Below, in pieces: positions 1 to 46,614 of a stretch of DNA of 46,614 bases. A model generated the notes under the pieces. That model saw only the letters and a program-made list of their open reading frames with translations. It did no database searches and was not told where the DNA came from. Source of the DNA: Lachnospiraceae bacterium (GTDB lineage: Bacteria > Bacillota > Clostridia > Lachnospirales > Lachnospiraceae). Each line of letters starts with the position of its first letter. Position 1 is the first letter of the stretch. A program made the translations under genes and the position numbers. Location: positions 1 to 46,614 of the forward strand of contig JAFZQY010000047.1 in assembly GCA_017620155.1 (NCBI GenBank), in the 5' to 3' direction.

Positions 1-59
1 TCTTCTACTCTTTTCTCAAACCTGCTGAGTTTGGAGGGTTTATCCGTTTTCTTTTTCAT
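1..59 (-). CDS. Start of an unidentified protein, cut by the window edge
   Basis: Only the first 19 codons are inside the window. They encode a very basic N-terminus (MKKKTDKPSKLSRFEKRVEE-like), too short to assign a family. The ATG lies one base after the TAA stop of the upstream SGNH-like gene (TAAGATG), so the two genes are probably translationally coupled and part of one transcript running out of the window. A weak AGGACAGGT stretch inside the end of the upstream gene could be its ribosome site. In comparable loci an MBOAT or another membrane protein would fit here, but nothing in the visible residues proves it. Confidence 0.55.
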   Translation of the reverse strand, partial: MKKKTDKPSKLSRFEKRVE

Positions 60-60
60 C

Positions 61-1131
61 TTACCTGTCCTGCGGATACTTGTTGATGGCGTACGCTATA
101 CGCTTGGCAAGCAGCGCCCTGCCCTCTTCAGTCAGCTTGATGTAACCGAAATCATCTGACAGATCCACATATTGCTGATAGTTGTTCTGGTTGATAGTCC
201 CGTAGAAATTGTCCAGATACGATACGGACAGGTCCGTACAGGTATTCAACGCATTATAGAAATAGTTCGAAAGAGTTCCGTTTCCGGCGTCTTTCTGATC
301 GGGATCGTATACGATGCCGTCTATATCCTTACCCTGAGTATAGAATAGGCTTGATACAATGATTCTTACGTAAGGGTAGGTTTCCTTTAATCTTCTGATC
401 GAATAATTGAGCGAGCCGACGATCGTACATCTCTCCTCATCATCCTTGGGATTCTCAATGGCTCTTCCCTGGAAATAATCGCTCGCGTCATACATGATCA
501 CGATGACATCGAGGTTATCGTAATCTACAGCTTTCAGGACTCTTGCAGCATCCTGCGTGAAGTTACCGTCCGCATGATAGGTGTTCGTGACGCGGTCTAT
601 CTCGGAAAAATCGCCGCTGCAGATCGCATCCGTAAGATAGGTCAGCGAATAGATGTCATCGGGATAGTTCTGTTCGATCATAGCCAGGTTTCTGGTCGCA
701 AGCGTCGGATAGGGAAAAGATGCGTTATACACGGTAACGCCGGCCAGATCTGCTATCTGCTTATCCAGTCCGTTCTCATCAACTCTGGACATGGCCAAAT
801 CTCCGTTTCCGAGAAGCAGGACCGTGGTCTCATCATCAAACTGATGACCTTCATAATCCGAAGGAGACATGGGGATCAGTTCATCGAGTACTTCGATATC
901 AAATTCAGAAGTATCTTCATTAGGATCAAGCGTGATGGTCTCGCCCCTGTTCCAGCGAATGAGCTGAACAGCGGATATTCCAAGAACTACCACTATGATC
1001 GCTATCAGGATCATGTGAATGTTGATCTTAAACTTCTTCTTATCATTTTTCTTCCCGGGCTTTTCGGATAAGTCTTCCTCAGCTTCCTCGGAAATATCTA
1101 TCAGATCTAAATCATCATCAGTCTGCTTCAT
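61..1131 (-). CDS. Membrane-anchored SGNH-like protein lacking the catalytic residues
   Basis: This 356-residue protein has an acidic then basic cytoplasmic N-terminus, one membrane helix (about residues 37-58) and an extracellular domain with the SGNH-hydrolase layout. The block I region reads LLLGNGDLA (about 105-113), where a GDS motif is expected, so the nucleophile serine is replaced by glycine. Block V reads GYIKLTEEG (329-337), where DGIHLTEEG is expected, so the Asp/His pair is lost. Block III reads MYDASD rather than GxND. I therefore read it as a non-catalytic relative, perhaps a scaffold or glycan-binding partner of the neighbouring SGNH/MBOAT enzymes. A good ribosome site (CCGGAGG) precedes the ATG, and the gene follows the SGNH lipoprotein after 53 bases. 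The family assignment rests on fold-level resemblance. Confidence 0.7.
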   Translation of the reverse strand: MKQTDDDLDLIDISEEAEEDLSEKPGKKNDKKKFKINIHMILIAIIVVVLGISAVQLIRWNRGETITLDPNEDTSEFDIEVLDELIPMSPSDYEGHQFDDETTVLLLGNGDLAMSRVDENGLDKQIADLAGVTVYNASFPYPTLATRNLAMIEQNYPDDIYSLTYLTDAICSGDFSEIDRVTNTYHADGNFTQDAARVLKAVDYDNLDVIVIMYDASDYFQGRAIENPKDDEERCTIVGSLNYSIRRLKETYPYVRIIVSSLFYTQGKDIDGIVYDPDQKDAGNGTLSNYFYNALNTCTDLSVSYLDNFYGTINQNNYQQYVDLSDDFGYIKLTEEGRALLAKRIAYAINKYPQDR

Positions 1132-1184
1132 TGGCTGTTGCCTCCGGTCGTTCGTCTGTTACTGTTCATCACTTACTTCAATGA

Positions 1185-2279
1185 TCATTGTGTAATGCCT
1201 GCTTCCTCGAGCATACGCACATATTCCATTTCCTGTATCTTCTCTATCAAAATGCCCGCATATTTCGCTCTGGCTTCCTGATTGGGATGGATTCCGTCCT
1301 CGGTCATTTTTTCACAGTTATATGTATCGATTGCCATCAGGTCATACATGTTCAGGCATTCAACGCCCATCTCGGCCGCTACGCCCTGTGCGCTTCCTAT
1401 GTAGTCGAGCAGCGTTCCGAAACCGTTGTTGACACTGTGAGTGTCACCCAGGAATCTGCTTCTGTCAGCGGTCCAGAACTGCTCATAGTAAGGCGTGCAC
1501 AGGATGATCTGCGCATTGGGGTAATTCTGCTGAAGCTCGCTGATTCCCATCTTGAGTGCGGAAGAAAAGTAGAAATAGTACTGTCCGTTGATGTTTTCCG
1601 CTCCGGTAGGTATGTAGGACAGGAAATCGTTCGTTCCGTACTGGATGATGAAGTAATCAGTCTTCGAAGGATTAAGTCCGGCCATTACTTCACCGGATTT
1701 GTACCCGTCAACTATGCTCCGCGCGACCTTACCTTCCATTGCATAAACGATTCCCGTAAAGTTGGGTTCGGTCCAGGTCTCGAAATTGATGGATTTTTCT
1801 CTGGTCACGCCTGCACAGGTTCCGCCGATAGCCAGGTTATACACATCTGCTCCGAGTGTTCTTCCGACCATGTAAGCTATACCGGTCTCATCTCTGACAG
1901 AGTCAAAGATCGAATCGCCCATGAACACTATCTGGAAAGGATCGACTTCGGGGACCGCAAGCTCGGTATTACCTGTATCATCCGCAGCGGTCGCCTCAAT
2001 GGCGACTTCCTCATTCAGTGCGCTCTCGGTCATCACACTCTCGTCGGGAGCCTCTATCTCAACGGCCTCTTCCTCAGTATTTTTTGCAACAAGTTCTTCT
2101 GCTGCAATCCTGGCCTGGTGCTCCGCCTCGTATTTCTCATTCCACTCGGCTTCGGCTATAGCAAGCGCCTCAGCGACTTCATCTTCAACCGACTGGTCCG
2201 TGATACGGTATTTACATCCTGTAAGGACCGTAGCTGTAAGTGTTACTGTCATAATGACAGCGATAATCTTTTTCTTCAT
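1185..2279 (-). CDS. SGNH/GDSL-family lipoprotein hydrolase
   Basis: A 364-residue extracellular lipoprotein. It starts with a signal peptide ending in a lipobox (VLTGC, Cys22), followed by an acidic, Glu/Ala-rich linker (about 25-112) and a catalytic domain. The SGNH motifs are intact: MGDSIFDS (Ser123), YGTNDF for block III, and DGIHPN (Asp328, His331). Such enzymes remove or transfer O-linked acyl groups on surface glycans. It sits beside a degenerate SGNH-like gene, so an esterase acting on the acylated glycan made by the locus is a reasonable guess. GGAGG lies six bases before the ATG. The 107-base upstream gap is the only place in this pair for a promoter. The substrate cannot be read from the sequence. 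Confidence 0.88.
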   Translation of the reverse strand: MKKKIIAVIMTVTLTATVLTGCKYRITDQSVEDEVAEALAIAEAEWNEKYEAEHQARIAAEELVAKNTEEEAVEIEAPDESVMTESALNEEVAIEATAADDTGNTELAVPEVDPFQIVFMGDSIFDSVRDETGIAYMVGRTLGADVYNLAIGGTCAGVTREKSINFETWTEPNFTGIVYAMEGKVARSIVDGYKSGEVMAGLNPSKTDYFIIQYGTNDFLSYIPTGAENINGQYYFYFSSALKMGISELQQNYPNAQIILCTPYYEQFWTADRSRFLGDTHSVNNGFGTLLDYIGSAQGVAAEMGVECLNMYDLMAIDTYNCEKMTEDGIHPNQEARAKYAGILIEKIQEMEYVRMLEEAGITQ

Positions 2280-2386
2280 GTCACTCCTCCATAATCAGTC
2301 TGCCCCACATCCGAACATACTCAGGGCATCATAAAGATTATGCTATCCAATTATTTAATCTACCCAAATCAAGTATTAAGATTCCC
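2280..2386 (-). promoter_or_regulatory. AT-rich leader of the SGNH lipoprotein, possible promoter
   Basis: This gap separates the epimerase stop from the lipoprotein start. It is AT-rich, contains a CATAAT hexamer that could act as a -10 box, and ends in GGAGGAG just before the ATG. No convincing -35 partner at 16-18 bases is visible. A short direct repeat (GAATCTTAA twice, two bases apart, minus strand) spans the epimerase stop codon. Its role is unknown. The promoter call is weak; the lipoprotein may instead be co-transcribed with the epimerase. Confidence 0.3.
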
Positions 2387-3421
2387 TTAAGATTCATCGC
2401 CGTTTAAGCCGTAGTACTCTCTGTACCATGCGGCAAAACGCTCAAGGCCTAAAGCCAGCGGCGTTGCAGGCTTGAAATCAAAATCCTTCATCAGCTCATC
2501 CACATCGGCGTAGGTCTGGTAAACGTCTCCGGGCTGCATCGGCAGATACTCGCGCACCGCCTTTAGTCCCAGCTTCTGCTCGAGTATACCTATGAAGTCG
2601 AGCAGTTTTTCAGGTGAATTGTTACCGATGTTATATACCTTAAAAGGATCACCCGCCGTCTCATCGCTTCCCTTCGGAGGATTGCAAAGCATCCTCTCAA
2701 GAGCAGACACGATGTCGTCAACATAGGTGAAATCCCTGAGCATATCTCCGTTATTGTATATCTGGATCGGCTCGCCGCGCCTCATCTTGTCGGCGAACTT
2801 GAAATACGCCATGTCCGGTCTGCCGAAGGGGCCGTATACGGTGAAAAATCTCACTCCGGTCATCGGTATCCCGTACAGGTGCGAATATGCATACCCCATG
2901 AGCTCATTCGACTTCTTGGTTGCTGCATAAAGGCTGATCGGATGATCCACGGGATCCGTCACGGAAAAAGGAGTTTTTTCCTGGTTTCCATACACGGAAG
3001 AAGATGAAGCAAAGATCAGATGCTTCACGCCTTCCCTGGTATCATAACTGTGTCGGCATGCCTCGAGAATGTTGAAAAATCCGACCAGATTGCTGTCGAT
3101 GTAACTGCGGGGATTGTCGATCGAGTATCGAACGCCCGCCTGCGCAGCGAGGTTAACCACGATGTCCGGACGCCAGTCCTCAAATACATGCTGCACGCAC
3201 GCTTCATCTGCTATCGAGCCTCTGACAAAAGAAAACCTGTCATAGTCGTTCAATATCGCAAGGCGCGCCTCTTTAAGTCCCACATCGTAGTAGTCGTTCA
3301 TGTTATCGATGCCGACTACGGTGGCGCCCTCCGAGAGCAGGAGCTTGGATAAGTGGAAACCGATAAAGCCTGATGCCCCTGTCACCAGTATCGTATTGTT
3401 CGGATCAAAGTTTTCAAACAT
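2387..3421 (-). CDS. NAD-dependent epimerase, UDP-glucuronate 4-epimerase type
   Basis: A cytoplasmic extended short-chain dehydrogenase, 344 residues from the chosen start. It carries the NAD-binding motif TGASGFIG (about 14-21), a NMNDYYDV stretch typical of UDP-glucuronate 4-epimerases, and the catalytic YAATK (Tyr165, Lys169). Such enzymes turn UDP-glucuronate into UDP-galacturonate, a donor for acidic surface glycans. A GTG codon 24 bases upstream is in frame, but the ATG at 3421 has GGTGA five bases before it and is preferred. The gene lies just downstream of a terminator, so it probably has its own weak promoter (TATTAT at 3447-3452 on this strand). A related UDP-glucose 4-epimerase activity is less likely but possible. 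Confidence 0.88.
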   Translation of the reverse strand: MFENFDPNNTILVTGASGFIGFHLSKLLLSEGATVVGIDNMNDYYDVGLKEARLAILNDYDRFSFVRGSIADEACVQHVFEDWRPDIVVNLAAQAGVRYSIDNPRSYIDSNLVGFFNILEACRHSYDTREGVKHLIFASSSSVYGNQEKTPFSVTDPVDHPISLYAATKKSNELMGYAYSHLYGIPMTGVRFFTVYGPFGRPDMAYFKFADKMRRGEPIQIYNNGDMLRDFTYVDDIVSALERMLCNPPKGSDETAGDPFKVYNIGNNSPEKLLDFIGILEQKLGLKAVREYLPMQPGDVYQTYADVDELMKDFDFKPATPLALGLERFAAWYREYYGLNGDES

Positions 3422-3449
3422 AATAGTCACCGCGCAGATATGCACAATA

Positions 3450-3490
3450 ATACAAAATAAAGTTTACCACATCATATAGATGCGGTAAAC
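3450..3490 (-). terminator. Rho-independent terminator of the acyl operon
   Basis: Read on the minus strand, a 12-bp stem (arms 3479-3490 and 3462-3473) with a 5-base loop is followed by a T-rich run (TTTATTTTG). One pair is G-U, so the stem is perfect as minus-strand RNA but carries an A-C mismatch as plus-strand RNA. That fixes its direction. It lies 34 bases past the stop of the last SGNH gene and marks the end of the operon that begins at the flippase. Confidence 0.85.
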
Positions 3491-3523
3491 CTTAATCGCA
3501 CAAAATCGTGTGTTGCGCCTATG

Positions 3524-4639
3524 TCAGTCGTATTGGAAAAAGTCGCCTTCTTCTATGCGGCGGTCGATCACAGGAAGGGCTGCTTCGTATTCTGCATACC
3601 ACTTTTCATACGCCGCATCCCATGACGGGTCGGAAGCCTTTTCCGCATCGGTCCTGTGGTCCGGAAGATCGTAATGACTCCTCAAATATTCACCGATGAA
3701 TACCGTACATTTCTGCGCGCCCGCGGCGTTGGTATGGATGCCGTAATCGCTGAAATCCCTTGAAAAATCAAGTCCGATCTCATCATAGTACTGATTCATG
3801 TCGAGATAATCGTATCCGGCCACTTCCACCACGTCGCGGATATGAGCAAGTTTTTCCGCATCCCCGTCTTCAAGAACGTAGGGAGTTACATAGAAAAGAA
3901 CCTGTGCATCGACATCCTTCAGAGTTTCCAGCAGATCGGCAAGCGCCTGTTCCTGATACTTATCAAGTTCCGCCGGAACCGGATCAGCGGGAACAACGGG
4001 TGCTTCCGCCGGGCCGACCTTATCGGTGATCTTATATCCCTTATACGGATCGGGCGCGGTAAAACGCCATCCCCTCCACTGCTCGGGCTTTATCAGCGAT
4101 TCCCAGTTGGAGTGGTACTTGAAGATGTCAAAGTAATACGTATATTTCTCCGTATCAACATCTGTCATGTGCGACGTTACCATGGCGTTGATCGCAGCGA
4201 TACGGTTGAACGAATACTTCATGTTATCGGTCACTTCGCGCGTATAGGCCATGTTGCTTCCAAGGCCTTCCTCTATACCCGTATACATGCGCATCTCAAA
4301 CATGTACAGTTTCGGCGACTGGGTCTTTTCAGCCTCTTTTACAAGAAATCTGCCGGCGATCGGACGCTGGACGTTGCTTCCCAACGGATAGGCTTTGATG
4401 CCGTACTCGCCGTATAACTGGGGCGTCGAGAAAAATGAGTACGAGGGGCTTGAGCCGATGATCACGATATCCAGAGAATCCTTCGGTTCTGCGTAAAATC
4501 CCATGAAGCGTGACTTCGTATCGATGCTCGGACGCAGCATGTACGTGAGCGTCGTGAGCGCGAGTACGAAGATCAACACGAACGCAAGGGCGGCTATAAG
4601 CGGGCGTATGAAGTTTTTATCTGACTTCTTATTCTTCAT
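3524..4639 (-). CDS. Membrane-anchored SGNH-like acyltransferase partner of MBOAT
   Basis: A 371-residue protein with one N-terminal membrane helix (about residues 12-36) and an extracellular SGNH-like domain. Block I reads IIGSSPSYSF (nucleophile Ser63 or Ser64), and a C-terminal DYGIHTN (Asp298, His302) supplies the likely His. Its spacing is Asp-x3-His rather than the usual Asp-x2-His. Proteins of this design (DltD-, AlgX- or PatB-like) take an acyl group exported by an MBOAT protein and put it on a glycan. The start at 4639 is chosen because its ATG overlaps the stop of the upstream MBOAT gene (TAATG), indicating coupling. An in-frame codon 87 bases upstream would lie inside the MBOAT gene without a ribosome site. 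It is the last gene before the terminator. Confidence 0.85.
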   Translation of the reverse strand: MKNKKSDKNFIRPLIAALAFVLIFVLALTTLTYMLRPSIDTKSRFMGFYAEPKDSLDIVIIGSSPSYSFFSTPQLYGEYGIKAYPLGSNVQRPIAGRFLVKEAEKTQSPKLYMFEMRMYTGIEEGLGSNMAYTREVTDNMKYSFNRIAAINAMVTSHMTDVDTEKYTYYFDIFKYHSNWESLIKPEQWRGWRFTAPDPYKGYKITDKVGPAEAPVVPADPVPAELDKYQEQALADLLETLKDVDAQVLFYVTPYVLEDGDAEKLAHIRDVVEVAGYDYLDMNQYYDEIGLDFSRDFSDYGIHTNAAGAQKCTVFIGEYLRSHYDLPDHRTDAEKASDPSWDAAYEKWYAEYEAALPVIDRRIEEGDFFQYD

Positions 4640-6258
4640 TAAAATCCCTGATAAATAAACTCTGCTGCGCTGTAGCCGGGGCCGTATTGGCCGAGGATGA
4701 TCACGTAAAAGAGCAGTGCGAACCATATGATAAAGCGAAGGACTACGGGACGGGCGGCAATGTAGGCGCGCACGTCTGTCCGCGACTTAGCGATATCCAC
4801 AAGCAGCAGGATCAGCAAGCTGAATACGAGTACAAATATATCTACATAGGCGAGTCCGAAGGAGCTTGTCGCCTTGAGAGCACGTACGCCGTCTGATGAA
4901 AAAGCATTCAGGAATCCGCGGAAGATTCCTACGACTTCAGCGTTGTGTCTGCCGAAGCCCTGCCTGAGCATTCCGAGAGCATGGCCGACCGAAGGCGATC
5001 TGAAAAACGCCATGCCAAGGCTGAACAGCAGGAAGGTCCTGATCATTCTGAGCACATTCAAAACGGCAGAATCGGGATTGATCTTCAGTGAATTCCAAAG
5101 CTTCTTAAACGGCTCCTCCAGAAGTTCTTCCATGACGATATAGAACCACTGCAGAAGTCCGGATCCGATCACGAACGTCATGCCGCCGCCGTGCCATAGG
5201 CCGATCGTCAGCCATAAAACAAACATGGCGATATAAGTTGAATAGCGCTTAGCTTTTTTCTTGGCCTTTTTTACGGCAGCTTTGCTGTCGGGATCATCGG
5301 CGGTCTTATCTGCGCCGAACATTTTCTCCAGCCTCTTGGTCAGCCGGGTATGCACGCCGGTCCTGAGCAGCGGATAGAATATATACTCCTTGCACCACGT
5401 GCCGAGCGTCATATGCCAGCGGCGCCAGAGTTCGGCTATTGTCTTTGAGAAAAACGGCGTGTCAAAGTTCTCGGGAAGCTTAAGCCCGAAACACTGTGAT
5501 ATGCCCAGAACGATATCCATCAGTCCGGAAAAATCTGCATAGAGCTGGATTGTAAAACATATGATCGCACCCCATATATACACGCCGCCAAACGCAGCGG
5601 GATTATCGAATACAGCCGCTACCGCTACGCCGAGTCTCTCAGCGATAACGAGTTTCTTAAAGAACCCCCAGAGCATCCTCTGCAGTCCGCGTGTCAGTGA
5701 CTCATAACTGAAATGATGTTCTTCGAAAAATCCTGCTCCGACTTCACGGTATTGCATGATGGGTCCGGAAACAAGAGCGGGGCCGTACATTCCGAATGTA
5801 AGAAGTCTGAAATAGTTAGTCTCGGGAATGGCAATGCCGTTATAGACATCGACCAGATAGCTGATCAATGTGAATGTGTAGTATGACAGTCCAAGAGGTA
5901 TAAGAGTCGTCAGGAACTCATTCCAGAAGACCGGATTATCGGTAAATCTAACCCATATGAATTTGGTGTATTTGAGCGATATAAGTATTGCGAGCAGGAC
6001 CACGATTCCTGCAATCAGCGCTTTACGTCTGCGCCCGGCTTCAGTCTTAACATCACAGGATACAATCCGCCTTGCACACAGATATACAACAAGCACGCTG
6101 ACGATAGGAAAAAGAACGAGGAACGGATATCCGTTCATAAGATAAAAAGCGATGCTGCTTACGAGAAGAACGCCCCACTGAAGTTTACGCGGGACGAGGT
6201 AATACACTGCCAATATGACCGCAAAAGCGCATAGAAAATAAAAGTCGGTCAGATTCAT
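4639..6258 (-). CDS. MBOAT-family membrane acyltransferase (DltB/AlgI type), first copy
   Basis: A 539-residue polytopic protein. It begins with helices typical of DltB/AlgI proteins and carries both hallmark histidines: RRWH (His282) in the amphipathic region and GLWHGG (His356), the catalytic histidine of the family. A charged cytoplasmic insertion rich in Lys/Asp (about 303-338) separates the two and is absent from the other two MBOATs of the window. The family moves an acyl group from a cytoplasmic thioester across the membrane to an external acceptor. It overlaps its SGNH partner by one base and starts seven bases after the SDR reductase stop. No clear ribosome site is seen, so coupling is likely. 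The acyl donor is inferred to be the nearby acyl carrier protein. Confidence 0.92.
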   Translation of the reverse strand: MNLTDFYFLCAFAVILAVYYLVPRKLQWGVLLVSSIAFYLMNGYPFLVLFPIVSVLVVYLCARRIVSCDVKTEAGRRRKALIAGIVVLLAILISLKYTKFIWVRFTDNPVFWNEFLTTLIPLGLSYYTFTLISYLVDVYNGIAIPETNYFRLLTFGMYGPALVSGPIMQYREVGAGFFEEHHFSYESLTRGLQRMLWGFFKKLVIAERLGVAVAAVFDNPAAFGGVYIWGAIICFTIQLYADFSGLMDIVLGISQCFGLKLPENFDTPFFSKTIAELWRRWHMTLGTWCKEYIFYPLLRTGVHTRLTKRLEKMFGADKTADDPDSKAAVKKAKKKAKRYSTYIAMFVLWLTIGLWHGGGMTFVIGSGLLQWFYIVMEELLEEPFKKLWNSLKINPDSAVLNVLRMIRTFLLFSLGMAFFRSPSVGHALGMLRQGFGRHNAEVVGIFRGFLNAFSSDGVRALKATSSFGLAYVDIFVLVFSLLILLLVDIAKSRTDVRAYIAARPVVLRFIIWFALLFYVIILGQYGPGYSAAEFIYQGF

Positions 6259-6265
6259 ATACGTA

Positions 6266-6973
6266 TCAATTTACGAGGATGTTGGTTCCGTTTGCATCCG
6301 ACCCATCGGAAAGCAGATTTATGATATGCGGTACCACTTCATCCACGGTGAGCAGTCTGCCCGAAGGGCGTGATGCTGCATACTGCTCTATGATCAGATG
6401 CGAAAGCGCCGATACATATGCAGTATCGATCATATCCGGAGACACGGCGTTAATCCGCACTCCGCTTGAAGCATACTCGGAAGCCAGACTCTTCATAAGT
6501 CCGAGCAGCGCATATTTAACGGTAACATATACGGACTGATTGGCGGGCGGATTACCTTCAGTCACTGACGAAAGGACGAATACAACGCGTCCGCTTCCTC
6601 TTTTTTTCATAACAGGCAAAAATGCCTGAAGCGGGATCACTGATGATCGAAGGGCCAGATTCATGGCCGTTTCAAACGAATCATAATCCGTCTTGGCAAA
6701 CTTCTGGATCTCATACGGAGCCATCGGGATATGCACGATATCGTCAGGCTCTCCTCCGGCGCCTATCAGAATGTCGACCATGGAATTCACTTCATCGGCA
6801 GATGAAAGATCGGCCAGAACGGGGCGTACCTTATCGCCGTACTTTTCCACAAGAGGATCAAGTTTTCCGGGCGTACGATAGTGGGCCCATATGATATCGT
6901 AACTGTCGACAACGCTTTCTATAAGGGCCCTTCCTATATCCGATGAACCACCGAGTATGAGCAATGTCTTCAT
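6266..6973 (-). CDS. SDR-family oxidoreductase, FabG-like
   Basis: A 235-residue classical short-chain dehydrogenase. The nucleotide-binding turn is GGSSDIG (8-14), the catalytic serine lies in VLSSVTEG (Ser135/136), and the YVTVK motif gives Tyr149 and Lys153. It looks closest to 3-oxoacyl-ACP reductases, which reduce a ketone on a carrier-bound acyl chain using NAD(P)H. It overlaps the dehydratase upstream by four bases (ATGA) and belongs to the same block as the carrier protein. This context argues for a carrier-bound substrate. I suggest it reduces a 2-oxo or 3-oxo acyl-ACP made by the FkbH/MaoC steps, but the substrate is not proven. Confidence 0.85.
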   Translation of the reverse strand: MKTLLILGGSSDIGRALIESVVDSYDIIWAHYRTPGKLDPLVEKYGDKVRPVLADLSSADEVNSMVDILIGAGGEPDDIVHIPMAPYEIQKFAKTDYDSFETAMNLALRSSVIPLQAFLPVMKKRGSGRVVFVLSSVTEGNPPANQSVYVTVKYALLGLMKSLASEYASSGVRINAVSPDMIDTAYVSALSHLIIEQYAASRPSGRLLTVDEVVPHIINLLSDGSDANGTNILVN

Positions 6974-7386
6974 TCAAGAACTCCTATCTGCATCTTACCG
7001 CGGCATACTTTTTCGCCATTCTGATTGCGGATTGCGATCTTCATGTCAAAAAAGCGGCCTTCGTCATTAACATCCGTCACCTCACCCGAGACAGTCAGCT
7101 CATCTCCGACCATCACCGGCTTGGGAAACTTCACTTCCACACTGCGGATCAGGCTGTTGCGGCCCGGCAAATATACTCCTGCGAGCGTCGACAGGAAAGA
7201 TGATGTCAGCATACCGTATGCGATCCTGTCATCAAAGCCATGCGCCGAGGCAAACTCGCTGTCCGTATGCATCGGATTCACATCGCCCGTGATATCCTTA
7301 AACTTCTCCATCATATCAGCGGTCACGGTTACGGTGAAGCTTTCTGTCAGTCCTTTATGTATATCTTCGAATCTGTATTCATTCAT
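6970..7386 (-). CDS. MaoC-type hot-dog dehydratase
   Basis: A small single-domain protein of 138 residues. It has the (R)-hydratase signature DVNPMH (Asp35, Asn37, His40), then the helix GMLTSSFLSTL, as in MaoC and PhaJ proteins. These enzymes add or remove water at a 3-hydroxyacyl thioester (CoA or ACP). The single-domain length is normal for the bacterial family. It lies between the carrier protein (31 bases away) and the reductase (four-base overlap), so its substrate is probably bound to that carrier. No obvious Shine-Dalgarno site precedes the ATG. In the model for this operon it would dehydrate glyceryl-ACP. Confidence 0.88.
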   Translation of the reverse strand: MNEYRFEDIHKGLTESFTVTVTADMMEKFKDITGDVNPMHTDSEFASAHGFDDRIAYGMLTSSFLSTLAGVYLPGRNSLIRSVEVKFPKPVMVGDELTVSGEVTDVNDEGRFFDMKIAIRNQNGEKVCRGKMQIGVLE

Positions 7387-7417
7387 AATGTATACGCGCC
7401 ATCATGCGATCGCGTTA

Positions 7418-7657
7418 TCAGATCATAGATTCTATAAGGTCTACCATCTCACCTACATTTTTCAGGGTGACGATCTGGCCCATGTTGAATCTCACGCCGA
7501 ACTGCTGCTCAACGGCGGCGATCAGATTGATATGCTCGAGAGAATCCCAATCCTCGATATCATCAGCAGTTGTCTCATCGCTTACTTCGATGGATTCATC
7601 ATCGAACACATCGCGGAACACTTCGTTTAGCTGTTCAAAAATCTCTTCTCTGGTCAT
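7418..7657 (-). CDS. Acyl carrier protein
   Basis: A 79-residue acidic four-helix protein with the phosphopantetheine site DWDSLEHI (Ser39). This is the DSL motif with a following Glu-His that is common in carriers paired with FkbH-like proteins. A phosphopantetheinyl transferase encoded elsewhere would activate it. It has a strong ribosome site (GGAGG, seven bases from the ATG) and overlaps the upstream SGNH gene by four bases (ATGA). Its place among FkbH, dehydratase, reductase and two MBOAT genes indicates a dedicated carrier for a surface acyl group, like DltC, rather than the housekeeping fatty acid carrier. Confidence 0.93.
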   Translation of the reverse strand: MTREEIFEQLNEVFRDVFDDESIEVSDETTADDIEDWDSLEHINLIAAVEQQFGVRFNMGQIVTLKNVGEMVDLIESMI

Positions 7658-9075
7658 TGCTCGTCCTCCTGTGTATATATTGTATCAAGTTCAACCTGAT
7701 AGTCATCGCCGATGCCGTATAAGTACAGCATACCATGTTCTTCCACCGGAATGTCGAATGATTTTTCAGGGCCGTTTTCTTTAACCACTTCTACAGGATC
7801 GTCCGTGGCTTCATCTCCGTCCGAAAGAGACCTTGCTACCACATAGGTCATGTCGTCTCTGTTGGAAGCTATCGTATAATGCTTAACGCCCGCGGCAGGA
7901 TCTCTCGTGTAGTATACCCCGAATATCTTGGGATCCTGGTCTGCCAGTTTTTCGGCGTATGTATCATAGAACTTTTCGGCGTTCTCATCAGCCGTCGAGC
8001 TTAAAACATCCCAGAGGATAGGCGTAAATACCGACGACCCGTAAGCGTTCAGGTGGCTGACATCGGCGTAATACTCTTCGTCGCGCAGATCCATCTGATC
8101 TTTTTTCAGAAGATTGAAATCGTAGTATTCGATACCGTATTTATCCGCGAGCGCACGTATATCGGATACATATGCGTCGTAATCGCCCGCGCTTATCAAC
8201 TGAAGATCGTAAATGGGGATATTAATCAGCGTCACGTCAATGCCGTTCTTTACGCAATATTCCACTGTTTTTTCAAAATAGCGCCTGCTCCGCTCGGTAT
8301 ATGATCCGCTGTCTATTTTTCCGTCGACTTCATAGACCTTGTTCACATCACCAAAGTCTCTGACCCCCTCGCTAAAGAAGCCCTTGCTGTAGACTACAGT
8401 TTCGGTGCCACCGTCTCCTGTAATTACCAGGAATTCTTTTTCATCAAGATACTCGCCGCTCTGCTTGTACGCCATGATCGCTTCGGATCTCTCCCAGTCG
8501 ATCATGTAAGCCCTGTATCTGGTAAACGGCAAAAAGCCCTCAATCAGTCTGCCGTTTCGCGAAATGTTAACCCTCATCATGAAGCGGTTTAAGGACGGTT
8601 TTATATTGTCGATCATAAGCCATGAGCCCTTAACTCGGTCATCCATATCCATGGGATCCATCGGAACATACGACCGGGATTCATCTTCCCAAACCAGATT
8701 ATTCATCTCATTGAGATAATAACAGTCAAGATATACGTGCTTGGGATCATAATCACTGCATACCTGTCTCAGCATGTAATAGGCGTCACTCCACAATAGT
8801 CCCGGACTGGACAGGTTAAAGTTAACTTCTCCGTTTATATCATCCAGGATGAAAGGATCCACTCCGTTGTGCACATGTGAAGTTCCCACGAACAGATTAT
8901 CGATATGATCCTGCTCGTAATATGAATTGGCCAGAATCCTGTACCAGTGATCCATCCACGAATCATCCTTGGGCACGAACATATAGTTTAAGCCAAGGGT
9001 CGCGACCACAAACAGTATGATCCCGCATATGATACCCGCAAGTATTTTTATGATCTGTTTTATTTTATCACTCAT
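7654..9075 (-). CDS. Membrane-anchored SGNH-like acyltransferase partner with C-terminal domain
   Basis: A 473-residue protein with one N-terminal membrane helix (about 8-30) and an extracellular catalytic domain. Block I is FVGTSHVHNG (Ser66) and block V is ADVSHLNAYG (Asp338, His341), so the catalytic set is complete. After about residue 360 it carries an extra stretch of some 110 residues, acidic and probably beta-rich, which the smaller SGNH partner of this operon lacks. The role is the same as for DltD-like proteins: accept or guide the acyl group delivered by the MBOAT and place it on the glycan. It follows the second MBOAT gene by 12 bases and overlaps the carrier protein gene, so the four are made together. 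Confidence 0.86.
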   Translation of the reverse strand: MSDKIKQIIKILAGIICGIILFVVATLGLNYMFVPKDDSWMDHWYRILANSYYEQDHIDNLFVGTSHVHNGVDPFILDDINGEVNFNLSSPGLLWSDAYYMLRQVCSDYDPKHVYLDCYYLNEMNNLVWEDESRSYVPMDPMDMDDRVKGSWLMIDNIKPSLNRFMMRVNISRNGRLIEGFLPFTRYRAYMIDWERSEAIMAYKQSGEYLDEKEFLVITGDGGTETVVYSKGFFSEGVRDFGDVNKVYEVDGKIDSGSYTERSRRYFEKTVEYCVKNGIDVTLINIPIYDLQLISAGDYDAYVSDIRALADKYGIEYYDFNLLKKDQMDLRDEEYYADVSHLNAYGSSVFTPILWDVLSSTADENAEKFYDTYAEKLADQDPKIFGVYYTRDPAAGVKHYTIASNRDDMTYVVARSLSDGDEATDDPVEVVKENGPEKSFDIPVEEHGMLYLYGIGDDYQVELDTIYTQEDEQ

Positions 9076-9087
9076 ATTTCACATCTC

Positions 9088-10566
9088 TCAGAACTGGAAA
9101 TAAATGAACTGCACAGCATCCATGTCGCTTCCGTAGTAGCCGAAAGAGAGGACGAAGAGCAAAAGCGTAACGACGGCAAACATCCTGACCCACCAGCTCT
9201 GAGCAAAAAAGCTTTCTACGACATCCTTTCCCCTGTACTTTGCCACATCCACCAGTGTGATGAGCACAACGGAGATGATCAGAATGGGAATGAAATGCTC
9301 GGAAAAGCCTATATTCTTAAGAGATCCATCAAACAGGACATACCAGTTATTAACGGAAAACAGCTGTTTCAACACGACCTTCGAATAACTGAGAGAATTC
9401 GATCTGAAAAATATAAGCGAGAACGTAAACAGAGTCATTGTGATCAGATTGGCAAACAGTTTGTTGCCGATAGTCTGAGACTTGTCTGCGATACCTAATT
9501 TTTCGGAAATGAATTTTTCAAGCTTTCTGCGATAATCTCCGATGATCTGATAAACAGCCTGAATAAAGCCCCAGATCATGAACGAGATCGCAGCGCCGTG
9601 CCAGAGGCCGCTCACCGCGAAGATTATTATCAGATTCACATACTTTCGCAGCGTTCCCTTGCGGTTGCCGCCCAAAGGGATATACAGATAATCCCTGAAC
9701 CAGGTCGAAAGAGACAGATGCCATCTGCGCCATAACTCACCTATGCTCTTCGACAGATACGGTGCCTGGAAGTTATCCATAAGCTTGATTCCCATCACAA
9801 GAGCTGCGCCTTTGGCAATGGTCGAATATCCGTAAAAATCACAATAGATCTGAAGGACGAAACCGGCAGTCGCAGCAAAAATATAAATACCGTTATATGT
9901 GTACGGATCATTATATATGGTATCCACGAACAGCGAGACACGGTCGGCTACAACGACTTTTAAGAAAAAACCGTAGAGCATGATCAGAAGTCCCCGCCTG
10001 AGATTCTCATAAGAAAATTTCTGCGGAGTCGCAAGCTGCTTTAAGAGATTCTTGCTCCTCTCGATGGGACCTGCCACCAACTGAGGAAAGAAAGATATGA
10101 AAAGGGCGTACCTTAAGATGTTATGCTCGGGATATATATCACCGCGATATACGTCGATCAGATATCCGAGCGCCTGAAGCGTAAAGAACGATATACCTAC
10201 GGGCAACAGGATATTAACTTCCCAGTTAAGGCTTTGGTGTGAAATCGCGGTGAAGATCTTGGAAGCAAACCCGACAAGCATTCCGGTGTACTTGAAATAC
10301 ACCAGTAACGACAGATTAAGGATGACCGCGATACATAGGCATACCTTGCGCGGTTTTTCCTTATCCAGACGCTCGAGGATCCTTGCTCCGAAGTAGGTGA
10401 TGAGTGTACTTGATAAAAGCAATAGTCCGTATGCCGGATTCCATTGCATGTAAAAATAATAACTCGCTGCCAGAAGCCATATATATCTGAATTTCTCGGG
10501 GATAAGAAAATATATGACAACAACTATGGGAAAGAAGATAAGAAAATCCGCAGAATTAAACAGCAT
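9088..10566 (-). CDS. MBOAT-family membrane acyltransferase (AlgI/DltB type), second copy
   Basis: A 492-residue polytopic protein starting MLFNSADF, the usual opening of AlgI-type proteins. The family signatures are present: GPIERS, RRWHLSLSTWFRDYLY (His283) and SGLWHGAA with the catalytic His323. It is closer to the third MBOAT of the window (44332-45810) than to the first: both share MLFNS at the start, an RDYLYIPLGG stretch and QFIYFQF at the end. Its start overlaps the end of the FkbH-like gene by 11 bases. The most likely donor is the acyl carrier protein of this operon and the acceptor an exported glycan. Which acyl group it moves cannot be read from the sequence. Confidence 0.93.
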   Translation of the reverse strand: MLFNSADFLIFFPIVVVIYFLIPEKFRYIWLLAASYYFYMQWNPAYGLLLLSSTLITYFGARILERLDKEKPRKVCLCIAVILNLSLLVYFKYTGMLVGFASKIFTAISHQSLNWEVNILLPVGISFFTLQALGYLIDVYRGDIYPEHNILRYALFISFFPQLVAGPIERSKNLLKQLATPQKFSYENLRRGLLIMLYGFFLKVVVADRVSLFVDTIYNDPYTYNGIYIFAATAGFVLQIYCDFYGYSTIAKGAALVMGIKLMDNFQAPYLSKSIGELWRRWHLSLSTWFRDYLYIPLGGNRKGTLRKYVNLIIIFAVSGLWHGAAISFMIWGFIQAVYQIIGDYRRKLEKFISEKLGIADKSQTIGNKLFANLITMTLFTFSLIFFRSNSLSYSKVVLKQLFSVNNWYVLFDGSLKNIGFSEHFIPILIISVVLITLVDVAKYRGKDVVESFFAQSWWVRMFAVVTLLLFVLSFGYYGSDMDAVQFIYFQF

Positions 10567-12370
10567 CGTCGTTGTCCTGCCTTATTTCTATCACCGTATT
10601 TCTCTCCTCCCACTCGTCCGAAATATCAAGGGTCCAGACCGTACTTCCCTCAGGGAGTTCTGCGGCCGGCACAGACGCTTCAAACCCCATAGTCTTATAG
10701 AATTCCTTAACCATGCCGTTCTTGGCGGTGGGATAGTAATAACCGTATAACTTATTAAGTCCTGCAGCCTTGGCCGCGTGAACTATCGCATCAAGCATCG
10801 CGCATTCCATGTCGCGTTTTAAGACTCTGCAGCTCATGAGCCACAATTCCATGTGCAGTGCCTGCTGCCCCGCGTCGATCCTGCCCATCAGGAGAGATAC
10901 GATTCCGTTGTCACCAAACTTGTCGGATAACTGTCCGTACAGAGTGATATATTCGTCGGAATCCGCATACTTTTCTATATCCGCCACTGTGCAGCGAAGA
11001 GTTGTCAGATTGAACTGATTGGATTTATTCGTAAGCTGCGAGATACGGTTATAATACAGCGGTTCAAAAGGCGCTATATGAGCGCTCATCTGAAGCCCGA
11101 GCAAGTACTCGTGATAATCCGTAAAAGCAGCCTGCATATGCGCGCGCTCCGCATTGGCGCGGTACATCTCGTTCCGCTTCTTATCATCATCGGATAAGCC
11201 GATCACTTCGAAATACCCGTTCTTGTCTATGCGTCTGATATACTCCTCAGGCTGCCCGATATCAGGCGCGGATACTCCGGGAATCTGCTCCTCTACTATC
11301 ATCCTCTCAGCGGGATTATCATCGACGAACACCATCGAATCCGGAAGGATATTGATCGCTGATGCTATGTCCTTAAAATTTAAGTCCTTCGGATCCCAGT
11401 TTGCCCGAATCTCTATGAAATCTTCGGGCGTAAGCACGGAATCGGGATGTTTGAGACCTGCGAGAGCATTCTCCTCATCGTTCTTAGAATCGACATTTAA
11501 AAGTACTCCGATGCTCTTCTGCTCCTTAAGATAGGTCTGGAACTCGGTATAGGTCTGTCCGACGGAAGTCTCCATTCCAATCTCCAGGTTCTCGGGACCG
11601 TCATCGCCGACTATGCCGCCCCAGAGCGTGTTATCCAGATCAAGCACGAGGGCCTTTTTATTTTTTCCCCAGACGGCCTTGCATATATGCGATAAGCTGA
11701 ATGCGAACTCAGGGATCGCCTGCATCGAGCACATGTATTTATACATATGCCAGAATGCTGGATCGCACCATTTATCGAGTCCGTATGACGCCGACAGATA
11801 ATTGATGTCGTGGATGTAAAAAGCTTCATGAGACTCAGCGTACGAAGCAAATTTCTCATTTAAACGGTTTACAAACCTTACGCGTCCGGATGAATCGACC
11901 GCATCGTAATTACCCATGATACGGTAAAAAGGATACTCGAAATTATTCTGAATAATGGGGCACTGATATTTTGCAGCCAGATGCTCCCACATTCCTTCAA
12001 AACGGGCATATTCTGCATCAAGGCAAGCGGACACTTCATCGGCAGCGGTGCCGGGAGCAGGAAGATTTTCGATATTCCTGTAACCCGTATGGATATAGAT
12101 CAGATCGGGCGCAAACGAGACCAGCTCCTCGGGATCGAACATCGCATCCTGATAGTACTGGGCGTATTCCGACTCATAAAACGTCGGCTCGATACCGTAG
12201 TTTAGAAGAAAGAGTTCCAGTATACGGATGAAATCATGGGTGGTCGAGCCACCGAGCACGGCAACTTTCTTACCAGTACGCGAACTCCCGTCGGCAAGCA
12301 GCTCCCTGCGTATCGCCTTGGACTTCTTAAGTATGTATTCGGGATCAAAAGGGTATTCTAATGTTTTCAT
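10556..12370 (-). CDS. FkbH-like protein (SGNH-like, HAD-IIIC and GNAT-like domains)
   Basis: A 604-residue cytoplasmic protein with the three-part layout of FkbH-like enzymes. Part one is an SGNH-like N-terminal domain (VAVLGGSTTHDF, about 36-47). Part two is a HAD-IIIC domain with LVLDLDNTLWGGIVG (Asp244, Asp246) and VFVDDNPAER. Part three is a GNAT-like C-terminal domain (about 415-580). Characterised members such as FkbH and tetronate-pathway homologues take 1,3-bisphosphoglycerate, dephosphorylate it and load a D-glyceryl unit onto an acyl carrier protein. The ATG at 12370 overlaps the upstream stop by four bases and is preferred over an in-frame codon 45 bases upstream. It sits in the same operon as a carrier protein and two MBOATs, where DltA would be in a dlt operon. 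Confidence 0.92.
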   Translation of the reverse strand: MKTLEYPFDPEYILKKSKAIRRELLADGSSRTGKKVAVLGGSTTHDFIRILELFLLNYGIEPTFYESEYAQYYQDAMFDPEELVSFAPDLIYIHTGYRNIENLPAPGTAADEVSACLDAEYARFEGMWEHLAAKYQCPIIQNNFEYPFYRIMGNYDAVDSSGRVRFVNRLNEKFASYAESHEAFYIHDINYLSASYGLDKWCDPAFWHMYKYMCSMQAIPEFAFSLSHICKAVWGKNKKALVLDLDNTLWGGIVGDDGPENLEIGMETSVGQTYTEFQTYLKEQKSIGVLLNVDSKNDEENALAGLKHPDSVLTPEDFIEIRANWDPKDLNFKDIASAINILPDSMVFVDDNPAERMIVEEQIPGVSAPDIGQPEEYIRRIDKNGYFEVIGLSDDDKKRNEMYRANAERAHMQAAFTDYHEYLLGLQMSAHIAPFEPLYYNRISQLTNKSNQFNLTTLRCTVADIEKYADSDEYITLYGQLSDKFGDNGIVSLLMGRIDAGQQALHMELWLMSCRVLKRDMECAMLDAIVHAAKAAGLNKLYGYYYPTAKNGMVKEFYKTMGFEASVPAAELPEGSTVWTLDISDEWEERNTVIEIRQDNDDAV

Positions 12371-13953
12371 GTTTTTGATTTTAGCACGATTGCAGTCACT
12401 GCCACAACCGGACATACCAAGTAAGTCACATAGAAGAATCTTGCATCTGCGCTCGTGAGCAGTAACATAGTGCCGAAGTCATATGCAAAAACCGGCAGAC
12501 ATACGATGATCTTCTTCCAATCGCTCCATTTACGCAGGTCAAAGCACGCCAGCATGAAGCTCAGCATTATCACAAGAGCAAACGCGCTCTGTCTCGTGAA
12601 GTTGTATCCGTGAAGCCTCACCAGCTTGTAGTATGTCATCAGCATAGTCGCAAGCGGCTCATGCCACTGCGTTGTGAGCCCATCTTCGTTTTCGACAATC
12701 TGTGGGCCGATAAATCCCTGATCACGGATATCCCATCCGTATACGATGTCCGTCAGCTCCAGAATGGCCTTGAACGACGGTCCGGGTGACGTGCGTATGC
12801 ATCGAAGCGACATCTTCACTATCGGCATGACACCGGTCTCTTCGATGACGTCCAGATCGAGTCCGCGCCAGTATTTCATGATGCCAAAATTACCGAGTTC
12901 ATACGACGCTTCCCACTCTTCCTGGGGCGCGATCGCATAAACGAATTCTGTTGTTTCGGCGTCTAATTTTTCCGGAGTCTGCACGGTCACGTTTCCGATG
13001 ATCGCCATAGGAAGTCCCACAGCCTGTACGACCGTCTGCGGATTCGATTCCACCTGCAAAAGCGAATAGACGGGTCCTTTAATCAGGAACATGAACACCG
13101 CAAACCACAGCACCACCTGAATCCATTTGCTGAACTTAAACACGAATATCAGAGCAAGCACGAGGAATCCCGCAAAAATGATCCCGTTATGTCTGAATAT
13201 CCCGGCAGAAGCGATCGCAAACCCAAATAACGCCGGACGCCACCATTTTCCGGCCCACTCTCCGTCCGTCAGCATGACCTTCGCAGCCATGACCATCGAG
13301 ATGGCTCCTGCGATCGCAAAAGCGATGTCCTTCAGAGGATAGAGGAGAACAAGCGCGGTATAGGGATTAAGAACGATGTAACCCCATGAGACGAGCGCAG
13401 GCAGGCGTCCCGCAAATCCATAGATCGTCACTGTCAGATAACCGATCGTAAGAGAGAAAAGAAGCATCTGCCAGAACACCACGGACCAGACCGCACCGCG
13501 GGTCAACTTTAACGGAATAGTGAAAAAGAGCAGCGTGTGCCATACGGGATGCCAGTCATTATAGTGACCCGACATGGCCTGCTCGTACTGTTCAATTGAA
13601 TCCTTAAAATACGATCCGGGAAAATATGCCCAGAGCCACAGGAGAAGTATAAAAAGACATACAAGCACGGATACGATAAAGACCTTCAGAGAAGCATCAC
13701 CGTGAAGAACAGACCCTGCCGATACGCGGTTCACCCCAAGCACGGAACCGTCCGCCCCCTGCACGCGTATCCGCGAAATAAGCCCGAGTACGGGGCCGGA
13801 GAGTAAAAACCATACAGCTGCAGCGACTACCATGATCACAGCAAGAATCAGAGGGTTTTCTGTCACGAATCCGTAGGTGAATGCGACCGTGGGAAGCAGC
13901 ATGTAGACCGCAAAGAGTATCCTGTTTATCAGAGCGGGCTTGTCCTTTTTCAT
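12367..13953 (-). CDS. Polytopic membrane protein, DUF6020-like, possible GT-C glycosyltransferase
   Basis: A 528-residue protein with about ten or more hydrophobic segments. The first external loop holds AYFPGSYFKDS (109-119) and DWHPVWHT (133-140). The acidic residue after a membrane helix and the HPxxHT motif recur in two other proteins of this window (17844-19781 and 32946-34499). I recognise the pattern as that of DUF6020-type proteins; GT-C function (using polyprenyl-phosphate sugars outside the cell) is inferred from topology. A large external loop around residues 310-420 could be the acceptor domain. It overlaps both the flippase and the FkbH-like gene by four bases, so it is made together with the acylation machinery. 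Confidence 0.72.
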   Translation of the reverse strand: MKKDKPALINRILFAVYMLLPTVAFTYGFVTENPLILAVIMVVAAAVWFLLSGPVLGLISRIRVQGADGSVLGVNRVSAGSVLHGDASLKVFIVSVLVCLFILLLWLWAYFPGSYFKDSIEQYEQAMSGHYNDWHPVWHTLLFFTIPLKLTRGAVWSVVFWQMLLFSLTIGYLTVTIYGFAGRLPALVSWGYIVLNPYTALVLLYPLKDIAFAIAGAISMVMAAKVMLTDGEWAGKWWRPALFGFAIASAGIFRHNGIIFAGFLVLALIFVFKFSKWIQVVLWFAVFMFLIKGPVYSLLQVESNPQTVVQAVGLPMAIIGNVTVQTPEKLDAETTEFVYAIAPQEEWEASYELGNFGIMKYWRGLDLDVIEETGVMPIVKMSLRCIRTSPGPSFKAILELTDIVYGWDIRDQGFIGPQIVENEDGLTTQWHEPLATMLMTYYKLVRLHGYNFTRQSAFALVIMLSFMLACFDLRKWSDWKKIIVCLPVFAYDFGTMLLLTSADARFFYVTYLVCPVVAVTAIVLKSKT

Positions 13954-15305
13954 GATGATGCCGACGCCGCCTCCTGCTCTTTAATCTTACGGTTAACATA
14001 CAGATGAGTCTGTATGGTCTGGGCAACGTTAAACACGATCACGCACATAACGGTTGCAAGGATAACGCCCGTGGACTCAAGTCCGCAGTCCCTGCCCAGC
14101 CATATCGAGAGAGGTATGTTGGCCACTGCCCCGATAATGCCGAGGGACAGCTGAACATTGAGTTTCCCAACTCCGTTAAGAAATGTTGTATAGATGCTGT
14201 TCCATATCATCAGGAAGAAATACAGAGCTATGCATGTGATCAGCCCCTCAGGATAATCGAGTTCCTTCCCAAGCCATATCCTGGCTATCGGTTTGAAGAT
14301 AAAGATGCTGACTCCGAAGACAAACGCCAGCGGAATGAGAATTTTGTCCAGCGCAAAAATGCTCCGCTTGATCCATTTGAAATCACCCTGTTCCTGCGCC
14401 GCTGTATACTTGGACCACAGGGGTGCGATAAACGCCGCAAAAAGCCCGTTAATGATGCCGAAAGCATTGTATGTCGTGAGATAAGGAGTGACTCTTTCAG
14501 GTCCGAATATATGAGAGATGATCATGTTGTCCGTCGCAAAGATCACAAGCGCGTTTATCTGCAGGATAAAAAACTTGATGCCTATCCCGCATACATTTCC
14601 GAGTTCTTCACGTCTGAAACGGGACAGCATCGGACGCAGATATGAAAATGCGCGCCACAGAAATCCGGAATATACTAAATTGATGATGATACCGGTAGCA
14701 CCTATGATCACCGCAACGGGAATCAGATCTCCGCGTCCGGTGAGCGTCAGAATCCAGATCCCCAGGAAATTGAATATCTGTCCCCAGAGATTCATGAATC
14801 CCACCTTTTCAGCCTTCTGAACGGCGTAATACTGAACCTTCACAAGGCCCAGAACGAAGTTGATGCATACACAGATCAGGCTGATGAGCAGCGCCGGTCT
14901 GACATTCAGAGATGTTTTAAAGAGTTCGCCCAGATCCAGGGCAAAGACGAGTATCGAGCCGATGATCAGGGCTATTCCCGATATCAAACTGAGTGCCATA
15001 TATCCGGTCGAGGAAACGTCACGTGCACGCTCCTCTTCCTTGCCGGTAATATATCTGGTCAGCGTGTTCCGAAGCCCCAGACCGATACCTACATCAAAGT
15101 AATTGATCCAGTTGATAACTGAGAGTATGGTCCCCCATACTCCGTACCCTTCATCACCCAGACAACGAAGAAGAAGCGGCGTATAAAAAAAAGCGATGAT
15201 CATGCTCACAGGTTTGCACATAGCGCTTAAGAGCATGCTTCTCTTAAGAGGATCTTTACGTGCATTCCTGACCAGATCGATCAGTTTGTCCCATCGTTCT
15301 TTCAT
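13950..15305 (-). CDS. Wzx-type polysaccharide flippase
   Basis: A 451-residue polytopic protein with the N-terminal signature of oligosaccharide flippases (KPVSMIIAFFYTPLLLRCLG, then GYGVWGTI and GLGLRNTLTRY). It has about 12-14 hydrophobic segments and the MOP-exporter fold. It would move a lipid-linked oligosaccharide from the inner to the outer face of the membrane. The ATG at 15305 is preferred to one 60 bases upstream, which would overlap the promoter region. The ATG has no Shine-Dalgarno site but has TGTTAAAAT ending eight bases before it, an extended -10 box, so the mRNA may begin at or next to the start codon. It is the first gene of the acyl operon. Confidence 0.88.
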   Translation of the reverse strand: MKERWDKLIDLVRNARKDPLKRSMLLSAMCKPVSMIIAFFYTPLLLRCLGDEGYGVWGTILSVINWINYFDVGIGLGLRNTLTRYITGKEEERARDVSSTGYMALSLISGIALIIGSILVFALDLGELFKTSLNVRPALLISLICVCINFVLGLVKVQYYAVQKAEKVGFMNLWGQIFNFLGIWILTLTGRGDLIPVAVIIGATGIIINLVYSGFLWRAFSYLRPMLSRFRREELGNVCGIGIKFFILQINALVIFATDNMIISHIFGPERVTPYLTTYNAFGIINGLFAAFIAPLWSKYTAAQEQGDFKWIKRSIFALDKILIPLAFVFGVSIFIFKPIARIWLGKELDYPEGLITCIALYFFLMIWNSIYTTFLNGVGKLNVQLSLGIIGAVANIPLSIWLGRDCGLESTGVILATVMCVIVFNVAQTIQTHLYVNRKIKEQEAASASS

Positions 15306-15388
15306 GTTATAGATTTTAACATCTATTCGCGATATAATAAATAGTTGTATTACCCGCAAAATCAAGCCAAAAATGAGAAAGGATCATT
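15306..15388. promoter_or_regulatory. Divergent promoter region between flippase and GtrB-like gene
   Basis: On the minus strand TGTTAAAAT (15321-15313) fits an extended -10 box with a predicted RNA start one base before the flippase ATG. On the plus strand a perfect TATAAT (15333-15338) predicts a start near 15345, leaving a leader of about 44 bases with AGAAAGGAT before the ATG at 15389. Neither has a good -35 box. The two -10 boxes lie back to back about 12 bases apart, so polymerase binding to one may exclude the other. Confidence 0.55.
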
Positions 15389-16327
15389 ATGGATATTTCA
15401 ATAGTAATCCCCGTATACGGATGTCCCGGAGCGATACCCGAACTGCACAGAAGACTCGTTGAAACCCTTGAAGGGATGGGCGTTTCTTTTGAAATAATCA
15501 TGGTCGACGATCATGATGGTATGGGATCCTGGGAACAGGTCAAGGCTGTCGCACTCAAGGACAAGCGAGTAAAAGCCATTTCCTTTACCAAGAATAACGG
15601 CCAGGACAAAGCGGTATCCGCAGGCGTAAATCAGGCGTGCGGCGACTGGATAATCCCTATGGACTGCGACTTACAGGACGCCCCCGAGAAGATCCCGATC
15701 CTCTACGATATGGCCCTAAACGGCGGAAACGACGTGGTATTCGTCCGCAGACAGGCGCGCAAGGATTCACTGATGACGAGATTCCTGTCCAGGACATTCC
15801 ATAAGGTATTCAGTTACTTCACCGAGATCTCTTTTGACTATGAGCTCGGAACCTATCTCATATGCAGCAAAAGAGCTGCCGATCTGTACCGCGAATCCAA
15901 GGACCGCGGGCGCGACTTTACGATGTTCCTCGTATGGCTCGGATTCAAGCATGATTTCGTCGAGTTCGAGCACGAGTGGAGATACGAGGGCAAGACTTCA
16001 TATACCTTCAAGAAAAAATGGGACTACGCCATCAAGATGATGACGACCTTCTCGAACCGGATCCTGTATGTTCCGATCCGTGTGGGAGGCATCGCCGTGC
16101 TCGCTTCTATCGCATATCTGATCTATGTTCTTGTGGGATATCTGTCCGGGATCAACAATCCCGAAGGCTGGAACAGCATCATATTTGCCGTGTTCTTCTT
16201 CGGCGGTGCGATCTTAAGCACGCTGGGGATCATCGGAATCTACATAGGCAATATATTCGACATGACCAAGCAGCGTCCCCTCTACGTGATACAGGAATCT
16301 ATCAACTGTGATGAAAATGATGAATAA
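15389..16327 (+). CDS. GT2 polyprenyl-phosphate glycosyltransferase, GtrB/DPM1-like
   Basis: A 312-residue protein with a cytoplasmic GT-A domain (SIVIPVYG at 4-11, MVDDHD, and PMDCDLQDAP as the DxD region) and two C-terminal membrane helices (about 230-255 and 265-290). This is the GtrB/DPM1 design: transfer of a sugar from a nucleotide donor to undecaprenyl phosphate on the inner face. The gene following it on the same strand is a polytopic transferase that could use the product outside the cell, as in Gtr serotype systems. AGAAAGGAT precedes the ATG. It is one of only three genes on the plus strand. The sugar cannot be told from sequence; an acetamido sugar or glucose are equally possible. 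Confidence 0.88.
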   Translation: MDISIVIPVYGCPGAIPELHRRLVETLEGMGVSFEIIMVDDHDGMGSWEQVKAVALKDKRVKAISFTKNNGQDKAVSAGVNQACGDWIIPMDCDLQDAPEKIPILYDMALNGGNDVVFVRRQARKDSLMTRFLSRTFHKVFSYFTEISFDYELGTYLICSKRAADLYRESKDRGRDFTMFLVWLGFKHDFVEFEHEWRYEGKTSYTFKKKWDYAIKMMTTFSNRILYVPIRVGGIAVLASIAYLIYVLVGYLSGINNPEGWNSIIFAVFFFGGAILSTLGIIGIYIGNIFDMTKQRPLYVIQESINCDENDE

Positions 16328-17831
16328 GCTTAAGAATTCTCTTCCACGTTATATATTGAACCTCATGGCTCTGACCGTATTCTGGGGAGGTCTCCTTCGT
16401 AAAAACTACAACGCCGATACTGTTGCTCACATGGCCGATCCGGCCGGCGACGTCATCGTGCGTATCCGCTTCGGGAGATATGTGATCGCTCTGCTTGAGA
16501 AGATCCAGGTCGAGACAGGAATCCTTTGTACCGATCATCTTCCGGTCACGATACTCGTTACGCTCATGATCTGCGCTCTGACGCTGACCATGCTTCAGCT
16601 CCTTTTTGAAAAAGACCTCGGATTCAAGACTGATACCGTTCTTCAAAAAGCGGGGCTGATGATATGCTTTTCACTCGTATATCTGAACGTACTCTACAGC
16701 GAATTCCTGATGTTCGGCGAGTTCTGCCTGTACATGGCGATCGCCTATGCGTTCATTATGTTCGGCGTGGTCTTCTACGTAAAAGAAGGCATCTCGCATA
16801 AGATCGCAGGAGCCATATTCTTTATCTTGGGTGTGTTCACATACCAGAACGCGGCAGTTATCGGATCCATAGTCCTGCTCTTCTACTACATGCTTAAGCA
16901 CGACTTCAAGTGGTCCAAAGAAGCCGTAAGAGATGAATTCTTTGCGGCAGTCGTACCGATGGGCGCCGGCGTGATCAACCTGATCACCGTTAAGATCGTG
17001 GCTGCCATCAACCCGCTCTATCAGTTCTTCAGACCGATCGGCGTAGGCTCCATAACCGATAAGATCGCTGAAGCTGCTGTGAATTTTTATTCGCTCAACA
17101 AGGATTCCTACAACCTGCTGCCGCGAGTCTTTCTTCCGGGGCTCATGAATATCGGTATGATCGTCATGATCGTATATCTCCTGGCCAAAAGAGGCGACAA
17201 AGCAGGCATCGGATATTTCGCAACCGCATATGTCTTAAGCCTGGCGCTGCTCTATATCCTGCCCATCATGAATTCTCCGTTTACATTCCCGCCCCGTCTG
17301 GCGATATTCTTTTATCTCTTCCAGGGGCTTACCGGTGCGACGCTCATGTGGCTCATGGGAAAAGACGGGGCTGGCAAGCCCGATCCTGCGACCTTGAGAA
17401 CGCTATTCTCGATCGTGCTCGTCGGATATCTGTGGATACATCTCATATTCGTCCAGTTCATAATCACCGGACGCTACATATCCAACAACATGGACAATCT
17501 CTATTGCAGGCTGACTCTTCAGGAAATTGAAAAATATGAGGAAGAGACGGGAGTGACCGTACAGAATCTGTGCGTATTCAACGACGATGACGCGCCGGCA
17601 TATTACCGCGAATCATCCATCCACACATATCAGATAAACGAACGAATCATAGGCCAGGCCACATGTTCATACATGGAAGCGATCCTCGGAAGGCATTTCG
17701 AGCCTCTGCGAATAGAGGACGTTCCTGCGGATATCTACTCACAGTATTTTGAAGGAAAAGACTGGGAAAGTTTTGATCTCGACGAGCAGCTTCTGATAGT
17801 CGGTGATACGGCTTATCTGTGCGTTTATTAA
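16311..17831 (+). CDS. Polytopic membrane protein, GtrII-like glucosyltransferase candidate
   Basis: About 506 residues with roughly ten hydrophobic segments. An external stretch after the first helix reads NADTVAHM and then RIRFGRYV, which resembles the acidic residue and GR motif near the N-terminus of GtrII-type transferases. A soluble C-terminal segment of about 130 residues (after the last helix) is acidic. It overlaps the GtrB-like gene by 17 bases, so the two are coupled, and probably work as donor maker and external transferase. Several start codons are clustered (GTG 16308, ATG 16311, 16317, 16320) with a distant AGGAA, so the exact start is uncertain. No GtrA-like flippase gene is next to it. 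It ends 12 bases from a convergent gene. Confidence 0.65.
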   Translation: MKMMNKLKNSLPRYILNLMALTVFWGGLLRKNYNADTVAHMADPAGDVIVRIRFGRYVIALLEKIQVETGILCTDHLPVTILVTLMICALTLTMLQLLFEKDLGFKTDTVLQKAGLMICFSLVYLNVLYSEFLMFGEFCLYMAIAYAFIMFGVVFYVKEGISHKIAGAIFFILGVFTYQNAAVIGSIVLLFYYMLKHDFKWSKEAVRDEFFAAVVPMGAGVINLITVKIVAAINPLYQFFRPIGVGSITDKIAEAAVNFYSLNKDSYNLLPRVFLPGLMNIGMIVMIVYLLAKRGDKAGIGYFATAYVLSLALLYILPIMNSPFTFPPRLAIFFYLFQGLTGATLMWLMGKDGAGKPDPATLRTLFSIVLVGYLWIHLIFVQFIITGRYISNNMDNLYCRLTLQEIEKYEEETGVTVQNLCVFNDDDAPAYYRESSIHTYQINERIIGQATCSYMEAILGRHFEPLRIEDVPADIYSQYFEGKDWESFDLDEQLLIVGDTAYLCVY

Positions 17832-17843
17832 GCAGCCCAAGAA

Positions 17844-19781
17844 CTATAATGATCTATTCGGTTTCAGATACGGCGTGTTAATATACGCCACAAACAGAAG
17901 CGGCATGACCACGATCATATAATAGATATATCTGGGATATTCTCCGTTTGTAGCACCCACAAAATAGGTAAGCACCACAAAGATCATCGGAACAAGCGCC
18001 GGTATTATATCCATGCTCTTAACCCTGATCGAATACATGATCAGCAGTATAAATCCCCAGAGATATGTAGCTGAATACAGTACGATATTAAGGATCGGTA
18101 TGTCCGCTATAAAGTCGCGGATATACTCATATCCTTCCATGACCGGTTTCATCATCTTGCAGAACCCGCTCGTGCCGAAATCCGTCATGGCCTGTCCGCT
18201 GTAAGCGTTAGTAAGTTCCATCATCGTATATGATTGTTCTGTTCCGTATTCAAGGTCGATGCGCTTTCCGCCCGGATACAAGTACCGGTAATAGTTGCTG
18301 ATCACGGATTCCACATAAACAAGCGGAACTTTCTTATATATCCGTTTCCATGTTTTTAAGAACGTTTTTATATCATTGCTATCTGCATCCATATTGTACA
18401 GATTCTTAATGTTATCGGATCTGACGGAAACATAACTCTCCGCTATGCTGTCATAATCAATCAATGCGTCTATGCCTTCTTTTTCTTCTTCGGTAACCAT
18501 GTCTCCGCAATAAGTTACATACCTTGCCACCTGCTGGAACGGGATATTGAAATATTCTCTGGCATCACCCGGTGTGACCTTAAGCACAGGCATAAATACC
18601 CCATGAAGAAGCACATATATCACTATGCATGATGCTATAAGTCCGATCCATTTGATCAGGTTTTTTCTAAGCAATGCCATCATCACGATCCCGGATAATA
18701 CCATGATGTATACCCCTTCATTCCGGATGAGAACGATGCCTGCCGCAGATAAGATCAGCAAAAGCCATGGTGAAGATATATCTGTTGATATTTCATACAC
18801 GGAAACGATGAATACGGACAGGAGAGAAACATAGATAATGTCCTTGGTCATGACATTGCTGAGCATAGTGACAACGGGATGAAGCATGAAGTATAAGGTC
18901 AGTATGATAAATGTCCGGTCACGACGCATGCCCGACACGTGAACAATGCTATAGGATATGCACAGCATAAAGAACAAGACCTGTGCGATCGTATACAGAA
19001 AGACTCCGAAATCATAGGATCTGAATACAGTTTTGCCTATCATGATGAACATGTGGATGAGCAACGTATGCACTATCGGATGATGGCCGTTAAGCTTCAC
19101 GTTTTCATCTATCATAGTGTGTCCGAGGTCCAAAAGCGTCCCCTTAAACGGCTGAAGGACCTGACCGTATGAATCACCCATGAACAGGCCCGGATAGTAG
19201 AGGATCATATACGGAATATAAAAAATCGACATGATCACAAAGACAGTCAACACGGGATGTGACTCATACATTCTGAAAATCCTGCTCACGGTCCTGCCGG
19301 TCTGCAGAGTTTCGCTGAACAGATCGCGGATGCGATCCATCAGATAATACAGTAGTTCTATCATTCTGGTCAGCAGCAAAAAGAACGCAGCAAAAAAGAG
19401 CAGGTCCTTAAGTATCATCTGGAATCCGTACGGACCCGGAATATACAAGTACTGAAAGCTGTCCGAATGGTCAAAAGAATATCCTATAAGAATAAAAACG
19501 GAAAATAAAAGCGCCGGTACGATCACACAGACCCTTTCGCGAGCTGTCCTGCATGCAATCCTTTCCTTAAAAGGACTGATCTCATACATGAGAAGCAGTG
19601 CAAATAGTATCCACCTGACTACCGGCGGCATGATGTTAAAACGTTCCCAGGCTATGGGTTCTGTCCCGGAAAGCGGATATAGTTTAACCGACACTCCGAC
19701 CACAGTTATAAATGCAAAAAGAAAAGCAGATATATACTTTTTCAGTCTAGGATCGGTCAACGTGATCTCCCCATCTTCCAT
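17844..19781 (-). CDS. Large polytopic membrane protein, DUF6020-like
   Basis: A protein of about 645 residues with many hydrophobic segments. The external loop reads YYPGLFMGDSYGQ and then HHPIVHT, matching the PGS-x-D and HPxxHT pattern of the two smaller DUF6020-like proteins here. It would suit a GT-C enzyme or another carrier-lipid-dependent transferase, but no member is known to me by function. The start is unsure: ATG at 19781 is given, but a TTG at 19823 keeps the frame open for 14 more codons, and neither has a good ribosome site. It is the last gene of the long minus-strand run, ends 12 bases from a convergent gene with no terminator hairpin visible, and follows an 81 to 123 base gap with inverted repeats. 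Confidence 0.68.
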   Translation of the reverse strand: MEDGEITLTDPRLKKYISAFLFAFITVVGVSVKLYPLSGTEPIAWERFNIMPPVVRWILFALLLMYEISPFKERIACRTARERVCVIVPALLFSVFILIGYSFDHSDSFQYLYIPGPYGFQMILKDLLFFAAFFLLLTRMIELLYYLMDRIRDLFSETLQTGRTVSRIFRMYESHPVLTVFVIMSIFYIPYMILYYPGLFMGDSYGQVLQPFKGTLLDLGHTMIDENVKLNGHHPIVHTLLIHMFIMIGKTVFRSYDFGVFLYTIAQVLFFMLCISYSIVHVSGMRRDRTFIILTLYFMLHPVVTMLSNVMTKDIIYVSLLSVFIVSVYEISTDISSPWLLLILSAAGIVLIRNEGVYIMVLSGIVMMALLRKNLIKWIGLIASCIVIYVLLHGVFMPVLKVTPGDAREYFNIPFQQVARYVTYCGDMVTEEEKEGIDALIDYDSIAESYVSVRSDNIKNLYNMDADSNDIKTFLKTWKRIYKKVPLVYVESVISNYYRYLYPGGKRIDLEYGTEQSYTMMELTNAYSGQAMTDFGTSGFCKMMKPVMEGYEYIRDFIADIPILNIVLYSATYLWGFILLIMYSIRVKSMDIIPALVPMIFVVLTYFVGATNGEYPRYIYYMIVVMPLLFVAYINTPYLKPNRSL

Positions 19782-19823
19782 CTCACTATTTGTATGGTAT
19801 TCCCGCGGGGAAATAGCAAACAA

Positions 19824-19904
19824 TAATCAGATATAGAGATATGTTGACTAATCAACCGCTCTAATTTATTGTCTGTTATTAATATTCAATTGCCGATTAG
19901 TCGT
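19824..19904 (-). promoter_or_regulatory. AT-rich gap with inverted repeats
   Basis: The gap holds two patterns. GTTGA-N4-TCAAC (19843-19856) is a small dyad. GACTAATC (19846-19853) recurs inverted as GATTAGTC (19895-19902) with 41 bases between. Either could be an operator or part of an RNA structure. TTGAAT and TTGATT hexamers on the minus strand could be -35 boxes, but no good -10 sits at the right distance. No T-run follows a stem, so I do not call a terminator. Confidence 0.3.
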
Positions 19905-21221
19905 TTATGAGACATTATGCGACGAATGTCTATTATTCCGAGTGCGAACTAAGACACAAATCTCGTGGATTGTAATGAATGCAAGAAGAAGATATGCAGC
20001 AACATATACCCTGATCTCGACATAAGTCATCGTATAAACCTTGAAGGTCGGCTCAAAGTTCATGATCTTGCCGAATATCACGGGAAGAGCGTAAACGAGC
20101 GAAAAGAGAATAACCTCGATATATTCGGTAAAGCCGGGAGTCTGCTTTTCCTCACCGTTACTATCCTTTCCGGCTTTATCCATAAAGTAAACGATGAATG
20201 GAAGGCTTAAATAACATAATGTGTATCTGTATGCATTAGTCGGGAAAAACGACATGATCGCGCACAGGAAGAAAAGCCTGCGGTATTTATTCTTCGTAAG
20301 AGATGCGAGCACGATCATCAGCACAACAAAAAGATAAGGAGTGATGCTGACGATAATATGCGGAACGAGATGGTCTATGTGAAGGTAAGTCGTGACCGTT
20401 ACGATGAGTCCTCTGATGCACTGGAATCGTCCGTAGTCGTTAAAGCTCATCGTTGACCTTACATTGAAGATCCAGCGGCTTAGCCCTTCCATCCCACCGT
20501 ACAGGGCAAAAGGGGCAAAAAACAGAACTATACCGTATACCGTAAGCCTGGCGGCCTCTTTGAATCTTTTTTCCAGAAGATAATACAAGCCGAATACCGC
20601 CGGGTATATTTTAAACCCCGCACATACAGCAATGATAATGAGTGCAAGTTCACGAAGGAAGCGCGACTCGGAATCCTTGAGAGCCAGGGCAATCAACATG
20701 AGTGCCATGACCAAAAGTGTGGAATTTGCGACTGATACTCCTCCTGCAAAAAACGGTATCGATACCATGAGACAGATAAATAGGATCGCCGCACGTTTTC
20801 TGTCATCCCCCCAAAAAGAGATTCCTAAGAATAACAGAAACGAAACAATGAGCGTGTAATAAACTATGACGAGAAACGCATACGGAGCTGTATTAAAATC
20901 CAATGTCAGTCCCGGAATTGCGCCGTATCTTGTAAGGATCCTGGATGCAAAATAATACATCAGATACGAAAGAGGCGGAAAACACCCCGCTCCGTAAATT
21001 GCGCGTGAATAAAGGTTCTTTGGATCACCGACAAATTCCACATGCATCCTGAAGTCGCAGAACTGAAGGTCCTTATTCTCCATCACGAAGAAATCGGTCA
21101 CAGTGGAGCCGTATTTGTATGCATAAAAAAGATATCCGGCAAATCCCAGAAGGACCATTACTGCAAATATGCTAAACGGCGTGAGCCATTTTAGTATGCT
21201 GTCTTTACTTAAGTTTTTCAT
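19905..21221 (-). CDS. GT87-like (DUF2029) polyprenyl-phosphate-dependent transferase
   Basis: A 438-residue polytopic protein. After the first helix it has an external loop with QFCDFRMHVEF, holding acidic residues where GT-C enzymes keep their catalytic Asp. Later comes AGFKIYPAVFGLYYLL followed by a basic EKRFKEAARL, a pattern typical of GT87 proteins. GT87 members in mycobacteria use polyprenyl-phosphate mannose. The gene follows the UbiA/HAD pair at seven bases, so here the donor may be polyprenyl-phosphate ribose. AGGAGATAT precedes the ATG. The C-terminal part has several more helices. Family membership is fairly clear; the sugar and acceptor are inference. Confidence 0.78.
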   Translation of the reverse strand: MKNLSKDSILKWLTPFSIFAVMVLLGFAGYLFYAYKYGSTVTDFFVMENKDLQFCDFRMHVEFVGDPKNLYSRAIYGAGCFPPLSYLMYYFASRILTRYGAIPGLTLDFNTAPYAFLVIVYYTLIVSFLLFLGISFWGDDRKRAAILFICLMVSIPFFAGGVSVANSTLLVMALMLIALALKDSESRFLRELALIIIAVCAGFKIYPAVFGLYYLLEKRFKEAARLTVYGIVLFFAPFALYGGMEGLSRWIFNVRSTMSFNDYGRFQCIRGLIVTVTTYLHIDHLVPHIIVSITPYLFVVLMIVLASLTKNKYRRLFFLCAIMSFFPTNAYRYTLCYLSLPFIVYFMDKAGKDSNGEEKQTPGFTEYIEVILFSLVYALPVIFGKIMNFEPTFKVYTMTYVEIRVYVAAYLLLAFITIHEICVLVRTRNNRHSSHNVS

Positions 21222-21228
21222 ATATCTC

Positions 21229-21807
21229 CTAAAGTGTGACCTCTGTTATGCCCTCTTCACTGACAATATAAGAGTGTCCTGCGATCTCCATCAGCGGACG
21301 GTCGGACATAGAATCGGTGTAGACCTCGATATCGTGCTCGGAATAATCGGGCATGAACTCAGCGAGTCTTCTGACCTTTTCAGCGCCGTAGCAGGTGCGG
21401 AATTCGACGCCTTCTTCAAGTGAGTTTGCGATCACGTCGATTTCATCAAACACTCCTTCAAGGACACGGCGGATAAGATTTTCTTCAGAGGCGGATATAA
21501 CGATGATGCGGTCGTAGTTTTCCGCTTTTATCTTATCGACCACCTCTGTGTTGAGCTTTGCCTTAAGGCTCTCTACATAACTATCCACGCGTTCCTCGGG
21601 GAGCTCATAATATCGACGAAGCATTCCCTTTTTAAAGCTGTTTCTTGCGCCGGCCTCTCCCTTATGCAGAGCCCTGCAAAAAAACAACTTTACTCCCGCC
21701 GCGAAAAGCGACGGAGAGCAAAGCCAGTATTCCAAATCCATGATGCTCTTTAACGAGTCCGTACGGATCAGTGTATCATCAAAATCAACAAGACATATTC
21801 TGCTCAT
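21229..21807 (-). CDS. HAD-family phosphatase, likely polyprenyl-phosphoryl-phosphoribose phosphatase
   Basis: A 192-residue HAD-IB type protein. Motif I is DFDDTLIR (Asp8, Asp10), motif II VISASEE, and motif III/IV YTDSMSDRPL, in the SerB-like order. It is directly downstream of a UbiA-type phosphoribosyltransferase gene, 16 bases away. In the mycobacterial route the 5-phosphate is removed from decaprenyl-phosphoryl-phosphoribose by a phosphatase. A HAD beside the synthase fits that step. ATG at 21807 has GGTGA five bases upstream and is preferred to a GTG nine bases further up. No membrane helix is seen at the N-terminus; a hydrophobic stretch near residues 27-45 could associate with the membrane. 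Confidence 0.8.
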   Translation of the reverse strand: MSRICLVDFDDTLIRTDSLKSIMDLEYWLCSPSLFAAGVKLFFCRALHKGEAGARNSFKKGMLRRYYELPEERVDSYVESLKAKLNTEVVDKIKAENYDRIIVISASEENLIRRVLEGVFDEIDVIANSLEEGVEFRTCYGAEKVRRLAEFMPDYSEHDIEVYTDSMSDRPLMEIAGHSYIVSEEGITEVTL

Positions 21808-21823
21808 ACTTTTCACCGGATCA

Positions 21824-22747
21824 TCAGAAATGAAGCAGTTCTTCGCTTAAGAGTCCATGCAGCGCAGGGATGTCGACCTTAAGAAGAACAGCGAAAGCTA
21901 CGATGAACACAAGGACAAATATCATCAGGCCCTTTTCCCTGTAAAGTTTCTCGGGAGCCTGTGCGGCCGAATCTTCTTTATAACTGATGTACAGATAATA
22001 ACTGAAAAGCGCTGTCATGATGGGCATGAGCAGAACAAATTCAACTCTGTATTTGATCAGGAAGATTCCCGTAAAGAACGATGATATCATCGCATAGAAG
22101 CATGCAATGCAAAGCAGGATCCTTTCATCGTAAAAAGCAAACGACTTACGGTAGAGCGAAGCGGTGGACTTATCTGCGATCATCTTGTACTCCGAGAAAC
22201 GCTTCACATCCATAAGGAAAGCACCGCCGAACCAGTAGCCTATGATGATGCTGACCGGTGGCAGATAGAAGTTCGTTACGATAAACCAGCCGATCAGAAG
22301 TCTGATGGCGTTATTGATCGATTCGGAAAGCACGTCGAGGACCGGGATATCCTTGGTGCGGATGGGCTTTACATTATAAAGGATTCCCATTACCCAAAGC
22401 CAGAGCTCGCAGATGAATACCCACTTGGATACAAGGATCGCACATCCAAGTCCGAGCACCGTAAGGATGGCGTATATCGTATAGACGATACTTCCTTTTA
22501 CATCGTTCTCGACTACGCTCCTGTGCTTTTTGATCGGATGATATTTATCAAATTCCGCATCGAGCCATTCGTTGATAACGTAATTGGCGGATGCTATGAA
22601 GCAGGTTGAAAGGAAGCCGAATATCAGTCTGAATATCAGCCCTTCGTCAGCCTCGGGAACAAGCAGGAATGCAAACGCCACTCCCGGAAGAATGAACAGC
22701 TGCTTGATCCAGTGATCTATCCTCATTATGCGAATGTATTTCTTCAT
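21824..22747 (-). CDS. UbiA-family prenyltransferase, decaprenyl-phosphate phosphoribosyltransferase type
   Basis: A 307-residue protein with about eight or nine helices. The first metal motif is NEWLDAEFD (Asn59 to Asp67), with Glu where most have Asp, followed by KYHPIKKHR. The second region reads DVKRFSEYK, where KRxxE is a mark of the phosphoribosyltransferase branch (like Rv3806c) rather than of quinone enzymes. The reaction would join phosphoribosyl pyrophosphate to a polyprenyl phosphate in the membrane. The HAD phosphatase and a GT87 gene follow at once, which supports a ribose donor pathway. GGAGG lies six bases before the ATG. No DprE1/DprE2-like epimerase is seen in the window, so ribose rather than arabinose is expected unless these are elsewhere. 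Confidence 0.85.
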   Translation of the reverse strand: MKKYIRIMRIDHWIKQLFILPGVAFAFLLVPEADEGLIFRLIFGFLSTCFIASANYVINEWLDAEFDKYHPIKKHRSVVENDVKGSIVYTIYAILTVLGLGCAILVSKWVFICELWLWVMGILYNVKPIRTKDIPVLDVLSESINNAIRLLIGWFIVTNFYLPPVSIIIGYWFGGAFLMDVKRFSEYKMIADKSTASLYRKSFAFYDERILLCIACFYAMISSFFTGIFLIKYRVEFVLLMPIMTALFSYYLYISYKEDSAAQAPEKLYREKGLMIFVLVFIVAFAVLLKVDIPALHGLLSEELLHF

Positions 22748-22815
22748 CTAAGCCTCCAATTATTCACACGCGTCAGGAATGCACGGATGCATTCTCTTGT
22801 GTAAGTATATCGCAA
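22748..22815 (-). other. Gap with a small hairpin before the UbiA gene
   Basis: The gap holds GAATGCA-N4-TGCATTC (22779-22796), a perfect seven-base dyad. It is followed by GC-containing sequence, not a T-run, so it is unlikely to be a complete terminator. It may be an RNA structure that moderates read-through or protects the mRNA end. A GGAGG for the UbiA gene closes the gap. Confidence 0.4.
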
Positions 22816-23925
22816 TCACGCTTTCTTCGCCACCAGGTCCTCTATATAATCGGCCCACTGCTTAAAGACGATGTCGGGGTGCGCACGGTCTGCGATCTTG
22901 CGCGCGTTCTTTCCGAGTTCTTCTGCGAGCTCTCTGTCCTCGACAAGCTTAAGAATTCCGTCAGCGAGCGCATCCGTGTCTCTGTTCTTTACAAGCAGGC
23001 CGTCCACGCCGTTGGTGATGAGCGTTGCGGGACCTCCGCAGGGGCAGTCTGTAGAGACGATCGGAAGCCCGAGCGCCATGGCCTCAAGCAGCGCGTTCGG
23101 CAGGCCTTCCCATTCCGATGAAAAAGCGTAAAGTCCGCCGTCGTTAAGCACCTTTTCCAGGCAGGTTGAATCGCCCATCAGATGTATGAAATCGTGCGCC
23201 TTATATCTGTCGATGCGTTCCTCAAGAACTTCCTTGGTTCCGTCAAAAGTGTCTGCCCCGTAGAGTTCAAGCGACCAGTCCGGGTGCTTCTCGTGAACCT
23301 TCATGAAGGCGTCGATGAGCATGTGCTGGAACTTGAATCCAACGAGGCGTCCCGATTGAACAACCACTTTGCGGCGCTCCTTCGGGGGCTCGACGCCGAT
23401 GTATTTTTCGTTTAGCGGGTTTAAGATTATGCGGGATTTTTCCTGAAGATATTTTGGGAAAAAGTCGCGCTGGCCGACTGTCTGGAATACGCATCCTGCT
23501 GCCTTCGGGAAAAGGAGCGGAATCAGGATCTTGTCGCGCAGTCCGTCGTAGTGGCCTATCGGGTCCGTCCTGATAGATATCAGGCATGGTATGTCCATAC
23601 GGTATGTAGCCATGAGCGCCCTGTAGACAGCGAGGTGTGCGAACGCGATCACGATGTCGGGCTTCTCTTCCTCGATGCATTCGCGGAGCCTTTTTACACG
23701 CATAAAATATCTGTTCAACCGGCTCTTTTTCTCATCGCTCTCTCTCGGACCTACTACGATATGTTTGATTCCTTCGTCTATAGGGTATTCAATCTCACCT
23801 ATCCACTCCACTGCTATGACTACTTCATAGCCCTCACGATGGAAACGGTTCGCGAGGTTCGATACCACGCGCTCCGCTCCGCCGTGCTCGAGGCAGTTTA
23901 GGTGAAACAACAGTTTTCTGCTCAT
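22816..23925 (-). CDS. GT4 glycosyltransferase
   Basis: A 369-residue cytoplasmic GT-B enzyme. The N-terminal domain has HLNCLEHGGAERVVSN, the acceptor-side glycine-rich loop of GT4. The C-terminal domain has SGRLVGFKF and the ExxxxxxxE motif in EWEGLPNALLEAMALG, which binds the nucleotide sugar. No membrane helix is evident. It adds one sugar to a growing lipid-linked oligosaccharide; donor and linkage are unknown. ATG at 23925 shares one base with the upstream stop (TGATG) and has GGAG nine bases before it. Confidence 0.88.
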   Translation of the reverse strand: MSRKLLFHLNCLEHGGAERVVSNLANRFHREGYEVVIAVEWIGEIEYPIDEGIKHIVVGPRESDEKKSRLNRYFMRVKRLRECIEEEKPDIVIAFAHLAVYRALMATYRMDIPCLISIRTDPIGHYDGLRDKILIPLLFPKAAGCVFQTVGQRDFFPKYLQEKSRIILNPLNEKYIGVEPPKERRKVVVQSGRLVGFKFQHMLIDAFMKVHEKHPDWSLELYGADTFDGTKEVLEERIDRYKAHDFIHLMGDSTCLEKVLNDGGLYAFSSEWEGLPNALLEAMALGLPIVSTDCPCGGPATLITNGVDGLLVKNRDTDALADGILKLVEDRELAEELGKNARKIADRAHPDIVFKQWADYIEDLVAKKA

Positions 23926-25133
23926 CAATCATTACTCCGTTCGTCGCAAAGTGCCAGGAAGTTGTTAAGATACGGCTCGTATCCGAAGTCTCTTGCACGC
24001 TCCATGGCCTTGGTTTTGTAGCTATCCAGCTTCGCCTGATCTCTTAAGAGGCTTAAAATGACGGATGCAAGGTTGAAATGCTCCTCGGTGATGTGAGCGT
24101 AGTCCAGGTCCTTATCATATGTCATAGGCGGAGTCAGTATGCCGTAATCTCCGTAGATCGCATCGATCTCTTTGTCCTGTTCCATCTGCTCAAAGATCTC
24201 ATTGCACTCCTGTGTATTTCCGTCCTTAAGAAGGATCTCCGCGGGACCTGAAGAGCAGTTGGTAGCGACCGGCACGAGACCGAGCGCCATACCCTCTACG
24301 AGGACGTTCGGGAAGCCTTCTATCCTGGATGTGGACCAGATGATCTCGCCGTGCTTAAGATACTTGAAAGGGTTGTCCTGCATGCCTGCAAAGATGACAA
24401 AATCCTCTATTCCGAGTCTCCTGGTCATACGTTTGTATATGTCGTAAGTACCCGAACCGAGTATCACAAGTCTTGCCTCGGGGATACTTAACTGGATCAG
24501 TTTGAATGTCTTGATCATGTGCCAGAACATCTTATGATCGTCGTCCCTGCCCATGCACATGAGATACCTGATCTTGCTTCCGTATTCGTCCTTCTCGGGG
24601 AAAGGCTCATCGGGTTCGCCGTTTTTCGATTCGGCTATGATCTCGTCACAATCATAGAGGTTATAAAGGGCAACCGCGTTGCCGCCGATCACGCTCGCAA
24701 TCTCTTTGGAACAGCAGATGATCTTGTCAGCCTTAAGTCTGTAAAGCCTGTTATACCAGGTATAGGTCACGTCCAGATAACTGTGGATGCTGACCCAGGT
24801 CGCGCCGAACCCGGTCGTCAGACAGTTGACTATATTGGCTGTCCCGCCATGGCTGTATGCGATGTCGGGCTGAAGTTTTCTCTTGAGGCTCTTAAGCTTG
24901 ATGCTTCGCCTTATGATGTTGAAAAGTTTAAATATCTTAAGTTCACGTGAGGGGACTTTCAGATTGACGATGTTCAGTCCTTCAACGTCATATCCGATCT
25001 CGGAATCATCGAATATTGCAACCGTCACGTCAAACTTATCCGCAAGTATCTTCGCGGAACGAACGACCACGCGCTCCTGTCCTCCCTGATGAAGAGTCGG
25101 TACTATGAGTAGGAGTTTCTTTTTATCATTCAT
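23925..25133 (-). CDS. GT4 glycosyltransferase
   Basis: A 402-residue GT-B enzyme. It has VPTLHQGGQERVV near the N-terminus and RIEGFPNVLVEGMALG near residue 290, the GT4 loop and E-x7-E motif. The middle has CMGRDDDHKM in place of the more usual GR-x-x-xEKG, a modest departure. ATG at 25133 has GGTGA five bases upstream and overlaps the stop of the previous gene by eight bases; a GTG nine bases further up is less likely. It is coupled to another GT4 gene by a one-base overlap, so the two probably add successive sugars of the same repeat unit. Confidence 0.85.
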   Translation of the reverse strand: MNDKKKLLLIVPTLHQGGQERVVVRSAKILADKFDVTVAIFDDSEIGYDVEGLNIVNLKVPSRELKIFKLFNIIRRSIKLKSLKRKLQPDIAYSHGGTANIVNCLTTGFGATWVSIHSYLDVTYTWYNRLYRLKADKIICCSKEIASVIGGNAVALYNLYDCDEIIAESKNGEPDEPFPEKDEYGSKIRYLMCMGRDDDHKMFWHMIKTFKLIQLSIPEARLVILGSGTYDIYKRMTRRLGIEDFVIFAGMQDNPFKYLKHGEIIWSTSRIEGFPNVLVEGMALGLVPVATNCSSGPAEILLKDGNTQECNEIFEQMEQDKEIDAIYGDYGILTPPMTYDKDLDYAHITEEHFNLASVILSLLRDQAKLDSYKTKAMERARDFGYEPYLNNFLALCDERSND

Positions 25134-26493
25134 GTAGTTCACCTGTTGTTCTGAGCGTCAGCATAAGGAGCATGCTGATATAAAACAGCGGCATGTTGTA
25201 GATCATATATCGCGTCTGGCAAAAGATGACAGACGCAACGATAGCAATGTTCAAAAGCGACGCGATGAGCGTCATGATCCCGAGGATTGATACGTCGTCA
25301 AAACGTGTCCTGATACATCTTACGATCAGAATCGCGATGTAAATCAGCCACATGAATAGGCCGGCTTTGTAAAGGATGCCTGAAGCTCTGGCCGTGGTGT
25401 TCGCAAGACCCTGAACGTAGTCCGCAATCCAGAGTTTGGCAATCCTGTCATACTCAAGAGGACGAACAGCATTTATGATCGTCGCTGTTATCTCGTCCGT
25501 AATACGCGCCTGGAGGACGGCGTTGTCACCACTCTTGGTCTGTGCATACCACTCGATCATCGCCCACATGTGATCGATCTGGATCATATCGTAGTGCTCT
25601 GCAAAATGATCACCGAGAGCAAAAAGTCCGGCCGGCGCATCATGCATCATGCTGCCTTCGGAATCGCATACATCATAAATCGCTTCAAACAACATGCGGA
25701 TCTCGGGATCCTCTATCGCCTCGGCGTATTCTCTTTCCGCGGTGTAGAAGACCACCGTGGCCATGAATCTGTTGTCGTTAAAGTGACGCACTGCTTCGCC
25801 GTTTACGCGCATGTGGTAGACGCTTTCAACGCCATGGTTGAGGAGCAGGACTGAAGCGGCAACAACAATCACCGGTAGTAAAAGACCTTTGAGGAGGCCG
25901 GGTTTCTGTCGTATAAATGATACGAAAATCCCGCATACCAGGAGGATCAGCGTCAGGTACATCTGCTTGCGCGTCGAAATCAGTATCAGTGAAATGAACG
26001 CGGATGCGATCAGCATGCTCTTTTTGCCTGAAAGAATGTAGTCGATCAGGTATCTGAAAAAGAGCAGGAAACCGGCTACACAGATTCCTTCGGAAAGGAT
26101 ACTGTTCGAGTACATTGAAGCGCGGCCTGCAGCAAAACGGCACAGTGCGGATACGCCCAGGCAGATCAATAACGAGAGGTATACCGCATAGGGTTTTAAG
26201 TTAAAAGTACGTCTTAAATACAACACGAGCGAGCATGTCGCTGCGGCTGCAAGAATGCTCTGCAGACATACGCAGATAAAGAGGTACCTCTCCTCACCGA
26301 ACACCGCGCGATGGAACGCCAGGAACATGGGATAAAAAGGTTCCCTGGACAGATCCATGTTGATATATGTCATCGTGTCCGCGCACATCACGACTCCGTC
26401 GAAGACTGCAAAGAAGCCGTAGAACGCAAACGCGATCATGATCACAAGCCATGCGTGGAGGCCTGTTTTTTTCCCGGTTTGATCAGCCATCAT
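25126..26493 (-). CDS. Polytopic membrane protein, GT-C-like
   Basis: A 455-residue protein with about ten helices. The first external loop reads CADTMTYINMDLSREPFYPMFL. An acidic residue (Asp near 38), then R-x-P-x-YP, is the pattern of GT39/GT83-like enzymes that use polyprenyl-phosphate sugars. A larger external loop lies around residues 225-345. It ends in a run with a CE4-type deacetylase, a YdjC deacetylase and a GtrB-like GT2. That set resembles the ArnC/ArnD/ArnT or FlmF2/NaxD/FlmK logic, in which this protein would be the final transferase. The start shares one base with the previous stop (TGATG). The function is inferred; the protein does not match a family I can name precisely. Confidence 0.68.
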   Translation of the reverse strand: MMADQTGKKTGLHAWLVIMIAFAFYGFFAVFDGVVMCADTMTYINMDLSREPFYPMFLAFHRAVFGEERYLFICVCLQSILAAAATCSLVLYLRRTFNLKPYAVYLSLLICLGVSALCRFAAGRASMYSNSILSEGICVAGFLLFFRYLIDYILSGKKSMLIASAFISLILISTRKQMYLTLILLVCGIFVSFIRQKPGLLKGLLLPVIVVAASVLLLNHGVESVYHMRVNGEAVRHFNDNRFMATVVFYTAEREYAEAIEDPEIRMLFEAIYDVCDSEGSMMHDAPAGLFALGDHFAEHYDMIQIDHMWAMIEWYAQTKSGDNAVLQARITDEITATIINAVRPLEYDRIAKLWIADYVQGLANTTARASGILYKAGLFMWLIYIAILIVRCIRTRFDDVSILGIMTLIASLLNIAIVASVIFCQTRYMIYNMPLFYISMLLMLTLRTTGELHE

Positions 26494-27254
26494 CAAAATG
26501 TTATCTGGGCATTCATGAACTCGTCCATGTATTCTTTAAAGTCCTTGCATTCGTCATCTATCGAAACGATCATTTCTTTGTATTTTTCACGGACGAGTGA
26601 AACATAGTTATCGTGATTGTCATACCCTTCTTTGCACCATCCAAAGGGGTGTGTCAGGATCTGAACCTTCCTGTGATTCAGGATGTTCTCGCGGGTAGGA
26701 TATCCGTATCTCCAGATGTGGTTTGCATCGGACATGTACTTTACGTCAAGCACTGTATCATCGGTCACGCCCTCTGCAAAAGTGAAGAAATCATCCTGAT
26801 ATGCATTGAGGACTCCGGGGTACTTAAAGTTAGCTGCAAGAGCCGCTGCCGGAGGTCTGTGGATGCTGAACTGATTGACCTCGAAGCCAAGCATGTATGA
26901 CATGATCTCAAGCTGCTTCGGGATCTGTTCGCGGATGACTTCCATGTCGGTCTCACCGTCAAGCGCAAAGTGAAGGCCGATCGTATGGCCGTTGTCGCGC
27001 ATCCTGTATATGCGGTCCCTCGTCGTGCGCGAGAAGGGGTTGTAGCTGTTGTTCGTAAACTGGAAAAACCAGGTGCTGCAAAAGTCCATCTCGGTCTCAA
27101 CGAGCGACATCTGATATGAACGCTCTACACTGTATTCAACGTCGTGACGCATGATCACGAACTCATCCGAACCGAGCGCTTCGGGATATTTCTTTGCGCG
27201 GCCACTGTCTTTAACCGCCTGTATGATCTCTCTGTAATCGTCGTATGAAAACAT
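26493..27254 (-). CDS. Polysaccharide deacetylase-like protein (CE4/NodB type)
   Basis: A 253-residue protein without a signal peptide or membrane helix, so it is probably cytoplasmic. It carries the metal-binding MRHDVEYS (His37, Asp38), GLHFALDG (His95) and IHRPP (His132), typical of NodB-like deacetylases of the RHDVD branch. It could remove an N- or O-acetyl group from a nucleotide- or lipid-linked sugar before export. The neighbours are a YdjC deacetylase and a polytopic transferase. A ribosome site GAGG lies eight bases upstream. Some relatives have no proven activity, so an alternative hydrolytic role is possible. Confidence 0.8.
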   Translation of the reverse strand: MFSYDDYREIIQAVKDSGRAKKYPEALGSDEFVIMRHDVEYSVERSYQMSLVETEMDFCSTWFFQFTNNSYNPFSRTTRDRIYRMRDNGHTIGLHFALDGETDMEVIREQIPKQLEIMSYMLGFEVNQFSIHRPPAAALAANFKYPGVLNAYQDDFFTFAEGVTDDTVLDVKYMSDANHIWRYGYPTRENILNHRKVQILTHPFGWCKEGYDNHDNYVSLVREKYKEMIVSIDDECKDFKEYMDEFMNAQITF

Positions 27255-27271
27255 TTCGGTTTCCTCTCTGG

Positions 27272-28294
27272 TTATATAGTCTTGCTAAATTCTTTCAGCC
27301 ATGCATGGAAAGTGCGTGCAGTTTCGGCTTCCATTGCCCTGTTTTTCGACAGGTAAAAATCGTCTGCGGATTCACGCGGTATCTCATCCGTCACTTCGCT
27401 TTCGAGCATGCTTCCGGGATGAATGTTAAGTTCAAGATCGTACCCCTTTTTCTCGCATACGCCAAGCATGTGAGGCATCACTCTGTCGATGCGATCCATG
27501 TCCATATGTCCGGTCATAACAAGGCCCCAAAGGTAAGCCGGTTTCTGCCCGTGATCTCTGATATATCTCTCGGCTTTCGGTGCGAGGAATGCTAGTATCC
27601 GGTTCTTGATCAGGCCGATTGGTTTTACCCCGCCTCGTCCAAATCCGAGATTTCTGATAAAAGGCCACAGCGGTTCGTGCGCCGTGCGGATGTGGTCGAA
27701 TTCCAGGTTGTTTTTGTCTAGAAGATAAGTGAGCGCTTTCCACACTATCGGGATCAGATGCGCGTGCTGGTGCGAATCGATCCTGTAAGTCTGGGGTTCG
27801 CATTTTATCCCCGATTCCGATGCTATGGTCTGTGCTTCATATATAAAATCAAAGCCCCTTCTAAGCTGGCATGCGATCTCGGTTTTTAACTGTTCCAGGA
27901 CTTCTTTGTACCGCATCCGGTTGCCGTTTAAGTCGCTAACGGGAAGGTGAAACGAAAGTAGGAACAGGCTTTTCCATGTCCAGGGAATCAAACCGTCACG
28001 GGCGTCTTTGTCCGGGGATGCACCTGCCAGCTTCTCGACCGGGTCAGGATCTGCTGTTCCTATTAGTCTCCCCTCTACAAGATCCAGGTGTACCGTGATG
28101 TACGGCAGGCGTTTCATCTCCGGAATTGCTTTCATGAACATGTCATGGTACTTCTCATGATCCTTCATGTTCGTGATCACGCTGACGCCGTCTAAGTGAC
28201 CCTTTTTTACCAGTTCGAGGATGTCCCGGCTCGTATTATATGATTCACCGTAGTCGTCCGACTGCAGGAATATGTTGGTTTCTCCGATCTTCAT
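27272..28294 (-). CDS. YdjC/ChbG-family deacetylase
   Basis: A 340-residue cytoplasmic protein. The family marks are SDDYGES (Asp13, Asp14), VHLDLVEG (His69), DSHQHAHLIP (Asp173, His175, His177, His179) and ELNIHPGS near the end. ChbG deacetylates chitobiose. NaxD of Francisella, in the same superfamily, deacetylates undecaprenyl-phosphate GalNAc. The gene follows the GtrB-like GT2 at 34 bases, so a lipid-linked amino sugar is a good candidate substrate. GAGG lies eight bases before the ATG. An insert of about 40 residues (80-120) is longer than in the shortest family members. Confidence 0.86.
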   Translation of the reverse strand: MKIGETNIFLQSDDYGESYNTSRDILELVKKGHLDGVSVITNMKDHEKYHDMFMKAIPEMKRLPYITVHLDLVEGRLIGTADPDPVEKLAGASPDKDARDGLIPWTWKSLFLLSFHLPVSDLNGNRMRYKEVLEQLKTEIACQLRRGFDFIYEAQTIASESGIKCEPQTYRIDSHQHAHLIPIVWKALTYLLDKNNLEFDHIRTAHEPLWPFIRNLGFGRGGVKPIGLIKNRILAFLAPKAERYIRDHGQKPAYLWGLVMTGHMDMDRIDRVMPHMLGVCEKKGYDLELNIHPGSMLESEVTDEIPRESADDFYLSKNRAMEAETARTFHAWLKEFSKTI

Positions 28295-28328
28295 TGATCC
28301 GACCTCGTGCGGCTCGTCGTGCTATTCA

Positions 28329-29309
28329 TCACTCGTCTTTCCTGCGACATTCGCGAAGGACTACCGAGTCAACTATGTATCTGGGACGATGCTTCGTCTC
28401 CATATAGGTCTTGCCAAGATACTCACCCATGACGCCTAAGCTTACCAGGATCACGCCGCCGAGAACGAGCGTCACGATGAGGGTCGTGGTATAGCCCTGA
28501 ACGGCGTTTCCGTTTGCCCAATCTATTATCGAGAAAATGACCATTACGATCGCCGCGATAACGGTGATAAATCCGATGACCCCGATCATGCGAAGAGGTC
28601 TGATACTCGAGGATGTAATGCCGTCTAAGGCGAGCGTCATCATCTTTCCGAATGTGTATTTGGACTTGCCTGCCTCACGCTCTTTTACATCGAAATATAC
28701 GATGTCGGAGGGCAGTCCCATGGAGGGGATCAGTCCGCGAAGGAACAGGCTGCTCTCCTCATATTCGGAGAGGGCGTCAAGCGCTTTTGCGGACATCAGG
28801 CGGTAGTCGGCGGAGTTTGCGAGCGCGCCGCTACCCAGCGCATGCATGAGTTTGTAATACAGAGTCGCGGTTGATTTTTTGAAAAATCCGTCGGTCTTTC
28901 TGTCGTTACGTACGCCGTAAACGACCTCGGCGCCGGCCATGTATGCATCAAGGAATTTCTCCAGGGCATCGATATCCTGCTGGAGATCGGCGTCGATCGT
29001 GACCACTGCGTCGGCGTAGAATCTCGCCTCCATCATACCCGCGAGGATCGCGCTCTGGTGGCCATAATTGCCTGCAAAAGAAAGCACTCCGTAGAAGGAA
29101 TCTTTCTTCGCCAGATCGTGCAGCATACGAAGCGTTGCATCCGTGCTTCCGTCGTTTACGAACAGAACCTTGCTATCATGCTCTATGCGGCCGGCATCCA
29201 TAAGGGCGTTCATTTTTTCCTTAAGGATGATGGCCGTTTTTTCTATGACTTCTTCCTCGTTATAACAGGGCACTACAAGGTATAAAGTCGGAATGTGTCG
29301 TTTGTTCAT
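28329..29309 (-). CDS. GT2 polyprenyl-phosphate glycosyltransferase, GtrB/ArnC-like
   Basis: A 326-residue protein with a GT-A domain (VVPCYNEEEV, FVNDGSTD, TIDADLQQD) and two C-terminal helices (about 233-257 and 270-292). It is the classic GtrB/ArnC/DPM1 design for charging undecaprenyl phosphate with a sugar. It shares one base with the upstream GT2 gene (TAATG). With the YdjC and CE4 genes downstream it could supply an N-acetyl sugar on lipid carrier that is then deacetylated. It is a second, different copy of the family present at 15389-16327. Confidence 0.9.
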   Translation of the reverse strand: MNKRHIPTLYLVVPCYNEEEVIEKTAIILKEKMNALMDAGRIEHDSKVLFVNDGSTDATLRMLHDLAKKDSFYGVLSFAGNYGHQSAILAGMMEARFYADAVVTIDADLQQDIDALEKFLDAYMAGAEVVYGVRNDRKTDGFFKKSTATLYYKLMHALGSGALANSADYRLMSAKALDALSEYEESSLFLRGLIPSMGLPSDIVYFDVKEREAGKSKYTFGKMMTLALDGITSSSIRPLRMIGVIGFITVIAAIVMVIFSIIDWANGNAVQGYTTTLIVTLVLGGVILVSLGVMGEYLGKTYMETKHRPRYIVDSVVLRECRRKDE

Positions 29310-30208
29310 TATGATTTCCTTATCCTGTGTTTGATATATGCTCCGAGCAGGATCATCCTGTTGAGCACTTCAACCATCCATAACAAGACCGCTCCGATCG
29401 GAGGGTAATACATTTTTCGCAAGTACCGTGCGGACTTATACTGGTCCTTTGTCAGCGAAAGCTTTTGCTTAAGCGTCATCGAATCATTGTCCGGCAAACG
29501 ATGATCGTGATAATAGTTTAAGTCTTCGGCGAGAAGCGTGATATAGCCTTTTTCCCTGCATCTGATCCCGACGGAGGTTTCCTCGAAATACAGGAACATG
29601 TTCTCGTCAAAAAAACCTATGTCGGACAGACAGCTTACTTTTGCCATAAAAAAGCATCCTGCCACACAGTCGACCTTCGACAGACCGGGAGAAATCTCCT
29701 CCCTGACTATAGGTTTCGAGTAGCGGTGAGTGTGCAGAAAATGATGATCTGCCAGCTCCGTGACTGTAGGTATGCTCCATGCGGACCATGCGAGGCTGCA
29801 TGCGCCGTCCCGTTCGACTATCCTAGCTCCGATGATACCATATTTTTCGTCCGAACGAAGGCACTTGGCCATTGCAGGAAGTATGACTGCATCAGGGAAA
29901 TAGACGTCGGGGTTTACTATCGCTATCAGCTTGGAATCATGTTTTTCCATCGCATATCTGATCCCGAAATTGTTGCCTGCCCCGTAACCTCCGTTCGATC
30001 CGGTCTGCAATACATCCACTTCGGAGTGTCCTTCATAGGCGTTCGAAAGTATTGGGAATGAATCATCGGAGGAACAGTTATCCACGATGACGACGCGACA
30101 ACCCAGTCCGAACGATAGTATCCGGTCAACACATCTGCGGGTGTCTTCACACGAATTATAGTTTAAAACAATGACGGCCAGCCTGTCTAAATCATTCATA
30201 TCATTCAT
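29309..30208 (-). CDS. GT2 glycosyltransferase, rhamnosyltransferase-like
   Basis: A 299-residue GT-A enzyme: VIVLNYNSCEDT, IVDNCSSDDS, SNGGYGAGNN and VNPDVYF (the DxD region) are in the order seen in WbbL/RfbF-like rhamnosyltransferases. EETSVGIRCREKG follows as the catalytic base region. A C-terminal hydrophobic and basic segment likely touches the membrane. ATG at 30208 has GGAG six bases upstream and overlaps the previous stop by eight bases, with the same junction (CATGAATGA) as at 25126-25133. Sugar specificity is uncertain; no dTDP-rhamnose genes are in the window. Confidence 0.85.
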   Translation of the reverse strand: MNDMNDLDRLAVIVLNYNSCEDTRRCVDRILSFGLGCRVVIVDNCSSDDSFPILSNAYEGHSEVDVLQTGSNGGYGAGNNFGIRYAMEKHDSKLIAIVNPDVYFPDAVILPAMAKCLRSDEKYGIIGARIVERDGACSLAWSAWSIPTVTELADHHFLHTHRYSKPIVREEISPGLSKVDCVAGCFFMAKVSCLSDIGFFDENMFLYFEETSVGIRCREKGYITLLAEDLNYYHDHRLPDNDSMTLKQKLSLTKDQYKSARYLRKMYYPPIGAVLLWMVEVLNRMILLGAYIKHRIRKS

Positions 30209-31322
30209 GCCATTCTCCGGATATCAGATCATCCAGATTCTTAACATATTTTTCTATTGAAAAGTCCTCTGCCCTTGAGTGCGCGGCTTTGGCGATAACG
30301 TCGCGCTCCCCGGATGTCATGCGGGATGCATATAGTAATGTTTCTGCCAACTGATCCGGGTTTCCTTTTTCAACCAGAAAGCCGTTCACTTTATCCGTGA
30401 TTATCTCCGGGATCGCACCGCTCTGAGCGCATATGCATATGAGCCCTTTAGACATGGCTTCTATGATAGCGATACCGAAGCCCTCCTCCCATCTCGGCAT
30501 GTGGATGAATACATCCGATGCAGAAAGAAGCTCCGGGACGTCGTCTCTGCTTCCCAGAAACTCCACTTTATCCTGAAGATCAAGTTCCCGTGAAAGGGTC
30601 TCAAGTTCCTCTCTGTAAGGCCCGTCTCCGACTATGTTGAAATGATACTTAAAGTCGTGCATTTTGCTTAAAGTCGTCAGCACATCCTGAACGCCTTTTT
30701 CCGGGATCAGACGTCCTACGAATATGAGGTTAAGCTTATCACCTGAAGGCGCGGAAGTTTCGTCGGGCGCGGACACTTCATCCTTCATCGGGAACCGGCT
30801 GAGATCCGTTCCGTTATATATGAGCCGGATCTTTTCTTTCGGGGTATCGAATACATCGAGCAGGCTCTGACGTACCGACTCAGAGATCGCGATCACGTCA
30901 TCGGCGCGAGACAGCGATGCCTTAAGCACGGCTTTTCTTAGCCAAAGTCTCTTCTTCTCGGAGCTTCTGAGCATATCGACCGCGTTGAGTTCCGCGTAGG
31001 CTATGGTCCTGATGTTCTTGATCGTCTTATGTGCATACATGAGGCAAAGATGCGACATCGGAGCCTCGTGCAGAGCCATCAGGACATCTGCTTTTTCCTC
31101 GCGTACGATCTTCATCACCTTATGGATCGTGGCGATGATATTGCGTCTGGATGCATGCAGATTGATGACCCTGATACCCAGCTTTTCCATCTGAGAATCC
31201 ACGTAGCCGTCACCCCAGAGGATCAGCACCAGATTATCATGCTTCGAATACAGGGCATAATCCCTGCATCTGGTCTCTATTCCGCCTATGTGGCCGGCGG
31301 TGAGCAAAGTGATAACTTTCAT
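30201..31322 (-). CDS. GT4 glycosyltransferase
   Basis: A 373-residue GT-B enzyme. It has LLTAGHIGGIETR near the start, FVGRLIPEKGVQDV in the second domain and WEEGFGIAIIEAMSKG with the E-x7-E motif. A short Ser/Pro/Asp-rich spacer (about residues 182-196) separates the two domains. The ATG at 31322 overlaps the upstream Wzy-like gene by four bases and is preferred to an in-frame codon 66 bases upstream. It probably acts in building the repeat unit that the Wzy-like protein polymerises. Confidence 0.87.
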   Translation of the reverse strand: MKVITLLTAGHIGGIETRCRDYALYSKHDNLVLILWGDGYVDSQMEKLGIRVINLHASRRNIIATIHKVMKIVREEKADVLMALHEAPMSHLCLMYAHKTIKNIRTIAYAELNAVDMLRSSEKKRLWLRKAVLKASLSRADDVIAISESVRQSLLDVFDTPKEKIRLIYNGTDLSRFPMKDEVSAPDETSAPSGDKLNLIFVGRLIPEKGVQDVLTTLSKMHDFKYHFNIVGDGPYREELETLSRELDLQDKVEFLGSRDDVPELLSASDVFIHMPRWEEGFGIAIIEAMSKGLICICAQSGAIPEIITDKVNGFLVEKGNPDQLAETLLYASRMTSGERDVIAKAAHSRAEDFSIEKYVKNLDDLISGEWHE

Positions 31323-32962
31323 ATTTTTTTCTTCTTGATCAAGGTCTGTATCGATGCACAGATAACGGCCGCAAGGACCGCAAACCACACTCCGATACTG
31401 ACGGTCTTCTTGTTGTACTCCGAGACGGCTGCATCCGTATCGTACTTGTACATCGGGGTGTTCTCGTCTGTATATCTGACTACCAGATCACCGCCGGATC
31501 TGATATCGTTTATCTCTGCCTGTGTAAGATACAACGGTTCAAGTCCCAGCGTATCGCCGGCCTCGTCTTCCTGAGTGTCCATGTAAAGTGCCTGAGGCTT
31601 GTCTGTAAGAGCGAGGAATGCGCCTGTTGCTATCACGCCCACAAGCACGCCTGCTGCTATAGCTGCGATGATGCCCTTCATGGTGCCGGGCATCGATTCA
31701 GAGTTGCTGACGGGATCGCCATTTTGTATTTCTTTTGTTACGTTATCCGCCCCATCTGCAGTGCTGTCTGATAGTATTTCAGCCACTATTTCGTACAGCG
31801 CCGCACCCATGAACACATAAGTGATGTTCTTGAAACCTGCGTTATACAGGAAGGGTTCCCATATACCCGCAAAAAGAACCGCCATGAGCACTGCCAGTTC
31901 CGACATATATCCGCGCTTAAGTGCATGTCTCACATAGAGGATCGTGATAACGCTAATGATCAAAAAGGCTACTATACCAAGTTGAAGCAGCAGATACAGA
32001 TGAGCCATGTCCAGGCCGTACGCCTTAAAGAGCGGATCGGGGTTATTCAACCTGATACCAAATAACGAGAGTGAATTATTGGACCAGAAATATCTTGCAA
32101 TAGACAATCTAGTGTTGAATACCGAGAGGTCTAATTTGTCGAAAAGACTACCCGGCAGGATGAACGGAAATGCTATTGCTATAAATGCTGCGAGCGGATA
32201 TGCAGCGAAGCATACTATCTTCTCAAAAATGCCCGGCGTACGCCTAAAGTAGAACCACAGGTTCACGCACAGATATACGAGTGAAACAAGTACACCAGTG
32301 CGGCTTCCTGAGTACATGAATACGTACAGGTTCAGTCCGACGAGAAGGAGCGATGTCAGGATGATGGTCAGGGTCTCACGGGTACGACCGGTGCCCGGCA
32401 CCTTTGCGTAATCATTGCGGCTTGAAGCGGTTACCGAATTGTTATAGTTCGTAACATAGAAGCCGACAAGCAGCGTGAGCAGCAGCACGTTCATATGCAG
32501 CGTATTCGGATGCGCATAGCCGAGCGAATGCCTGAACATCACGCCCATCGCGCCACGGTCCTGCGGATAAAACAGTTCGGGAAGCAATCCAAAGGCTCCC
32601 GTAAAAATCCTGAACGCTATGCAAAGACCCGCAGTGACCATGCCGCAGAGGATGACCTTTTTCTTCTCAACGCCCTTCATGCCAAGAAGAGTCATGAAGC
32701 AGATGAGAAGTCCTTTTTCACCGGTGTGAATGTATACGATTCCGGCGATAAAGAGCAGTCCCGAAGCGATTCCGTACTCGTGGATAGTATGCTTCGTCAC
32801 GATCATGTGCGCCACAAAAAGAATTATAGCCACCACATAGATCACCTTGAGCGCGGTCTGACCCTCATAGAGGCCGATCGCACGAGCGCCGATCATCAGG
32901 ACGAAATATATCAGATAGAGAATCTCGCCTATCTTTTGTCTGCTATCAGATCTTTCCATCAT
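31319..32962 (-). CDS. Wzy-like O-antigen/polysaccharide polymerase with C-terminal extension
   Basis: A 547-residue polytopic protein. It has about 11-12 helices over residues 12-395, and a motif SGSRTGVL near residue 218 that is common in O-antigen ligase/polymerase proteins. A long external loop with HSLGYAHPNT lies before it. After residue 395 it carries an unusual extension: a soluble acidic part, one helix (about 428-450), an external segment of about 70 residues and a final helix with a KKKK tail. Such an extension is not typical of Wzy proteins. It would join exported repeat units outside the membrane. It overlaps its upstream neighbour by 17 bases. The paired flippase is likely the gene at 13950-15305. 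Confidence 0.78.
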   Translation of the reverse strand: MMERSDSRQKIGEILYLIYFVLMIGARAIGLYEGQTALKVIYVVAIILFVAHMIVTKHTIHEYGIASGLLFIAGIVYIHTGEKGLLICFMTLLGMKGVEKKKVILCGMVTAGLCIAFRIFTGAFGLLPELFYPQDRGAMGVMFRHSLGYAHPNTLHMNVLLLTLLVGFYVTNYNNSVTASSRNDYAKVPGTGRTRETLTIILTSLLLVGLNLYVFMYSGSRTGVLVSLVYLCVNLWFYFRRTPGIFEKIVCFAAYPLAAFIAIAFPFILPGSLFDKLDLSVFNTRLSIARYFWSNNSLSLFGIRLNNPDPLFKAYGLDMAHLYLLLQLGIVAFLIISVITILYVRHALKRGYMSELAVLMAVLFAGIWEPFLYNAGFKNITYVFMGAALYEIVAEILSDSTADGADNVTKEIQNGDPVSNSESMPGTMKGIIAAIAAGVLVGVIATGAFLALTDKPQALYMDTQEDEAGDTLGLEPLYLTQAEINDIRSGGDLVVRYTDENTPMYKYDTDAAVSEYNKKTVSIGVWFAVLAAVICASIQTLIKKKKI

Positions 32963-34499
32963 ACCTCGCCATGATAAATACTATCGGACTGACTGTGAAC
33001 ACGATGTAGAAGAATCTCGCGTCGTGACCCGACAGCAGCAATATAGTTCCGAAAGCATAAGCTATGACCGGAATACAGGGGATGATCTTTTTCCAGGATT
33101 TCAATGATGACCAGCCTAGGCTCGCAAGCACTGCGATGACAAGCATGAGCAGGGCGAACCCGAGCTTGCGGAAAAAGTTTAACCCCTTCAGGCGGACTAT
33201 GCTGTGATATTTTTCCAGAATATGCGCAAGCGCAGGCTTTCCGGCGGGCTCCAGTCCATAATCATTCTCATCGATCTGGTTGTGAGCGATATCGATGTCC
33301 GCCTTATCCTGCAGATCCAACCCATACACAAAATCGGTAAGCGCAAATACCGCATCCACAGAAGTCTCAGGGGATACCACAAAGCATTTGAGCGCCATCT
33401 TAACGATAGGGACTACGCCCTTTTCCTCGATGACATCGGGATTATATGCGCCGCCGTATTTCATGAGGTTGAAGTTGCCGCGGTTATATCTTTCCTCCCA
33501 CACTTCCGCAGGGGAATATGAATATGCAAACTGAAGAGTTTCTTCGTCGAGAAGATCAGGTGATTCCTTCACGGCGTTGCCGATCACTGCCATCGGGAAG
33601 CCGACTGTCTGTACAACCTCTGTAGGTGAAACAGTGGCGTTGACCGCCTTGTAGATCGGACCGCGGACCACGACGAGAGTAAGGATGAACGACGCCACAA
33701 GAAGGAGCCACTTGGGCTTGCTCATGTAGAATATCATCGCGATGACCATAAGTCCGGTGAAGATTGCACCGTTATGTCTGAAAAGCGTGGCGTTTGCCAG
33801 CATGAATCCGATCACGATACATCGGAGGATCGAAGCCTTATCCGGCCCTTCGAAAAAGATTCTTGCAAAAGCAGTAACAGCTACCAGCGCAACTGTTGCA
33901 AAACCAACATCTTTGAACGCAAAAAGAAGTATGTAACCGGTAAGCGGATTGAGCATTATATAAGCTAGTGAGATGACAGCGGGCAACGTGCCTGCATGCT
34001 CATAAATGACTGCAAACATATATCCGAGTGCAAGCGAAAAAAGGAACATCTGCCATACTATAACGCTCCATACTTTTCCGAAGATCTTGATCGGGATCGT
34101 GTAGTAAAGAAGCGTATGCCATACGGGATGCCAGTCATCATATGCGCCCGTCATGACCTGTTTGATCTGTGACAGATTATCGGGTTCGTAAGATCCCGGG
34201 AAATACGCTATGAACCAGATCATCAGGATAGCAAAGCATACGGCCGATGCGATCACAAAAGCGATGATGCAGCTTCGTTTCGTAACCTTCCCTAAGCGTC
34301 TTATATTAATCCTGTCGAATAGCTTAAGCAGGAGCCTGGAAAGCGCCCACGCAGCGATTGTCAGGGGCACAAGTATTCCAAGCAGTATCAGCAGATTATG
34401 CGTGACATACAGGTATATCGATGACACGCTTATCAGAAGCAGATACAGCGTAAGGATTATCGTGTTGGCTTTAGATCTTTTTTGCAAGGTATTGGACAT
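32946..34499 (-). CDS. Polytopic membrane protein, DUF6020-like, second paralogue
   Basis: A 517-residue paralogue of the protein at 12367-13953. The two share AYFPGSY, DWHPVWHTLL, a QTVGFPMAVIGN or QAVGLPMAIIGN stretch and a FYIVF/FYVTY end with close spacing throughout. It has about ten helices and a large external loop near residues 280-400. GT-C-type activity is inferred from topology and conserved external Asp and His residues. GAGG lies six bases before the ATG, which overlaps the upstream gene by 29 bases. The paralogy suggests two related transfers, one for each part of the locus. Confidence 0.74.
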   Translation of the reverse strand: MSNTLQKRSKANTIILTLYLLLISVSSIYLYVTHNLLILLGILVPLTIAAWALSRLLLKLFDRINIRRLGKVTKRSCIIAFVIASAVCFAILMIWFIAYFPGSYEPDNLSQIKQVMTGAYDDWHPVWHTLLYYTIPIKIFGKVWSVIVWQMFLFSLALGYMFAVIYEHAGTLPAVISLAYIMLNPLTGYILLFAFKDVGFATVALVAVTAFARIFFEGPDKASILRCIVIGFMLANATLFRHNGAIFTGLMVIAMIFYMSKPKWLLLVASFILTLVVVRGPIYKAVNATVSPTEVVQTVGFPMAVIGNAVKESPDLLDEETLQFAYSYSPAEVWEERYNRGNFNLMKYGGAYNPDVIEEKGVVPIVKMALKCFVVSPETSVDAVFALTDFVYGLDLQDKADIDIAHNQIDENDYGLEPAGKPALAHILEKYHSIVRLKGLNFFRKLGFALLMLVIAVLASLGWSSLKSWKKIIPCIPVIAYAFGTILLLSGHDARFFYIVFTVSPIVFIMARYDGKI

Positions 34500-35421
34500 C
34501 TATAACCTCATATTTATCCGACCGGCTGTATGTGTGCACGCCAATCAGGCGGCGTTTACAGTCGGTATTTACTTTGTTCGGAAGCATCTCTTTCTTTATC
34601 TCGCCCGATTCGGGATCACCCTCACGGAACATCACAGAGTAGCCGTACACGCCGGATGTCGAACGCTGGACGGGATAGATAACCTCGCCGGGAGTGCTGT
34701 CGGCGCTGCCGCCGATCGAAAGGGCCCGCTCAGCGCCCAGCGGATAGCCTGCCATGCGCGACTGAAGGGTGTATTGTTCGCTGACGAGACCTAAGTCGGT
34801 TGCTTCCAGCTCGGCGTTCGTGCACGCGTCGGCCGGGGTTCCGTCCGATGAGCTCTTCTTCAGTTTAAACTTCCTGAATCTCGTATAAAAATCAATCTCC
34901 GGAAGATACTCCGAAGAAAGAAATGTTATCTCATCATCCGACGCCTCAAATACGACAGTATCGACGAGTTTCATTCCGTCCAGGAAGCGTCCGCACTTTT
35001 CCCATTTATCCGGGAAGGATGCGCAGCGATACAGATTGATCGCGTTATCCATCTCAGTCTCAGGGATCATATACAGGCTGCCGTTCCATTCAAAACACAT
35101 CGGGAACGACATGTGGAATTTCTCCTCGATAACTGCGACGGGCTCGTGCCAGGTGCCGTCAGTGATGTCGGAATAGACGATCGCGCCGATTCCGGTCTCG
35201 CGGTCCACACGCTCCATGAATACGATCTCGCGACCGTCGTGGCTTATGATCAACGGATCGGCGTACCAGTATTTTCCCGAGTGCGGTAAAACGGCATAAG
35301 GCTCATCGCTCCCGGCTTTCTTAAATGCACAGGAAAAGATGGCCTCATATCCGATAAATTTCATGAACCCGAGACGCAGCCCGAGTTTTTTCGCTTTCTT
35401 TATAAACTCCGAGACTTTCAA
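34471..35421 (-). CDS. Beta-propeller protein resembling the GINT1 N-terminal domain
   Basis: A 316-residue soluble protein. It has repeats of the form YADPLIISHDGREIVFMERV and FPMCFEWNGSLYMIPET, which match the five-bladed propeller fold found N-terminal in plant glucosamine inositolphosphorylceramide transferases and in bacterial proteins of sugar clusters. There is no signal peptide. The fold is shared with GH43/GH32-type proteins, but I see no proven catalytic set. It may bind or process a sugar nucleotide or a lipid-linked sugar. It overlaps the GT26 fusion gene by four bases and the membrane protein gene after it by 29. The family call is confident, the role is not. Confidence 0.7.
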   Translation of the reverse strand: MKVSEFIKKAKKLGLRLGFMKFIGYEAIFSCAFKKAGSDEPYAVLPHSGKYWYADPLIISHDGREIVFMERVDRETGIGAIVYSDITDGTWHEPVAVIEEKFHMSFPMCFEWNGSLYMIPETEMDNAINLYRCASFPDKWEKCGRFLDGMKLVDTVVFEASDDEITFLSSEYLPEIDFYTRFRKFKLKKSSSDGTPADACTNAELEATDLGLVSEQYTLQSRMAGYPLGAERALSIGGSADSTPGEVIYPVQRSTSGVYGYSVMFREGDPESGEIKKEMLPNKVNTDCKRRLIGVHTYSRSDKYEVIDVQYLAKKI

Positions 35422-36860
35422 GCCATTGTCCCCCGGTGTTTATTCTTAAAAAGCAGGTAGATGTAGAACTTGACGTTGGTCACCACGTATCTCTTAAAGA
35501 GCCTTCCCGGATCCTGGCAGAGGCGGTAGAACCATTCCATTCCGACCTTCTGGATCCAGACGGGAGCCCTCTTTATCGTGCCAGCATGGAAGTCAAATCC
35601 GGCGCCGACTCCCATCATCACTCCGCTAATCTTTCCTGCGTGATCGGCCATCCATTTTTCCTGCTTGGGAGCGCCGAGACCGATCCATACGACGTCGGCT
35701 CCGCTTGCATTTATGCGCTCGACATCAGCGGCGTCTTCCTCAGGCGTCAGGTCTCTAAACGGCGGTGAATACATGCCAACGATGTTGATGTCAGGATACT
35801 TTTTCTTAAGATTCTCCTGAAGTGCGTCGAGCGTCTCCTGCGAAGATCCGTAGAAATAGTGGCTCACCTGACCGTCTGCGGTGTCATGGAAAAAGTGATC
35901 CATGAAGTCGGGTCCGGCCACGCGCTCCGCGCCGACAAGTCCGCTCGAAATCTGGCGCTTTGCGATCGGATTTCCGTCCGCAAAAGTGAGAGCCGAATTG
36001 TTTAAGACGTCGCGATACGAAGGATCTTCGACGGACATCACAAGTGTATGAACATTGGAAAAGCAGATGTATTTGCCACCCAGTTCTTTAATGTTTCTGA
36101 TCACATGAAGCACCGCTTCCTCGGTGCGAGCGATCGCATATTTCACTCCGAGGAGCTCGAATCTGTTACGGCGTACACTCACCGGGACTGTAAGGAATCC
36201 GTTCACATCGGATGCAATGCCGCTCCTGATGTCGTATCCGTCTATGTCAAGTCCGGCGTAGACTCTCGCGCCTTCTGCAACCGCCGTATCGAGCATTGCG
36301 TTATAGTCTTCGTCGGATGCATTTCCCCTGCGGATAAAAACTGCAGGATCGGCGTCTTCATCCGCGGAGTCTGCGATCAGCTTACGGAATTCTTCGGCCG
36401 CCGGATAAGGAGGACGGATCTCCAGAGCACGGACTTCCTCGCGCAGGCCGTTCTTTTTCAGATAAACGCTCCGAATGACCATCCTAAGAACGTAATCATA
36501 AATGATGCTCGTAACATACACGGTCGCGATGACGAATCTCGATGAAACCTCGCCCTGCTGGGTAACATAGAGATACAGGATCGAGAGGATCATGACAAAA
36601 GTTTTGTCACGAACGACCATGACAAGGTTCTCGATCGGATCGCTCTCAAAGACCGATCTGCTTCGCAGGTCCACGATCACGAAGATCAGCGTCAGGATCA
36701 GCCACATCGACACGATGAGCGTGATATAGAGTCTGTCGAACCTGTCGACCCAGTTGTCATATCTGATGAAAAGTGCGGTCAGACAAGCGAGCGTCTGAGC
36801 GATCAGATCAGCGATCAATATTCGTCTTTTGGGATATCTTCCGTAGTTTCCTTTTTTCAT
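35418..36860 (-). CDS. WecG/TagA/CpsF (GT26) glycosyltransferase fused to a WbaP-like membrane domain
   Basis: A 480-residue protein. Residues 1-130 hold four hydrophobic helices (about 14-32, 45-63, 88-100, 108-125) like the N-terminal part of WbaP/WcaJ phosphoglycosyl transferases. Residues 140-235 look like the Rossmann-type linker domain that follows in those proteins. From about residue 238 on comes a complete GT26 domain with SNVHTLVM, FADGNPIAKR and GLGAPKQEKWM. GT26 enzymes add the second sugar to a lipid-linked sugar (ManNAc in TagA and WecG). GT26 proteins usually stand alone at about 240 residues, so the fusion is notable. No Shine-Dalgarno site is obvious. It overlaps the next gene by four bases. 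Confidence 0.87.
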   Translation of the reverse strand: MKKGNYGRYPKRRILIADLIAQTLACLTALFIRYDNWVDRFDRLYITLIVSMWLILTLIFVIVDLRSRSVFESDPIENLVMVVRDKTFVMILSILYLYVTQQGEVSSRFVIATVYVTSIIYDYVLRMVIRSVYLKKNGLREEVRALEIRPPYPAAEEFRKLIADSADEDADPAVFIRRGNASDEDYNAMLDTAVAEGARVYAGLDIDGYDIRSGIASDVNGFLTVPVSVRRNRFELLGVKYAIARTEEAVLHVIRNIKELGGKYICFSNVHTLVMSVEDPSYRDVLNNSALTFADGNPIAKRQISSGLVGAERVAGPDFMDHFFHDTADGQVSHYFYGSSQETLDALQENLKKKYPDINIVGMYSPPFRDLTPEEDAADVERINASGADVVWIGLGAPKQEKWMADHAGKISGVMMGVGAGFDFHAGTIKRAPVWIQKVGMEWFYRLCQDPGRLFKRYVVTNVKFYIYLLFKNKHRGTMA

Positions 36861-36913
36861 GATTTTCTAGCTTCGCGGTTTCGAAGTGTGTTGCTTCCGG
36901 GCTAAGGAGTGCT
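36861..36913 (-). other. Gap between radical SAM gene and GT26 fusion
   Basis: Fifty-three bases with a short dyad (CTTCG-N6-CGAAG, minus strand) not followed by a T-run. I see neither a convincing promoter nor a strong ribosome site for the GT26 gene here. Confidence 0.35.
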
Positions 36914-37924
36914 TTACTTCTGTGCCTCCGGAATAAACTTGTTCTCGGATAACGAGTAGCCGCGCTTGATGAATTTATGCACAAAAACCCACCACGCGGG
37001 AACCCAGATATATCTGTGCATCGCAGGCGATGCGGATCCGATCATCCAGCAGTTGCGGTCGCACTTTCTCGTGCATTCGCGAACCTTTTCCGCCTGATCC
37101 GAATTCCAGAGAGTGTCCCAATCTGTCTCCTTCAGGTTGCCCATGACAGCCTTCTGCGCCATGCCGTTGCAGGGGATCACATCGCAGAACGGATCGATGA
37201 AAAACGCATCCTTGCTCATATCGCAGGGAAGCAGACGCTTGTTGCCGTAAATGTAGTTGATCAGGCCGTGATTGAAGTAGGCTCTGAACCATTTTTTCGG
37301 CGAAGATGAATGAAGCAGTTCGTTGATGAGATCTTCGAAACACTTCGCCACCTGATACTTGTCCTCGATCTTGTTATCTGTCTTGCGGAAGTAGAACGAG
37401 TTGTGCAAAGTCGCAGTTGCAAACTCCATGCCGAGCTCATCGGAAATCTTGTAAAGGCTCACGAGATCCTTGCAGTTCATGTCCTGAACGGTCATGCCGA
37501 AACCAACATCGGGATGGCCCATTTCCACGAGAGTTTTAAGCGTCGTGTAGCCTCTCTCATAGCCGTTCGGAATGCCGCGGATCGCGTCGTTGGTTTCCTG
37601 CAGGCCCTCGATACTTATGCGGATTCCGACCTTCGGAAACTCCTTGCAAAGTGCGATGATGCGGTCTGTAAAATATCCGTTCGTGGAAATGACGATACGG
37701 TCGGATTTCTTGTAAAGTTCGCGAACGATGTCAGGAATGTCCTGCCTGATAAAAGGTTCGCCGCCCGTGATGTTAGTAAAAGCCATCTCGGGAAGTTTGC
37801 GGATGTCATCAAGCGTGATCTCTTCGTCGGGTCTCGTCGGATCCTTGAAGCAATCGCACATGTTGCACCTGGCGTTGCATCTATATGTGACTATTACGGT
37901 GCCGTAAAGTTTTCTGCGTGACAT
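36914..37924 (-). CDS. Radical SAM protein with SPASM-like C-terminus
   Basis: A 336-residue cytoplasmic protein. The cluster-binding motif CNARCNMC (Cys16, Cys20, Cys23) is followed by TGGEPF (54-58), the SAM-binding GGE. C-terminal cysteines at 234, 247, 252, 284, 288 and 292 suggest a second, SPASM-type iron-sulfur site. The C-terminus then runs on with aromatic and basic residues that may touch the membrane. Such proteins act on peptides, sugars or alcohols, for example as epimerases or dehydrogenases. In a sugar locus it may modify a sugar or lipid-linked glycan, but the substrate is unknown. GGAG lies five bases before the ATG. It overlaps the upstream GT4 gene by 31 bases. Confidence 0.85.
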   Translation of the reverse strand: MSRRKLYGTVIVTYRCNARCNMCDCFKDPTRPDEEITLDDIRKLPEMAFTNITGGEPFIRQDIPDIVRELYKKSDRIVISTNGYFTDRIIALCKEFPKVGIRISIEGLQETNDAIRGIPNGYERGYTTLKTLVEMGHPDVGFGMTVQDMNCKDLVSLYKISDELGMEFATATLHNSFYFRKTDNKIEDKYQVAKCFEDLINELLHSSSPKKWFRAYFNHGLINYIYGNKRLLPCDMSKDAFFIDPFCDVIPCNGMAQKAVMGNLKETDWDTLWNSDQAEKVRECTRKCDRNCWMIGSASPAMHRYIWVPAWWVFVHKFIKRGYSLSENKFIPEAQK

Positions 37925-39213
37925 GGTGTCTCCTTGTATATCTTCAAAAGCTTTTCACAATATTCATCGATCGACATGAAGTACGTCTCAGCACAGCCCT
38001 GTTCGAGCTTGTTAAGCGCGATGGTGTCGGACCAGAGTTCAGATATCTTGGCCGTCAGTCCTTCTGCATCTCCGGGTTCAAAAAGGTATCCGTTTACGCC
38101 GTCGTCAACGAGCTCCGGAGTTCCTCCCGTTGCCGATGCAATGATCGGAGTTCCGTATGAGATCGACTCCATTACAGTGAATGAGCAGTTCTCATGACAT
38201 TCCGACGGGAATACGGAAAATGCAGCTTCGGATATAAGTTTCTTAAGTTCATCGCCGGATTTAAAACCGACGTTTTTGACATTCTTAAGTGCGTTTACCT
38301 GCGTCTCCAGAGGGCCCGATCCTGCAAATACAAAATCAATGTCGGGAAGCGACTCACAAACTTTTAGTAGAGTCGCGATTCCTTTCTCTTCGGAGAAGCG
38401 TCCGAAGTAGAGAACGTAGGGTGATGGTGATGTGCTGTCGGATGTAGTAGTATCCATGGCAGCTGTAGTCCCATCGGCATTGGGTGTCTGCTCGTTGCTG
38501 GTCTTTGCTCCCGGCATGAAGTTGTGAAGCGTTATGCACTTGCCGCGAAGTATCGGATCGGACTCAAGTTTTTCCTGCATGAAACGGCTGGGCGTAATGA
38601 TCGCATCGATCAGGCCATACGTCTTACGTGCCTTGTACAGATACGCTTCCATCGCACCGAGCAGGCTTCGAACGCGGCTTCCGTGGATGCATCTGTTACG
38701 CGCACAGTTCATGTACTTTCCGCCCTCGCATTCGAAGCATCTGCGTCCGTCAGATGGAACGCGAAGAAGATGTCCCGGGCATACCCACTGGGAATCATGC
38801 GCGGTATATATCGTGCGTGTCTTACCGCCGTGTCTGATATCGTAGTCAGCCACCGCCTCTATGACTGAGGGAGTGAGCTGAAAGTTGATGTTGTTAAAGT
38901 GCACTACATCGGGCTTAAAGTCTTCAAGTACCTGCCCTATCTTGCGTGCCGCATCCCTTGAATAGAGGATCTTGAAGGGGAGGGTGAGTTTCTTCAGCTT
39001 CGCTGACAGGTGTCCGCCCCCACCTTCGCCTGCATGGAAATCCATGTCGTCGGTGTATACGTTCAGACGGTTTCCGACAATACGTCCCTCGTGCTCCATT
39101 CCGAAATACTGGACCTCATGACCCATTTTCTCAAGGCACTTGCCGACCTCAAATATATATGTTTCCGATCCGCCGTTGGGATGCAGGAACTTGTTTACTA
39201 TCAGTATCTTCAT
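37894..39213 (-). CDS. GT4 glycosyltransferase with cysteine cluster and low-complexity linker
   Basis: A 439-residue GT-B enzyme. It has NKFLHPNGGSETY at the start, FGRFSEEKGIAT in the second domain and ECHENCSFTVMESISYG near residue 350. A group of cysteines (145, 159, 162, 170, 175) follows TAHDSQWVCPG and is known from a branch of GT4; it may bind a metal. A Thr/Ser/Asp-rich run (about residues 237-265) is inserted between the domains, longer than usual. Only a weak GAGAAA precedes the ATG. It probably adds one sugar to the repeat unit. Confidence 0.86.
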   Translation of the reverse strand: MKILIVNKFLHPNGGSETYIFEVGKCLEKMGHEVQYFGMEHEGRIVGNRLNVYTDDMDFHAGEGGGGHLSAKLKKLTLPFKILYSRDAARKIGQVLEDFKPDVVHFNNINFQLTPSVIEAVADYDIRHGGKTRTIYTAHDSQWVCPGHLLRVPSDGRRCFECEGGKYMNCARNRCIHGSRVRSLLGAMEAYLYKARKTYGLIDAIITPSRFMQEKLESDPILRGKCITLHNFMPGAKTSNEQTPNADGTTAAMDTTTSDSTSPSPYVLYFGRFSEEKGIATLLKVCESLPDIDFVFAGSGPLETQVNALKNVKNVGFKSGDELKKLISEAAFSVFPSECHENCSFTVMESISYGTPIIASATGGTPELVDDGVNGYLFEPGDAEGLTAKISELWSDTIALNKLEQGCAETYFMSIDEYCEKLLKIYKETPCHAENFTAP

Positions 39214-39237
39214 GTATTTCTCAAGCGTCTTTTGGGA

Positions 39238-40419
39238 TCACTTTTTACTCATGATCTCACTATAAATTGCTTCGGTCTGCTTCGTCATTTCATCCCAGCT
39301 GAACTTCTCGCGGATGTGCTCGGCGCTACGAGTGCGAAGATTCTCCACGCGAGAAGGATCAGCTATGAGTTCGCGTAGTTTTTCAGCCAGGTCATCTATA
39401 TCGCCATGCGCGAATGTAACGCAGTTATCTTCAAGGACTTCAGTGTTCTCCGGAATGTCGCTTACCAAACAGCAGTTGCCAAATGAAGCGGCTTCCAGAA
39501 GGCTGAGCGCCATGCCCTCTACATCAGAAGGAAGCACATAAATATAAGCGTTTGAATACAGTTCTTCGAGAATGCGTCCTTCTGCGAATCCGGTCATGAT
39601 GATCCTGGCATCATCAGCCGTGCGACGCTTTAATTCCTCGACATAATCATCGGTCTGTCCACTGCCGCCTGCTATTACAAGCTTCATGTCGGTATCGAGA
39701 GACTTGAAAGCATCGATCAGGTAATGTGCGCCTTTCTCGGGAACGAGACGAGCCAGAAACAGGATATACTTACCGGATTCAAGTCCGAACTTGCCTTTGA
39801 TCTGATCGGCTTCAACACGCTCGTGAGAGTCTGCGCCGTTAGGGATATAGACGGTCTCTCTTCCGTAGGTGTCGGCGAAGTATTTCTGCATAGCCTTTGA
39901 AAGGACGATAATCTTGTCCGCATACTTGACCGCCCTCTTCTCGCCGCGAAGGATCACGCCGGACGCCATGTTGCCCCACTTGGCTCTTTGCCAGTCGAGG
40001 CCGTGAATGGTGACCACGATCTTTTTGTGAAAGAGTCCGAGCAGCCAAAGCATGTTGCAGGGGCCTTCTGCGTGATAATGGTAAATATCGTAGTGTCCGA
40101 AGAGTGCTCTTATAGTTGCAAGATATGCGTAGACGAGGGCGTTAAGTCCTCCGTTTGGAAGTGTAGGGATAGTACGGATGCGAACCTTGCCATAGTGGCG
40201 GGGATCGGATCCTACGGCGGCTCCGTTTGAAGCCTTTTCAGAAGCCTTATCTGTAGCTGTATCTGAAGCCTTATCTATAGCCTGAAAAGCCCGGTTATAC
40301 GCCTCAACGGTATACCCGTCCTCAGCGAGTCGTTTTGAGAGTTCGCCGACCACGATCTCAACGCCTCCCTGCCTCGAAGGTATGCTCTTTTGTCCTATCA
40401 TTACAACACGTAAACTCAT
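39238..40419 (-). CDS. GT4 glycosyltransferase with DUF1972-type N-terminus
   Basis: A 393-residue GT-B enzyme. The start IGQKSIPSRQGGVEIVV is the hallmark of DUF1972-type GT4 proteins, often rhamnosyl- or galactosyl-transferases. FLARLVPEKGAHYL and SDVEGMALSLLEAASFG (E-x7-E) complete it. A low-complexity Ala/Ser/Lys/Asp insert (about 47-69) sits in a surface loop and is coded by an imperfect DNA repeat at 40213-40281. No Shine-Dalgarno site is visible. TGGTATACT ends eight bases before the ATG, so an extended -10 box may start a leaderless transcript. It lies 24 bases after the polytopic protein upstream. Confidence 0.86.
   Translation of the reverse strand: MSLRVVMIGQKSIPSRQGGVEIVVGELSKRLAEDGYTVEAYNRAFQAIDKASDTATDKASEKASNGAAVGSDPRHYGKVRIRTIPTLPNGGLNALVYAYLATIRALFGHYDIYHYHAEGPCNMLWLLGLFHKKIVVTIHGLDWQRAKWGNMASGVILRGEKRAVKYADKIIVLSKAMQKYFADTYGRETVYIPNGADSHERVEADQIKGKFGLESGKYILFLARLVPEKGAHYLIDAFKSLDTDMKLVIAGGSGQTDDYVEELKRRTADDARIIMTGFAEGRILEELYSNAYIYVLPSDVEGMALSLLEAASFGNCCLVSDIPENTEVLEDNCVTFAHGDIDDLAEKLRELIADPSRVENLRTRSAEHIREKFSWDEMTKQTEAIYSEIMSKK
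40213..40281 (-). repeat. Imperfect repeat coding for a low-complexity loop
   Basis: Inside the DUF1972-type GT4 gene, units related to GAAGCCTTATCTGTAGC (plus strand) recur about three times with changes. They code for a run such as DKASDTATDKASEKAS. This looks like slippage expansion in a surface loop, not a functional element. Confidence 0.6.
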
Positions 40420-40443
40420 GTTAGTAAGTATACCATAAACCCC
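40420..40443 (-). promoter_or_regulatory. Extended -10 box before the DUF1972-type GT4 gene
   Basis: TGGTATACT (40435-40427) fits TGnTATAAT with one mismatch in the hexamer. The predicted RNA start is one base before the ATG at 40419. No ribosome site is present in this short gap, in agreement with leaderless translation or with read-through from the gene upstream. Confidence 0.45.
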
Positions 40444-42027
40444 TTATTTTCCGTAGAGTTCGTTCCACTGAGCGCCGTATAATTCGTTCCATTCTTCGCG
40501 GCCCATTGCCTGCACTGTGTTCTTCCCGTAGAAGTCCGCGGTAACCTCGTTGGTATAGCCGTTTACATCTTCCGTGATGGGCATGTGCATGAGCGGGCCC
40601 TGCTTATCGTTGATGTAGGGAACCACGGCGTCGGTCACGTTCGGATCATTGAATACAGCAAGTCTCTCCTGCATCTGAGCCTCATAATCAGCAGCCTGAC
40701 CGGATGAAACGAAATTGTATATGTCGTAATCGACCATGTTGCCAATGAGATGGCGGTTAAGCAACGCTACAAAAACTATCATGAAGATGAGAAGCGCGCA
40801 GGGGGCGATTTCGGCAAGCTTGTAACTACGGCCGGCCTTATCATCATGAGAAGTTTCACCGGGTTGAATAACAGTTGCAGAATCATCAGCCTTCCTAAGA
40901 ACCACGCCTGTAAACAACCCAAGCATCGCAGATATCACAACTATATACACAACGCTCACGTAATAATACGAATCGTAAACGCCGCCGGATATTCCGGCCC
41001 AAACGGTATCACCCGCATAGTATTCAGGCGACCTGGTCATACATACGATGAACCATCCGAGGACGCCCACGATCAGCAAATCTTTGATCTTGATCCGAAC
41101 CGAGGACTTACTTACGAGTGCAAGTACAAACACGAATATCGGCAAAAGAACAAGCGGACGAACATCGAGGAAATACCTGAACAGTTCGATCGTTCCGAAT
41201 TTAAACGACTTATAGAAAACCTCAAAAACCCTGCCTATGCTGAATCCAAAATCTTCGCCACCCCTGAACTTATTACCGGGGCAGGTTGCTGCGATGATAA
41301 ATCCGACCATTTCAAGTCCGAGCGGAATGAGCAGGAACAAAGAACGTTTCTTCTTCAAAGGATCCCTGGACAGGAATCCCCACGCCATCAGGAAAAATAC
41401 CCCGAGTCCGCTCATCACTATAGGCGGGAAACCGGAGCCTCCTAGATACGTCATGAGCAGGATCACGGCCACAAGATTCCTTTTGCGCCCTTCGGTAAGA
41501 TACAGGATCGCGTTCCCTGCTGCGAGGCACACAAGCCCGAACGCAAAGGTATACCTGATCACTCCCGGGAAAAAGTACAGACCACTGGCCGGATAGATCA
41601 TGAACTGTATGATCATAAAAAGACTGATCGAACTTGCGATAAGATATACGCTCTTTTCAAGCTCAAGCAGTTTGGTCAGGATAACGTAGAACAGGAAGAA
41701 TATCCCGATATTCAGGATTCCAACGGAAATGAAGATCGTTATCGTGTATAACTTCTCTCCCCAGATGCTCGGTTCAAATCTCCATACGAACATGGTCGCA
41801 AGAGTCCCCTGGAATGAGTAGTATTCCCTGACAACATCACGCCAGGCAACATATATCACCTGCCAAAAGCTCGCATGGTTTTCAATCGCGTGTTTAACGG
41901 GCGCGCCGTAGAGATAATCATCGCCCGATGCGTAATTGAAAAAGCCTATATATATCACGGGAATACAGGACAGAATATAGATGATCAGGCTGATCGCAGC
42001 CAGTACTTTTGTCGTTATTTTTTTCAT
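40444..42027 (-). CDS. Polytopic membrane protein, DUF6056-like, possible glycosyltransferase
   Basis: A 527-residue protein with about ten helices. The first external loop has YASGDDYLYG (acidic pair near residues 35-36) and then a SFQGTLATMF stretch, a pattern like that of DUF6056 or GtrII-type proteins. After the last helix there is an external tail of about 100 residues that ends in a short repeat (WNELYG twice). It is the first gene of the long minus-strand run. Its ATG has no ribosome site but has TGATATAAT, whose predicted RNA start is the A of the ATG itself. Function as a GT-C enzyme is inferred. Confidence 0.66.
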   Translation of the reverse strand: MKKITTKVLAAISLIIYILSCIPVIYIGFFNYASGDDYLYGAPVKHAIENHASFWQVIYVAWRDVVREYYSFQGTLATMFVWRFEPSIWGEKLYTITIFISVGILNIGIFFLFYVILTKLLELEKSVYLIASSISLFMIIQFMIYPASGLYFFPGVIRYTFAFGLVCLAAGNAILYLTEGRKRNLVAVILLMTYLGGSGFPPIVMSGLGVFFLMAWGFLSRDPLKKKRSLFLLIPLGLEMVGFIIAATCPGNKFRGGEDFGFSIGRVFEVFYKSFKFGTIELFRYFLDVRPLVLLPIFVFVLALVSKSSVRIKIKDLLIVGVLGWFIVCMTRSPEYYAGDTVWAGISGGVYDSYYYVSVVYIVVISAMLGLFTGVVLRKADDSATVIQPGETSHDDKAGRSYKLAEIAPCALLIFMIVFVALLNRHLIGNMVDYDIYNFVSSGQAADYEAQMQERLAVFNDPNVTDAVVPYINDKQGPLMHMPITEDVNGYTNEVTADFYGKNTVQAMGREEWNELYGAQWNELYGK

Positions 42028-42087
42028 AGCACAATTATATCATATCGGCGCCGGGAATATGATATGATAATCGGTGGAGGAAATCCC
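42028..42087. promoter_or_regulatory. Divergent promoter with a nine-base inverted repeat
   Basis: On the minus strand TGATATAAT (42042-42034) is a perfect extended -10 box; its predicted RNA start is the first base of the ATG at 42027. On the plus strand TATGAT (42058-42063) could be a -10 box for the GT2 gene, leaving a leader of about 18 bases with GGTGGAGG. TATCATATC (42038-42046) and GATATGATA (42061-42069) form an inverted repeat centred between the two genes, which covers both -10 boxes and could be an operator. Confidence 0.55.
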
Positions 42088-42813
42088 ATGGACACACTAT
42101 TTATCGTAATGCCCGCATACAACGAAGAGGCAAACATTCAGGCTGTCGTGGAACAGTGGTACCCGGTCCTGGAAGGAAAATCGGAAGACTCCAGACTGGT
42201 CATCGCCGACAGCGGAAGCAAGGACAAAACACACGAGATTCTGAGCGGGATGAAAGCCAACGGCTATCCTAAGCTCGAGGTCATCGATACAACCAACCAA
42301 TACCACGGTCCCAAGGTCATCGCTTTATACGAATATGCGATCAAAAACGGGGCAGATTATATATTTCAGACGGATTCGGACGGACAGACCGATCCGGCTG
42401 AGTTCGGTGCATTCTGGGAAGATCGAGAAAAGTTCTCAGGAATCTTCGGAAACCGTACCGTGCGCGGCGACGGTGAAGACCGCGCTTTTGTGGAAAAGAT
42501 AGTATGCCGTCTTCTCAAAATGTATTTCAAGGTGGATATCCCCGACGCGAATGCGCCGTTTAGGTTAATGCAGTCGGAAGCAGTAAAAAGGCACCTGTAC
42601 AGAATGGCGCCGGACTACGAACTGCCCAACATCATGATCACGACATTTTTCGTCAAATACGATGAGCCGGTCGATTTCAGAGTGATCTCATTCAAACCGA
42701 GACAGGGCGGTGAACCCTCGTTGAACATTCCAAAGATCGTTAAGATAGGGATCAAGGCGCTGAAGGATTTCAGCGGATTCAGGAAAGACATGGCCCGCGA
42801 GCAGGGCACATGA
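42088..42813 (+). CDS. GT2 glycosyltransferase
   Basis: A 241-residue GT-A enzyme: FIVMPAYNEEANI, IADSGSKDKT, QTDSDGQTDP (DxD region) and DANAPFRLM are in the usual GT2 order. There is no C-terminal membrane pair, so it is soluble or peripheral and unlike the GtrB-type enzymes of the window. The ATG at 42088 is fixed by GGAGG seven bases upstream; the frame is open 213 bases further up, but that part lies inside the divergent gene and promoter. It is alone on the plus strand between two minus-strand units and ends 34 bases from a convergent SGNH gene. Sugar specificity is unknown. Confidence 0.87.
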   Translation: MDTLFIVMPAYNEEANIQAVVEQWYPVLEGKSEDSRLVIADSGSKDKTHEILSGMKANGYPKLEVIDTTNQYHGPKVIALYEYAIKNGADYIFQTDSDGQTDPAEFGAFWEDREKFSGIFGNRTVRGDGEDRAFVEKIVCRLLKMYFKVDIPDANAPFRLMQSEAVKRHLYRMAPDYELPNIMITTFFVKYDEPVDFRVISFKPRQGGEPSLNIPKIVKIGIKALKDFSGFRKDMAREQGT

Positions 42814-42847
42814 CATTCAGCCGGACACAGGCGCCGGCAAGCAAGAA

Positions 42848-44293
42848 CTACTCTTCGCGGCGGACATCCGTCCCCGTGAATACATCGACATACATGCTGT
42901 CTATGAGATACGAGCAGGTCTCGTCGAAGACAGCGACGCTTATACCGTTCTTATCGGGAGAAAGATCTGTAGCATCAAGCTTGATCGTGGCAAATTCGTC
43001 TCCCGCATTTCTCCAGATATTCAGATCAGAATCGTTCTCCATAGCGTAGTAAACGCTGTACTCCTCAGCTGCGGGAGTTGCGCTTACTATCTGCCCGTTT
43101 CTGACCACGAATACTCCGCCGTTTGCATAAGAAGCGGCGTCTACGCCCACTGCATTTAATCCGGGCAAAAGCAGTTCATCCCCGAGAGCATTGAAAAATC
43201 CGTTCAGAGAAATGATGTATGTGCATCCGCGTGTGTCTGCGGCAAGAGTATACAGATATGTCGCGGGATCGGGCGCGGCCTGAAGCGCATAACCGAGTTC
43301 ACGGTCTTCCATGAAGCGTGAATGCAAATCCCAGAGAGCATATGCGGGATCACCGCGTCTGTCGGTCAGATCGTAGTTTGCAAGCATGTATTCGGCGAGC
43401 GCACGGGTTACTTTGGCAGCGCCGTTATTGTTCAGGTGTGAATACTCGCGAAGATCATTCGAATAATCGATCTCACACGGAGCGTCCGCATCCATGAAAC
43501 CGATGTAAGGGTAGCCTTTTTCGGTGATGTAATCACGCACGCTGTTCTGAAGCGCTCTCTCTTCCTCGGTCGCAGAAAAAGGAGCGTTGAAGAACACCAG
43601 CTGTACGCCCGATTTATCACAGAGTTCCATGATCTTGTCCATGTAGTAGATCGCGTTTTCGGGAAGGGGCTCGCGTCTGTCGGTAACGGCCGGAGGATCG
43701 CACGCGGTCACGGCGTTATCTCCGATGTATCCGAGGCTGTATTTGGTCTCATTTACCACATCGCCGCGGGCAAGTTCAGCGTATCTCGAATGCACGATCG
43801 GCATGCGCAGGATCAGTTCCTCGACGGTCTCTCTGTCGATATCATGTCTGGATGCAAAATCAAGGATATAAGGCACGAAATAACCGTTGAAACGAGGAAC
43901 GAGCGTGCTCCTATAAAGGGTATCATCTTCCGGTTCGTCGGTACCCATGAGCGCGGTCTCAACAAGCGCGATCTTGGGCTTATTATGCCTGAAGGAATCC
44001 TTCATGTAATAGTAGGTTCCGAAGGCCTGCTGTGCGCCGGAAGAAAGGGTAAACGAAGCGATGCCCGATTCCTTCCAGAGGATCGAGTTATCAACCGTAC
44101 ATCCGGCGTGCGATGCGCCGTATACCATCACGTCGATCGGTGCATCGATGTCGTAGTAGTTGTCGTAGAGCCTGCCATGGCCGCCAAGGTCGCCGGTGTC
44201 CTTGTAGCGAAGGACATCATAGCAGACTGCCAGCATCAGACAGAGCAGAACCACGAATATGATGATTTCTATCAAGACCTTATGCTTCTTCAT
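42848..44293 (-). CDS. Membrane-anchored SGNH-like acyltransferase partner with C-terminal domain
   Basis: A 481-residue protein with one N-terminal helix (about 6-24) and an extracellular SGNH-like domain. Block I is VYGASHAGCT (Ser61). Block V is REYSHLNNNG with His286, but Glu283 stands where Asp is usual. After residue 345 there is a separate domain of about 135 residues, with LYTLAADTRGCTYIISLNG and GGVFVVRNGQIV, probably beta-rich, whose match I cannot name. It follows the third MBOAT gene after 38 bases and is surely its partner. No clear ribosome site precedes the ATG. The acyl donor for this pair is not evident, since the carrier protein is in the other operon. Confidence 0.85.
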   Translation of the reverse strand: MKKHKVLIEIIIFVVLLCLMLAVCYDVLRYKDTGDLGGHGRLYDNYYDIDAPIDVMVYGASHAGCTVDNSILWKESGIASFTLSSGAQQAFGTYYYMKDSFRHNKPKIALVETALMGTDEPEDDTLYRSTLVPRFNGYFVPYILDFASRHDIDRETVEELILRMPIVHSRYAELARGDVVNETKYSLGYIGDNAVTACDPPAVTDRREPLPENAIYYMDKIMELCDKSGVQLVFFNAPFSATEEERALQNSVRDYITEKGYPYIGFMDADAPCEIDYSNDLREYSHLNNNGAAKVTRALAEYMLANYDLTDRRGDPAYALWDLHSRFMEDRELGYALQAAPDPATYLYTLAADTRGCTYIISLNGFFNALGDELLLPGLNAVGVDAASYANGGVFVVRNGQIVSATPAAEEYSVYYAMENDSDLNIWRNAGDEFATIKLDATDLSPDKNGISVAVFDETCSYLIDSMYVDVFTGTDVRREE

Positions 44294-44331
44294 AATTTTG
44301 CGTCAAACAGAGCACCTCTGCTCCCTGGCAC

Positions 44332-45810
44332 CTAGAACTGGAAATATATAAACTGCTGGGAGTCGAACTGCACTCCGTACTTGCCAAATACCACGATCAT
44401 GAAGATCAGTACCATGAGGACCGCAACCCTGAACCCTGCAAACTGGCCCATGAGCCATTTGTCGAGCGTGAGGCCTCTCCTCGTCCTGATCAGATCCACA
44501 ACAAACAGGATCAGAAGCGCGATCGCAAGGATCCACATTTCCTGAACATTCAATCCGTACTCAAACACCGTTCCGTCCGAGAGGACGTACCAGTCGGGTC
44601 GGGTGAACATTCGCTTGAAGATGGTGATCGCGTTTTCAAACGAACTCGCCCGGAAGAATACAGCGGGGAAACCGAATATTACGGTGGTGAAAAAAGCCCT
44701 GTATAAGTTAAATCCGAGATTCGTCTTATCAATCTCGAAATAGTCATCTATCTTGTGTACAAAAGGTCTGAGAACCGCCTCGATAATAAGCAGGACGCCG
44801 GTGATGGCACCCCATGCAACATACGTCCATGCTGCGCCGTGCCAGAGACCGCTCACGACCATAACGATAAAGAGGTTAAAATATTTGCGCACGGTTCCTT
44901 TTCGGCTTCCGCCGAGCGGGATGTATAGATAATCCCTGAACCATGACGAGAGCGAAATATGCCACTTTTTCCAGAGATCGTTCATGGATGTGGCGAGGAA
45001 AGGCGCCGCGAAGTTTTCCATCAGATCGATAGACATGATGCGGGAAGCACCGATCGATATCGTCGAATACCCGTGGAAATCGCAGTAGATCTGAACGATG
45101 AATCCGAAGAACGCCATGATCATTCCGACCGTACCGTAGCGCGTCGGATCCCCGAAAATGTTATCAACCAGCACGGAAAGGCGGTCCGCCACAACGACCT
45201 TGATGAAAAGTCCGTAGATCATGAGGATAACGCCTTCGCGCATTTTCTGCGGAACGAAAAGCTCAGAACGCTTAAGCTCGGAGAGGCGGTTTAACTGCCC
45301 GAGCAGGTTGGTACTCCTCTCGATAGGTCCGGCAACAAGCTGCGGGAAGAAGGACACGAACAGCGCGTATCTGATCAGATTTTTCTCGGGAACCATCTTT
45401 CCGCGGTAGCAGTCGATCGTGTATCCGAGCGCCTGGAAAGTATAGAAAGATATGCCGACGGGAAGAATGATGTTGAGCGCGCTGATCTCCCTGTGGATGA
45501 TCATCGAGACCGTCTCGAGCGCAAAATTCAGATACTTGAAGTAGAAGAGGATCCCGAGATTCACGATCACGCACGCCGCCAGCAAAAGCTTTCGGGTCGA
45601 CACTTTTTCCGACCGGTCTATGCCCAGAGCGCAGCCCCAGGTTACAAGCGTGGAGGCGATGATCAGTACGATGAACACCGGGTTCCAGCACATGTAAAAG
45701 AAATAGCTGCATATAAGAAGCCATACCTGTCTGAACTTCGCAGGTATGACATACAGGACGAGCAAAACTATTATGAAAAATATAAAGAAATCGATACTGT
45801 TAAAAAGCAT
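44332..45810 (-). CDS. MBOAT-family membrane acyltransferase (AlgI/DltB type), third copy
   Basis: A 492-residue polytopic protein. The signatures are GPIERS, KKWHISLSSWFRDYLY (His284) and SGLWHGAA with the catalytic His324. It resembles the protein at 9088-10566 in length, opening (MLFNS) and end (QFIYFQF), so the two are likely recent paralogues. The typical function is O-acetylation or other O-acylation of an exported glycan together with the SGNH partner downstream. CGGAG lies seven bases before the ATG. The promoter is directly upstream, behind a terminator, so this pair is regulated apart from the acyl operon. Confidence 0.93.
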   Translation of the reverse strand: MLFNSIDFFIFFIIVLLVLYVIPAKFRQVWLLICSYFFYMCWNPVFIVLIIASTLVTWGCALGIDRSEKVSTRKLLLAACVIVNLGILFYFKYLNFALETVSMIIHREISALNIILPVGISFYTFQALGYTIDCYRGKMVPEKNLIRYALFVSFFPQLVAGPIERSTNLLGQLNRLSELKRSELFVPQKMREGVILMIYGLFIKVVVADRLSVLVDNIFGDPTRYGTVGMIMAFFGFIVQIYCDFHGYSTISIGASRIMSIDLMENFAAPFLATSMNDLWKKWHISLSSWFRDYLYIPLGGSRKGTVRKYFNLFIVMVVSGLWHGAAWTYVAWGAITGVLLIIEAVLRPFVHKIDDYFEIDKTNLGFNLYRAFFTTVIFGFPAVFFRASSFENAITIFKRMFTRPDWYVLSDGTVFEYGLNVQEMWILAIALLILFVVDLIRTRRGLTLDKWLMGQFAGFRVAVLMVLIFMIVVFGKYGVQFDSQQFIYFQF

Positions 45811-45858
45811 TACTTACTCCGAAAAAACACACTGAGTAATTATATCATAAAACAAACA
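45811..45858 (-). promoter_or_regulatory. Promoter of the third MBOAT/SGNH pair
   Basis: TGATATAAT (45847-45839) is a perfect extended -10 box. The predicted RNA start is near 45832, leaving a leader of about 22 bases that holds CGGAG before the ATG at 45810. The same nine-base box occurs before the gene that starts at 42027. The T-run of the upstream terminator overlaps the region where a -35 box would be. Confidence 0.65.
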
Positions 45859-45889
45859 GACGGACACGCGATTAATTCGCGCGTCCGTC
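45839..45889 (-). terminator. Rho-independent terminator after the small helical protein gene
   Basis: Read on the minus strand, a 13-bp GC-rich stem (arms 45877-45889 and 45859-45871) with a five-base loop is followed by a T-rich run (TGTTTGTTTTATG). One pair is G-U, which is an A-C mismatch if read on the plus strand, so the direction is clear. It ends the transcript of the gene at 45943-46548 and insulates the next promoter. Confidence 0.9.
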
Positions 45890-45942
45890 ATTATCTGTAC
45901 ATGGTAGTCAGTACTTACCTAAAATACAATGCAAGATCAGAT

Positions 45943-46548
45943 CTATGCCTCTGTCTGGGTTACGTCGCCATTGATGAGTTTATCAAACTTATCAAGGACT
46001 GCATCATAAGTCTGCTTGCTGATCTCGGGAAGTTCACCGCCCCAGGTCTTTTCAGCCTGTTTGAAGCCTTCAAGGAATGCATCCTTCATCTGAGCCAGCT
46101 TTTCCGGATCGTCTCCGGCAAGCGCCTGAGCAAATTCGATGATCCTGTCGGATGTCTGCTTAACTCCCCAATATCCGTCCTCGGCTATGTCCTTTTGCGC
46201 CTGTGCCCTGGTCTCGGGGTCTACTTCAACCTGACCGGTACGAAGCATATCCCAAATGCTGCCTGCCTTTTCAGCTTTACCGGCTTGCTGAGATATCAGT
46301 TTCTCAACCAGGCTCTGTAACTGGGCGGTCCGACTCTCGGCATCGGCTTTCAATCTGGCAACAACATCAGGCTTGGCATAAATGCCTGAGGAAGCAGGTG
46401 CTGCTTCGGACTTCTCATAAACCACGCCAACGTCTTCGGCTTTGGTCTCTTTTGCAGTCTCTTCAGCAGGTTTGGTGGTGGTCGCCGTGGACTGTGCAGA
46501 ATAAGCACTGTACAGATCAGAGGCTCCCGTAATTCCGTTTACGCTCAT
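45943..46548 (-). CDS. Small helical protein of unknown function
   Basis: A 201-residue protein that I do not recognise by function. It has no signal peptide and no membrane helix. Residues 1-55 are rich in Ser, Thr, Ala, Glu and Lys and look disordered. From about 57 the sequence IYAKPDVVARLKADAESR begins an all-helical part, with AQLQSLVEKLISQQAGK as a likely coiled coil, then a Gly/Trp-containing region (DGYWGVKQ) and a helical C-terminus. The opening MSVNGITGASDLYSAYS recalls non-secreted appendage-associated proteins, but this is weak. A strong ribosome site (AAGGAGGT) precedes the ATG. It has its own terminator and is not part of the glycan operons. Confidence 0.8.
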   Translation of the reverse strand: MSVNGITGASDLYSAYSAQSTATTTKPAEETAKETKAEDVGVVYEKSEAAPASSGIYAKPDVVARLKADAESRTAQLQSLVEKLISQQAGKAEKAGSIWDMLRTGQVEVDPETRAQAQKDIAEDGYWGVKQTSDRIIEFAQALAGDDPEKLAQMKDAFLEGFKQAEKTWGGELPEISKQTYDAVLDKFDKLINGDVTQTEA

Positions 46549-46614
46549 AACTCTACCTCCTTATCAGATTTTCGGGCATTCGTCCGTGAATGCCACAGGT
46601 ACTACTTGAAGCCA
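46549..46614 (-). promoter_or_regulatory. Leader of the small helical protein gene
   Basis: The leader holds AAGGAGGT near the ATG and a seven-base dyad (GGCATTC-N6-GAATGCC, 46575-46594). No T-run follows the dyad on either strand, so it is not a terminator. The promoter is probably outside the window. Confidence 0.4.

Follow-up and report, generated by a model that had tools for sequence, protein, structure and literature searches.

The window analysed here, that is, the whole stretch of 46,614 nt from Lachnospiraceae bacterium (GCA_017620155.1, contig JAFZQY010000047.1), carries eight contiguous genes on its minus strand at 3524..12370. They follow one another in the order FkbH-like protein, MBOAT1, SGNH1, ACP, MaoC, SDR, MBOAT2 and SGNH2, and a terminator-like hairpin comes next (Table 1). 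In the 5' half, FkbH and MBOAT1 overlap by 11 bases, a gap of 12 separates MBOAT1 from SGNH1, SGNH1 overlaps ACP by 4, and 31 bases lie between ACP and MaoC; in the 3' half, MaoC and SDR overlap by 4, SDR and MBOAT2 are 7 apart, and MBOAT2 and SGNH2 overlap by 1. These coordinates and junctions bear out what an earlier note had claimed of this DNA, namely a tightly packed operon of FkbH, ACP, MaoC, SDR, two MBOATs and two SGNH proteins, with small corrections to the starts. The FkbH start at 12415 was replaced by 12370, from the starts of homologues, and the SGNH2 start at 4726 by 4639, the most likely one, where an in-frame ATG meets the MBOAT2 stop codon.

The operon is confirmed as real, since its gene set recurs in named loci retrieved via MaoC alone, which exceeds chance. 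The region as a whole holds 14 terminator-like matches against a shuffle mean of 13.7; that is, their total is not above that of the shuffles. The 528-aa membrane protein directly upstream has no Pfam or NCBIfam match. Other neighbours of the operon in the window look by sequence like glycosyltransferases, a flippase and an epimerase.

Table 1. Features of the operon and its borders, in order of transcription
Feature	Position	Strand	Family match or other observation
Membrane protein, 528 aa, directly upstream of FkbH; probably same transcript	12367..13953	-	4-base overlap with FkbH start
FkbH-like protein, 604 aa: FkbH_N, HAD-IIIC, C-terminal part with invariant Cys514	10556..12370	-	TIGR01686, PF21211
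MBOAT1, PLGG-type membrane acyltransferase, C-terminal FIYFQF; probably accessory, acyl-CoA type	9088..10566	-	PF03062 102.7 bits
SGNH1, MBOAT1 partner	7654..9075	-	DltD match weak, below cut-off; GTSHVHNG and DVSH motifs
Acyl carrier protein (ACP), 79 aa, predicted phosphopantetheine site Ser39 (DSL)	7418..7657	-	PF00550 (PP-binding) 31.1 bits
MaoC-like (hotdog) dehydratase, catalytic-type D35/H40	6970..7386	-	PF01575 78.3 bits
SDR reductase, Y149/K153	6266..6973	-	PF13561 104.5 bits
MBOAT2, putative acyltransferase fed by the carrier; FIYQGF shuttle at the C-terminus, PLGG absent, long basic segment	4639..6258	-	PF03062 47.5 bits
SGNH2, MBOAT2 partner, proposed final transfer to glycan	3524..4639	-	PF13472 20.8 bits (below cut-off); GSSPSYSFF (GSSPS motif)
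Terminator-like hairpin, 16 pairs, closes unit	3458..3494	-	directly 3' of SGNH2

The FkbH-like protein, a proposed loader

The FkbH-like protein scores 259.2 bits against TIGR01686 (cut-off 146.65) with its HAD motifs intact, and so belongs to the FkbH family; a relative in the PDB is 3slr. D244, D246, D350, D351 and C514 are found in all 78 aligned FkbH sequences and K296 in 77 of them; the alignment takes in 70 of the 73 FkbH loci described below (proteins of 500-660 aa) and eight named loci out of nine selected. From its family we infer that the protein would take glycerate from 1,3-bisphosphoglycerate, with dephosphorylation, and load it as a glyceryl unit onto the dedicated ACP. An FkbH-like protein and a free-standing ACP likewise occur together in tetronate and methoxymalonyl polyketide pathways where, according to the available portions of two papers, a FabH-like enzyme or dehydrogenases take over glyceryl-ACP (PMC7489565, PMC3679948). 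In the present operon, in contrast, we propose that glyceryl-ACP goes to MaoC, to SDR and to an export acyltransferase.

FkbH is classically a polyketide enzyme, and PKS or PKS-NRPS proteins are found with FkbH in the same order and phylum (L215, L216 and L217). The genes might accordingly make a small secreted metabolite or a polyketide starter and decorate no glycan. We regard this as very improbable, given that no ketosynthase match occurs in 73 FkbH and 80 MaoC loci (with one PKS-type query, which the FabH type could escape) and given the glycosyltransferase-, flippase- and epimerase-like neighbours noted above.

No AMP-binding gene is matched in the window, and no protein in the genome (88.6% complete) reaches the DltA cut-off, the best scoring 103.8 against 559.85 bits. 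The genome has one PPTase gene.

Two MBOAT/SGNH pairs

The operon shares with Dlt, the teichoic acid D-alanylation system (DltA-DltC-DltB-DltX-DltD), the plan in which a dedicated carrier supplies an MBOAT and its SGNH partner. It encodes a small carrier, the MBOAT2 profile aligns to the DltB chains 6bug and 8jem, and MBOAT2, like DltB, lacks PLGG in the segment between two His motifs. It differs in its loader, which is FkbH instead of DltA, in the addition of two acyl-modifying enzymes, and in the FxYxxF shuttle motif, which is fused to the MBOAT here, where no DltX was noticed, and carried on the DltX microprotein there. Neither MBOAT is a DltB equivalog by TIGR04091 (145.5 bits for MBOAT2 and 153.5 for MBOAT1, cut-off 375), and TIGR04092, the DltD equivalog, gives 15.8 bits for SGNH1 (cut-off 150) and no listed match for SGNH2.

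Both MBOATs end in FxYxxF (FIYQGF in MBOAT2, FIYFQF in MBOAT1) and are followed by an SGNH-like gene, as in an acyl-Tyr shuttle pair, with SGNH1 and SGNH2 each matching their families only below the curated cut-offs. In MBOAT2, H282, H356 and Y536 are invariant in 15 of 15 sequences. A C-terminal FxYxxF in the MBOAT together with an SGNH partner is also a feature of PatA/PatB-type O-acetylation, and the available part of the same source describes MBOAT/SGNH pathways other than Dlt as having no similar carrier protein and as evidently fed by acyl-CoA (PMC12148441). The window operon departs from such PatA/AlgI-type pairs, which have no carrier beside them, in holding both an ACP and a loader.

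The two MBOATs are nevertheless not alike. MBOAT1 has PLGG and a 36-residue segment, whereas MBOAT2 is without PLGG and has a segment of 70 residues with a net charge of +9. On the MBOAT tree, MBOAT1 falls together with a further MBOAT of the window (45810..44332), apart from the FkbH-locus clade, while MBOAT2 lies inside that clade. The MBOAT2 clade (28 rows, support 99/99) is nested in a 40-row clade (100/96) that includes 12 control rows; membership of the FkbH-locus group followed the locus names, and L129 is counted in it with no FkbH seen in its 18-kb stretch. Within 80 loci retrieved by MaoC, the MBOAT2 type occurs 23 times, 22 of them together with FkbH. In the closest relative, Lachnospiraceae bacterium XBB2008 (L125, MaoC 91% identical), no MBOAT1 lies between FkbH and ACP.

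As controls we took 12 loci with MBOATs of the same broad type outside FkbH loci. Because they were drawn from the lower-scoring rows of the MBOAT2 search, their position outside the FkbH-locus clade is partly a matter of choice. An AMP-binding enzyme is present at 9 of the 12 (L226, L227 and L232 are without one), compared with 3 of the 73 FkbH loci. The relatives of MBOAT2 thus adjoin either FkbH and ACP or an AMP-binding enzyme, and FkbH therefore appears to occupy the position of DltA in a Dlt-like machine, an arrangement that the earlier note had proposed and that these controls support.

We conclude that the carrier-fed transferase is likely MBOAT2, and not MBOAT1, because of the long basic loop, the fused FxYxxF and the genes that its relatives adjoin. 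MBOAT1 and SGNH1 are probably a separate pair fed by acyl-CoA. Treating both MBOATs as equal candidates is ruled out by the grouping of MBOAT1 and its PLGG, by the place of MBOAT2 in the clade linked to FkbH and carrier, and by the relative without MBOAT1. The earlier reading stands in part: its Dlt-like plan is supported for the MBOAT2 pair, as is its placing of MaoC on the FkbH product (see below), but the MBOAT1 pair looks to be outside the plan, and glyceroyl and lactoyl on a glycan stay candidate groups.

MaoC, SDR and the proposed acyl group

MaoC D35, N37 and H40 are invariant in 14 of 14 sequences, as are SDR Y149 and K153. Among the 80 named loci retrieved by MaoC alone, 30 hold FkbH, ACP, MaoC and SDR (29 of 79 without one profile-building locus), and 17 of these 30 also have the MBOAT2 type; ACP is present in 75 of the 80. 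Carriers of the set include Acetivibrio ethanolgignens (L163, identical with L087) and strain XBB2008. The linkage of FkbH, ACP and MBOAT thus passed the conservation check that the earlier note had set. A DUF4910 gene with no FkbH nearby is found at 33 of the 80 loci, 10 of which have an AMP-binding gene, and this rules out a MaoC clade exclusive to FkbH operons.

An order-wide search with the MaoC profile gave 21 matches of at least 172 bits, the next scoring 131. That all 21 genomes carry FkbH is withdrawn as evidence, since 14 of the matches are the profile's own rows, chosen from FkbH loci. The remaining 7 fall in 7 of the 55 FkbH genomes left and in 0 of 323 others (Fisher 1e-6, which ignores relatedness); one lies ~11 kb from FkbH, and six are far away or on another contig. 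In the corresponding MBOAT2 search, which scored three candidates per genome, the 15 of 20 matches beside FkbH are withdrawn for the same reason, being the profile's own rows. The other five are all in FkbH genomes, none within 9 kb of FkbH and three with an ACP nearby (4 of 54 FkbH genomes against 0 of 323, Fisher 4e-4, again ignoring relatedness).

Outside the order, the quartet of FkbH, ACP, MaoC and SDR recurs with a more divergent MaoC (L205 and L206). L215 is one polyketide loading module in which MaoC-like, FkbH, ACP and KS parts are fused, the MaoC part scoring 23.2 bits, under the Pfam cut-off of 27. Co-occurrence, divergent quartets and the fusion together support the assignment, made from sequence, of MaoC to the FkbH-ACP pathway, and with it the earlier suggestion that the dehydratase acts on the FkbH product. 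The bryostatin loading module BryA is said to combine FkbH with a dehydratase and a reductase and has reportedly been proposed to make a lactyl starter; it is reportedly a fused PKS module whose product is a polyketide. Literature searches, with subscription journals and preprints outside their scope, found nothing on the bryostatin loading module and lactate and, among the matches listed, no earlier description of the present gene set. The one paper listed that joins FkbH, an acyl carrier protein and MBOAT is on aeruginosins.

An alternative is that MaoC and SDR draw on butyrate metabolism and provide the ACP with 3-hydroxybutyryl or a like hydroxyacyl group, with FkbH acting at another step. 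The best PDB relatives of MaoC are R-specific enoyl-CoA hydratases, so that a C4 hydroxyacyl group is possible; SDR resembles FabG-type reductases, 3-hydroxybutyryl sugars are known, and the DUF4910-type loci show the same MaoC apart from FkbH. We nonetheless consider the alternative rather improbable: FkbH is the sole loader in the operon, the fusion places a MaoC-like part inside an FkbH loading module, and the ketosynthase query described above, with its blind spot for FabH types, found no match.

We give a modest preference to O-acylation of an exported glycan by an MBOAT-SGNH system fed from a carrier. In it, the FkbH-like enzyme would stand in for a DltA-type adenylating ligase, and MaoC and SDR would make lactyl-ACP. 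MaoC would dehydrate glyceryl-ACP by loss of its C3 hydroxyl, the product would tautomerise to pyruvyl-ACP, and SDR would reduce this to lactyl-ACP. By analogy with PatA/PatB and Dlt, MBOAT2 would then move the acyl group from ACP to the shuttle Tyr in its own C-terminal FIYQGF, and SGNH2 would pass it on to the glycan outside the cell, with MBOAT1 and SGNH1 acting apart, probably on acyl-CoA. Lactoyl as the final group would follow from this chemistry.

Apparent exchange of cassettes among FkbH loci

We surveyed 73 FkbH loci (72 fetched and the window) with 9-kb flanks and mechanically called ORFs. Weak matches were excluded, and so were frames that form part of large fusion proteins and several that were short (~350-380 aa). 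Because some contigs end inside the flanks, absences are upper bounds. FkbH has an ACP at most 9 kb away in 56 of the 73 loci and at most 100 bp away in 39; the ACP profile also matched AMP-binding proteins, and long matches were excluded from this count and the controls checked. MaoC and SDR occur in 14 loci and a VOC gene in 16, with both in 1; 44 have neither, and 45 have no MBOAT within 9 kb. FkbH-ACP therefore appears to serve other acceptors as well. Other transferase genes are present, namely GNAT (10 loci), PglD (7) and DUF4910 (4), the last of which we take to be the Cj1295 family.

These transferases agree with N-acylation of an amino sugar in the cytosol before export, the MBOAT pairs being unrelated acetyltransferases. 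In Campylobacter jejuni, moreover, the glyceric-acid group sits on pseudaminic acid, as the available part of one paper reports (PMC3068675). We hold this to be distinctly improbable for the window, whose operon has no GNAT or hexapeptide gene and sets MBOAT2 tightly between SDR and SGNH2, and in view of the regular company of the MBOAT2 type and FkbH. The C. jejuni flagellin locus for dimethylglyceroyl-pseudaminic acid (cj1295, cj1302) is a correlative precedent, by analogy, for fkbH in a surface-glycan locus with glyceric-acid decoration: in the available part of the source, which mentions no MBOAT, flagellin bears no dimethylglyceric acid in strains without cj1302 (fkbH) or cj1301, a correlation drawn from two strains that differ in many further respects (PMC7099621). 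There, unlike in our proposal, the acyl group is methylated and sits on a nonulosonic acid.

The loci L055 and L061 are near-identical, with FkbH 98.8% identical, and differ mainly in carrying MaoC and SDR in one case and a VOC (epimerase-like) gene in the other, so that the acyl-modifying cassettes look exchangeable. This swap bears on a further alternative, namely that the system is carrier-fed but delivers an unreduced group, either glyceroyl, with MaoC and SDR acting on another substrate, or a C3 unit of another kind, for instance pyruvyl or glyceryl in oxidised form. The 44 loci with neither cassette favour it, as do the known FkbH pathways, which in the available text oxidise glyceryl-ACP instead (PMC7489565, PMC3679948). 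The swap, the quartet in 30 of 80 MaoC-retrieved loci and the MaoC-like/FkbH/ACP fusion count against it, and we consider it unlikely. Under the preferred lactyl reading, related loci with VOC in place of MaoC and SDR, or with neither, would yield different acyl groups from the same loader.

A broader reading, to which we give somewhat less than an even chance, is a combinatorial acyl code on Lachnospiraceae surface glycans. FkbH and ACP would supply glyceryl-ACP; exchangeable cassettes (none, VOC epimerase-like, MaoC and SDR, perhaps a transketolase-like pair) would turn it into different hydroxyacyl groups; and transferases, also exchangeable, would act outside (MBOAT-SGNH) or inside (GNAT, PglD or DUF4910/AAC-type). 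Closely related bacteria whose loci are nearly the same would then differ only in the acyl group displayed.

This recurring gene set of Lachnospiraceae from gut and rumen looks able to carry a glycolytic C3 unit via a carrier, probably as lactoyl, to a surface sugar polymer. If so, polymer acylation would reach beyond acetyl-CoA and D-alanine, and abundant bacteria of gut and rumen would label their surface with a unit diverted from a central intermediate of glycolysis, through enzymes whose best-known role is in polyketide assembly. The operon would then offer a direct genetic route to the roles of lactoyl and glyceroyl groups in charge and in phage and host recognition, would account for a group of FkbH genes that lie apart from polyketide clusters, and would provide free-standing enzymes with which to test the glyceryl-to-lactyl conversion, a step that giant synthases make difficult to study.

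On the FkbH tree (a quick method, with several long branches) we found no FkbH subtype specific to loci with MaoC and SDR: explaining that label takes 16 changes, of which starred branches force 14 or more. A strict replacement of SDR by the transketolase pair is ruled out, since 4 of the 5 loci with the pair encode an SDR-like protein that scores 121-135 bits, short of our SDR label threshold of 150 bits; in the fifth, L200, no SDR-like protein was seen.

The operon and its proposed carrier-fed acyltransferase

The window forms contig C69 of an assembly with 125 contigs, a total of 2.84 Mb and 88.6% completeness, and the operon under study is a minus-strand run of eight genes from FkbH to SGNH2 with a largest gap of 31 bases. 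A 528-residue membrane protein precedes FkbH, its end overlapping the FkbH start. In a Pfam and NCBIfam scan of the window, FkbH is identified at 259.2 bits against a cut-off of 146.65, and the two MBOATs, the acyl carrier protein (ACP), MaoC and SDR are also assigned; both SGNH proteins have family matches below cut-off only. Gene coordinates, spacing and family matches thus bear out the layout that the earlier note had claimed. Of the named relatives found for the operon, that of Lachnospiraceae bacterium XBB2008 is the closest: its MaoC is 91% identical to that of the window and its FkbH 92% over 594 columns. Motif residues are intact in all aligned proteins for MaoC (D35 and H40, 14 of 14), SDR (Y149 and K153, 14 of 14) and MBOAT2 (H282, H356 and Y536, 15 of 15); for FkbH, all 78 aligned proteins keep D244, D246, D350, D351 and C514, and 77 keep K296.

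Features and their coordinates
Feature	Location	Description
Operon	window 12370..3524, minus strand	FkbH, MBOAT1, SGNH1, ACP, MaoC, SDR, MBOAT2, SGNH2
Hairpin	window 3494..3458	16 pairs, T-rich tail, after SGNH2
MBOAT of glycan region	window 45810..44332	clusters with MBOAT1 in the MBOAT tree
MBOAT/SGNH pair	window 45810..42848	second PLGG-type pair, in glycan region; nearest MBOAT1, 48% identity
Secreted-looking protein	window 2279..1185	downstream of epimerase; matches GDSL lipases over cut-off
Secreted-looking protein	window 1131..61	downstream of epimerase; no Pfam match
Control MBOAT loci	L228:3694-8903; L235:4762-8070; others in L224-L235	AMP-binding enzyme, 75-residue ACP-like protein, MBOAT with fused FxYxxF, SGNH
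DUF4910 loci	L111:8596-10098; L115:7762-10756	DUF4910 (sometimes with an AAC3-like part) adjoining ACP and MaoC
Polyketide synthase	L215:289-10182	two-part MaoC-like region, then FkbH, ACP, KS
Single gene run	L042:2976-10225	FkbH, ACP, MaoC, VOC, SDR, second ACP, GNAT, carboxyltransferase, acetate kinase
Split transketolase-like pair	L067:6551-8337; L079:9566-11334	in FkbH loci

We compared 81 MBOAT sequences, 50 of which score at least 509 bits with the MBOAT2 profile. Among these 50, PLGG occurs in none of the 44 that are readable between the two His motifs, where the segment is positively charged and at least 52 residues long, and 45 have a C-terminal FxYxxF; of the remaining 31 sequences, 27 are readable there and 17 of these have PLGG. 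In the alignment DltB likewise lacks PLGG between its His motifs. This part of DltB contacts the carrier protein. Of the eight MBOATs encoded in the window's genome, six have PLGG and one is unreadable in this segment; MBOAT2 is the one that lacks it.

MBOAT2 falls within a clade of 28 rows from FkbH loci (99/99), itself nested in a 40-row clade (100/96) with 12 control MBOATs, whose place outside the smaller clade is partly chosen because they were picked from lower-scoring MBOAT2-profile matches outside FkbH loci. An AMP-binding enzyme lies near nine of these 12 (all nine candidates upheld by Pfam), and ACP-like proteins of 74-77 residues, one of them Pfam-tested, lie near eight. To judge by its genes, the control neighbourhood is a Dlt-like set, and these sets, from the same order, seem to need no DltX.

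Both operon MBOATs end in the FxYxxF shuttle motif. The consulted parts of one study show this motif at work in PatA and describe MBOAT/SGNH pathways other than Dlt as having no similar carrier protein (PMC12148441). The consulted parts of the MBOAT/SGNH literature yielded no description of an MBOAT that is both fed by a carrier and fused to its shuttle; the operon would be the carrier-fed MBOAT-SGNH plan in a new form.

FkbH as the proposed loader

FkbH scores over cut-off in 69 of 392 genomes of the order, and 72 neighbourhoods, a subset of the matches, were fetched to give 73 loci with the window. ACP lies within 9 kb of FkbH in 56 of these and within 100 bp in 39; MaoC and SDR occur in 14, a VOC (Glyoxalase_4) protein in 16, GNAT in 10, PglD in 7 and DUF4910 in 4. 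An MBOAT without PLGG is found in 25 loci and a PLGG-containing one in 6, and 45 loci lack any MBOAT. From these counts, FkbH with ACP is the common unit, and MaoC with SDR, and the MBOAT, are two among several partners. L042 alone among the 73 holds both MaoC with SDR and VOC.

An AMP-binding gene is present in 3 of the 73 loci (L051, L066 and L090) as against 9 of the 12 controls, and the window's genome, at 88.6% completeness, holds no DltA over cut-off (best 103.8 versus 559.85 bits). In this branch, FkbH therefore holds the place taken by the adenylating ligase in the sister branch. The genome has one phosphopantetheinyl transferase.

MaoC and the FkbH product

A MaoC profile of 14 proteins gave 21 matches of at least 172 bits in the 392 genomes, the next scoring 131. 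Fourteen are the profile's own rows from FkbH loci, and are therefore no proof of linkage. The remaining seven occur in 7 of 55 other FkbH genomes and 0 of 323 FkbH-less genomes (Fisher 1e-6, kinship ignored); only that of G387 is near FkbH (about 11 kb). In the other six genomes (G334, G187, G218, G266, G391 and G249) MaoC is far from FkbH or on a separate contig, beside ACP, SDR and PglD in three, beside DUF4910 in two and on a short contig in one. For comparison, FkbH is found in 9 of 52 genomes with lower-scoring MaoC matches. The MBOAT2-clade profile gave 20 matches of at least 548 bits in 19 genomes, 15 of them being the rows from which it was built. FkbH is present in every genome that holds one of the remaining five, but never within 9 kb of the match; an ACP is nearby in three cases (L117, L118 and L119).

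The same MaoC profile was scanned against GTDB contigs, and the best 80 of 422 relatives were kept, of which only L163 had been used in building the profile. Of these best 80, 75 contain ACP, 39 SDR, 35 FkbH, 33 DUF4910 and 23 an MBOAT2-type protein (22 of them with FkbH), and FkbH never co-occurs with DUF4910. The earlier note had proposed a genome survey for the same gene set; within the best 80 of 422, FkbH, ACP, MaoC and SDR recur together in 30 (29 of 79 without L163), with an MBOAT2-type protein in 17 and an SGNH label as well in 15, usually spaced by a few bases. These counts define two main kinds of locus. In one, FkbH-ACP-MaoC-SDR is often accompanied by MBOAT2-SGNH; in the other, DUF4910-ACP-MaoC stands without FkbH. 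Because the latter exists, this MaoC clade is not used exclusively beside FkbH. Ten of the 33 DUF4910 loci have an AMP-binding gene, which may load their ACP. The FkbH-type loci come from Lachnospiraceae, from further bins of Clostridia and from single bins of Bacilli (L186) and Treponema (L148), although bins can be contaminated. In the two DUF4910 loci that were scanned, a SIR2-family protein stands beside the set, which places a sirtuin within a glycan acyl-carrier locus.

Three further lines of sequence comparison suggest that MaoC acts on the FkbH product. Firstly, FkbH occurs in 14 of 398 sampled genomes of the phylum, two of which have a much more divergent MaoC and SDR near it, in the order MaoC-SDR-FkbH-ACP (L205) or FkbH-ACP-MaoC with SDR 1 kb further (L206). 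Secondly, the L215 polyketide synthase, from the same order as the window, starts with a MaoC-like region that matches our own MaoC profile at E 1e-12 and shows a D-x4-H motif, although it scores 23.2 bits with the Pfam MaoC model, under the cut-off of 27; in L216, a relative, FkbH lies at the very start. Thirdly, the proteins of loci L055 and L061 are 93-99% identical over the stretch (98.8 for FkbH, 95.4 for MBOAT, 92.8 for SGNH), but MaoC and SDR in L055 occupy the position of a VOC gene in L061. The ACP beside the exchanged cassette is 86.1% identical, and the end proteins, cut by the stretch, 80.0% (first) and 63.6% (last). The MaoC-SDR and VOC labels switch often on the FkbH tree. The simplest reading is a constant acyl-ACP from FkbH, altered by the cassette. 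VOC proteins of the Glyoxalase_4 type include methylmalonyl-CoA epimerases, so that inversion of glyceryl-ACP at C2 by the VOC type is a plausible guess.

The acyl group and its precedents

Comparative genomics supports a Dlt-like architecture with an FkbH loader, as the earlier note had it, mainly through the 80 named loci, the fused synthase of L215, the exchange of cassettes between L055 and L061, and the sister sets in which an AMP-binding enzyme is the loader. We infer the acyl product. FkbH-like proteins of polyketide clusters place glyceryl from 1,3-bisphosphoglycerate onto ACPs, according to the consulted parts of two papers (PMC7489565, PMC3679948). In the operon, as the earlier note proposed, glyceryl-ACP would be dehydrated and then reduced to lactyl-ACP, a putative conversion that is chemically reasonable and matches the genes present.

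The consulted portions of work on Campylobacter jejuni report that cj1302 (fkbH) is a pseudogene in strain 12664, that strain 12661 lacks cj1301, that neither strain shows the sugars with dimethylglyceric acid seen in strain 11168 (PMC7099621), and that cj1295 is required for these sugars (PMC3068675). On those portions, the link between FkbH and glyceric-acid decoration at the flagellin locus is correlative, the strains differing in other genes too.

The split transketolase-like pair, mostly with ACP and MaoC, also occurs in L149, L161, L166, L174 (C half only), L200, L207 and L213; the assignment is by Pfam for L067 and by profile for the others. Possible roles for the pair are transfer of a C2 unit onto a carbonyl or formation of a glycolyl group.
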